Assembly: GCA_003252455.1 (NCBI GenBank)
Contig: QKED01000041.1
Location: 1 to 43,688 of the forward strand
Direction of reading: 5' to 3'
Source of the DNA: Gammaproteobacteria bacterium
Lineage (GTDB): Bacteria > Pseudomonadota > Gammaproteobacteria > Thiohalomonadales > Thiohalomonadaceae
Length of the DNA: 43,688 nucleotides
Below, one piece after another: positions 1 through 43,688 of the stretch; positions within the stretch are counted from its first letter, which is position 1; each line of letters opens with the position of its first letter. The notes beneath the pieces are model-generated. The model was not told the DNA's origin and searched no databases. It saw nothing but the letters and a program-made list of their open reading frames with translations. The position numbers and the translations under genes are program-made.

Positions 1-129
1 TATAACCACTCGATCCCACAACGCGCCCTGGGGCATGTCACGCCGATTCAGGCGATGAAGGAGTGGCATGACCGGCAACCTGAGTTATTCCAAAAACGCA
101 TCTATAATCAGGCGGGACTTGACAGGTAG
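1..129 (+). CDS. IS481-family transposase, C-terminal end (partial)
   Basis: An open frame enters from the left edge and stops at TAG 127-129, giving 42 residues. They include NHSIPQRALGHVTP, the motif ALGHVTPIQAMKEWH, and the end PELFQKRIYNQAGLDR. This resembles the C-terminus of IS481/IS3-type DDE integrase transposases, where the segment after the catalytic Glu carries an NH..P...LG..TP signature. The catalytic residues lie outside the window. No terminal inverted repeat of the element is visible: the 215-bp repeat array begins within one or two bases of the stop codon, so the right end of the element seems to be lost or replaced. Whether the upstream part is intact cannot be judged here. 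Confidence 0.8.
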   Translation, partial: YNHSIPQRALGHVTPIQAMKEWHDRQPELFQKRIYNQAGLDR

Positions 130-130
130 T

Positions 131-690
131 TCACCACAGAGAACACAGAAGGCACAGAGAACACCTTGATGCGCCACAGGAGACCGAGGCCACCCTCTTC
201 AACTCTGTGTTCTCTGTGCTCTCTGTGGTGAACACATTGATCAACCGAGTTCACCAAGCTCAGTTCGTAGCCCGGATGCAACGCAGTGGAATCCGGGGAA
301 ACGGGGCGGCCTGCTCCCAGACGGTGGCTGCTCCACGCGAGCTGTTAACCACAGAGAACACAGAGGGCACAGAGAACACCTTGATGCGCCACAGAAGACC
401 GAGGCTGCCCTCTTCAACTCTGTGTTCTCTGTGCTCTCCGTGGTGAACGCATTGATCAACCGAGTCCACCAAGCTCAGTTCGTAGCCCGGATGCAACGCA
501 CTGGAATCTGGGGGAACGGAGCAGCCTGCTCCCAGACGGTGGCTGCTCCACGCGGGCGGTTAACCACAGAGAGCACAGAGGGCACAGAGAGTTCCTTGAT
601 GCGCAAGAGAAGACCGAGACCGCCCTCTACAACTCTGAGTTCTCTGTGCTCTCTGTGGTGAACACATTGTTCAACCGACGCCACCAAGCA
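131..690. repeat. 215-bp tandem repeat array, about 2.6 copies, with long hairpins
   Basis: Copies start at about 131, 346 and 561; the word ACCACAGAG recurs at 133, 348 and 563, an exact 215-bp period. Each copy has two parts. First comes an imperfect inverted repeat of about 30 bases: CACAGAG-rich arm at 131-160, CTCTGTG-rich arm at about 202-233, both ending in GTTCACC/GGTGAAC. Then follows a REP-like palindrome (CCCGGAT 271-277 with ATCCGGG 291-297; in copy 2 the second arm is mutated to ATCTGGG) and a conserved spacer of about 45 bases. The third copy stops before the REP-like part. Both word families are widespread proteobacterial intergenic repeats. The short open frames on both strands here are by-products of the repeat. 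The array ends about 40 bases before the DUF1111 gene. Confidence 0.95.
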
Positions 691-729
691 CAAAAAGATT
701 CACTCAACTTGAACCAACACCAAGCCAGC

Positions 730-2055
730 ATGACCGCCAGCCAACACCTCATCGCCGCCGCCCTGCTCCTACCGAGCCTGGCCCTGGCCAACCCCTACGG
801 CCAACCGGACCCGACGCTCGACGCAGAGGAGCGGATGAACTTCCGCCTCGGCCAGGCGCTGTTCGAGCGGCTCTGGGTCTCGGCCCCCTCCTCGACCCAG
901 GCCGCCGACGGCCTCGGCCCGCTCTACTCCGCACGCGCCTGCGCCAGCTGCCACCAACACAACGGGCGCGGCGCACCACCGGAGCCGAACGCCAAACACG
1001 CCATCTCCTTCACCCTGCGCCTCTCCATTCCGAGCAAAGACACAGACGGCGACGGCTACCAACGCAACACCCCGGACCCGGTCTACGGCCACCAGCTCCA
1101 GGAGTTCGCCGTGCGCGGCCTCGACGCCGAGGGCCGCATCGGCCTCGACTACGAGGAGCAGACCGTCACCTTCGCCGACGGAGAGACCATCACCCTGCGC
1201 CGCCCCGCGTATCGCATCGACGACCTGGCCTACGGCCCACTCCACCCCGAGGTGCGCCTCTCGCCGCGCATCGCCCCGGCACTCATCGGCCTCGGCCTGC
1301 TGGAATCAATCCCAGAGAGTGTGATCCTCGCCATGGCCGACCCCGACGACCAAGACGGCGACGGCATCTCCGGTCGCGCCAACCGCGTGCGCGACCCGGC
1401 GGACGGCGCGCTCAAGCTCGGACGCTTCGGCTGGAAGGGGGGCAACGCCACAGTGGCCGCCCAGACCCAGGCGGCCTTCGCCACCGACATCGGCCTCGCC
1501 GTCCCCTTCCACCCGTCCGGTGAGGGCGACTGCACCGCCGCACAGACGGCCTGCGTCGCCGCCCCCCACGGCACCAGCCCGCAGTTCGACAACCTGGAGG
1601 CGGACGCCCAGGTGACCGGGCTCACCGCCTTCTACGCCGCGCACATCGCCCCGCCCGCACCGCGCGAGGCCGACCACCCCGAGGTGCGCGCGGGCCGCAC
1701 CCTGTTCGCACAGCTCGGCTGCGCCGCCTGCCACACCCCGAGCCAGACCACGGCGGATGGGCGCACCCTCGAACCCTACAGCGACCTGCTGCTGCACGAC
1801 CTCGGCGCCGAGCTGGCCGACCCCGCAGGCGACGGCCTGGCCAGCGGCAGCGAGTGGCGCACCGCGCCGCTCTGGGGCATCGGGCGCAACGCCGAGGTCA
1901 ACGGCCACGCCGTCTACCTGCACGACGGACGCGCCCGCACCCTGCTGGAGGCGATCCTCTGGCACGGCGGCGAGGCCGAAAAAGCACGCGCGCGCGTCGT
2001 CGCCCTCACTGCCGATGAGCGCGCCGCACTCATCCGCTTCCTCCAATCCCTCTAA
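730..2055 (+). CDS. DUF1111 family di-haem c-type protein
   Basis: The protein has 441 residues. Residues 1-20 form a Sec signal peptide ending LALA, so it is periplasmic. Two CxxCH haem c sites are visible: CASCH at 71-75 and CAACH at 331-335. The layout matches DUF1111 (di-haem oxidoreductase-like, often labelled thiol oxidoreductase without firm biochemical support). The ATG at 730 is chosen because it begins the signal peptide; an in-frame start at 646 lies inside the upstream repeat and would add an implausible leader. No strong Shine-Dalgarno is visible. The gene heads a tight group with an imelysin (14-base gap) and a DUF1513 protein. A comparable group (PA4370-PA4373 region) is known in Pseudomonas aeruginosa and is linked to iron. 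The substrate is unknown. Confidence 0.9.
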   Translation: MTASQHLIAAALLLPSLALANPYGQPDPTLDAEERMNFRLGQALFERLWVSAPSSTQAADGLGPLYSARACASCHQHNGRGAPPEPNAKHAISFTLRLSIPSKDTDGDGYQRNTPDPVYGHQLQEFAVRGLDAEGRIGLDYEEQTVTFADGETITLRRPAYRIDDLAYGPLHPEVRLSPRIAPALIGLGLLESIPESVILAMADPDDQDGDGISGRANRVRDPADGALKLGRFGWKGGNATVAAQTQAAFATDIGLAVPFHPSGEGDCTAAQTACVAAPHGTSPQFDNLEADAQVTGLTAFYAAHIAPPAPREADHPEVRAGRTLFAQLGCAACHTPSQTTADGRTLEPYSDLLLHDLGAELADPAGDGLASGSEWRTAPLWGIGRNAEVNGHAVYLHDGRARTLLEAILWHGGEAEKARARVVALTADERAALIRFLQSL

Positions 2056-2069
2056 CCCGGAGAGCCGCC

Positions 2070-3185
2070 ATGCGCCACATCCCCCACCAAGCCATCCACT
2101 ACCTGGGCGCGCTGCTCGGCGGCCTCGCCCTGCTGCTCATCGTCAGCCTCTCGGCCCACGCCGAACTGAGCGACACGAGCCGCGACTGGGCCGGGGCCAA
2201 CCGCGCCGCCGTCGAGCAGCTGATCATCCCCGGTTACCAGCAGTTCGCCACCCAGAGCGAGGCGCTGGTGAAGGCGGTCGACCAGCTCTGCGCCAGCCCG
2301 CGCACCGACACACTGATGCTCGCGCAGTCTGCGTTTCACAGCGCCATGGACGCCTGGCAGGCGGTACAGCTCTACCGCTTCGGCCCGGTGGACGACTACC
2401 TGCGTTACCACCGCATCCAGCTCTGGCCCGACAAACGCAGCACCGGCAGCAAACAGCTCAAGCAGCTCATCGCCAGCGAAGACCGTACCCCGCTCGGCAC
2501 GGACCAGATGCGCCACGCCAGCGCAGGAGTGCAGGGCTTCCCGGCACTGGAGCGCCTCTTGTGGAACAGCGAGCGCAGCGTCCCCGAGGGCTATAGCTGC
2601 GAACTGGCACGGGCGATCAGCAGAAACATCGCGCAGATGGCCGCCGAGGTGAGTGCGGAGTGGCGTGGCGGCAGCCGCCATTTTCAGCAAGTGGTCTACA
2701 CCCCGGGCGAGGAGAACGAGGAGTTCGCCGCCCACCTGGAGGTGACCGCACGGCTGCAGAACAACCTCAACACCGCCTTCCAGTTCATCGCCGAGAGCAA
2801 ACTCGCCGCCCCCCTCGGCAGCGAGGGTGGACGCCCGCGCCTACAGAAGGCGGAGAACTGGCGCAGTCAGCGCTCGCTGCGCAACCTGCGCCTCGACCTC
2901 GACGCTGCAGAACAGCTCTACCGCATCAGCTTCCGCCCACTGCTCGACGACAACGCCGAAGGCCAGGCCGCCGACGCGGCGCTGCTGGCGGCCATCGACA
3001 CGCTGCGCACGGCGCTTGCAGCGCTGCACGAGCGCCCGCTTGAGACGCTGCTCAACGATGCGGCGGCCAAGCCCCAGCTCGATCAGCTACAGGCCGCCGC
3101 CACCGCCCTGCACCACACCTTTGCAACGACCATCCCGGCGGCCATCGAGATGCCGCTCGGCTTCAACAGCCTCGACGGAGATTGA
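2070..3185 (+). CDS. Imelysin family protein (peptidase M75-like, variant motif)
   Basis: The 371-residue protein has an N-terminal hydrophobic segment at about 10-31 ending AHA, consistent with export to the periplasm. The family is recognised from the helical imelysin domain, including AGVQGFPALERLLWN. The usual GxHxxE motif reads G156-F-P-A-L-E161, with Pro in place of His, as in the second imelysin of iron-associated DUF1111/DUF1513 clusters. The peptidase role of M75 proteins is doubtful, and a role in iron or haem handling at the envelope is the usual proposal. GGAGAG at about 2059 precedes the ATG. The stop codon lies two bases before the DUF1513 start, implying one transcript. Confidence 0.88.
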   Translation: MRHIPHQAIHYLGALLGGLALLLIVSLSAHAELSDTSRDWAGANRAAVEQLIIPGYQQFATQSEALVKAVDQLCASPRTDTLMLAQSAFHSAMDAWQAVQLYRFGPVDDYLRYHRIQLWPDKRSTGSKQLKQLIASEDRTPLGTDQMRHASAGVQGFPALERLLWNSERSVPEGYSCELARAISRNIAQMAAEVSAEWRGGSRHFQQVVYTPGEENEEFAAHLEVTARLQNNLNTAFQFIAESKLAAPLGSEGGRPRLQKAENWRSQRSLRNLRLDLDAAEQLYRISFRPLLDDNAEGQAADAALLAAIDTLRTALAALHERPLETLLNDAAAKPQLDQLQAAATALHHTFATTIPAAIEMPLGFNSLDGD

Positions 3186-3187
3186 CC

Positions 3188-4294
3188 ATGCAACGCCGCA
3201 CCTTCCTCTTATCGCTCATCGCCGCCAGCGTCGCCCCGCGCCTCGCCACCGCCGCTACGCCCGCGTTCAAGCCCCAGGCGCACTGGTTCAGCTCTCGCGG
3301 CGACCTGCTCGGCAACTACCACCTGAGCGGCTTCAGCGCCGACGGCAGCCTCGCCTTCGACCTGCCGCTGCCCGCGCGCGGCCACGGCATCGCCCTGCAC
3401 CCGGACGGCACCACCTTGGTCCAGGTGGCACGCCGCCCCGGTCGCTACCTGCTGGTGGTCGACGCCAATTCAGGCGAGGTGTTGCATGAACTCGAATCCG
3501 CCGAGGGGCGGCACTTTTGCGGCCACGGCCTCTTCTCCGCCGACGGGCGTACCCTCTACACCACAGAGAACGACTACGAGGGGAAGCGCGGCGTCATCGG
3601 TGTGCGCGACGCCACGCGCGGCTATCTCCAGGTGGGTGAGTTCGACAGCCACGGCATCGGCCCCCACGACCTGCGCCTGTTGAGCGACCAACGCACCCTG
3701 GTGGTGGCCAACGGCGGCATCCTCACCCACCCCGACACGCCGCGCGCCAAGCTCAACCTCGACACCATGCAGCCCTCGCTGGTCTACCTCGACCGCCGCG
3801 ACGGTGCACTGCTGGAGCAGGTCGCCTTCCCCGCCACCGAGCACCAAAACAGCATCCGCCACTTGGCGGTCGGCGCGGACGACACGGTCTGCCTGGTGAT
3901 GCAGCACCAGGGCCCACGCAGCGAGCACCCGCCGCTTATCGCCCTGCACCGACGCGGTGAGGCGCTGCAACCCTGCACCATCCCTGATGAACTGCACGCG
4001 CGCATGCGCAACTACTGCGGCAGCGCGACTGTCGACCCGAGCGGCGCGCTGTTCGCCGTCTCTTCGCCACGCGGCGGGTTGGTCACCTATTGGAGCGCCA
4101 AAGCGGGAGAGTTCCTCGGCCACACCGAACTGGCCGACGGCTGCGGCATCGCCGCCGGTGAGCTACCGGGCGAGTTCATCCTCAGTAGTGGCCGTGGAGA
4201 TCTGGTTCGACACCGCATCGGCGGTGGCGCTGATCACGCGATCGTCCTCGACCTGCCAGACGCCCGTTGGGACAACCACATGGTGCGTGGCTAG
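3188..4294 (+). CDS. DUF1513 family Tat-exported protein
   Basis: A protein of 368 residues beginning MQRRTFLLSLIAASVAPR, a twin-arginine signal. The rest has the repetitive GH.-L.PDG..L pattern of a seven-bladed beta-propeller, for example GHGIALHPDGTTLV and HGLFSADGRTLY, and matches DUF1513. The ATG at 3188 is preferred over a TTG six bases upstream because GGAG sits eight bases before it and it starts directly at the RR motif. DUF1513 genes regularly accompany imelysin and DUF1111 genes, so the protein probably works with them in the periplasm. No enzymatic activity is established for the family. Confidence 0.88.
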   Translation: MQRRTFLLSLIAASVAPRLATAATPAFKPQAHWFSSRGDLLGNYHLSGFSADGSLAFDLPLPARGHGIALHPDGTTLVQVARRPGRYLLVVDANSGEVLHELESAEGRHFCGHGLFSADGRTLYTTENDYEGKRGVIGVRDATRGYLQVGEFDSHGIGPHDLRLLSDQRTLVVANGGILTHPDTPRAKLNLDTMQPSLVYLDRRDGALLEQVAFPATEHQNSIRHLAVGADDTVCLVMQHQGPRSEHPPLIALHRRGEALQPCTIPDELHARMRNYCGSATVDPSGALFAVSSPRGGLVTYWSAKAGEFLGHTELADGCGIAAGELPGEFILSSGRGDLVRHRIGGGADHAIVLDLPDARWDNHMVRG

Positions 4295-4708
4295 ACACAT
4301 TCACCCCAGAGAACAGCGCGATGCGAGTGATGCGTTGGACCACGCGGCAGAGCCGCAAACACAAGGTGCCGAGGCAGAGCCTCGGCACAAGACAGACCAC
4401 GAAGGTCACGAAGGCGTGATGACGAACTGAGTGCGCCTCGTTCCCGCGCTCCGCGTGGGAATGCAGACCTAGCCGGAACCTACCCCGTGCGGGCGACAAG
4501 CACGGTACACACTCCCACGCAGAGCGTGGGAGCGAGAAAGCGCGGACCTGCAACTGCGCCTCGTTCCCACGCTCCGCGTGGGAATGCAGACCTAGCCGGA
4601 ACCTACCCCGTGCGGGCGACAAGCACGGTACCCACTCCCACGTAGAGCGTGGGAGCGAGAAACAGTAACACCAGAACCTAGCACGCAAGTCCACATAAGG
4701 AGACGACC
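4295..4708. repeat. Intergenic palindrome island with a 123-bp direct repeat
   Basis: There is no gene here. Positions 4366-4388 hold a perfect 9-bp hairpin (GTGCCGAGG, loop CAGAG, CCTCGGCAC). Then come two near-identical units at 4432-4540 and 4555-4663, period 123. Each unit has three palindromes: TTCCCACG-CTC-CGTGGGAA type (4441-4461 and 4564-4584), CCGTGC/GCACGG, and CTCCCACGC-AGA-GCGTGGGAG type (4512-4532 and 4635-4655). CACGAAGGTCACGAAGG at about 4399 resembles another common dispersed word. None of the hairpins has a clear T-run. They look like dispersed REP-type elements that may stabilise or end the upstream mRNA. The peroxidase Shine-Dalgarno AAGGAG lies just beyond. Confidence 0.85.
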
Positions 4709-5845
4709 ATGCAGCGCCTCATCACTTTCAGCCTGCTCGCCGCCTTGAGCGGTACACTCCACGCAGCGCCACGCCTCGCCAGCCCAGAGGCGCTGGGCCG
4801 TACGCTCTTCTTCGATAGCAGCCTCTCGCTCAACCGCACCCAGTCCTGTTCCACCTGCCACGACCCGGCCAAGGGCTTTACCGACCCACGCGACAACGGC
4901 GTGCAGGGCGCCCTGTCGCTCGGCGACGACGGCCACTCCCTCGGCGACCGTAACGCCCCGAGCGCCGCCTATGCACGCTTCAGCCCGCCCTTCGGCAAAG
5001 ATGCCGAGGGTGAGTGGCATGGTGGTCAGTTCCACGATGGGCGTGCGGCGGACCTGGCGGCGCAGGCCGGTGGCCCACCGCTCAACCCCATCGAGATGGG
5101 CATGCCGGACAAGGCGACGCTGGTGGCACGTCTGCGTGACAACCCGCTCTACGCCGAGGCCTTCCCGGTGTACTTCGGCGCGGGCGTGCTCGACGACCCG
5201 GAGCGCGGCTATGCGGCCATGACCCAGGCCATCGCCGCCTTCGAGCAGACCGACGAGTTCGCCCCGTTCGACTCCAAGTACGACCGCCACCTGCGCGGCG
5301 AGTACCAGCTCACCGAACAAGAGGAGCTGGGCATGACGCTGTTCTTCTCCGACCAGTTCACCAACTGCGCCCTCTGCCACCAGCTGGAGCGTACCCCCGC
5401 GGCCCCCGGCGAGACCTTCAGCAACTACCGCTACTTCAACATCGGCGTGCCGGTGAACCGTGCGGCACGCCTGGCCAACGGCCTGGGCGAGGGCCACGTC
5501 GATCAAGGCCTGCTCGACAATCCGGCCATCGACGACCCGGCCCAGGCGGGCAAGTTCAAGGTACCGACCCTACGCAACGTGGCGGTGACCGGCCCCTATA
5601 TGCATAACGGGGTGTTTCAGGACCTACGCACGGTGATCCTCTTCTACAACAAGTACAACTCGAAGAGCGCCAAACGGCAGATTGACCCAGAGACGGGGAC
5701 GCGTTGGGCGGCACCCGAGGTGGCACAGAACCTCGCGCTGACCGAGCTGGAGCACGGTCCGGCGCTGGACGACAAGCGCATCGATGCACTGGTGGCGTTT
5801 CTCAAAACGCTGACCGATGCACGCTATGAGGGGTTGTTGCAGTAG
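4709..5845 (+). CDS. Di-haem cytochrome c peroxidase (CcpA/MauG family)
   Basis: The 378-residue protein has a signal peptide (about 1-19, ending LHA). Two haem c motifs are present: CSTCH at 47-51 and CALCH at 220-224. TGPYMHNGVF near 297 supplies the Met-containing segment typical of the high-potential haem side, and the spacing and length fit bacterial di-haem peroxidases. These reduce H2O2 in the periplasm with electrons from small c-type cytochromes; some relatives instead modify proteins. AAGGAG eight bases upstream supports the start. It lies downstream of the DUF1111/imelysin/DUF1513 group on the same strand, separated by a repeat island, and is convergent with nifE. Confidence 0.93.
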   Translation: MQRLITFSLLAALSGTLHAAPRLASPEALGRTLFFDSSLSLNRTQSCSTCHDPAKGFTDPRDNGVQGALSLGDDGHSLGDRNAPSAAYARFSPPFGKDAEGEWHGGQFHDGRAADLAAQAGGPPLNPIEMGMPDKATLVARLRDNPLYAEAFPVYFGAGVLDDPERGYAAMTQAIAAFEQTDEFAPFDSKYDRHLRGEYQLTEQEELGMTLFFSDQFTNCALCHQLERTPAAPGETFSNYRYFNIGVPVNRAARLANGLGEGHVDQGLLDNPAIDDPAQAGKFKVPTLRNVAVTGPYMHNGVFQDLRTVILFYNKYNSKSAKRQIDPETGTRWAAPEVAQNLALTELEHGPALDDKRIDALVAFLKTLTDARYEGLLQ

Positions 5846-5869
5846 CCCCTCGCGGCTACTGACTGGGAC

Positions 5870-5895
5870 GGGCACGAACCTCTTGGCCCGTGCCC
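5870..5895. terminator. Possible hairpin between convergent genes
   Basis: GGGCACG (5870-5876) pairs with CGTGCCC (5889-5895) across a 12-base loop, between the 3' ends of the peroxidase gene and nifE. There is no T-run on either strand, so intrinsic termination is uncertain; an mRNA 3'-end stabilising role is equally possible. Confidence 0.3.
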
Positions 5896-5937
5896 AGGGG
5901 AGGGGCATCACCTGTCAGCGACGCCCGGCGCGTGAGC

Positions 5938-7311
5938 TCACTCCCAGGGGGCGGCCTTGCGCACGGCGGGCCAGACCGGGTTCTCGATGGTCAGGGCGAG
6001 CTGGCGCGCCAGTTCGCTCATGCCGTCGTAACCGGCGTAGCCGAATTCACGCTCCTGGTTGATGTCGAGGAAGGGCACGCGCGCCTTGAGTGCGGTGTAC
6101 ATGTTGCGCCCACCGGCGATGAGGATGTCGACCTTGTACTCGTCGACGATACCGAGCAGCGCCTTGGGGCTGCCGTCTTCGATCATCTTGGTATCCGCGC
6201 CCATCAGCTCGGTGATGCGCGCCTTGTCCTCTTCGGTGGACTTCTTGGTGCCGGTGGCGACCACGGTGAGGCCGAGGTCCTGCATCGCGCCGATGATCGA
6301 CCAGGACTTCACCCCGCCGGTGTAGAGCAGCACGCGGCGCCCGTCGAGGCGCTCGCGCCAGGGCTGCAGCAGCTGGTCCATGCGCGCCTCTTCACGCTCG
6401 ATGAGCGCCTCGGTGCGTGCGGTGAGGTCGGGGTCGTCGATCAGGCGAGCGATGTCGCGCAGCGCGGCGGAGACGTCGCGCACGCCGTAGAAGCTGCCCT
6501 CGAACCAGGGGATGCCGTAGGCGTCCTTGAGCTTGCGCGCCACGTTGACCATCGCCTTGGCGCAGACCACCATGGTCACCTCGGCACGGTGCATCGCCTG
6601 CACCTCCTTGAAGCGCGCGTCGCCCGAGAGGGTGCCGAGCACGCGGATGCCGAGTTCATCGAACAGCGGCATCACGTGCCACAGCTCACCGGCGATGTTG
6701 TACTCGCCGATGAGGTTGATGTCGTGCACCTTGTAGGGCAGGTTCTGCGCCGCGGGCGGCAGCGGGTCGGGCTCGCGGGTGCCGATGACGTACTTGAACA
6801 TCGCCTCGCCGGCGATGCGGTTGCCGAGGTTCTTGGTGCCATAGAAGCCGGCCCCGTCGATGTGCACGACCGGCACGCCGAACTTCTCGGTGGCGGCCTT
6901 GGCCACGGCGTCGACGTCGTCGCCGATGAGCGCCGGGACGCAGGTGTTGTAGATGAACACCGCCGCCGGGTTCTTGGTCTCGATGGCCTGCTTGATGGAG
7001 TGGAACAGGCGCTTCTCACCGCGCCCCATGACGATGTCCTGCTCGGTGAGGTCGGTGGTCATGCCGGTGCGCCAGAGGGTCGGGCCGCTGGAGCGGGTGC
7101 CGCGATTGTCCCAGGAGGAGCCAGCACAGGCGATGGGGCCGTGGACGATGTGCGCCACGTCGGCGATCGGCAGCAGGGCGATCTGCGCGCCGTCGAAGGC
7201 GCAACCACCGGCGGTGGCGCCCGGCTTGGGGCGCGCACAGCCCGACTTCTCCTTGTGGTTGTGTTCGCACGCAGGCTCGTCGAGCAGTTCGGCGATCTGG
7301 GACTGTTTCAT
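5938..7311 (-). CDS. nifE: Nitrogenase FeMo-cofactor scaffold subunit NifE
   Basis: A full-length 457-residue NifE. The N-terminus carries the signature [19 protein letters not shown]. Cys37, Cys62 and Cys124 fall at the numbers reported for the [4Fe-4S] ligands of Azotobacter vinelandii NifE, so NifEN cluster binding should be intact. NifE normally pairs with NifN as the heterotetramer that matures the L-cluster into the cofactor precursor. Here nifN is not downstream: a convergent peroxidase gene follows within 93 bases, so nifE is transcribed alone. A sigma-54 promoter and two NifA-type sites lie upstream. GGTGAG precedes the ATG. I see no frameshift. Confidence 0.96.
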
Positions 7312-7350
7312 GACTCACCCCTTGGCGTTTGGCATTGATGCCGATCGAGG

Positions 7351-7367
7351 TTGCAAGTAGCGCGCCA
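7351..7367 (-). promoter_or_regulatory. Sigma-54 (RpoN) promoter of nifE
   Basis: On the minus strand TGGCGC (7367-7362), five bases GCTAC, then TTGCAA (7356-7351). This fits the -24/-12 consensus TGGCAC-N5-TTGCA with one change. Transcription would start near 7341, about 30 bases before the nifE ATG. Placement between nifE and two NifA-type sites strengthens the call. Confidence 0.82.
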
Positions 7368-7429
7368 GCTCACGCGAGGGGCGATGCCGCACCGATTCAC
7401 CGGGTCTTGTGCGGGGTGCGTAATGTAGT

Positions 7430-7445
7430 TGTCGCTATTACGACA
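7430..7445. promoter_or_regulatory. NifA upstream activator site (proximal)
   Basis: TGT-N10-ACA, extended palindrome TGTCG-N6-CGACA, centred about 96 bases upstream of the predicted nifE transcription start. This is the expected position for NifA acting on a sigma-54 promoter. Confidence 0.75.
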
Positions 7446-7464
7446 GCCGACGCCCCCGCCCCAC

Positions 7465-7480
7465 TGTCGTAAAACCCACA
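7465..7480. promoter_or_regulatory. NifA upstream activator site (distal)
   Basis: A second TGT-N10-ACA, 35 bases from the first centre to centre and about 131 bases upstream of the predicted start. Outside the invariant ends its half-sites are less symmetrical. It overlaps the 3' hairpin of the GNAT gene. Confidence 0.6.
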
Positions 7481-7493
7481 CGCCTCAGGCGTG
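7471..7493 (-). terminator. Short intrinsic-terminator-like hairpin of the GNAT gene
   Basis: On the minus strand CACGCC (7493-7488), loop TGA, GGCGTG (7484-7479), then TGGG and TTTT (7474-7471). The loop is the GNAT stop codon itself (7487-7485). The six-base stem and four Ts make it weak, but it would separate the GNAT transcript from nifE on the same strand. Confidence 0.4.
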
Positions 7494-8453
7494 GTGCAGA
7501 CGCGAGTAGGGGTCCGGGCTCGCCTGACCCCAGGCGTGGCGGAAGAACTCCATGTAGCGCCGGGTGGTGAGGGGGTTGTTGTAGTCTGCCTGGGCGAGGT
7601 ACCCCTCCTCGTCCTTGCGCAGGATATAGCCGCAGTTATCGGCCAGCAGCAGGGTCTCGCGGCGATCGAGCTGCTGTTTGCTGGTGTTGCGGATCTGCAC
7701 CTGGCTGGAGAGGCGACGGGCCAGGGCGAGCAGCGGGCTCGGCCGCTTGGAGGCCTCCAGGGTGGAGTGGAAGATGCAGAAGATATGGTTGCGCCGGGTG
7801 TGGATGCGTGCCAACTGGGCACACGCCTCGGCGAACTCGGAGGTGTCGAACAGCGCCGGGTCGAGGCTCGGGGCGAAGAGGTAGAGGTGGCTCTGCGCCT
7901 GACGCGCCATGCGCGTGGCCGCGGCGGCGATCGCCTCGGGCCCGACCAGACGTAGCGGTTGGTGGCTACGACCGAGGAACTGCTCCTCCTGCGCCTCCGG
8001 CTCCAGCGTGCCGTCGAGGGTGGCCAGCGGCAGGGTGAGGCGGCGGTAACCCACCCCGTCGACCAGGAACGGCAGCCCCTCCTGCAGAAAGCCGAAGCGC
8101 TGGAAGTAGGGCACCGAGGATTTGGCCACCTCGACGCTGAGGCGTTGGGTACGGATCAGGCGCGCGGTGGCGATGACCCGCTCGATGAGCGCGGTGGCGA
8201 TCCCCTGGTGGCGCCACTGGGGCAGCACGCAGAGGCGGTCGATGACGTAGTCCTGGCGCAGACGCAGACAGCCGACCGGCGCGCCCGTAGCGGCAATGGC
8301 GATAAAATGGTGGGCATTGGCGTCGAATGCATCCCATTCGGCGTCGAAGCTACGACCAAGCTCACGGATATTGACCAGACTGCGCACCTTGCCCAGAGCG
8401 CTGCGGTCGCGGCTCGACGCCCAATCGGCCTTATGGATGGTGAACAGTGACAT
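7485..8453 (-). CDS. GNAT N-acetyltransferase with C-terminal PLD-like domain
   Basis: A protein of 322 residues. The N-terminal half is a GNAT fold: VLPQWRHQGIATALIERV at about 76-93 carries the acetyl-CoA pyrophosphate loop (R81-H-Q-G84-I-A86), and SVPYFQRFGF is the usual motif B region. The C-terminal half (about 170-322) has YLFAPSLDPALF and a later HSTLEASKR, resembling the phospholipase-D-like extension (DUF7931 type) of some gammaproteobacterial GNAT proteins. The canonical HxKx4D pair is not evident, so that half is probably not a phospholipase. GGGAGAGGA lies upstream of the ATG. It is divergent from cmoB. The substrate is unknown. Confidence 0.8.
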   Translation of the reverse strand: MSLFTIHKADWASSRDRSALGKVRSLVNIRELGRSFDAEWDAFDANAHHFIAIAATGAPVGCLRLRQDYVIDRLCVLPQWRHQGIATALIERVIATARLIRTQRLSVEVAKSSVPYFQRFGFLQEGLPFLVDGVGYRRLTLPLATLDGTLEPEAQEEQFLGRSHQPLRLVGPEAIAAAATRMARQAQSHLYLFAPSLDPALFDTSEFAEACAQLARIHTRRNHIFCIFHSTLEASKRPSPLLALARRLSSQVQIRNTSKQQLDRRETLLLADNCGYILRKDEEGYLAQADYNNPLTTRRYMEFFRHAWGQASPDPYSRLHHA

Positions 8454-8605
8454 CGCGTCCTCTCCCGCCGGTCAGATGTGTCGGTAAAGTGTGAGGTTGC
8501 GTGACGGGGTTCACAAGAAGCCAACTGCAAGCAATTGCAACAAATGGCGTAAATGGGCCCTGACGAGGGTGTATCCTGTGCCTTTTTCCACAACCCATCG
8601 CCCCC

Positions 8606-9586
8606 ATGCGCACCCTGGACTTCCGCGACCTGTTCGCGCACCTCGCCGCCACCCGCCTCGCCCCGCACCTGACACAACTGGAGCGACTCACCGCCCTGGC
8701 CCTCGAACCCACCCGCCACGGGCGCCACGCAGAGTGGCTGACGGTGCTCGATCAGCTGCCCCAGGCAGCCGCCGAGGTGGCCCTCGACGAGGCGGCAGTA
8801 CGCGCCGGTAGCGAGCACTCACTCACCGCCGAAGACCAAGCAAAACTGCGAGAGGCGTTGATGGGGTTACACCCGTGGCGCAAGGGGCCCTGGTCGTTTC
8901 ACGGCCTCACCATCGACACCGAGTGGCACTCCGACTGGAAGTGGCAGCGCCTGGCCGGGGCGATCACCCCGCTCACCGGGCGCAAGGTGCTGGATGTGGG
9001 GTGTGGCAACGGCTACCACGGCTGGCGCATGCTCGGGGCGGGGGCAGCACTGGTGCTCGGGGTGGACCCGACACTGCTCAGCGTGGTGCAGTTCCAGGCC
9101 ACCCGCCAGCTCCTCGGCGAGCACTGGCCGATAGGGGTGTTGCCCCTACGTCTGGAGGAGATGCCGACGGATACCGGCGCATTCGATACGGTTTTCTCCA
9201 TGGGCGTCCTCTACCACCGGCGCTCGCCATTCGACCACCTGTTCGAGCTGCGCGGCCAGCTGCGCAGCGGCGGAGAGCTGGTGCTGGAGACGTTGGTGAT
9301 CGAGGGGGGGGCAGGGGAGGTGCTGGTGCCACCGGGGCGTTACGCGAAGATGCACAACGTCTGGTTCATCCCCTCGCCACAGACCCTGGTGGCCTGGCTC
9401 GAACGGGCCAAGTTCCGCCATGTGCGGCTGGTGGACGTGACGCCGACGACGACGGCGGAGCAACGGGCGACGGAGTGGATGCGCTTCGAGAGCCTGGCCG
9501 ACTTCCTCGACCCGGCAGACCCGTCGCGCACCTGCGAGGGTCTACCCGCGCCGCGCCGCGCGGTGCTGGTGGCCGAGGCGCCTTAG
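8606..9586 (+). CDS. cmoB: tRNA U34 carboxymethyltransferase CmoB
   Basis: A 326-residue protein of normal CmoB length. It has the family signature HPWRKGPW at 89-96 and the SAM-binding motif LDVGCGNGYHG at about 129-139, plus GVLYHRRSP after the Rossmann core. CmoB transfers a carboxymethyl group from carboxy-SAM to 5-hydroxyuridine at wobble position 34 of several tRNAs, giving cmo5U. CmoA, which makes carboxy-SAM, is usually next door in enterobacteria; it is not in this window and must be elsewhere. The ATG at 8606 starts the conserved N-terminal domain; no strong Shine-Dalgarno is visible. Confidence 0.93.
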   Translation: MRTLDFRDLFAHLAATRLAPHLTQLERLTALALEPTRHGRHAEWLTVLDQLPQAAAEVALDEAAVRAGSEHSLTAEDQAKLREALMGLHPWRKGPWSFHGLTIDTEWHSDWKWQRLAGAITPLTGRKVLDVGCGNGYHGWRMLGAGAALVLGVDPTLLSVVQFQATRQLLGEHWPIGVLPLRLEEMPTDTGAFDTVFSMGVLYHRRSPFDHLFELRGQLRSGGELVLETLVIEGGAGEVLVPPGRYAKMHNVWFIPSPQTLVAWLERAKFRHVRLVDVTPTTTAEQRATEWMRFESLADFLDPADPSRTCEGLPAPRRAVLVAEAP

Positions 9587-9599
9587 GCGGGGAGTAGCA

Positions 9600-9980
9600 C
9601 TACTCGGCGAGTTCGGCGAGACGCGCCTGGGCGCGGCGGGCACTGCTCAGGAGCATGCCGAGGCTGACGCTGGTGTCGGCGAGCACGGTGAGGACGCGCT
9701 GACGGTTGATGCGCAGATAGAGCATCATGCCCAGTTCGTTCTCGACGATGACGTTCTTGCAGTTGCCTTGACGCCCCTCGTAGGCGGCGGATTCGGCCAG
9801 ACCGAGCAGGGAGCTGGTAATGGCGGCGATCTTCTCCTTGGGCAGACCGCTCTTCAGCACGTGGTGCACCACGAAGCCGTCATCGCTGGCGATGAGTGCG
9901 CCGACCGTGCCGTGACAGTTGTCGAGCAGCTCCTGGAGTTCTTCTTCCGGGTTGGTGCGGAAGGGTTTGACGGTAAACAT
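9600..9980 (-). CDS. Roadblock/LC7 domain protein (MglB-like)
   Basis: A protein of 126 residues, essentially a single Roadblock/LC7 domain: LQELLDNCHGTVGALIASDDGFVV, a central helix KIAAITSSLLGLAESAA, then strands NVIVENELGMMLYLRI and RVLTVLADTSVSLGML. Roadblock proteins dimerise and bind Ras-like GTPases, for instance MglB as activator of MglA. AAGGAG eight bases upstream fixes the start. It is the last gene of a three-gene minus-strand unit behind a GTPase and a degenerate-receiver protein, so it is probably that GTPase's regulator or scaffold. The order recalls actinobacterial conservons, which lack such a receiver-like gene. Confidence 0.88.
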   Translation of the reverse strand: MFTVKPFRTNPEEELQELLDNCHGTVGALIASDDGFVVHHVLKSGLPKEKIAAITSSLLGLAESAAYEGRQGNCKNVIVENELGMMLYLRINRQRVLTVLADTSVSLGMLLSSARRAQARLAELAE

Positions 9981-9992
9981 GCGGCTCGCTCC

Positions 9993-10544
9993 TTACTTGC
10001 CCAGTGCGGTGGGTGGGTACTCGATGCTCAGCATCAGGGTGTCGATGAGCATCAGCACATCGCCACCACGGCGGATGTCTGCACTCATGATCGGCAACTC
10101 GCGTGGCCGACCGATGCGCGCATGATAGTCCTGTATGGTGGGACCTGCACCCTGTCCCAGACGCGAGACCCCCACCACGGCGGCCAAACCCCCGGTATAG
10201 GGGGCGAATCGCGCCAGATAGAACTGCAGGTCGCCGATGGGGTCGGGGCGGGAGTTATCGATGAGATAGATCACCCCGAGGGCGCCACGGCAGAGCATCT
10301 CCCACATGTGCGCGAAGCGCTCCTGGCCGGGGGTGCCGTAGAGGCGCAGCACCTCGGTACGGCTGAGGGTCAGCTCGCCGTAGTCCATGGCCACCGTGGT
10401 GGTCACCTTCTGTTCGGCCACCTGGTCGCTGGCGTAGGCCTCGGTAGAGACCGGCACCACCTCGCTGATGGCGCGGATGGCGGTGGTCTTGCCCGCCCCC
10501 ACCGGCCCGGCAAAGACCACCTTGTGCTCGCGAAAACCGCTCAT
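9993..10544 (-). CDS. Ras-like small GTPase, module 1 (MglA/CvnD-like)
   Basis: A protein of 183 residues. The P-loop GPVGAGKT spans 13-20. The switch I region carries VTTTVAMDYG (47-56), and the switch II region GTPGQERF (70-77) replaces DxxGQ in the manner of conservon and COG2229 GTPases. The guanine-specificity motif (N/T)KxD is not recognisable: the expected strand reads AVVGVSRLGQ, without the Asp. The start ATG (10544) overlaps the stop of the upstream gene as ATGA, implying translational coupling; the longer open frame upstream is rejected for this reason. The paralogue at 16754-17302 has the same organisation. It is likely cytoplasmic and works with the Roadblock protein 12 bases downstream. 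Confidence 0.88.
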   Translation of the reverse strand: MSGFREHKVVFAGPVGAGKTTAIRAISEVVPVSTEAYASDQVAEQKVTTTVAMDYGELTLSRTEVLRLYGTPGQERFAHMWEMLCRGALGVIYLIDNSRPDPIGDLQFYLARFAPYTGGLAAVVGVSRLGQGAGPTIQDYHARIGRPRELPIMSADIRRGGDVLMLIDTLMLSIEYPPTALGK

Positions 10545-11533
10545 GAGGCGAGCCCCAGGCGGCTGCGGATGAGGCTCAGCGTCTCGCGCAACAGACCGCC
10601 GCTGGCCGCACTGCGTAGCGCCGACTGCACCGGCGCCACCTCCAGCCAGTGGCACAGGCGCGCGGCGTTGATCGAGGCGACCACCTCCTCGCGCCCGAGC
10701 CGACAGCGCTCCATCAGCCGCTCGATGGAACAGGGGGCGGCCACCATCATGGCCGCCATGCGCCGCTGCTCGGGGCTGAAGGGGAGGCTACCGAAGTCGG
10801 GCCAGCGATTGAGGCCGTAGGCCCCCTGTACCGGCAGATCGGCGAGCAGGCGGCCCCGGCTGTGGTAGGTCGAGAAGTGCCAGAGGAGCCGCTCCAGCGG
10901 TACCCGGGTACCGTGGTCGAGATAGTGCAGCGGCATCTCGCCGGCGCTCGTGCGCGTCCCCTCCAGGGTCCAGTGGTCCACCATGGCGTCGAATTCACCC
11001 GGCTCCACCGTGGGCAGGTGGGCCATGCCGCTGACAAAGTCGAGAAACAGCAGCGGCAGGCGCGGCCCCTCCAGGCTCAGGCGCGATTTGCCCTGCATCG
11101 CCTGCAACTGGGCGAAGCCATCCTCCGCGCCGCGGGGGCTCGGGGCGTCGAGGGGCTCGGCCCCACGCGCGGGGATGAGGGTGTGCAGGGTCGGGACCGG
11201 GGTGCTCGCGGGGTGCTGTAGCGCCTCCAGCAGGTCGCGTACCGCCCGGCCACGAAACGGCTTGGCCAGCCAGCGGGCCGGGTCCAGCCCCTCGGGGGGC
11301 AGGGTCGCACAGGCGATGCAGAAGAGCCCCGCCCCCTGCAGACGGTGCCAACGCTCGGCACCCGCCGCACTCTCCAGGTCGATGAACAGCAGGTCGCTAC
11401 GCTCGGAGTTCTCAAAACGCAGGCGCATGCCGAGGTTGTCGCTCATAAACTGCATGAGCGAGCGCAACACCAGGGAGTCTTTATCCTGCATCGCCAACAG
11501 AGAGATGGAAAAATCTTTACGCGTCGTGGGCAC
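10541..11533 (-). CDS. Degenerate-receiver protein of GTPase module 1
   Basis: A protein of 330 residues without a family I can name. The GTG at 11533 is chosen because GGAGG (11544-11540) precedes it by six bases and the resulting N-terminus aligns without gaps to the paralogue at 17299-18420 over residues 1-93; an ATG at 11587 is the alternative. Residues 8-105 look like a response-regulator receiver: alternating strands and helices, LLFID52, and AKPF with K91. The middle is a variable linker. The C-terminal third (RWPDFGSLPFSPEQRRMAA, then a helical segment ending LCHWLEVAP) may be a winged-helix-like domain. The stop overlaps the GTPase start. Its role as GTPase partner is inferred from position. 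Confidence 0.75.
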   Translation of the reverse strand: MPTTRKDFSISLLAMQDKDSLVLRSLMQFMSDNLGMRLRFENSERSDLLFIDLESAAGAERWHRLQGAGLFCIACATLPPEGLDPARWLAKPFRGRAVRDLLEALQHPASTPVPTLHTLIPARGAEPLDAPSPRGAEDGFAQLQAMQGKSRLSLEGPRLPLLFLDFVSGMAHLPTVEPGEFDAMVDHWTLEGTRTSAGEMPLHYLDHGTRVPLERLLWHFSTYHSRGRLLADLPVQGAYGLNRWPDFGSLPFSPEQRRMAAMMVAAPCSIERLMERCRLGREEVVASINAARLCHWLEVAPVQSALRSAASGGLLRETLSLIRSRLGLAS

Positions 11534-11995
11534 CCGCGACCTCCAGAGACTCAACGACAGGGCCGATATCCTGTCAAAAAAACCCATACAGTCAACCGCT
11601 TGTAATCCGCTCAGGGATCGAGGCCCGCGGCTCGACCCGGGCCGTTTCGGCGGTGTGGACGGACCTTTGTCAGCCCCGCGCAGGGGGATCACTTTCGAGC
11701 CGTATCGTGCCGCTGTAGAGTGGCGCGGGCTGCACCGCATATACCCGGGAGGGTCGATGCAGAGCTCGACCCCCTGGATATAGGCGATCTAACCGGCACG
11801 TACACCTCATCAAGTGGGCCAGCCACCCGCCGAGGGGCGGAGTACTTTAGCGGTTTGGACTGTTATTCTCAGGGCCCTTATAGACCATCCAGGTGCTGAA
11901 AACTGTGTGCGCGCTCTCTTACGTGAACGCGAACTATTCTTACATATATATCAGCATATTCGCACATTCTAAATAACCAACCCACGAGGCCCGGC
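11534..11995. other. Gene-free region with a large hairpin
   Basis: 462 bases between a minus-strand gene start and the DUF486 gene. The clearest structure is an imperfect stem of about 18 bp: left arm 11739-11757 ending GGGTCGA, eight-base loop, right arm TCGACCCC...ATATA at 11766-11782. No T-run follows on either strand. The last 60 bases before DUF486 are AT-rich with TATATA at 11945-11950, a possible -10 element without a convincing -35. I see no small gene. Confidence 0.5.
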
Positions 11996-12346
11996 ATGTC
12001 CACCCTCACGACCACGACCCTGTTGTTGCTGGTCAGCAACCTCTTCATGACCTTCGCCTGGTATGGCCACTTGAAGAACATGGCCGACAAGCCCTGGTTC
12101 ATCGCCGCCCTGGTGAGCTGGGGCATCGCCCTGTTCGAGTACCTGTTGCAGGTACCCGCCAACCGCATCGGCCACAGCGAGCTGAGCGTGGCGCAGCTGA
12201 AGATCCTGCAAGAGGCGATCTCCCTGACGGTGTTCGTCCCCTTCGCCATCCTCTACCTCAAGGAGCGCCCCCACCTCGACTACCTGTGGGCGGCGCTCTG
12301 CCTGATGGGGGCTGTCTATTTCATGTTCCGTGCCAAACTGGCCTGA
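11996..12346 (+). CDS. DUF486 family small membrane protein
   Basis: A protein of 116 residues with four predicted membrane segments (about 5-21, 34-52, 73-89, 95-111). The SNLFMTFAWYGHLK segment and the KERPHLDYLWAALCLMGAVYF end match DUF486, a four-helix family distantly related to DMT transporters. No substrate is known. Its 3' end overlaps the convergent GGCT-like gene by 31 bases. ATG at 11996 is the only sensible start; the preceding CCACGAGG gives a weak ribosome site. Confidence 0.88.
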   Translation: MSTLTTTTLLLLVSNLFMTFAWYGHLKNMADKPWFIAALVSWGIALFEYLLQVPANRIGHSELSVAQLKILQEAISLTVFVPFAILYLKERPHLDYLWAALCLMGAVYFMFRAKLA

Positions 12347-12777
12347 ATCGCCCCGGGGCGGCGCGGTGCGCGTCCCCCCCAGTGGTGGAGAAAATCACCG
12401 GAGGGGATGCGCTTGAGCCCCAGCGTGGGGCGTGCATAGAGATAGACCCAGGCGCGCTGGCGACTCTCGTCGGCCAGCACCACCTCGACCTCGCAGCGGT
12501 GGTACTCATGGGGCCGCGCCGATCCGGGGGCACACCCCTCGTAGCGGTCCAGCGCCGGAAAGAGCCGTGCGGGCGCCGCCACCCGATAGAGCTCCCCCTG
12601 CACGAACTCCCCCGCACGCGTCGAGGGGACGGCGCCGGGGTAGCCGTCGAGCAGGTAGAGCCGTCCGGGCAGGCGTGCGGGGGCGGCATAGTGGCAGTGG
12701 CGCGCCAGATGGCGGTACATCGGGGTGTCGGTGGCCCGCATCAGGGTGCCGTAGACGAATAGGTACTCGCTTGACAT
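12316..12777 (-). CDS. Gamma-glutamylcyclotransferase-like (AIG2/GGCT) protein
   Basis: A protein of 153 residues opening MSSEYLFVYGTLM; YGTL at 9-12 is the substrate-binding loop of the GGCT/AIG2 fold. The usual catalytic acid is probably Glu80 in ALDRYEGC. The length matches single-domain bacterial members. These enzymes typically release 5-oxoproline from gamma-glutamyl amines or peptides, but many bacterial homologues are untested. The gene is convergent with DUF486 and shares 31 bases of coding DNA with it. Confidence 0.85.
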   Translation of the reverse strand: MSSEYLFVYGTLMRATDTPMYRHLARHCHYAAPARLPGRLYLLDGYPGAVPSTRAGEFVQGELYRVAAPARLFPALDRYEGCAPGSARPHEYHRCEVEVVLADESRQRAWVYLYARPTLGLKRIPSGDFLHHWGGRAPRRPGAIQASLARNMK

Positions 12778-12873
12778 GTTTGTCTCTTTGAAACAGGGGT
12801 GAGCTCCTGGGCACGCTCGGGCACGGCCTTATGGGCCTATCCCGCACACCGAGAGCCTTGGTCACTTACTAGG

Positions 12874-12904
12874 TTGAATCCCGACTCTGACCTGCTAGTT
12901 TAAT
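12874..12904 (+). promoter_or_regulatory. Possible sigma-70 promoter for the receiver gene
   Basis: TTGAAT (12874-12879) and TTTAAT (12899-12904) with a 19-base spacer, about 160 bases upstream of the receiver start. The boxes are reasonable but the spacing is longer than the preferred 17. It would drive the receiver, binding-lipoprotein and kinase genes. Confidence 0.35.
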
Positions 12905-13064
12905 AGTTCAGCCGTCTACAAATTCTCCGCACAACAGGTCGGACGAGGCGGTGCTGATGGTAACGATAACAAGATCGCCGCCACCCGTTGGCGCCTACGC
13001 TGGCAACACCGTACGCAACCGCGATGCCAGATCGACTCACAGAAGAACCATGGGAAGCCACACC

Positions 13065-13472
13065 ATGCAAACCAAACACCCCAAGCGCGTACTCATCGTC
13101 GACGACGACTACGACACCGTCGAATACCTCGCTGCGATGCTCAAACTGGAGGGCTACGAGACCCTCACCGCCACCAGTGCAGCGGAGGGCTGGGCGCAGT
13201 TCCGCCACCGCCGTCCCAACCTCATCCTCACCGACCTGCGCATGCCTGGGCGCAACGGTGAAGACCTCATTTACGAGGTGCTCAGCCAGGGTGCGGAGTG
13301 CCCCATCATCGCCATGTCCGGTGGCTACGACAAGGCAGAGCTGCAACTGGAGATGGCCAACGCCCTCGGCGCGAATCTGGTCCTCGGCAAGCCGATCAAC
13401 CGCACCGCGCTGCTCAACGCGGTGCAGCAGCTGATCGGCTCCCCTACCAGCTCCGAGGCCTTCAGCGCCTGA
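13065..13472 (+). CDS. Stand-alone receiver (response regulator) protein
   Basis: A protein of 135 residues consisting only of a receiver domain. It has the acidic pocket VDDD (12-15), phospho-acceptor Asp57 in ILTDLRMP, the Ser of AMSGG and Lys in LGKPI, so it should be phosphorylatable. There is no output domain; CheY-like proteins of this kind act by protein-protein contact or as phosphorelay intermediates. ATG 13065 follows GGGAAG by seven bases; ATG 13050, adding five residues, is also possible. It lies 54 bases upstream of the PhnD-like gene and is probably co-transcribed with it and the hybrid kinase, its likely partner. Confidence 0.9.
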   Translation: MQTKHPKRVLIVDDDYDTVEYLAAMLKLEGYETLTATSAAEGWAQFRHRRPNLILTDLRMPGRNGEDLIYEVLSQGAECPIIAMSGGYDKAELQLEMANALGANLVLGKPINRTALLNAVQQLIGSPTSSEAFSA

Positions 13473-13526
13473 CCCCGTGCCGCTGCGTCTAGGCCTCCAT
13501 ATGCCGTCTGGGGGGCGATATCCTGC

Positions 13527-14435
13527 ATGATCCGCCTCGTGCTGTTGCTCTGCGCGTCGCTCCTCGCCGGTGGCTGTCACCACGAGGAGTCCGCCACGGC
13601 GCCGAAGGGACCCCAATACGAGGCGCGTCCCACCCTCGTCCTGCCCACCTACCGGCTGGCGGTACACCCGCTCTACAACCCGCTGAAGCTGACCCTGGTC
13701 TACCAGCCCCTGGTCGACCACCTCAACGCCACCATCCCCGAGGCGCACTTCGAACTGGAGGCCTCGCGCGACTATCAGGCGTACGAGGAGAAGATCCGCC
13801 AGCGCCACACCGCCCTGCTGCTGCCCAACCCCTGGCAGACCCTCCAAGCGATGAAGGTGGGCTATCGGGTGATCGCCATGGCCGGTGACCCGGCGGAGTT
13901 TCGTGGCCTGTTCATCGTGCGCCGTGACAGCGATATCCAGACGGTGGGCGACCTCAAGGGGCGGGTGGTGAGCTACCCCTCCTATACCGCCATGGCCGCC
14001 TGCATCATGCCGCAGTGGTACCTACACACCCAGGGGCTCGACGTGCAGACACAGACCACCAGCCACTATGTAGGCTCGCAGGAGTCGGCGATCCTCAACG
14101 TCCTGCTCGGCGAAAGTGCGGTGGGGGTCACCTGGCCGCCCCCCTGGCGCCAGTTCGTGCGAGACCGCCCGCGCGACGCCGCCCAGCTCAAGGTGATCTG
14201 GGAGACGCCCCCCCTGCTCAGCAACGCGGTGATGGTGCGCGACGACATGCCCGAGGCACTCGCCCTACGCGTGCGCACGGTCCTGCTCGGCCTGCACCAA
14301 GAGGAGGCAGGGCGCGCCCTCCTGCGCACCCTGGAGACCTCGCGCTTCCACCCCGCCGATGACCGGAGCTACGCCGTGGTAGAGGAGTTCATCACCCAAT
14401 TCGAGCACGAGGTGCGCCTGGTGACCACACCATGA
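13527..14435 (+). CDS. PhnD-like periplasmic binding lipoprotein
   Basis: A protein of 302 residues. A lipoprotein signal ends LLAGGC17. The mature part follows the phosphate/phosphonate-type binding-protein pattern: LAVHPLYNPLKLTLVYQPLVDHLN, then LLLPNPWQTLQAMKVGYRVIAM, GLFIVRRDSDIQTVGDLKGRVVSYPS and VGSQESAILNVLLGESAVG. No transporter permease or ATPase is adjacent. Instead its stop overlaps the kinase start (ATGA), which suggests a ligand-sensing subunit for the kinase rather than a transporter component, as found for other PhnD-type proteins linked to sensors. The ligand cannot be predicted. Confidence 0.87.
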   Translation: MIRLVLLLCASLLAGGCHHEESATAPKGPQYEARPTLVLPTYRLAVHPLYNPLKLTLVYQPLVDHLNATIPEAHFELEASRDYQAYEEKIRQRHTALLLPNPWQTLQAMKVGYRVIAMAGDPAEFRGLFIVRRDSDIQTVGDLKGRVVSYPSYTAMAACIMPQWYLHTQGLDVQTQTTSHYVGSQESAILNVLLGESAVGVTWPPPWRQFVRDRPRDAAQLKVIWETPPLLSNAVMVRDDMPEALALRVRTVLLGLHQEEAGRALLRTLETSRFHPADDRSYAVVEEFITQFEHEVRLVTTP

Positions 14436-16747
14436 TCCTACCGACCCTGCACCGCCTGTTCCGCTGCACCCTCAGCTGCACCCTGCGCCGCCAGCTTATT
14501 ATCAGTATCGCCGTGGTACACGGGGTCTTGATGTCGCTGTTCATCTGGGACCTCACCGAGCGCCAACAGGTGATGCTGCTGGAGGAGGAGGCGGGCTTCG
14601 CCAAGGCGCTCTCCTTCAGCATCGCCAACTCCGCCGCGGGCTGGGTGGTGGCACGCGACTACTACGGCCTACAGGAGCTGATCGACGCCCAGCGCCGCTA
14701 CCCGGAGCTGGCCTTCTCCATGATCCTCGACGCCAAGGGGCGCGTGTTGGCGCACAGCGACCTGAGCCAACTCAACTACTACGTCACCGACCTGCCCCAG
14801 GAGGTCGCCCCCGCCCTGCTGCGCCTCGACGATCAACGCGTCGATGTGGTCACCCCGATCATCGTCGCCGGCCTGCACGTGGGCTGGGTGCGCGTGGGGC
14901 TGGACCAGGATCGGGTCAAGACCCGTCTCGACGAGGTGACCCGAGACGGCATCCTCTACGCCCTCACCGCCATCCTCATCGGCACCCTCATCGCCTGGTT
15001 CATGGGCACCCGCCTGACCCGCAGCCTGCACGCCATCCGCAACTGTACCGACGCGGTGATGAACGGCGACCTGCAGCGGCGCGCCAATGTCGAGAGCAAC
15101 GACGAGGTGGCCTATCTGGCCAAGGCCTTCAACAACATGCTCGACAGCGTGGCCACCTCGCAAGAGAAATTGCGCCGCAGCAAGGAGCGCTTCGACCTGG
15201 CCATGCAGGCCTCCAACGACGGGCTGTGGGACTGGGACCTGAACAACGACAAGGTCTACTACTCCCCACGCTGGAAGCAGATCCTCGGCTACACCGACGA
15301 AGAGCTGGAGAACAGCCTGGAGACCTGGTCCCGGCTGGTGGACGAGGAGGGGCGCAACGCCGCGCTGGAGATGATCGCCCAGTGTCGGCGTGGGCAGCGC
15401 GACGGCTTCAAACTCAACTTCCGCATGCAGCACAAGGACGGGCACTGGGTCGACATACTCACCCAGGCGATCATGGTGCGCGACGCCCAGGGGCAGCCGC
15501 AGCGCCTGGTCGGCACCCACTCCGACATCAGCGAGCGGTTGAAGACCGAGCGCTCGCTACGTCACGCCCTGAAGATGCGTGCCGTGGGCGAGCTGACCGG
15601 AGGCATCGCCCACGACTTCAACAACATACTCGGCGCCATCATGGGCAACCTGGAGCTGCTCAAGCTCAGCGTGGGCGAGGACGAGACCCTGCAACACCGC
15701 CTCGACGTGGCCCTCAAGGGCACCGAACGCGGTGCGGCACTGACACGCAAACTGCTCAACTTCTCCCGTGGGCAGCCGGAGCAGCTGGAGAATGTCGACC
15801 TCAACGCCACCATCCACAAACTCCAGGAGCTGATGGTGCGCTCACTCACCCCGGCGATCCGCGTCATCACCAACCTCCAGGAGGCGGTGTGGCCGGTGGA
15901 GCTGAACGCGGGGGAGGCGGAGGATATGATCATGAATCTGATCATCAACGCCCGTGATGCCATGCCCGACGGCGGCATCATCACCCTGGAGACACGCAAC
16001 ACCCTGGTCGATGCCGCCTTCACCTCGCTCCACCCGGAGGTGCAACCCGGCGAGTACGTGCAGTTCGACATCAGCGACAGTGGTGTCGGCATCCCCAAGG
16101 AGTATCAGGAGCGTATCTTCGACCCCTTCTTCTCCACCAAGAAGGCGAGCAAGGGGACCGGCCTCGGGCTGAGCATGGTCTACGCCTTCATCAGCCGTCA
16201 CGGCGGTCACATCCTGCTCTACTCCGACCCCGGATACGGCACCAGCTTCCACATCTACCTGCCACGCAGTCGGCACGCCGTCGAGGCGCTGAACGCGCCT
16301 GCAACCCAAGATATGCAGACCATCGAGCGCGGCGACGAGACCATCCTGGTGGTGGACGACGAGGAGAGCCTGGCCGAACTGGCCAAAGACACCCTACAGG
16401 GGTTCGGCTACACCATCCTCCAGGCGAGTAGCGCCGAAGCGGCACTGCAGCGCCTGACCGACGGCACGGAGAAGATCGACCTGGTGTTCACCGATGTGAT
16501 CATGCCGGGCAGTTTCGATGGCTGCGAACTGGCCGGCCTCATCAGCAAATACTGGCCAGAGGTGCGCGTACTGCTGACCAGCGGCTACACCGGCAAACGC
16601 GACCGGGAGGACCCGCTGATCAAACGCTGCCTGCGCCAGCGCCTGCTCACCAAACCCTACAGCCGCCAACAACTGGCTCAGGCCGTACGCCGGGTGCTCG
16701 ACGCCCCGCCACGCAGTGACGAGGATGAGTCCATAGTGGAGGATTGA
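14432..16747 (+). CDS. Hybrid sensor histidine kinase (HAMP-PAS-HisKA-HATPase-REC)
   Basis: A protein of 771 residues. Transmembrane segments at about 22-42 and 173-194 enclose a periplasmic domain of about 130 residues. HAMP follows (about 195-248), then a PAS domain with PAC (about 256-378), a HisKA domain with phospho-acceptor His394 in GGIAHDFNN, and a catalytic domain with N506 in [17 protein letters not shown] and GTGLGLS. A C-terminal receiver carries VVDDEE and Asp688 in VFTDVIMP. All key residues are present, so it should autophosphorylate and pass phosphate to its own receiver. The ATGA overlap couples it to the PhnD-like lipoprotein. Its target may be the upstream stand-alone receiver. 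It is convergent, by six bases, with GTPase module 2. Confidence 0.93.
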
Positions 16748-16753
16748 AGGGCC

Positions 16754-17302
16754 TCAGCCCCCCTTATAGGGGAACTCCAGGCTCAGCATCAGCGTATCGA
16801 TGAGCATCAGCACATCGCTGCCGTTACGGATGTCGGCGCTGAGGATGGGCAGTGGCGTAGGCCGCGCCAGGCGCCGGTGGTACTCCTCGATGGAGGGGCC
16901 GACCCCGTGCTGGAAACGGGTCACCCCGACTACCGCCGCCTGCCCCTCGGTGAGGGGGGCGAAGCGGTCGAGATAAAAGGCGAGGTCGGAGATGGGGTCG
17001 GCGCGTGAGTTGTCCATCAGAAAGATGGTGCCCATGGCGCCCCGACAGAGCATCTGCCACATGTGCGAGAAGCGCTCCTGCCCGGGGGTGCCGTAGAGAC
17101 GCAGCACCTCGGTCTGACTCAGGCTCAGCTCGCCGTAGTCGAGGGCCACCGTCGTGGTCTCCTTCTGCTCGCGCACCTCGTCGCTGGCGTAGGCCTCGGT
17201 GGAGATGGGGGTCACCTCGCTCACGGCGCGGATGGCGGTGGTCTTGCCCGCCCCGGTGGGACCAGCGAAGACGATCTTGTGCTCTTTGTATTTCGTACTC
17301 AT
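16754..17302 (-). CDS. Ras-like small GTPase, module 2 (MglA/CvnD-like)
   Basis: A protein of 182 residues, closely similar to the GTPase at 9993-10544 along its whole length. P-loop GPTGAGKT, switch region TTTVALDYG and GTPGQERF are all present. The guanine-specificity strand reads VVGVTRFQHG, again without the (N/T)KxD Asp. The start ATG at 17302 overlaps the stop of the upstream receiver-like gene as ATGA, the same coupling as in module 1. Unlike module 1, no Roadblock gene follows; the next gene is the convergent kinase. It may share the module 1 Roadblock protein, or act without one. Confidence 0.88.
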   Translation of the reverse strand: MSTKYKEHKIVFAGPTGAGKTTAIRAVSEVTPISTEAYASDEVREQKETTTVALDYGELSLSQTEVLRLYGTPGQERFSHMWQMLCRGAMGTIFLMDNSRADPISDLAFYLDRFAPLTEGQAAVVGVTRFQHGVGPSIEEYHRRLARPTPLPILSADIRNGSDVLMLIDTLMLSLEFPYKGG

Positions 17303-18420
17303 CGGGCCAACCCCAGGCGCCCACGGATCAGGCTCAGTGTATCGCGCAACAGGCCACCACCGAACAGCCGCTGGCTGGCGTTGGGTGGCGCACTCCTCAA
17401 CCAACCGAGCATGTCGGCGCAGTTGATGCAGGCCACCACGGTGTCACGGGGCAGGGCGGAGATCTGTGCCAGCTCACTGATGGTGCTCGGCGCCGCCACC
17501 ATCACCGCCGCTAGGCGCCGCTCCTCCACCGTGCACTGCATGGCCCCGAAGTCGGGCCAACGGTTGAGGCCGAAGGCGAGCTTGGTATCGAGCCCATCGA
17601 GTAGCTCGCCCTGACTGTGGCTCATGGCGAAGAGCCAGTAGAGACGCGCCAGGGAGATGACGCTGCCCTGCTGCAGGACGCCGCTGGCGAAGGGGTCGGA
17701 CTGACCATAGGTGAGGCGCGCGCCCTCCAGGCTCCAGTCGAAAAAGGAGTCCTCTGCCGCATCGTGCCCCAACTCCGGCAGATAGGCCAGGGCCCGATCA
17801 CGGTCGACGAAGAGGGTCGGCAGGTGCGGCCCCTTGATGGCGATCTTCGGGCGCTCGCGCAGCAGGCGCAGCATGGAGAAGGCGCGCACGGACCCCTCGC
17901 CGACACCCGCCTCACGGCTACCGGCGGCGGAGTCCGAGATCATCTCCACCGGCATGCGCGGGGGGGGGACGGCGCTGGGCATCGGCTTGGGCGGGGGCGG
18001 CGCACTGGCCACCGCCGTCACCGCCTGGGCGGTGGCCGTGGCAAGTCGCGCCGCCGTGGCACTGCTCGCCTGCGCCACGGCGGCGGGGCTCTGCAACCAG
18101 CTCTGCATCTCCAGCAGCAGCTCGCGCACCCCACGCCCACGAAAGGGGATGGCCAACCACTGCTGCTCGCCGATGTGCGCCGGGCGTTCCGCCGAACAGG
18201 CGATACAGCGCGCCGGACCGTGATTGAGACGCTCCCAGGCGAGCCGCCCCTCGGGGCTCTCCACCCCGACCATCAACAGCGCGCTCTGCTCTGGATTGAC
18301 GAAACTCAGTTCGAGATCGAGGCTGCTACTCATGAACTGCATGAGTGAGCGGAGGATGAGCGTCTCCTTCTCATCGATACCGACAAACGAAACCTTCAGG
18401 GTTGGCTCTGTAACACTCAT
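17299..18420 (-). CDS. Degenerate-receiver protein of GTPase module 2
   Basis: A protein of 373 residues and paralogue of the protein at 10541-11533. ATG 18420 follows GGGGGAGAG. Residues 1-93 align without a gap (shared LRSLMQFMS, CIAC, PFRGR.VR.LL). Compared with module 1 the putative phospho-acceptor is Gly52 and the receiver Lys is Ile91, so this domain should not be phosphorylated. An Ala/Pro-rich linker (about 120-175) is longer than in module 1. The C-terminus (LFVDRDRALAYLPEL, FGLNRWPDFGAM, ERRLAAVMVAAPSTI.EL) is conserved between the copies. No named family is recognised; function is inferred only from its coupling to the GTPase. Confidence 0.75.
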   Translation of the reverse strand: MSVTEPTLKVSFVGIDEKETLILRSLMQFMSSSLDLELSFVNPEQSALLMVGVESPEGRLAWERLNHGPARCIACSAERPAHIGEQQWLAIPFRGRGVRELLLEMQSWLQSPAAVAQASSATAARLATATAQAVTAVASAPPPPKPMPSAVPPPRMPVEMISDSAAGSREAGVGEGSVRAFSMLRLLRERPKIAIKGPHLPTLFVDRDRALAYLPELGHDAAEDSFFDWSLEGARLTYGQSDPFASGVLQQGSVISLARLYWLFAMSHSQGELLDGLDTKLAFGLNRWPDFGAMQCTVEERRLAAVMVAAPSTISELAQISALPRDTVVACINCADMLGWLRSAPPNASQRLFGGGLLRDTLSLIRGRLGLAR

Positions 18421-18795
18421 CAATCTCTCCCCCACGACACACAGAAGGACAGGCGCCACTGGGTATAGTTCTAGCATCCCAGCATGACTTGTCTTCGCCA
18501 AATCGGCCAAAGACGAAAAAAATCACGTTACCGCGCCCCGTACCCCGGGTCGGGGTGAAAAAGCCCTTGCAATCAGGCCAGTAGGCTAACGGAGCCAAAG
18601 GCCGACCGCACGCGCAGGGGCCCGACACCCTCGCGCGAGAACTCTGTCACAAAAAAGAACGACCTCGTTCCTTATACCCCGGCACCTCGGCTCCAGCAAT
18701 AGCTGGCTTACCCAACGACAGAATTCAACACCCCGACCGTCTGTCGGCGAAAAATGCGACCAACGCCACGTCGAATGTACCAACGTCGCCTCTGT
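18421..18795. other. Gene-free region upstream of module 2
   Basis: 375 bases between the hyuA 3' end and the module 2 start, both on the minus strand. Two small hairpin or T-run features occur near 18740-18790: CCGAC-N5-GTCGG, and on the minus strand a T5 run after a weak GTCGC stem that might end hyuA transcription. A promoter for module 2 must lie here, but I find no convincing -35/-10 pair. No gene or repeat is visible. Confidence 0.4.
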
Positions 18796-20733
18796 TCAGC
18801 CCTCGCGGGCCAACAGCAGATTGCCCACCGCCTCGCGTCGCACCCGCCAGCCCGGGGCGAGCCAGGTGGTGGAGACCTGCTCGGTAATGACCCGCTCACC
18901 ATCCACCCACACCCCCAACGGCAGCGCCTCCCGCTGCACCACCCGGCCCGTCAGCGGCGTGCCACTGGCCACCACGTCGCCACCGAGCTGCAGTTGGGGG
19001 CGCGGCCCGCGCACCGCCACGCGCAAGTTGACCAGCTCTACCGGCAGCGCGAGGTCATGGCCATAGCGGGCACGGTGCCGTGCATGGAAGGCGGCACCAC
19101 TCGCCGCGATACCGCTCCAGGGGAGGTTGAGGGTGTAGGACTGGCCGTGGTAGCGCAGGTCGAGGCTGTACTCGGCGACGATCGCCCCCGCCGCCACCCC
19201 CTCTTCGATCAGCGCCGCGCGCCCCTCGGCAGCCAGCTCCGCCAACTGCGCCTCCAACGCCTCGTCCCCCTGTTCGGCCAGCGGCACACCGAGGGTGCGC
19301 GAACGCTGGCGCCCACGCGGCGCGGCGAGCATGCCCAGCGCCGAGAGCACCCCGGCATGCACCGGCACCAGCGCACGGGTCATGCCCAGCGCCTCGGCCA
19401 GGGCACAGACGTGCAGTCCACCGGCCCCACCAAAGCAAGTGAGTACTAACTCACGCGGATCGACCCCGCGCTGTACCGACATCACCCGCAGGGCCGCCGC
19501 CATGCGCTCGTTGGCCAGGGCGATCACCCCCTCGGCGGCCTCCAGGCGGCTCACGCCGAGGTCGGCGGCCAACCCATCCATGGCCCGCTCGGCAGCGGCC
19601 ACATCGAGCGCCATGCCGCCGCCGAGGAAGGCGTCGGCGCGCAGCCGTCCGAGCAACAGGTTGGCGTCGGTCACCGTCGGGCGCGTGCCGCCGCGCCCAT
19701 AGCAGGCGGGGCCGGGGTCGGCCCCGGCGGACTCCGGCCCCACCTGCAGCATCCCGCCTGCGTCCACATAGGCGATGGAGCCGCCACCGGCGCCGATGGT
19801 GTGCATATCCACCTGCGGCACCGCCACCGGCCAGCGGCCGATGCGCCCCTCGCTGGTCAGCAGCAGCTCGCCGTCGAGCAGCGCCACGTCGGTGCTGGTA
19901 CCACCCATGTCAAATGTGAGTAAGCGCTCACACCCAGAGTGCGCCGCCACGTAGCGCGCCCCGGCCAGGCCACCGGCGGGGCCGGAGAGGAGCATCTCCA
20001 CCGCCGCCCGCCCCGCCTGGTCCGCCGCGATGGTGTTGCCGGAACTCTGCATCACCGAGATGCGCGCCCCCGGCAGCCCCTCGGCGAGGCGCCTCAGGTA
20101 CCCCTCGACCAAAGGCCCGACCCAGGCGTTGAGCCAGGTGGCGATGCCACGCTCGTACTCGCGATACTCCGCCAGCACCGCCGAAGAGCGGGAGATGAAG
20201 AGGTCGGGCAGCGCTGCGCGCAGAGCGGACTCGATGCGCTGTTCAAAAGAGGGATCGAGGAAGGAGAAGAGCAGGTTGATCGCCACCGCGCGCGGGGCGA
20301 GGGTGCGCACCTGCTCGACCAGGCTGGTCAGCTCGGCATCCGTGAGCGGCTCGACCACGCTGCCGTCTGCGCCCAACCGCCCCCCCGTCTCCAGGCACAG
20401 ATCGGAGGGCACCGGTGGCGGCACCTTGGGCGGTTGCAGGTCGTAAAGACGCTCGCGCGCCTGACGCCCGAGGGTGAGCAGGTCGCCGAGACCGTGGTTG
20501 CCGATATAGACCGTGCGCACCCCCTTGCCTTCGAGCGCCGCGTTGGTCGCCACCGTGGAGCCGTGTACCAGGGTGAGCCCGGCAGGCTGCAAACCCAGCT
20601 CGCGGATCCCCTGCAAGATCGCCTGCTCCGGCGCCACCGGGGTAGAGAGCACCTTGTGCACGCGCAGTCGATCACCGTCGTAGAGCACGAAGTCGGTAAA
20701 GGTGCCGCCGGTGTCGACGCCGAGTAGTTGCAT
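18796..20733 (-). CDS. hyuA: Hydantoinase/oxoprolinase subunit A (HyuA-like)
   Basis: A protein of 645 residues. The N-terminus LLGVDTGGTFTDFV is the phosphate-binding loop of the ATP-grasping hydantoinase A/oxoprolinase fold. LVHGSTVATNAALEG, LTFDMGGTSTDVALLDG, GAGGGSIAYVDAGGML and CFGGAGGLHVCALAE are further family motifs. These proteins open cyclic amides (hydantoins, 5-oxoproline) with ATP, normally together with HyuB. No hyuB is present here, and the length rules out a fused 5-oxoprolinase of about 1,200 residues. The ATG at 20733 has GGGGAG upstream; the longer frame upstream is non-coding. It is divergent from the ABC operon at 20812. Confidence 0.88.
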   Translation of the reverse strand: MQLLGVDTGGTFTDFVLYDGDRLRVHKVLSTPVAPEQAILQGIRELGLQPAGLTLVHGSTVATNAALEGKGVRTVYIGNHGLGDLLTLGRQARERLYDLQPPKVPPPVPSDLCLETGGRLGADGSVVEPLTDAELTSLVEQVRTLAPRAVAINLLFSFLDPSFEQRIESALRAALPDLFISRSSAVLAEYREYERGIATWLNAWVGPLVEGYLRRLAEGLPGARISVMQSSGNTIAADQAGRAAVEMLLSGPAGGLAGARYVAAHSGCERLLTFDMGGTSTDVALLDGELLLTSEGRIGRWPVAVPQVDMHTIGAGGGSIAYVDAGGMLQVGPESAGADPGPACYGRGGTRPTVTDANLLLGRLRADAFLGGGMALDVAAAERAMDGLAADLGVSRLEAAEGVIALANERMAAALRVMSVQRGVDPRELVLTCFGGAGGLHVCALAEALGMTRALVPVHAGVLSALGMLAAPRGRQRSRTLGVPLAEQGDEALEAQLAELAAEGRAALIEEGVAAGAIVAEYSLDLRYHGQSYTLNLPWSGIAASGAAFHARHRARYGHDLALPVELVNLRVAVRGPRPQLQLGGDVVASGTPLTGRVVQREALPLGVWVDGERVITEQVSTTWLAPGWRVRREAVGNLLLAREG

Positions 20734-20811
20734 CCGCCCGCTCCCCTCGTTTGGCCTTGGAAAATCGGTCATTATAAGCGCTTGTTTCTTCTCAAGGATG
20801 CCCAAACGAGC

Positions 20812-21744
20812 ATGAGCCCGCCCCTGCTCCAGGCCGAAGCCCTCACCCGCCACTACGGCACCCGATGTGCCGTCGACGCGCTCGACTTCGCCCTGCACGC
20901 AGGCGAGGTGGTGGGCTTTCTCGGCCCCAACGGCGCGGGCAAGAGCACCACCTTGCAGATGCTCGCCGGGGTGCTGGCACCGACGGCGGGGAGCGTCACC
21001 ATCGCCGGGCACGACCTGCTTGCCGCCCCGCGTGAGGCACGTGCGGCCATCGGCTATCTGCCGGACCGCCCGCCGCTCTACCCGGACCTGACGGTGGACG
21101 AGCAGCTCACCTACGCCGCGCGCCTACATGGTCTGTCGCACCGCGAGGCCCCCGCCGCCGTGGCACGGGCGCGCGGGCGCTGCGACCTCGACGGGGTGGC
21201 GCGGCGGCTCATCGGCAACCTCTCCAAGGGCTTTCGCCAGCGCGTGGGTATCGCCCAGGCGATCGTCCATAGCCCGCAGGTACTGCTGCTCGACGAACCC
21301 ACCTCAGGCCTCGACCCGCACCAGCTCCAGGGCATCCGCGCCCTGCTACGCGAGCTGGCGCGCGACCACGCCCTGCTCCTCTCCAGCCACAATCTGGCCG
21401 AGGTGCAGGCGAGCTGCGATAGGGTGCTGATCATCCGCCAAGGGCGCCTACTGCTCGACGCGGACACTGCCGAGCTACGCCAACGCCTGGCCCAGCGGCG
21501 CCTGCTGCTGGGTCTGCAACAACCACCCGCACTGAGCGAGCTAGAGGCGCTACCCGACATCGAGTCCGTCGAGAGCCTCGCCGAGGGGCGCTTCCGTCTG
21601 CACCACGCCCAGGGCAGCGACCCGGCGGCGGCCATCGCCGCCCACTGTGTCGCTAAGGGCTGGGGGTTGTGTGAGCTGACCCCGGAGCAGGGTGGGTTGG
21701 AGCAGCTCTTCCTGGAGCTGACCCAACCGGGGGTGGCGGCGTGA
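20812..21744 (+). CDS. ABC transporter ATP-binding protein (GldA-like)
   Basis: A protein of 310 residues. Walker A GPNGAGKST at 38-46, signature LSKGF at 137-141, and Walker B LLLDEP with D161-E162. After the ATPase core a C-terminal extension of about 90 residues is typical of GldA-type and copper/multidrug ABC-2 ATPases. It overlaps the permease start by four bases and heads a four-gene operon with GldF-like, GldG-like and DUF4340 proteins. The operon type is common in bacteria that do not glide, so the gliding label should not be taken literally. The ribosome site before ATG 20812 is weak. Confidence 0.9.
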   Translation: MSPPLLQAEALTRHYGTRCAVDALDFALHAGEVVGFLGPNGAGKSTTLQMLAGVLAPTAGSVTIAGHDLLAAPREARAAIGYLPDRPPLYPDLTVDEQLTYAARLHGLSHREAPAAVARARGRCDLDGVARRLIGNLSKGFRQRVGIAQAIVHSPQVLLLDEPTSGLDPHQLQGIRALLRELARDHALLLSSHNLAEVQASCDRVLIIRQGRLLLDADTAELRQRLAQRRLLLGLQQPPALSELEALPDIESVESLAEGRFRLHHAQGSDPAAAIAAHCVAKGWGLCELTPEQGGLEQLFLELTQPGVAA

Positions 21745-22478
21745 TCCGCGTCATCGCCCTGCGCGAGCTACAGCGGCTGTTTCTCGCCCCCACCGGCTGG
21801 GGGCTGTTGGCGCTGGTACAGCTGCTGCTCGCCTGGCTCTTCGCTGGCCTGCTGGAGGAGTATCAGGCGGTGCTGCCGCGCCTCGCCCTGCTGCCCCAGG
21901 CGCCGGGGGTGACCGAGCGGGTGGTGATGCCGCTCTTCGCCAGCGCCACCCTGCTGCTGCTGGCCTTGGTGCCGCTACTCTCCATGCGCCTGGTGAGCGA
22001 GGAGCGCCGCGCCCAGACCCTGGTGCTGCTCACCAGCGCGCCACTCAGCTCCACCCAGATCATCCTCGGCAAGTACCTGGGGCTGCTCGGCACCCTGGGC
22101 ATCGTGCTCCTGCTACTGGCGCTGATGCCCCTCTCGCTGCTACTCGGCGGTACCCTCGACTTCGGCCTACTCATCTCCGGTCTGCTCGGCCTCGCCCTGC
22201 TGCTGGCCGCCTTCGGCGCGTTGGGGCTGTGGCTCTCCTGCCTTACGCCGCACCCGGCGCTGGCCGCCGGGGGGGGCTTCGTGCTGCTGCTGCTGTTCTG
22301 GATCATGGATCAGGCCGGTGGCGGTGGCGTGCTCAGCTACCTCTCGCTCCAAGGGCACTATCGCCACTTCCTGGAGGGGCGTCCGCACAGCTCGGACCTG
22401 GTCTACTTCGCCCTCTTCATCACCACCTTCCTGCTCTTTGCGGTACGCCGCTTAGAGGCGGAGCGGTGGCAGCCATGA
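21741..22478 (+). CDS. ABC-2 type permease (GldF-like)
   Basis: A protein of 245 residues starting at GTG 21741, which overlaps the ATPase stop as GTGA. Six hydrophobic segments are visible, including LLALVQLLLAWLFAGLL, LLLLALVPLLSMRL and LGLLGTLGIVLLLLALM. The pattern SMRLVSEERRAQTLVLLTSAPLS is characteristic of ABC-2/GldF permeases. It should form the membrane channel with the upstream ATPase. The substrate is unknown. Confidence 0.88.
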   Translation: MIRVIALRELQRLFLAPTGWGLLALVQLLLAWLFAGLLEEYQAVLPRLALLPQAPGVTERVVMPLFASATLLLLALVPLLSMRLVSEERRAQTLVLLTSAPLSSTQIILGKYLGLLGTLGIVLLLLALMPLSLLLGGTLDFGLLISGLLGLALLLAAFGALGLWLSCLTPHPALAAGGGFVLLLLFWIMDQAGGGGVLSYLSLQGHYRHFLEGRPHSSDLVYFALFITTFLLFAVRRLEAERWQP

Positions 22479-22491
22479 GCCACAAACAGCC

Positions 22492-23799
22492 ATGAGCGAC
22501 CTGACCCGCGCCATCGCCCGTCAACGCACCCTCGGCCTGCTGCTCTGGCTGGCCATCGCCGGGCTGCTCGCCTGGTTCGGTGAGCGGCTGGATAGACAGT
22601 GGGATCTCACCGCCGCCGGGCGCCACACCCTGAGCCGCGAGAGCTTCACCCAGCTCAGCGCCCTCGACCCGCCCCCCAGCTTCACCCTCTACGCCCGCCC
22701 CGGCACGCCGCGCGACAAGGCCGAGCGCCTACTGCGGCGCTACGTCGAGGCGCGCCCCGGCGTGACGCTGACGCTGGTCGACCCGGACCTGGAGCCGGCG
22801 CGCACCCGTGCCGCCGAGGTGGCCTTCAACGGCGAACTACAGATTGCCTGGAATGGGCGGGTCGAGCGCCTGGAGCAGGTGGACGAGACGCGCCTCCTCA
22901 ACGCCCTGCAGCGCCTGCACCTGGGCCAGAGCCGCCCGCTCTACGCCCTCAGCGGCCATGGCGAGCGCGCCATCGACGGGCGCGCCAACCACGACCTGGG
23001 GCTGTTTAGCGCCGCACTGGCCAAGCGCGGCCTGCACCTCCAGCCGCTCAACTTGGTGGAGCAAAGCCCCGAGCCGGACGCCCTGCTGCTCATCGCTGGC
23101 CCCGAGCGCGACCTGCTCCCCGGCGAGACGGCGCGCCTGCTGGCGCACATCGAGCAGGGCGGGTCACTGCTCTGGCTGCTCGACCCCGGCCCACTGCACG
23201 GCCTCGACCCCCTGGCCGCCGCCCTCGGCCTCCAGCTGCCGGGGGGCGACCTCATCGACCCGCGCGCGGCGGCACTGGGCATCGAGCGCCCCAAGGTGGC
23301 AGTGGTGAGCCACTATGCCGCACAGCCCCCCGTCGCAGGGCTCGAACAGATCGCCCTACTCATCGACGCGCGCCCACTCCTGGCCCATGCCCCCGAGGGG
23401 TGGCGAGTCGAAACGCTGTTCGACAGCGGTGCCGAGAGCCGCCTGCAGTTGGGTGACGACAGCGAGAGCGCCATGCCCGGCCCCTTCCCGCTCGGCCTCG
23501 CCCTCACGCGCACCACGCCGACGGGCGAGCAGCGCGTGGTGGTGCTGGGCGACGGCGACCTGCTGGCCAACGCCTACCTCGGCAATCAAGGCAATCAGGC
23601 CCTCGGCGAGGCGCTGGTGGGCTGGCTCGCCAGCCACACGGTGGCCCCACTCCAGCTCGCCCCACGCCGCGCGCCGGACCTGCAACTCGATCTGAGCCCT
23701 GCGACCCAGGCGACCCTGGGACTCCTCTACCTCGTCCTGCTCCCCGCCGGCCTGGCCCTCGGCGGCCTCTGGCGCTGGCGTCGGCGGCAACGCGTCTGA
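22492..23799 (+). CDS. GldG-family ABC-associated protein
   Basis: A protein of 435 residues with one N-terminal membrane segment (about 11-28), a large extracytoplasmic domain beginning WDLTAAGRHTLS, and a C-terminal membrane segment (about 408-428) followed by RRRQRV. The motif YALSGHGERAID and the segment SLLWLLDPGP match the GldG/intraflagellar-transport-like (ABC_transp_aux) family. It begins 13 bases after the permease and overlaps the next gene by one base. It is probably an accessory subunit of the ABC complex exposed to the periplasm. Confidence 0.87.
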   Translation: MSDLTRAIARQRTLGLLLWLAIAGLLAWFGERLDRQWDLTAAGRHTLSRESFTQLSALDPPPSFTLYARPGTPRDKAERLLRRYVEARPGVTLTLVDPDLEPARTRAAEVAFNGELQIAWNGRVERLEQVDETRLLNALQRLHLGQSRPLYALSGHGERAIDGRANHDLGLFSAALAKRGLHLQPLNLVEQSPEPDALLLIAGPERDLLPGETARLLAHIEQGGSLLWLLDPGPLHGLDPLAAALGLQLPGGDLIDPRAAALGIERPKVAVVSHYAAQPPVAGLEQIALLIDARPLLAHAPEGWRVETLFDSGAESRLQLGDDSESAMPGPFPLGLALTRTTPTGEQRVVVLGDGDLLANAYLGNQGNQALGEALVGWLASHTVAPLQLAPRRAPDLQLDLSPATQATLGLLYLVLLPAGLALGGLWRWRRRQRV

Positions 23800-24329
23800 T
23801 GGCCCCCCCCCTCGCCCAGCACCTCTGTCGCCTCAGGCGGCGCAACCTCGCCCTGGCCACGCTGCTGGTACTGCTCGGCTATGGGGTCTACGGGGTGGAG
23901 CGGGCGCAGCGCCCTCCCCCCCCCGTCACGCTGACCGACCTCGATCCGTCGGCCATCACGTCGGCGCAGATCCGTACCGATTACGGCACCATCGAGCTGG
24001 AAAAACGCGACCAGGAGTGGCGTCTCGTCGCCCCCATCCAGGGCCCGGTGGCCGAGCTGCGCAGCCAGGCGCTGCTGGCCCTGGCCACCACGCCGGTGCG
24101 TGCCAGCCTCCCCTACGACGCGGCGCGTGCGGTCGAGTTCGGCCTCGACACACCGCCCATGCGCGTGCGCCTCGGTGAGCGTTTGGAGGTGGTTTTCGGC
24201 GCTGAGGCACCGCTGGATGGGGGGCGATATGTGCGCGTGGGTGAGCGGGTGCAGCTCATCAACCTGCGCTTCTACTACTATCTGAACGGCACCGCCGAGG
24301 GCTTTCTCGCCACCCCGGCGGGGGGCTAG
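23799..24329 (+). CDS. DUF4340-type membrane-anchored protein (short)
   Basis: A protein of 176 residues with one N-terminal membrane anchor (about 17-31) and a periplasmic part resembling DUF4340: ITSAQIRTDYGTIELEKRDQEWRLVAPIQGPV, then VEFGLDTPPMRVRLGERLEVVFG. The start overlaps the GldG stop (TGATG). DUF4340 proteins usually complete GldAFG-type operons. This copy is shorter than the other DUF4340 protein in the window. The stop overlaps the convergent response regulator by four bases. Confidence 0.75.
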   Translation: MAPPLAQHLCRLRRRNLALATLLVLLGYGVYGVERAQRPPPPVTLTDLDPSAITSAQIRTDYGTIELEKRDQEWRLVAPIQGPVAELRSQALLALATTPVRASLPYDAARAVEFGLDTPPMRVRLGERLEVVFGAEAPLDGGRYVRVGERVQLINLRFYYYLNGTAEGFLATPAGG

Positions 24330-24964
24330 ACCTCGATCAACCCGAGCCGCTTCGCCTCACGCACGCAGGCCGTGCGATTGGTGACACGCAAGGCGCGGAA
24401 CAGCTCGCGCAGGTGCACCTTGACGGTGTTCTCCGAGAGCGTCAGCTCGTGGGCGATGAGCTTGTTGGGGTAGCCCTGGGCCACCAGATGCAGCACCTCC
24501 AGCTTACGCGCGGTGATGCGTGCGCCCTCCTCCCACGGCTCCTCGGGCTGAGGCGGCCCCTCCTCCAACAGCTGCTCCCACCCCTCGGGTAGATACTCCT
24601 CACCGGTGGCCACCTGATCGATCGCCACCAGCAATTCGTCGCTGCCGGCGGTCTTGCAGATGTAGCCCTGCGCCCCCTGCTCCAGGGCGGCGCGCGCATG
24701 GCTGAGGGATTGAGAGGCGGAGATCATCAGGATCGGCGCCCAGATGGCGCGCTCACGCAGGGTGCGGATGAGGGAGAGACCGCTGGCCCCGGGGAGATTG
24801 AGGTCGAGCAGGATAAGATCGGGACGGTAACCAGCGTCACACAGGCTCAACGCCTGCTCGCCGCTCATGGCGCACTGCAACTGCACCGCACGCTCGACCC
24901 GCTGGAAGATGAACCCGAGACCATCGGCGAAGAGGCGATGGTCGTCTACTACCAGGATGTTCAT
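24326..24964 (-). CDS. LuxR/NarL-family response regulator
   Basis: A protein of 212 residues. The receiver (about 1-120) has D7-D8, phospho-acceptor Asp54 in LILLDLNLP, and Lys104 in ICKTAG. A LuxR-type helix-turn-helix (about 148-210) reads ITARKLEVLHLVAQGYPNKLIAHELTLSENTVKVHLRELFRAL. All receiver residues are intact. The ATG at 24964 begins the canonical MNILVVDDH; the longer frame upstream is non-coding. No cognate kinase is adjacent. The upstream region holds a perfect 7-bp hairpin (25063-25081) that would be in its leader. Targets are unknown. Confidence 0.92.
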   Translation of the reverse strand: MNILVVDDHRLFADGLGFIFQRVERAVQLQCAMSGEQALSLCDAGYRPDLILLDLNLPGASGLSLIRTLRERAIWAPILMISASQSLSHARAALEQGAQGYICKTAGSDELLVAIDQVATGEEYLPEGWEQLLEEGPPQPEEPWEEGARITARKLEVLHLVAQGYPNKLIAHELTLSENTVKVHLRELFRALRVTNRTACVREAKRLGLIEV

Positions 24965-25231
24965 GGGCTGTTCTCGTGCTCGTTCGGCGGCCCAAGGACA
25001 GGGACACACGCCGGGACCGGGCGGACGATGGCGCCTGGGACCGGTCGCGGCGAGGGGAGGCGCCCGACCGAGCGCCGGTCGGTGCCCCTTACCGGCGCCT
25101 CGTTTCGCGTATGCACCCACCCTGTTCGGGGCGGTTTGGCAAATCGCCATAATTCTTTCGGGTATTCGCCTGCATATGCTATGACGAACTGCTGACAGAT
25201 GGAGGGACTATTCCTGGTTTTTCGATACGTA

Positions 25232-26008
25232 TCACACCAATAGTCGCCGCCGCGCCAGCACCACCGCCAGATAGTAGCCGCCGAGGGCGTAGAGCAGCAG
25301 CACCGCCAGGTGCAGCCACGCCCCCTCCACCGGCAGCCCCGCCACCAGTGGTCGAATCAGCTCCACCGCGTGCACCAACGGCAGCAGTTGCATCAGCCAC
25401 TGGAGCACGCTGGGCAGGCTATCGACCGGGTAGAAGACCCCGCTCAAGACGAACATCGGGGTGATACCGAGGGTGAAGTAGTAGCTGAAAAAGTCGTAGC
25501 TCGGCGAGACCGCCGCCATACACATGGCGACCCCGGAGAAGGCCAGACCGACGAGCAGCCCGAGCGGCACCACCAGCGGCGCCCAATCCCCCTGCACGCC
25601 GCCGACCAGGAGCGCGACGATGAAGATCGCCGCCGTGCTCAGGGTCCCCTTGAAGGCGCACCAGAGCATCTCCCCGGCCATGATGTCGTCCACCTCCAGG
25701 GGGCTGGCGAGCATCGCCTCGTGGGTGCGCTGCGGCACCATGCGCGTGAACACCGAGTAGGTCGCCTCGAAGGCGGCGGCGTTCATGGTCGAGGAGGCGA
25801 TGATGCCGGAGGCGAGGAAGGTGAGATAGGGCATCGCCTGCATCTCGCCGATGAACAGGCCGAGGCCGTAGCCGAGACCGAAGAGGTAGAGCAGCGGCTC
25901 ACCGAAGTTCATCACCACCGCCGGGCCGAGCAGCTTGCGCCAGACCAGCAGGTTGCGCCGAAACACGGCCAGGGCGAGGGGGCTGAAACGGGGCAGAGAC
26001 CAGTTCAT
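25232..26008 (-). CDS. ABC-2 permease (NodJ-like)
   Basis: A protein of 258 residues with about six membrane segments. The family signature ATYSVFTRMVPQRTHEAMLASPLEVDDIMAGEMLWCAFKG matches the NodJ/DrrB-type ABC-2 permeases. Its start overlaps the stop of the NodI-like ATPase by four bases. Together they form an exporter of the polysaccharide/lipo-oligosaccharide/drug type. True Nod-factor export is not implied: no nod genes are present. Confidence 0.9.
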   Translation of the reverse strand: MNWSLPRFSPLALAVFRRNLLVWRKLLGPAVVMNFGEPLLYLFGLGYGLGLFIGEMQAMPYLTFLASGIIASSTMNAAAFEATYSVFTRMVPQRTHEAMLASPLEVDDIMAGEMLWCAFKGTLSTAAIFIVALLVGGVQGDWAPLVVPLGLLVGLAFSGVAMCMAAVSPSYDFFSYYFTLGITPMFVLSGVFYPVDSLPSVLQWLMQLLPLVHAVELIRPLVAGLPVEGAWLHLAVLLLYALGGYYLAVVLARRRLLV

Positions 26009-26919
26009 TCGTGCAGCTCCCGTCCGGTCAGCTTGAGAAACACATCCTCCATGTTGGCGCGCCGGTGCAGGTAGGGGTGGGGACAGCCGTCCGCCTCCAG
26101 GCGGTCGAGCAGGGGACGGGCGCTCTCGGCATAGCAGTAGAGCAGGTCACCGAGCGGCTCGATACGACAGCCGGTGTCGGCCAACTGCCGCCCGAGGGCG
26201 TCGAGCCCGTCGCCACGGATCTCCACCACCTCGGGTTCGATGTGGCGGGCGATAAGTTCGGCGGGACTGCCCTGCTCCAGGATGCGCCCCTGGTCCATGA
26301 TCACCAGGCGGTCACAGAGACGCTCCGCCTCCTCCATATAGTGGGTGGTGAGGAGCAGGGTCTTGCCCCGGCGCTGCAGCTCGCGCAGGCGACCCCAGAT
26401 GAGGTGACGCACCTGCGGGTCGAGACCGGTGGTGGGTTCGTCGAGCACCACCAACTCCGGGTCGTTGATCAGCGCGCGGGCGATGGTCAGGCGGCGCAGC
26501 ATGCCCCCGGAGAGGCTGCCCACCTTGCGCGCGGCGCGGTCGCGCAGCTCGACAAAGTCGAGCAGCTCGCCGATGCGCCGTTCCACCTCGGCGCCCCCCA
26601 GACCGAAATAGCTGGCGAAGATACGCAGGTTCTCGGCCACGCTGAAATCGGGGTCGAGGTTGTCCATCTGTGGCACTACGCCGATGCGCGCGCGGATGGC
26701 GCGCCCGGCGCCGGGCATCGGCAGGTCGAACAGGCGCAGCTCGCCACCTGAAATGGGCGAGAGGCCGAGGAGCATACGGATGGTGGTGGTCTTGCCCGCG
26801 CCGTTGGGGCCGAGAAAGCCGAAACAGCTGCCGCGCGGGATGCTGAAGTCGATGCCGCGCACCACTTCGCTGTCGCCGAAGCGCTTAGTCAGGGCGCGGG
26901 CCTGAATCACGGGGCTCAT
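26005..26919 (-). CDS. ABC ATPase (NodI-like)
   Basis: A protein of 304 residues. Walker A GPNGAGKT at 37-44, the signature LSGGM followed by LRRLTIARALIN, Walker B LVVLDEPTTGLDP, and an H-loop in LLTTHYMEE. A C-terminal domain of about 90 residues is typical of NodI/CcmA-type ATPases. The ATG at 26919 is preferred over an upstream extension, although the ribosome site is weak. It is translationally coupled to the NodJ-like permease and divergent from the DUF4340 gene at 27150. Confidence 0.9.
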   Translation of the reverse strand: MSPVIQARALTKRFGDSEVVRGIDFSIPRGSCFGFLGPNGAGKTTTIRMLLGLSPISGGELRLFDLPMPGAGRAIRARIGVVPQMDNLDPDFSVAENLRIFASYFGLGGAEVERRIGELLDFVELRDRAARKVGSLSGGMLRRLTIARALINDPELVVLDEPTTGLDPQVRHLIWGRLRELQRRGKTLLLTTHYMEEAERLCDRLVIMDQGRILEQGSPAELIARHIEPEVVEIRGDGLDALGRQLADTGCRIEPLGDLLYCYAESARPLLDRLEADGCPHPYLHRRANMEDVFLKLTGRELHE

Positions 26920-27149
26920 GGGGTCACATCGGTCCTGGCTGGTAGGCACTCAAGGATGGAGCAATCGCCTTTGCGGGTCCAGACCTCCCCCCCGCACCCG
27001 CACCCGCACCGCGCGGGTGATTTTCCACGCACCCGCCCGGCCAGCCAGGCGTGGGATCTGTTACCCTAATCACGCCTCACCACGACACTCGGCCTAGCCT
27101 GCCTTGCCTAGACCCTGCCCTGGCGGACCACCGGATCCCTGCATCACAC

Positions 27150-28301
27150 ATGAGTCGCATCCTCTATCTCAGCATCATTATTCTCATCGGCTATGTCGGC
27201 TGGCTGCAGCTCTACCACGAGCCGGTTCGCAAGCCCGAGGTGGCACGCCTGCCACTGCGCTTCTATCCCAATCTGGCCAATCAGCTCGGTCAGACCACGC
27301 GCATCGAGGTCTATCTGCGCAATGCCAAGAACCTCGACCTGATCCGTGGCGACGACCAGTGGACCGTGCAGCAGCTCGACCACTACCCGGCCAACCTCGA
27401 ACTGCTGCGCCGCGTGAGCAGCGGTCTGGCCGGTCTGCGCCCCCTGGAGCCACGCACCGATAACCCCGACCTCTACCGCCGTCAAGGGGTCGCCGACCCC
27501 GGCACCGAGATCGGCGCCGGGCGCCGGGTGATCCTGCGTGGCCGGGGTAACGAGGTATTCACCGACCTCATCATCGGTGACCACGACCTCGACACCACGG
27601 GCAACCGTGACCCCGACCGCCTCTTCGTACGCCGCTACGGCGAGGCCCAGAGTTGGCTGGTACAGGGGCGCTTGGATCTGCCCGACGAGCCCATCGCCTG
27701 GCTCGACCCCAAACTCGCCAGCATCCCACTAGAGATGCTCAAAGAGGTGCGAGTACGCCCACAGGGTGGGGCGGTGGCCTACACCCTGGTGAGCGACCCG
27801 GGCCGCCTGCCCGATGAGACGGACCCCGCACCCACACCGGACGCGCCCTCGGTAACGCGCTGGAGGCTACAACTCCCCTCTGGCCAACACCACGGTGAGG
27901 CGGAGGTGATCCAGCCCGCCGCCACCACCCTGGCCGACTTCCTGGCGCAGAACCACCCTCAGTCGGTACAACCGAGCGCGCGGGCTGGCGACCTGGGTGC
28001 GGTGGAGATGCAGGTCGACTATGTGCGCCAGGATGGCCTCGTCATCACCCTCCTGCTCTACCAGCCGCACCTACAGCGCCACCTGCGCATCGAGAGCCGC
28101 CTCGACGGTGAACTCGGCCCACAAGAGGAGGTGGACGAACTCAACCGGCGCTGGGGCCCGTGGCTCTTCACCCTCGACGACGACCGCCTCGCCACCCTCA
28201 TGACCCCGGCCGAGGCGCTGCTGCAACCCGCCCCGGAGTCGGCCCCGCTCCCGACCTCCGAGGCCGAGGCGGGTCCGCCCCCCGCCCCCTCCACCGAGTA
28301 G
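27150..28301 (+). CDS. DUF4340 domain protein (long)
   Basis: A protein of 383 residues starting directly with a membrane anchor (SRILYLSIIILIGYVGWLQLY). The periplasmic part has typical DUF4340 features: DLIRGDDQWTVQQLDHYPANLELLRRVSSGLAGLRPLEPRTDNPDLY and ILRGRGNEVFTDLIIGDHDLDTTGNRD.. ..RLFVRRYGEAQSWLVQGRL. The last 45 residues are Pro/Ala-rich and probably disordered. Unlike the short DUF4340 gene at 23799 it is not in a GldAFG operon, but it lies 2.8 kb from one. It may have separated from that operon through insertion of the regulator and NodIJ genes; this is inference. No clear ribosome site is seen. Confidence 0.8.
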   Translation: MSRILYLSIIILIGYVGWLQLYHEPVRKPEVARLPLRFYPNLANQLGQTTRIEVYLRNAKNLDLIRGDDQWTVQQLDHYPANLELLRRVSSGLAGLRPLEPRTDNPDLYRRQGVADPGTEIGAGRRVILRGRGNEVFTDLIIGDHDLDTTGNRDPDRLFVRRYGEAQSWLVQGRLDLPDEPIAWLDPKLASIPLEMLKEVRVRPQGGAVAYTLVSDPGRLPDETDPAPTPDAPSVTRWRLQLPSGQHHGEAEVIQPAATTLADFLAQNHPQSVQPSARAGDLGAVEMQVDYVRQDGLVITLLLYQPHLQRHLRIESRLDGELGPQEEVDELNRRWGPWLFTLDDDRLATLMTPAEALLQPAPESAPLPTSEAEAGPPPAPSTE

Positions 28302-28357
28302 GCACGGGGGGCTGCGCGCCCATCCGCCAGCCCCACCCGCCGCCACAACAGAACCAT

Positions 28358-28383
28358 AACCAATTGAAAAATTGGTTTATTTA
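28358..28383 (+). terminator. Intrinsic terminator after the DUF4340 gene
   Basis: AACCAATT (28358-28365), GAAA tetraloop, AATTGGTT (28370-28377), then TATTTACTCTTCT. It is a perfect 8-bp stem, AT-rich in a GC-rich setting, located 57 bases after the DUF4340 stop. Confidence 0.65.
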
Positions 28384-28580
28384 CTCTTCTAGACCCCCTC
28401 GCGCCCACAAGGCCCACGCGTGGTTACCCCGCGCACAACGCCTTGCCCGTGCCTCGTGCAGACGCGGCGATGGCCGCGTCCGACAACGACCATGCGGCAC
28501 TCGGGGAAAAGACTGACTATCCTTAGGGGATTACCCCACCTAGCCGACCCCCGACCGACGCGGCATGATCACGTCATCCC

Positions 28581-28601
28581 CATGACATCTGGATTGTCAT
28601 G
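28581..28601. promoter_or_regulatory. Perfect inverted repeat, possible operator
   Basis: CATGACA, seven bases TCTGGAT, TGTCATG: a perfect 7-7-7 dyad ending 37 bases before the cyclase ATG. The size suits a dimeric regulator binding site or an mRNA hairpin that could affect translation. Confidence 0.35.
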
Positions 28602-28638
28602 CGTAATGGGTAGAACCGCTGACACCCCCCACAGCACG

Positions 28639-29955
28639 ATGGAGCCTATGGCCAACCCGATAACCTTAGACCTCGGCCTGCTCAACGCCCTGTTCGAGGC
28701 GGTGCCCGACGCGCTCTATCTCATCGACCCCGAGACCAGCCGCATCCTCTACGTCAACCGCGCCGGCTACGAGGAGCTCGACATGCAGCGTGACGAGGTG
28801 CTCGAACACTCGGTACTGAGCCTGCAGATGGATGTGGTGGGCGAGGCGCAGTGGGCGAGCATCGTCACGGCGATCCGCAAGGAGCGCCAACTCACCTTTA
28901 TCGGGCGTCACCGGCGCAGCGACGGCAGTGAGCTGCCGGTGGAGGTGAATACCAGCGTCTTCGAGCACGCCGGGCGCGAATACTTCCTCTCCGTGGCGCG
29001 CGACATCACCGAGCGCATGGCCAGCAGCCAGGGGCTCGTCAGCCGCAATGACCAGCTCTGGTTTGCCCTCAACGAGGCGAGCGACGGGCTGTGGGACTGG
29101 GACATCGCCAGCGGCGAGGTGTTCTTTTCACCCCAACTGGCGCGCATGCTCGGTTACGGCCCGCACGAGATGTCTCCCCAGCTCGACACCTGGAAGGGCA
29201 ACATCCACCCCGAGGACCAGGCGCGCGTCGTGCAGACCCTGCGCGACCACCTGGCGGGTCGGCGTGAACGCTACGAGGCACAATACCGCCTGCGCAACCG
29301 CAACGGCCACTACCTCTGGGTGCACGACCGGGGACGCGTGAGCGAGCGCGACGCACAGGGCAATCCGATCCGCGCCGTGGGCATGGTGCAGAACATCACC
29401 GATCAAAAGATGCTCGAAGCGCAACTGCTGCAGCTCGCCTCCCATGACGCCCTCACCGGCCTCCTCAACCGCCGTGGCGGCGAGGAGCGGCTGCGCGAAC
29501 AGCTCGCCCTGGCCCAACGCAAACAGCACCCCTTGACCCTCTGCCTGGTCGATCTCGACCACTTCAAGGAGGTCAACGACCTCTACGGCCACCTCAGTGG
29601 CGACCACGTGCTGCGCCTCTTCGCCGACTACCTGCGCGGCCACGTGCGCGCCTCGGACATCGCCTTTCGCTGGGGCGGCGAGGAGTTTGTGCTCATCTGG
29701 CCCGACACCGACCACGCTGGCGGCCTGACCATCGCCGAGCGCATCCGCCATGGGCTCACCGAGCAGAAGTGCGCGCTGGACCCCCCCGTCAACCTCACCG
29801 CCAGTTTCGGTGTGGCCACCTTCCCCGAGCACGGCACACAGATGGAGACGCTACTACTGGATGCCGACCGCGCCCTCTATCAGGCCAAGCAGGCGGGGCG
29901 CGACCGAGTAGTGAGCGTGGCCGATACCACCCTCACCCCTCGTGGTGACGGCTGA
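28639..29955 (+). CDS. Diguanylate cyclase with two PAS domains
   Basis: A protein of 438 residues. PAS 1 spans about 14-125, PAS 2 with PAC about 137-262 (LWFALNEASDGLWDWDIASGEVFFSP), then a GGDEF domain about 275-430. The active site is intact: GGEEF at 346-350, with the inhibitory RxxD (R337-A-S-D340) five residues before it. It should make c-di-GMP with product feedback. No membrane segment is present, so it senses a cytoplasmic cue through PAS. ATG 28639 is chosen; ATG 28648 lies only three bases after GGAG. The stop codon sits inside a 9-bp tandem repeat. PAS 2 resembles the PAS of the kinase at 14432 (shared ASDGLWDWD-like segment). Confidence 0.92.
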   Translation: MEPMANPITLDLGLLNALFEAVPDALYLIDPETSRILYVNRAGYEELDMQRDEVLEHSVLSLQMDVVGEAQWASIVTAIRKERQLTFIGRHRRSDGSELPVEVNTSVFEHAGREYFLSVARDITERMASSQGLVSRNDQLWFALNEASDGLWDWDIASGEVFFSPQLARMLGYGPHEMSPQLDTWKGNIHPEDQARVVQTLRDHLAGRRERYEAQYRLRNRNGHYLWVHDRGRVSERDAQGNPIRAVGMVQNITDQKMLEAQLLQLASHDALTGLLNRRGGEERLREQLALAQRKQHPLTLCLVDLDHFKEVNDLYGHLSGDHVLRLFADYLRGHVRASDIAFRWGGEEFVLIWPDTDHAGGLTIAERIRHGLTEQKCALDPPVNLTASFGVATFPEHGTQMETLLLDADRALYQAKQAGRDRVVSVADTTLTPRGDG

Positions 29956-29986
29956 GGTTGCTGAGGTTGCTGAGGTTGCTGAGGTT
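29951..29986. repeat. Four exact copies of the 9-mer GCTGAGGTT
   Basis: GCTGAGGTT repeats four times without change from 29951 to 29986, followed by a degenerate unit. The first copy contains the TGA stop of the diguanylate cyclase (29953-29955). Loss or gain of units would not change that stop. On the minus strand it would read as an Asn-Leu-Ser series in one frame. Confidence 0.95.
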
Positions 29987-30269
29987 GCGAAGGGTGCCGA
30001 CCACACGACGGCACCGCCAGAGCGCGTGGTCACGGCCGATCGACCGCCCATACCGCCCCCTGCCGACGCTCGGCAGCCGCACCGAGGTGCCCATACCGAC
30101 CTCGGCACGCAGGGCGCGTGCCTGGCGCAGGCCATCGAGGCCCAGCGGCGTGCAATCGGCGTCGATCAGGTCGAAGTCGTGCGCCCCTGGGTCTCGGGGC
30201 ATGGGCCGCCCCTACGCGGCCCCAGCGCCAACCACCCGGGTCTGAACCTCGGGCCTTAGGCGGTCGGGC
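29987..30269 (-). pseudogene. Gene-free stretch with possible histidine-phosphatase remnant
   Basis: No intact gene fills this stretch. On the minus strand, about 30196-30100, a frame reads GAHDFDLIDADCTPLGLDG followed by LRQARALRAEVG. This resembles the D.PLT.LG..QA..LR segment near the start of histidine-phosphatase (phosphoglycerate-mutase-like) proteins. An in-frame stop lies just upstream (about 30210), and the similarity fades after about 35 residues. If real, it is a decayed fragment. The rest of the stretch shows nothing recognisable. Confidence 0.25.
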
Positions 30270-31283
30270 TCAATCCTTGGCCCACTCGAAGGCGTCGGAG
30301 TAGCAGTGCTCGCTCTCCAGCCCGCGCGCCACCAGTTTGCGCCGGGCGTCGAGCACCATCTCCGGCATACCACAGGCGTAGACCTCGAAGGGGCTCAGGT
30401 CTTGGTAGTCGGCCAGTACCGCCTCCTGCACATAGCCCCGACGGTAGCCGTTGGCCAAGTCCGCATCACTGGCCTGGGAGAGCACCGGCACGAAGGTGAA
30501 GTTGCTGTAGTGGGCGGCCCACTTGCGCGGCAGCGCCTCCTGGTAGAGGTCCTCCACCTGGCGCGCGCCCCAGTAGAGGGTGATGGGACGGCTCACCCCC
30601 TCGGTGAAGGCGTGTTCGAGGATGCCCTTGATCGGCCCGAAGCCGGTGCCGGTGGCGAGCAGGATGATGGGGCGCTCGCTCTCCTCGCGTAGGTAGAAGG
30701 AGCCGTGTGGCCCCTCGATGCGCAGGATGTCGCCCACCTTGAGTTCGCCAAACACCTTTTGGGTGAAACGCCCACCCTTGATCAGCCGTACGTGCAGCTG
30801 GATACGCTCATCATTGTGCGGCGCGTTGGCGATGGAGAAGGCGCGGCGCTTGCCGTCGGGCAGGAGGATGTCGAGGTACTGACCGGCGAGGAACTGCAGG
30901 CGCTCCCCCTCGGGCAGGGCCAGGTAGAGGCACATCACGTCGTCGTTGAGGCGGTCCATCTGCTCGATACGACAGGGCATGGTCTTGACCGGGATCTCCC
31001 GGTCGGAGCCCACCTCGTGCACCTCGATGACCAGGTCGGACTCGGGGATCGCCTCGCAGAAGATCCCCTGACCGGCCGCCGCCTCCTCCTCGCTCAAGGC
31101 CATCGGCGGCTCGGCGTAGCGTACACTCCCCGTCAAGACCTTACCCACACACGCCCCGCAGGCCCCATTGCGACAGCCGTAGGGAAAGGCGAGACCCTGG
31201 CGCAGGGCGGCGTCGAGGACGGTCTCGTCGGGTTCGACGCTGAAGGTGTGGTTGCTCGGTTTGACGGTGACCTGGAAGCTCAT
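30270..31283 (-). CDS. Ferredoxin-reductase fusion (CDP-6-deoxy-glucoseen reductase-like)
   Basis: A protein of 337 residues. The N-terminal plant-type [2Fe-2S] ferredoxin has C37, C42, C45 and C76 (CRNGACGAC...GIFC). A FAD domain follows (RRAFSIANAPH), then an NAD(P) domain (LLATGTGFGPIKGIL and CGMPEMV). This is the arrangement of AscD/RfbI-type reductases and of oxygenase reductases. Databases often call such proteins CDP-6-deoxy-delta-3,4-glucoseen reductase, but without the dideoxy-sugar partner genes that function is unsupported here. A soluble electron-transfer role from NAD(P)H to an oxygenase or iron-sulfur enzyme is the safe statement. It is divergent from the SDR gene. Confidence 0.9.
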   Translation of the reverse strand: MSFQVTVKPSNHTFSVEPDETVLDAALRQGLAFPYGCRNGACGACVGKVLTGSVRYAEPPMALSEEEAAAGQGIFCEAIPESDLVIEVHEVGSDREIPVKTMPCRIEQMDRLNDDVMCLYLALPEGERLQFLAGQYLDILLPDGKRRAFSIANAPHNDERIQLHVRLIKGGRFTQKVFGELKVGDILRIEGPHGSFYLREESERPIILLATGTGFGPIKGILEHAFTEGVSRPITLYWGARQVEDLYQEALPRKWAAHYSNFTFVPVLSQASDADLANGYRRGYVQEAVLADYQDLSPFEVYACGMPEMVLDARRKLVARGLESEHCYSDAFEWAKD

Positions 31284-31351
31284 GGCGCGGGGTTCCTTGG
31301 CGGTGCGTGGGGAGAGGAGGATATGGGGCTCTATTTTCTGAGTAAAAGACT

Positions 31352-32263
31352 ATGAAGTATGCCGTAACTGAGGCAGCGGATAAAGGGCGGCGCGTGGTGA
31401 TCCTCGGCTGTGGTGCTGTGGGCAGCCGTCTGGCTCGACGCTGGCAGGCACAGGGGGCCGAGGTGCTCGGCGTGGTGCGCAGCGCCGAGGGGGTCGCACG
31501 CCTGGCGGCACTCGGCATCCCGGCGCTGCGTGCCGACCTCGACACCCCCGCCGAGCTCGCCGCCCTGCCCACTGCAGGGGCCCTGCTCTACCACTTCGTA
31601 CAGCCAGGGCACCACGGCGAGCAGGACGGGCGCACCCGGAACCTGCTGCAGCGCCTGACCGAGGCGCCACCGATGCGGCTGGTCTACCTCGGCACCAGCG
31701 GGGTCTACGGCGACACCGGCGGCGCCTGGGTGGACGAGCACGCCCCCACCCCCGCCCCCACGCCACGCGCCCGTCGCCGCCTGGACGCCGAGCTGCAACT
31801 GGTCGCCTTCGCCGCCGTACACGCCATCCCCCTGGCGCGCATGCGCGTCGGCGGCATCTACGGCGCGGGCAAGCTGCCGCGGGCACGGCTAGAGCGGGGG
31901 GAGCCGATCCTGTGCGAGGCACAGGCGGGCTACACCAACCGCATCCACCTCGAAGACCTGGTCACGATCGCCTTCACCCTCGGCCAACGCGGCACGGGGG
32001 TATTCAATGTCAGCGACGGTCGACCGGGCAACATGAGCGCCTACTTCAAGGCGGTGGCCGACACCCTAGGCCTACCCCGACCCACGGAGATCGACCTCGC
32101 CGAGGCGCGCGAACGCCTCACCCCGGCGATGCTCGAATACCTCGGCGAGTCACGCCGCCTGCGTGCCGAACGCATCCGTACCGAGCTAGGTATCGAGCTG
32201 AGTTATCCAGACCTCGCCAGTGGTCTGGCCCAGGCCACCGCTCGGCAGGAGGGGGCGCCCTGA
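31352..32263 (+). CDS. SDR-type NAD(P)-dependent epimerase/dehydratase-like protein
   Basis: A protein of 303 residues. The Rossmann glycine motif reads GCGAVGSRLA (variant of GxxGxxG) after VVILG. LVYLGTSGVYGD supplies the active-site Ser and Tyr region, and RMRVGGIYGAGKL and FNVSDGRPGNMSAYF are typical of extended SDRs. The catalytic YxxxK is not obvious: the segment after the Ser reads RARRRLDAELQL, so the protein may be an atypical SDR (YeeZ-like). The substrate is unknown. The start lies 68 bases from the divergent reductase gene. Confidence 0.83.
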   Translation: MKYAVTEAADKGRRVVILGCGAVGSRLARRWQAQGAEVLGVVRSAEGVARLAALGIPALRADLDTPAELAALPTAGALLYHFVQPGHHGEQDGRTRNLLQRLTEAPPMRLVYLGTSGVYGDTGGAWVDEHAPTPAPTPRARRRLDAELQLVAFAAVHAIPLARMRVGGIYGAGKLPRARLERGEPILCEAQAGYTNRIHLEDLVTIAFTLGQRGTGVFNVSDGRPGNMSAYFKAVADTLGLPRPTEIDLAEARERLTPAMLEYLGESRRLRAERIRTELGIELSYPDLASGLAQATARQEGAP

Positions 32264-32491
32264 GCGGGTTTCTCAGCCACCTTTAAGGCGCGACGGAAGA
32301 CACTATACTTTGCCTTCCGGCTCCACGTGTGACCACCCTGTGCAGGGCCATAGCGCCCCTTCGCTCGGGCGCTGAAGAGTACGAGCCTGGGGTGAGTCGC
32401 GGGGGCGTGGCCCACGAGCGCGGCGGCAGCGCGCGCCCACCGCCCCTCGGCCCTAGGTGCGCCCCTACCCCGCCCAACCCCGCGAGATGCC

Positions 32492-35359
<2,868 letters not shown>

Positions 35360-35362
35360 GAC

Positions 35363-35385
35363 AAAAACGGCGCCCGCAGGCGCCG
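35363..35385 (-). terminator. Intrinsic terminator of the dihydroorotate dehydrogenase gene
   Basis: On the minus strand CGGCGCC, loop TGCG, GGCGCCG, then TTTTTGT. The 7-bp GC stem with T5 lies 23 bases after the minus-strand stop. The plus-strand kinase stop (35359) lies just to its left and has no T-run on its own strand. Confidence 0.8.
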
Positions 35386-35407
35386 CTTCGAGACGAGTGA
35401 CCGCGCC

Positions 35408-36388
35408 TCAGTCGTCGTCCTTGCACACCTCGCAGGCGGACTTGGCCTGATTGAGGCGCAGGGTACCGGTGAGCTGGCCCACCTCGCTCATGCCGTGACG
35501 TTTCAGGTAGTCGACGATCCCCCGGTTGATGCGCTTACACACCAGCGGGTCGTAGAAGAGCGCGGTACCCACGCCCACGGTCGTGGCCCCGGCGATGAGA
35601 AACTCCAGGGCATCCTCCGGGGTGGTGATACCGCCCTGGCCGATGATCGGGATGCCGTGGTCGCGGCACACCTGGTAGACCTGGTGCACCTTGAGCAGTG
35701 CCACCGGCTTGATCGCGGGGCCCGAAAGACCACCCATGTTGTTGCCGAGGATGGTGGTGCGCTCTTCGATATCGATGGCCATGCCCATCAGCGTGTTGAT
35801 CACCGCGAAGGCGTCGGTGCCCGCCTCGATACAGCGGCGGGCGTTCTCGGCGATGTCGGTCTGGTTGGGCGAGAGTTTGGTGATGATCGGCTTACTGGTC
35901 GCCTTGCGCACCATCGCCACCACCGCTGCCGAGACCTCGGGGTCGTTGCCGAACGCCGCACCACCCTTCTTCACGTTGGGACAGGAGATGTTCACCTCGA
36001 TGGCGTCCACCGGCGAATCGTCGAAGATGCGCGCCACCTCGGCGTACTCCTCCACCGTGGAGCCGGAGATGTTGGCGATGAAGCGGGTCTCGGAGAGGTC
36101 CAGGGTCGGCAGGATCTTGTCGACCACATAGCGCGCACCGGGATTCTGTAGGCCGATGGAGTTGAGCATCCCGGCCGGAGTCTCGTAGACGCGGTGCGGC
36201 TGGTTGCCGAGGCGCGGCTCCAGCGTGGTGCCCTTCAAACAGATGCCACCCACGTCGCGGTTGGAGAAACCGCTGACGCGGGTGTACTCCTCGCCGAAGC
36301 CGACACAACCCGAGAGTAGCACGATGGGCGAGTCCATCTTCAGGCCGCAGAAATCGACCGCCAGCATCTGTTTGTCGTCCGGGTTCAT
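35408..36388 (-). CDS. Dihydroorotate dehydrogenase, class 1B-like catalytic subunit
   Basis: A protein of 326 residues with the flavin TIM-barrel motifs of PyrD class 1: MLNSIGLQNPG (74-84), VNISCPNVKKGG with catalytic Cys136, ITKLSPN, and GQGGITTPEDALEFLIAGATTVGVGT. A Cys base marks the class 1 enzyme; class 2 uses Ser. Class 1B enzymes work with PyrK to pass electrons to NAD. No pyrK is adjacent, and four Cys near the C-terminus (CEVCKDDD) are unusual. The ATG at 36388 is preferred to a GTG at 36403. Gammaproteobacteria usually have class 2 PyrD, so this may instead be a PreA-like dihydropyrimidine enzyme. A terminator follows. Confidence 0.8.
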   Translation of the reverse strand: MNPDDKQMLAVDFCGLKMDSPIVLLSGCVGFGEEYTRVSGFSNRDVGGICLKGTTLEPRLGNQPHRVYETPAGMLNSIGLQNPGARYVVDKILPTLDLSETRFIANISGSTVEEYAEVARIFDDSPVDAIEVNISCPNVKKGGAAFGNDPEVSAAVVAMVRKATSKPIITKLSPNQTDIAENARRCIEAGTDAFAVINTLMGMAIDIEERTTILGNNMGGLSGPAIKPVALLKVHQVYQVCRDHGIPIIGQGGITTPEDALEFLIAGATTVGVGTALFYDPLVCKRINRGIVDYLKRHGMSEVGQLTGTLRLNQAKSACEVCKDDD

Positions 36389-36478
36389 GCTCACGCTGCA
36401 CACCTCATGGCTTGTCGGGGTTTGAGGCGTGCGATCTTACCTGAAGTCGCCGGGCACGGCAGCAAACGCGACCACGCC

Positions 36479-37141
36479 TCAAGCGCGTGGGCGACGACGG
36501 CGACGTACGGCCAACAGTGAGACGCCGAGCAGCAGCGGCAGCAGGGCATTCTCAGGCTCCGGGGCAGCGGTGGAGGTGGCGGTGGCATTGATGGAGATGG
36601 CCAGAGGGCTATTGGCGGCGCAGCTCCAGGCGCCGCCACCGCTGGATTGCAGGCAGCGGTCCGCGCCGAAGCTCCAGCCATCGCTGGAGGTGGGCGTGAT
36701 GCTTGAGTAGTTCAGAGTGTAGTTGTTGCCGACGCCGTTGTAGTCGTTCGCCACCAGGGCATAGGTGGTGCCCGCCCCCAGTGTCTGCGCCACGTCGGCG
36801 GTAAAGATATTGGCCCCCGTAGTGTTCGGCGTGGCACTGGTGAGGGTGGAGAGATTCGTGAGCGGCATGCCGTCCACTCCGGTGTCGTAGAGCCAGAGGT
36901 TATAGCCAGAGGGCGTGCCAACGCTGCCGAGGTAGAGGGTGATGGTGTCCAGGCCCCAGTCGAAGCCGCTTCCCGTGGTGAAGAAGAAGGCGGTATTGGT
37001 ACCTCTGGTCAACAGCGAACCTGATGCGCCGGCACCGGCAAAGCTGTCCAGTACGGTGATCGAGGCGCCGAAGCTCGGGCGTGCGCTGAACAAGAGGAGA
37101 AGCAGAAACAGCGGCTGCAGACGTTGTAGGCGGATGGCCAT
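36479..37141 (-). CDS. PEP-CTERM-like surface protein with choice-of-anchor-type domain
   Basis: A protein of 220 residues. A signal peptide (about 1-25) precedes a beta-rich, Thr/Ser/Gly/Asn-rich extracellular domain (FTTGSGFDWGLDTITLYLG resembles the choice-of-anchor R type). The C-terminus has the three-part sorting signal: PEPEN at about 194-198, a hydrophobic stretch LLPLLLGVSLLAV, and a cluster of five Arg. Such proteins are processed by an exosortase (EpsH family), usually in exopolysaccharide producers; no exosortase gene is in this window. AGGAG five bases before the ATG and a sigma-70 promoter support expression as a single gene. Confidence 0.85.
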   Translation of the reverse strand: MAIRLQRLQPLFLLLLLFSARPSFGASITVLDSFAGAGASGSLLTRGTNTAFFFTTGSGFDWGLDTITLYLGSVGTPSGYNLWLYDTGVDGMPLTNLSTLTSATPNTTGANIFTADVAQTLGAGTTYALVANDYNGVGNNYTLNYSSITPTSSDGWSFGADRCLQSSGGGAWSCAANSPLAISINATATSTAAPEPENALLPLLLGVSLLAVRRRRRPRA

Positions 37142-37194
37142 GGGGACTCCTAGCAGCGTGGACTGCGAACGGGATTGAGTTACATTCCGGACAC

Positions 37195-37223
37195 TGTATA
37201 GAGGTTACTATTGGGTCTCGCAA
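37195..37223 (-). promoter_or_regulatory. Sigma-70-type promoter of the PEP-CTERM-like gene
   Basis: On the minus strand TTGCGA (37223-37218), 17-base spacer, TATACA (37200-37195). Transcription would begin near 37188, giving a leader of about 47 bases that contains AGGAG. It is the cleanest housekeeping-type promoter I found in the window. Confidence 0.7.
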
Positions 37224-37325
37224 TAGAATCATCCTCATACATTAATTCGGTTCCAACGCGTACCCAGCGGCACGCCGACACACAACCGGGCACAATAGCG
37301 CCTCGGCCCTTACGCGTACTGCATC

Positions 37326-37790
37326 ATGCTCGACATCCTCCTCTACGAGCCGGAGATCCCGCCCAACACCGGCAACATCATCCGCCTCTGCGCCAACACC
37401 GGCTTTCGCCTGCACCTCGTCGAGCCACTCGGTTTCGAGTTGGACGACAAGCGCCTCAAGCGCGCCGGGCTCGACTACCACGAGTACGCTGAGCTGCAGG
37501 TGCACACCTCGCTCGATGCGGCCCTCGCGGCGATCAAGCCCGCGCGGCTCTTCGCCCTCTCGACCAAGGGCAGCCGGGCGCCCCACGCGGTCGACTTTGC
37601 CGCGGGCGATGCCCTGCTCTTTGGCCCGGAGACGCGCGGCCTGCCCGCCACGCTGCTCGCCAGCCTGCCGCCGGGGCAGGTGCTGCGCCTGCCGATGCGC
37701 CCCGACTCACGCTCGCTCAACCTGTCGAACAGCGTGGCGGTGGTGGTCTACGAGGCGTGGCGGCAGTTCGGCTTTCCCGGCGCCGTGTAA
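37326..37790 (+). CDS. trmL: tRNA (cytidine/uridine-34-2'-O)-methyltransferase TrmL
   Basis: A protein of 154 residues, normal TrmL length. The SPOUT knot motifs are all present: [19 protein letters not shown] near the N-terminus, [11 protein letters not shown], and [25 protein letters not shown]. TrmL methylates the 2'-OH of the wobble nucleotide of two leucine tRNAs using SAM. It is a minimal SPOUT dimer without extra domains. Start at ATG 37326; no good ribosome site is seen. The next gene begins 60 bases downstream. Confidence 0.95.
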
Positions 37791-37850
37791 CTTGCCTGTG
37801 CGCCCCACCGCACCCAGATCGCCCGTTCAACCCTTCAGGAGCCATCGCCC

Positions 37851-38153
37851 ATGCACGTCATCGTCAATCTCACCCTCATCCCCATGGGCGTCGGGGTCTC
37901 GGTGTCGCACTACATCGCCGCCATCGAGCCGATCCTCGACGCCGCCGGGGTAACCCACCAGCTGCACGCCAACGGCACCAACATCGAGGGGGAGTGGGAT
38001 CAGGTGTTCGGCGCCATCCGCCAGTGCCACGAAGCGGTCCACCAGCTGGGTGCGCCGCGCATCATGAGCAGCATGACCTTCGGCACGCGCATCGACCGTG
38101 AACAGACCATGGCCGACAAACTCGCCAGTGTGGCGGCCAAGCGCGGGGTCTAG
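37851..38153 (+). CDS. MTH1187/YkoF-like thiamine-binding protein
   Basis: A protein of 100 residues. MHVIVNLTLIPMGVGVSVSHYIA, then HANGTNIEGEWDQVFGAIRQCHEAVHQLGAPRIMSSMTFGTRID. These are the conserved segments of the DUF77/thiamine-binding family (MTH1187, YkoF), a small ferredoxin-like fold that forms tetramers. AGGAG lies 12 bases upstream. The physiological role is unclear; thiamine or a related compound is the likely ligand. There is no thiamine riboswitch upstream. Confidence 0.9.
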   Translation: MHVIVNLTLIPMGVGVSVSHYIAAIEPILDAAGVTHQLHANGTNIEGEWDQVFGAIRQCHEAVHQLGAPRIMSSMTFGTRIDREQTMADKLASVAAKRGV

Positions 38154-38198
38154 GCGCCAGCACGCCGCGCACCCGCGGCCGTGCATCGCGGCTCAGGG

Positions 38199-39263
38199 TC
38201 AGAGTATCGAGGGCTCGTCGTAGGGCATGGCGGTGGTCTGGGCCGGGTCGAGCGCCTCCTGGAACAGGGTCACCTGCTCCTCGGCCCCACGCACATCCTC
38301 GAAGCGGGCGATGTGGAACAGCGCCTCGCCCTCGTTGGCCAGCGGCAGGGTGGAACGACCGATGACGATGCCGCTCACCGGCGCCAGGGCGGCCGTCTCG
38401 CTCTCACCGAAGGGGTCGGCGATGTAGGCCAGGGTCTGCCCCTTGCGCACGCGACTGCCGAGCGGCACGACCAGGCGCACGATACCGCTCTGTTCGGCGC
38501 GCACCCACTGGCTGGAGCGGGCCACCACGGGATCGGCAGGGGGGCGGTGGGTACGCCCGGCCACCAACATGCCGAGGGCGCGCATCACCCCGAGCACCCC
38601 GGCCACACCGGCGCGGATCGCCACCTCGTCGAAGCGCAACGCCTCGCCCGCCTCGTAGAGCAGCACCTTACAACCCACATCCTCGGCCACCTGCCGCATG
38701 GAGCCGTCGCGCAGCTGGGAGTTGAGCAGCACGGGGGCGCCGAAGGCACGCGCCAGGCGTACGGTCTCCTCGTCGTCCAGGTCGGCGCGCACCTGGGGCA
38801 GGTTGACGCGGTGGGTGCCGGCGGTGTGCAGGTCGATGCCGTAGTCGCAGCGGGCGACCACTTCGTGCATGAACAGGTGCGCAAGGCGCGCCGCCACCGA
38901 ACCGCGCTCGGAGCCGGGAAAGGAGCGGTTGAGGTCGCGCCGATCAGGCATGTAGCGGTCGCGATGGATGAGGCCGTGGACGTTGACCACGGGGATCGCC
39001 ATCAGCGTGCCGCGCAGGTGTTTGAGGGCGGTGTGGCGTAGCAGACGGCGGATGATCTCCATGCCGTTGAGCTCGTCACCGTGGATCACCCCACTGACGA
39101 ACAGGGTCGGCCCGTCCCGGTGGCCGTGCACCACCTGCACCGGCATGGTCAGGGGGGTGTGGGTGTAGAGCGGGGCGACCGGCAGGTCGATGGTGGCACG
39201 ACTGCCGGCCTGGACGACCTGCTCGGCGATGGTAAACGACGCGCGCCGACTAACCCTTGCCAC
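38199..39263 (-). CDS. Succinylglutamate desuccinylase/aspartoacylase-family protein
   Basis: A protein of 354 residues with the Zn-carboxypeptidase-like AstE/ASPA fold. Zinc ligands are probably H61 and E64 ([10 protein letters not shown]) and H146 (GIDLHTAG); [11 protein letters not shown] provides substrate-binding residues. A biotinyl-like barrel follows (about 265-330, [20 protein letters not shown]). The GTG at 39263 overlaps the end of rimK by 14 bases; it has no ribosome site, so the start is tentative. This family is commonly linked to rimK-type ligase genes and is thought to act on the amide bond such ligases make, though the reaction is not proven. Confidence 0.87.
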
Positions 39264-40155
39264 GGGTGCGGGTCCGGTTGGGTTTGGCGTTCTTCTCGAT
39301 AAAGCCGATGATCATCCCCGCCACATCCTTGCCGGTGGCGGTCTCGATCCCTTCGAGGCCGGGCGAGGAGTTGACCTCCAGCACCAGCGGGCCGTGGCGC
39401 GAGCGCAGGATATCGACACCGGCGACGTTGAGCCCCATGGTGCGCGCCGCACGCACGGCGGTGGAGCGCTCCTCGGGGGTGAGTTTGACCAGGCTGGCCG
39501 TGCCACCCCGGTGCAGGTTGGAGCGGAACTCTCCCTCCTTGGCCTGGCGCATCATCGCCGCCACCACGCGCTCCCCGACCACGAAGCAGCGGATATCCGC
39601 CCCCCCCGCCTCCTTGATGAACTCCTGCACCAGGAAGTTGGCATCGAGGCCGCGGAAGGCATCGATCACGCTCTCCGCCGCCTTCTGCGTCTCGGCCAGC
39701 ACCACACCGACCCCTTGGGTCCCCTCCAGCAGTTTGATCACACAGGGGGCGCCGCCGACCATGTCGATGAGGTCGTTGGTATTGTCGATGGAGTGGGCGA
39801 AACCGGTCACCGGCAGACCGAGCCCGGCGCGTGCGAGCAGCTGCATGGAGCGCAGCTTGTCGCGCGAGCGACCGATGGCCACCGACTCGTTGAGCGGGAA
39901 CAGCCCCATCATCTCGAACTGGCGCAGCACGGCCGTGCCGTAGAAGGTGACCGAGGCGCCGATACGCGGGATCACCGCGTCGAAGCCGGTAAGCAGCTCC
40001 TGTTTATACGAGACGGTCGGATGGCTGGAGGTGATATTCATATAACACTTGAGCGGGTCGACCACCCGCGCGTCGTGCCCTCGCGCCCGCGCGGCCTCCA
40101 GCAGACGCCGGGTAGAGTAGAGTTTGGCGTTGCGCGACATGATCAGGATCTTCAT
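39250..40155 (-). CDS. rimK: RimK: S6 C-terminal glutamate ligase (ATP-grasp)
   Basis: A protein of 301 residues, the normal RimK length. The N-terminus [22 protein letters not shown], then [39 protein letters not shown], the ATP-grasp segment [18 protein letters not shown] and the metal-binding end [14 protein letters not shown]. RimK adds glutamates to the C-terminus of ribosomal protein S6 and makes poly-glutamate in vitro. The flanking genes, a RimB-like protease upstream and an AstE-like hydrolase downstream, match the rimK-linked set known in Pseudomonas and other gammaproteobacteria. The rimB to rimK gap is 49 bases. Confidence 0.94.
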
Positions 40156-40204
40156 AAACGGCTCCCGCTGGGGCTCGATGCTAAGACTGGATGGGGGGAT
40201 AGGG

Positions 40205-40654
40205 TCAGACGCCCGCCGGGCGCCGACCGATCAGATAGGAGGCGGCCGGGGCCACCAAAAACTGCTCCGCCAGGGCGGTACGCCCGAGCAGCATGCGAAA
40301 GCGCATAGAGTCGCGGTCGGTGAGGGTCAACTCGATGGGCCAGAGGTACGGCCCCAGGCGCGCCTCGGTCAGGATCACGTAGCGCAGCTCACGGTGGCCG
40401 CCGGAGTCACTGACAGTACGCCGATCGAGCACCGGGGCGGTGCAGGTGACGACCAGGTCGTTGTTGTTCTGCAGCGGATGCACGCCGAAGCGCACCCAGG
40501 GTGCCCCTGCCTGCTGAAAGGGTTCGATATAAAAGGCGTGCAGCGCCGAAGTACGCGCACCGGTATCCACCTTGGCCTTGATCGCCCCGATCCCCAGCTC
40601 GGGCAGGGCGAGCCACTCACGCCACCCGACCCGAGGCGCTCTCTCATCGCCCAT
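40205..40654 (-). CDS. rimB: RimB-like ATP-dependent zinc protease family (retropepsin-like)
   Basis: A protein of 149 residues of the PF05618 (RimB/DUF785) family. [32 protein letters not shown] contains the aspartic-protease-like DTGA motif; [11 protein letters not shown] is the second conserved segment. The name ATP-dependent zinc protease is historic, and the fold is that of a retropepsin. ATG 40654 is chosen because GAGGAGG precedes it by six bases; the ATG at 40669 is less well placed. In Pseudomonas RimB cleaves RimK-modified S6, countering RimK. It is the first gene of the set. Confidence 0.88.
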
Positions 40655-40836
40655 CCGGCCCCTCCTCATGCTGGCCTGGCGCCCTCAAACCGGCCCCGTG
40701 GGGTGAAATTGTAGGGCCAACGCCGACGCCTGGATAGTGTACCCGGCGGGGCGCACGCCCCCCGTTCTACACGTGCACACTACGACCCGCCCCAGGCCTC
40801 TGATAACCTTACAAGAAAACATCGAGGAGCTGACCC

Positions 40837-41613
40837 ATGACCGCACGACTCACCGCCCTGTTCGGCCTGCTCTGGCTGCTGGCGGGCTGCACCACGCCGG
40901 TGAAGGGGCTCTACCAGGAGGAGAGCTTCAGCTACCCCAACGTGCAGCGTGGCGGCCTCGGCGTGGGCGGCGTGGTCAACGCCGTCGACCCCGGCGCCTA
41001 CTGGGAGCCAATGCAGCGCGTGGGCTATGCCGAGGTGCTCTGGCGCGCCCTGCGCGACGAGACCGAGGGGCTGCCCCTGACCTCGGCACTCACCCTCAGC
41101 GAGGCGATCGGCGAGGAGAACTGGCGCGCCCTGCTCGACCGCTACCGCGCCCAGGGGCGCCTCGACCCGGCCGGCGTCGCCCTCATCGGTGCGCACTACC
41201 ACGGCGCCCGCTACCTGGTGTTGGCACGCCTGGAGCGCAACGAGGTGAGTCGCGAGGAGAGCGACGAGACCAAGCCGCAGACCGAGTACGACCGCAAGCT
41301 CAAACAGGAGGTGGAGACCGGACGCATGGAACGCACGCGCACACGCACCACGCGCCGCCAACTGGGGGCCAGCTTCCAGGTCCTCGACCTGCAAAACGGT
41401 GGGCACACGGTGTGGAGCGGCGCCATCGAGAAGAGCGCCAGCGAGCAGGCGAGCAAGAGCGACCTCTACGACCCCAAACGACGCCTGGCCGAGACGATCA
41501 TCGACGGCCTGCTGCAGGGAGACCCACCCGAGTTCCCCGAGCCGCCCTCCTTCGATGCCCTCGTAGAGCGCCTCTTCACCGGCTTCGCCGAGAACATGCC
41601 CAAGGCCGATTAG
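40837..41613 (+). CDS. Lipoprotein of unknown function
   Basis: A protein of 258 residues. The lipobox LLAGC with Cys18 gives a lipid-anchored periplasmic protein, and Thr at +2 favours the outer membrane. The mature part is a single domain: GYAEVLWRALRDETEGLPLTSALTLSEAIGEENWRALLDRYRAQGRLDPAGVALIGAHYHGARYLVLARLERNEVS, a charged Lys/Glu/Arg/Thr stretch at about 145-168, then ASFQVLDLQNGGHTVWSGAIEKS. This alternation of an adenylate-like fold with a conserved W-S-G strand resembles CsgG/LpoB/DUF-type envelope lipoproteins, but I cannot assign a family. No gene neighbour indicates a role. Confidence 0.7.
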   Translation: MTARLTALFGLLWLLAGCTTPVKGLYQEESFSYPNVQRGGLGVGGVVNAVDPGAYWEPMQRVGYAEVLWRALRDETEGLPLTSALTLSEAIGEENWRALLDRYRAQGRLDPAGVALIGAHYHGARYLVLARLERNEVSREESDETKPQTEYDRKLKQEVETGRMERTRTRTTRRQLGASFQVLDLQNGGHTVWSGAIEKSASEQASKSDLYDPKRRLAETIIDGLLQGDPPEFPEPPSFDALVERLFTGFAENMPKAD

Positions 41614-41674
41614 CTTGATCGGGGGGCCCACTCCCCCCATGATCACACCCCTGCACGCCCACCCCAAGGATCCC

Positions 41675-42775
41675 ATGCACGCCTTCCCCCACGCCGCCGG
41701 GCTCGGTCACGACCCCATCGGCGCACTCATCGAACAGCTCACCCCACAGGCGAGCCCCGGGCCCCAGCTCGGCTTCCTCTACGTCACCGAGGTGCTGGCC
41801 AACCAACTGCCGCAGCTCTTTCCACGCCTGCGCCAGGCGCTGCCCCAGGTGCGCTGGGTGGGCGGTGTCGGCAGCGCCGTGCTGCACGGGGGCAGCGAGC
41901 TGTTCGAGCGCGCCGCCGCCAGCGCCCTGCTGGTGGAGCTGCCCGAGAGCCACTACCGCCTGCTCAACCCCCTGCGCGAGGGGCTCGCCGACCTCGACCC
42001 GGAGCTGGGTGCCTGGTGGCAGGCACAGAGCGGCGCCTTCGCCCTGCTCCACGCCGACCCGGAGAATCCCCTCACCCCGGCGCTGCTGGAGCAGCTCGCC
42101 GAAGGGGCTGCCGCGAGCTTTATCAACGGTGCCTTCACCTCCTCCTCCCAGGCCAACTGGCAGTTCGCCGGAGAGCTGGTCAACGGCGCCCTGAGTGGGG
42201 TGATCTTCACCCCCGAGGTGGCCCTGCTCACCGACCACACCCAGGGCTGCACCCCCATCGGTCCGGCCCACCAGGTGACCCAGGCCGAGGGGCAGGTGCT
42301 GCACGCGCTCGACGGCATCGAACCGATGAGCGTGCTGCGTGACGAGTTGGCACGCCTGGAGGGGGAGAAGAGTGAGGTATTCCTCGGCCTCGGCATCCCC
42401 GGCTCCGACACCGGCGACTACCTGGTGCGTCCGATGCTCGGCTACGACCCGGAGGCGGGTGTCCTGATCGCTGGCGAGGAGCTACACGAGGGGCAGCGCC
42501 TGCGCTTCTGCCGCCGCGACGAGGAGGGGGCACGCGAGGACCTGCGGCAGATGTGCCGCCGCCTCGCCCAACGCCTGCACGGGCGCCCCATCCGCGGTGC
42601 CGTCTACTTCGACTGCATCGGGCGTGGACGCGCCCAATTCGGTGGCCCCGGACGGGAACTGGCGGTGCTCCGCGAGGAGTTGGGGGAGTTCCCCATGGTC
42701 GGCCTGTTCGCCGGCGGCGAGGTCTACAACGGACGACTCTACAGCTTTACCGGCGTCCTCACCCTCTTCCTCTAA
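41675..42775 (+). CDS. FIST domain protein
   Basis: A protein of 366 residues. The FIST N-terminal domain spans about 10-190 (LGFLYVTEVLANQLPQLFPRLRQALPQVRWVGGVGSAVLHG) and the FIST C-terminal domain about 200-360 (VTQAEGQVLHALDGIEPMSVLRDEL and GAVYFDCIGRGRAQFG.. ..VGLFAGGEVYNGRLYSFTGVLTLF). FIST domains are thought to sense small ligands such as amino acids and usually occur fused to, or beside, signalling genes. Here the protein stands alone. ATG 41675 is supported by AAGGA four bases earlier. It ends three bases before the EamA transporter, so the two may be translated together. Confidence 0.9.
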   Translation: MHAFPHAAGLGHDPIGALIEQLTPQASPGPQLGFLYVTEVLANQLPQLFPRLRQALPQVRWVGGVGSAVLHGGSELFERAAASALLVELPESHYRLLNPLREGLADLDPELGAWWQAQSGAFALLHADPENPLTPALLEQLAEGAAASFINGAFTSSSQANWQFAGELVNGALSGVIFTPEVALLTDHTQGCTPIGPAHQVTQAEGQVLHALDGIEPMSVLRDELARLEGEKSEVFLGLGIPGSDTGDYLVRPMLGYDPEAGVLIAGEELHEGQRLRFCRRDEEGAREDLRQMCRRLAQRLHGRPIRGAVYFDCIGRGRAQFGGPGRELAVLREELGEFPMVGLFAGGEVYNGRLYSFTGVLTLFL

Positions 42776-42778
42776 GCC

Positions 42779-43642
42779 ATGCGCTACCCCCAAAGCGTGC
42801 GCCTGGGCGCGCTCCTGATCCTCCTCTCGGAGGTGGCCTTCGCAGGCATGGGCGCCACGGTAAAGGTGCTCGCCGGCATGGGTCTGCCCAACGAGATGCT
42901 GGTGTTCATGCGCGCCGCGGTGGGCGCCGTGTTACTTCTGCCGATCCTGATCTATGCCGGAGGCCCCGCGCTGCTGCGCAGCGAACTACCACGCCTGCAC
43001 CTGCTGCGCTCGCTCGCCGGCATCAGCGCCATGTACTGCTTCTTCTATGCCTTGGCCCACCTGCCACTGGCCGAGGGGTTGCTGTTGAAGATGACCTCAC
43101 CGCTCTTCATCCCCCTCATCGCCTACGCCTGGCTCGGCGAGCGCGCTGGACGCATCGCCCTGTGGGCCATGCCGGTGGGCTTCTTCGGTGTGCTACTGGT
43201 GTTGGCCCCGGATGGTGAGGTGCGCCTGGCGGCGCTGGTGGGACTGTTGGGCGGAGCCCTCGCGGCCCTGGCCAAGGTGACCGTGCGCCGCCTCGGGCGC
43301 AGCGAGCCGACCCTGCGCGTGGTCGCTTGGTTCACCTTGGTGGGGCTGGCGGTGGCGAGCCTGCCACTGCCCTGGAGCTGGCAGACACCGAACCGCGACG
43401 AGTGGTTGCTGTTGCTCCTGCTCGGCGCCCTCGGCACCGTGGGCCAGCTCCTGCTGACGCGCGGTTACGCCGTGGCAGCAAGCAGCACAGTGGCGCCTTT
43501 CACCTACTTTTCGGTGCTGTTCGGCGCCATCTATGGCTACTTTCTCTGGGGGGAGGTGCCCCGCGGCCACTTCGTGGCGGGCGCGGTGCTGATCGCCCTG
43601 GCCGGGCTGCTCGCCCTGCGCGGGGGCCGGGCGAGTCGCTGA
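42779..43642 (+). CDS. EamA-family (DMT) transporter
   Basis: A protein of 287 residues with about ten membrane segments in two repeats. The first EamA repeat includes SEVAFAGMGATVKVLAG and FMRAAVGAVLLLPI; the second begins LVGLLGGALAALAKVTVRRLG and ends SVLFGAIYGYFLWGEVP..HFVAGAVLIALAGLLAL. The family exports metabolites such as amino acids or nucleotides; the substrate cannot be predicted. It begins three bases after the FIST gene. Stop at 43640-43642. Confidence 0.92.
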   Translation: MRYPQSVRLGALLILLSEVAFAGMGATVKVLAGMGLPNEMLVFMRAAVGAVLLLPILIYAGGPALLRSELPRLHLLRSLAGISAMYCFFYALAHLPLAEGLLLKMTSPLFIPLIAYAWLGERAGRIALWAMPVGFFGVLLVLAPDGEVRLAALVGLLGGALAALAKVTVRRLGRSEPTLRVVAWFTLVGLAVASLPLPWSWQTPNRDEWLLLLLLGALGTVGQLLLTRGYAVAASSTVAPFTYFSVLFGAIYGYFLWGEVPRGHFVAGAVLIALAGLLALRGGRASR

Positions 43643-43651
43643 GCGGCGCTC

Positions 43652-43688
43652 CTACTTGGAGGTGGCGGGGGTGGCCGGCGCATTGCGC
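43652..43688 (-). CDS. Possible C-terminal end of a convergent gene (partial)
   Basis: A minus-strand frame ends at TAG (43654-43652) and stays open to the right edge, coding RNAPATPATSK. Its Pro/Ala/Thr-rich tail is plausible for a protein end, and spacing of nine bases from the EamA stop fits a convergent pair. There is too little sequence to name it. Confidence 0.25.
   Translation of the reverse strand, partial: RNAPATPATSK

Follow-up and report, generated by a model that had tools for sequence, protein, structure and literature searches.

The window analysed here, the whole 43,688-nucleotide stretch of contig QKED01000041.1 from a gammaproteobacterium, contains two related gene modules on the minus strand. 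Module A (18420-16754) consists of X2 (17299..18420), whose ORF encodes a receiver-like N-terminus, a proline/alanine-rich linker and a C-terminal region that shares homology with its counterpart in X1, and G2 (16754..17302), a small GTPase of the MglA family. Module B (11587-9600) contains X1 (10541..11587, with an in-frame ATG at 11740 as an alternative start), G1 (9993..10544), also an MglA-family small GTPase, and R1 (9600..9980), an MglB-like roadblock/LC7 protein and putative GAP (Robl_LC7, E 1.5e-9). From the predicted structure and motif columns X1 has a receiver fold, a linker and a C-terminal winged-helix region. The ATGA overlap is literal at the X1/G1 and X2/G2 junctions, and the ORF coordinates and junction sequences confirm the initial annotation of two modules sharing gene order, strand and overlaps. 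The pairing of roadblock protein and GTPase that it likened to MglB/MglA holds for X1-G1, where R1 directly follows the GTPase, but not for X2-G2; R1 is the only roadblock gene adjoining the two modules and the gene next to G2 is a convergent kinase.

Between the modules, on the plus strand, lies a sensor block. It opens with a receiver-domain protein (12951..13472; Response_reg, E 4e-21, no second recognised domain), followed by a PhnD-like lipoprotein (13527..14435; Phosphonate-bd PF12974, E 4.2e-51, with a lipobox-like start judged by eye) and a hybrid histidine kinase (14432..16747) with sCache, HAMP, PAS, HisKA, HATPase and receiver domains, the end of which is 6 bp from that of G2. The Pfam matches bear out this flanked arrangement, though two further ORFs that had been missed are also present: one gamma-glutamylcyclotransferase-like (12316..12777, minus strand) and one small and membrane-bound-looking by eye (11996..12346, plus strand). 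A scan for promoters and terminators gave no signal exceeding that of shuffled sequences.

The GTPases and their place among known systems

G1 and G2 are 72-73% identical while X1 and X2 share 41% identity, so the modules are paralogous rather than similar by chance. In the tree the two GTPases are sisters with support of 100/100, and therefore derive from a lineage-specific duplication; a branch of 99/91 joins them with 23 loci with short operons, in a large tree that is rooted by midpoint only and whose bootstrap had not settled. Their named relatives are from gamma- and betaproteobacteria. The G3 motif is GTPGQ in 81 of 84 aligned GTPases, including G1 and G2, and GSPGQ in the other three. 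A Thr replaces the Group 1 Arg finger near the G2 sequence motif (TTTVAMDYG in G1, TTTVALDYG in G2). The G4 motifs, SRLG in G1 and TRFQ in G2, depart from [NT]KxD and have no Lys; since the Asp is also lost, as it is in 16 other aligned GTPases, guanine specificity is no more than presumed. The G5 motif is DIR in both, with the Arg retained and the Ala of DAR changed. A sequence-profile search for solved MglA structures at E 1e-8 gave only eukaryotic Rab/Sec4 chains among the matches listed and did not help the grouping.

The G3 motif, the Thr and the G4 departures point to the Group 3 MglA systems described in beta- and gammaproteobacteria in 2014 by Wuichet and Sogaard-Andersen (PMC4316618), which in the available part of that paper are defined by GTPGQ, Thr for the Arg finger, G4 without Lys, DAR at G5 and one or two coupled MglB proteins. 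The neighbouring protein was predicted there to have a receiver-like N-terminus and a winged-helix C-terminus. As far as that text is available, the description matches the locus gene by gene, with X (receiver-like, variable linker, winged helix) followed by MglA (GTPGQ, degenerate G4) and then the roadblock protein; the receiver-like first gene, which had been thought to lie outside the known systems, has thus been a component of Group 3 since 2014. The locus differs in carrying the X-MglA pair twice, with a sensor block separating the copies and just one roadblock gene, in the DIR motif, and in the loss of the receiver motifs from X2. As R1 is coupled only to X1-G1, X2-G2 is a roadblock-less second copy and not a complete Group 3 system.

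The Group 1 system of Myxococcus xanthus, MglA/MglB with RomR, likewise combines an MglA-type GTPase, a roadblock GAP and a receiver-domain regulator. Group 1 proteins, on the other hand, have TVPGQ and an intrinsic Arg finger in place of GTPGQ and Thr, and the genes for the response regulators that interact with them lie away from mglA, whereas X is encoded beside MglA here (PMC4316618, available part). With both TVPGQ and the intrinsic Arg finger absent, this assignment was rejected for G1 and G2. In the conservons (Group 2), CvnA, a kinase, is encoded in one operon with CvnB, CvnC and CvnD. These actinobacterial systems also have a conserved operon for a GTPase and a roadblock protein, with a link to two-component-like proteins, but the gene content does not fit: no kinase gene accompanies the modules on their strand, and the kinase on the opposite strand is not linked to them by conservation.

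The X proteins

Neither X1 nor X2 gave a Pfam match at E 1. The description of X as receiver-like nevertheless stands for X1 from its structure model, in which residues 22-129 form a receiver fold (Z 11.1, rmsd 3.3, 104 aligned); the model is of X1, and X2, being homologous, is by its sequence taken as the same type. While X1 retains the receiver Asp70 and Lys109 (residues 69 and 108 of the model), X2 has G at the phospho-Asp column and I at the beta5 Lys column. In an alignment of 53 X sequences, comprising X1, X2 and 51 of the 75 locus proteins that were usable, the Asp is found in 46, the Lys in 41 and the following Pro in 52; the acidic pair that follows beta1 is not conserved as such. Many X proteins of the short-operon clade are also without the Asp or the Lys. 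No kinase acting on X was found. Assignment to PATAN/DUF4388 was rejected, as none of the 53 proteins matched these Pfam entries at E 0.1, though X may be distantly related to this family. The same search gave scattered weak matches to other entries, in one or two members each.

The C-terminus of X1 was modelled separately because the full-length structure search had covered mainly the receiver part. The model, in which the first 80 residues are largely of lower confidence (block means 52-77) and of no assigned fold, contains a winged helix, less certain than the receiver fold and with fold matches below Z 8. The nearest solved folds are winged helices of GATOR1/SEA (Z 6.5-7.8), with ArsR and MarR types behind by a small margin (Z at most 5.8). 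The best GATOR1-type match is itself weak, covering one winged helix (Z 7.8, rmsd 2.8, 72 aligned), and the Foldseek E values for such folds are 0.14 or worse. Across the 53 sequences the winged helix has a third helix made up mostly of hydrophobic residues, with a mean of 0.57 Lys/Arg per 13 residues and with Val in 48/53 and Phe in 47/53 at two positions; that of X1 is more polar (two Lys/Arg and two Asp/Glu). By this comparison, made among the X proteins themselves, the domain seems unlike a typical DNA-binding one.

Conservation of the X-MglA pair

By investigating related loci we found that X adjoins MglA in 78 of 80 named loci, the record ending at the place of X in the other two, and that R1 homologues come after MglA. 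A profile search of 370 genomes of the class, with cut-offs of our own choosing, placed Group 3 MglA in 72 genomes and X in 69 of these, where 16.3 would be expected to carry both; since scoring was limited to the few top candidates of each genome, absences in these runs are soft. In one genome (L158) X and MglA are fused in a single ORF. The fusion and the 78 loci suggest that X and MglA would act as one unit. The receiver-like protein therefore does recur beside a GTPase, with counter-cases: 15 of 84 genomes with X have no MglA match, and 32 of 105 MglA-profile matches, many low-scoring, have no X within 400 bp. X matches without an adjoining MglA merged to 51, and re-reading of 17 regions left 11 without MglA and gave an MglA-profile match in six (that of L115 is weak and cut, and that of L117 has no small-GTPase Pfam match at E 0.01). 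In the operons of L109 and L111 the X and roadblock genes are kept, and the stretch that separates them contains no ORF for MglA. From these two operons and the 11 regions, X can exist without MglA.

A longer form of the Group 3 operon, found in 42 of the 80 loci, encodes a PhnD-like protein that appears from its sequence to be cytoplasmic, with a signal peptide seemingly absent, together with PAS and TPR proteins; kinase-MglA fusions also occur. The available part of the Group 3 description makes no mention of the TPR, PAS and PhnD-like additions (PMC4316618), and no paper on these or on the kinase fusions was among the matches listed in a literature search that left most subscription journals outside. 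The switch type itself was already described in 2014, but its probable wiring, the added parts and the split duplication look new.

A probable mechanism and its alternatives

We consider that the locus probably represents a Group 3 MglA system that has been duplicated and whose two copies are separated by unrelated genes, with the receiver state of X setting the nucleotide state of MglA. The X1 receiver, with its phospho-acceptor Asp and beta5 Lys, would receive an input, in the simplest case a phosphoryl group, and would relay it through the C-terminal winged-helix region to the neighbouring GTPase by direct contact, setting the GTP-bound share of MglA, while R1 would stimulate GTP hydrolysis. 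Because X2 has lost both the Asp and the Lys, X2-G2 should be signal-independent, and with G2 probably sharing R1 the locus would have a regulated output and a constitutive one. Most likely this output would be type IVa pilus activity. PilT is present in 72/72 genomes with this MglA compared with 317/370 overall (Fisher p 3.8e-6), though genome size confounds the link and PilT is widespread across the class. In Snodgrassella, where mglA belongs to Group 3, a mutant strain shows altered colony morphology and competes differently in the gut, but according to the available text the mutation sits in an orphan mglB, neither in X nor in MglA (PMC11112851).

In the sections available, the 2014 study put forward control of transcription (PMC4316618), with X a DNA-binding response regulator whose activity MglA sets. 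A receiver followed by a winged helix, as in the X1 model, is the classical response-regulator layout. The hydrophobic third helix, notwithstanding the more polar one of X1, and the order of the fold matches argue against this reading, and the X-MglA fusion also suits protein contact; we think it unlikely. Decay of X2-G2 into a duplicate of little function seems quite unlikely too. The lost receiver residues, the missing roadblock protein and the degenerate G4 of G2 would suit decay, but the X2 and G2 ORFs are intact with the ATGA coupling kept, the loss of the G4 Asp is common to other GTPases, and G2 retains GTPGQ and its high identity to G1 while X has diverged, which suggests selection on the GTPase.

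It is very improbable, in our view, that the lipoprotein, hybrid kinase and receiver protein feed both GTPase modules as one circuit. The block and the modules are physically clustered, with kinase and G2 almost touching, and the longer operon elsewhere has its own PhnD-like protein. That family is apparently cytoplasmic, however, and membership was rejected for the lipoprotein, which had no match to its profile. The block lies on the opposite strand, the host genome has 13 Phosphonate-bd matches, several adjoining sensor kinases, and orthologues of the lipoprotein in 13 genomes keep the sensor-kinase neighbour and do not track MglA (3/13 against 2.5 expected, p 0.48). The block thus looks like a bystander, excluded by conservation as a part of the system; of the signalling circuit first suggested, the recurrent X-GTPase unit stands and the feed from the sensor block is unsupported. 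A more distant parallel was also considered. Roadblock proteins hold Rag GTPases, and NPRL2/NPRL3, which we take to be the GATOR1/SEA chains matched by the C-terminus of X1, have tandem winged helices and a longin domain and contact a GTPase. X could be a bacterial counterpart of this arm, a receiver-gated winged-helix regulator that controls MglA with roadblock proteins, the PhnD-like, PAS and TPR proteins of the longer operon adding nutrient or redox sensing, but we regard this as a speculative and rather remote reading. The likeness is one of fold, in the winged helix; the N-terminus is a longin domain there and a receiver in X. No paper linking MglA systems to NPRL2 was among the matches listed, most subscription journals lying outside the search. 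If true, two-component signals would enter a Ras-type switch directly, and the longer operon would parallel nutrient sensing through Rag GTPases.

Returning to the receiver-controlled Group 3 switch that we favour, no paper testing X was found in the literature searched. Group 3 MglA is widespread in beta- and gammaproteobacteria, yet X1 and X2 have no Pfam family, and many of the operons carry the extra PhnD-like protein. The receiver motifs are retained in most of the sampled X proteins and lost in one paralogue of the host genome, and a natural pair of this kind, one regulated and one unregulated in the same genome, would permit a direct test of the role of the receiver.

Two Group 3 MglA modules on one contig

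The initial annotation had described two modules with a common gene order, strand and ATGA overlaps, and these are present on the minus strand. Module 2, which is read first, consists of ORFs for a receiver-like protein, X2, and a GTPase, G2 (18420-16754), and module 1 of X1, G1 and R1 (11587-9600); in the sequence of both, the stop of X overlaps the start of the GTPase as ATGA. The domain search identified G1 and G2 as MglA-type small GTPases and R1 as a roadblock protein, and a Pfam search with X1 and X2 at an E of 1 gave no matches.

The receiver-like first gene had been taken to lie outside known systems, but it was already published as a component of the Group 3 MglA systems defined by Wuichet and Søgaard-Andersen (2014; PMC4316618). 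The available portions of that paper describe a conserved, nameless protein with a receiver-like N-terminus, a variable linker and a winged-helix C-terminus, together with one or two MglB proteins and an MglA that carries GTPGQ and often lacks the lysine of G4. The modules match this description, as given there, with two exceptions: G5 is DIR in the window GTPases rather than DAR, and module 2 has no roadblock. As the description covers the pairing of X with MglA, the main surprise of the initial annotation was therefore already in print. What the window holds is a genuine duplicated Group 3 MglA system. For Snodgrassella, a link of a Group 3 system with both colony morphology and competition in the gut has been described, by way of an orphan mglB (PMC11112851).

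In a midpoint-rooted GTPase tree, for which the bootstrap is still unsettled, G1 and G2 pair with each other as sisters (100/100), set on a long branch, and a 99/91 branch joins them with 23 loci of a short operon type. A third locus, on another contig of the source genome, encodes X3, an MglA that carries ITRTD, and a pair of roadblock-like proteins, one of which has a Pfam match; this MglA is placed in the other group of the tree, apart from G1 and G2. MglA of the window's kind was found in four of 20 genomes of the family, counting the source genome. Close-set MglA pairs also occur in genomes G051, G272, G180 and G253. The order in G253 is X-G-X-G-R, and its two GTPases separate in a quick tree in which some branches are weak, so the window pair is probably of separate origin. 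A further contig of the source genome (L105) carries a cluster of three roadblock-domain proteins at 5468-8241, the two larger of which (353 and 390 aa) have N-termini that look receiver-like by eye; MglA was looked for on this contig with no matches.

The receiver-like proteins

The X1 model (pLDDT 83.9, pTM 0.56) has a receiver fold that spans model residues 22-129, the best comparison reaching Z 11.1 at rmsd 3.3 with 104 aligned, and Foldseek with this model at an E of 0.001 returned no matches. Among 53 aligned X proteins, Asp occupies the phospho-Asp column in 46, the beta5 Lys is found in 41, the Pro that follows it in 52, and the beta4 position is Ser or Thr in 33. X1 has Asp70 and Lys109 (69 and 108 in the model numbering); X2 has Gly and Ile in these two columns.

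Modelled separately (pLDDT 81.1), the C-terminus of X1 contains a predicted winged helix that appears closest to chains of the GATOR1/SEA complex (at best Z 7.8, rmsd 2.8, 72 aligned), which we take to be NPRL2/NPRL3. Lower-ranked folds were of ArsR/MarR types, with Z of at most 5.8, and there was one match each to an RNA polymerase III winged helix (Z 6.8) and a methyltransferase (Z 5.9). A Z under 8 can reflect a common arrangement, and Foldseek gave E values of 0.14 or worse; the likeness of the modelled C-terminus to NPRL2/NPRL3 is therefore just a lead. The third helix of the X winged helices has on average 0.57 Lys/Arg per 13 residues (two in X1), probably fewer than is usual in DNA-reading helices. 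NPRL2/3 combine a longin domain with three winged helices, and longin domains are kin of MglB roadblocks, according to the portions available of PMC3521125.

Pairing, operon types and fusions

Gene neighbourhoods, whose tabulation had been proposed, bore out the pairing: among the best 80 of 509 loci from a scan of named genomes, X adjoins MglA within about 0.4 kb in 78, and in the other two (L025, L044) the record stops where X is expected. In a class set of 370 genomes, the MglA profile (E 1e-25) matched 72 and the X profile (E 1e-6) 84, with both in 69 against 16.3 expected, but 15 genomes had X alone and three MglA alone. Also counting against the pairing, 51 of 122 merged X matches had no MglA, and 32 of 105 MglA matches no X, within 400 bp. 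Re-reading 17 of the 51 lone-X regions revealed an MglA-profile match in six (L110, L113, L115, L117, L119, L120), four of them within kinase ORFs, and none in the other 11. Two of these 11, L109 and L111, are operons that retain TPR, X and both roadblock genes but have no MglA ORF between X and the roadblock genes.

A second, divergent roadblock-like gene accompanies MglA in 50 of the best 80 loci; within these 50, a PhnD-like gene is also present in 42, a TPR gene in 45 and a PAS gene in 44, and at least two of the eight that lack PhnD (L037, L075) are interrupted by the record end. Pfam backs the PAS and Phosphonate-bd (E 4.6e-40) assignments in L060; the second roadblock gives weak matches, at E 0.0039 for L060 and 0.13 for L033, and in L024 the TPR match falls short of its cut-off. 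The PhnD-like protein (L060:10248-11015) is a regular member of this longer operon, as it is in 41 other loci, with PAS and TPR genes alongside. In 24 aligned PhnD-like proteins, weighing ATG starts only, the closest ATG precedes a TVSPDF-like motif by a few residues, leaving no space for a signal peptide, which the operonic protein apparently lacks. Strong matches to it (E 1e-75 or better) occur in 17 of the 370 genomes, 15 with MglA on the same strand within 4 kb and two with no MglA match; a cut-off of E 1e-30 gives 21 genomes, the remaining four having weaker matches distant from MglA.

X and MglA form a single ORF of 513 residues in L158 of genome G122 (L158:1637-3175). A protein-kinase domain precedes MglA in a single ORF in L012 and L119 (Pfam), L110 and L113 (Pfam and the MglA profile) and L154 (HRD motif and the MglA profile); L115, which is cut, is perhaps another. 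These kinase-MglA ORFs adjoin X, and their MglA part is Group 3-like.

Genes between and beside the modules

The genes that separate the modules lie for the most part on the plus strand and code for a protein with a receiver domain, a lipoprotein of PhnD-like type and a hybrid kinase, which ends 6 bp from G2. The suggestion that this sensor block feeds the GTPase modules fared poorly: at a cut-off of E 1e-60, 13 of the 370 genomes, counting the source genome, carry an orthologue of the lipoprotein, and three of these 13 have MglA against 2.5 expected (p 0.48). A match to the sensor part of the window kinase adjoins all 14 further lipoprotein loci read (L127-L138, L143, L144), and the lipoprotein gave no match to the operonic PhnD profile. 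The genes separating the two modules appear unrelated to the MglA system. With regard to the output of that system, PilT is present in 317 of the 370 genomes and in 72 of 72 with MglA (Fisher p 3.8e-6), an association that may be partly due to small genomes lacking both.

Elsewhere in the window, a NifE-like ORF (nitrogenase cofactor assembly) was recognised by eye from its translation at 5938-7311 on the minus strand, and an ORF run at 646-5845 includes, by eye, di-haem peroxidase-like and imelysin-like proteins and is perhaps an iron-uptake operon.

The pairing of X with MglA is thus known already. The split duplication, the loss of the receiver motifs in one copy, the operon additions, the fusions and the NPRL2-like lead go beyond the literature searched.
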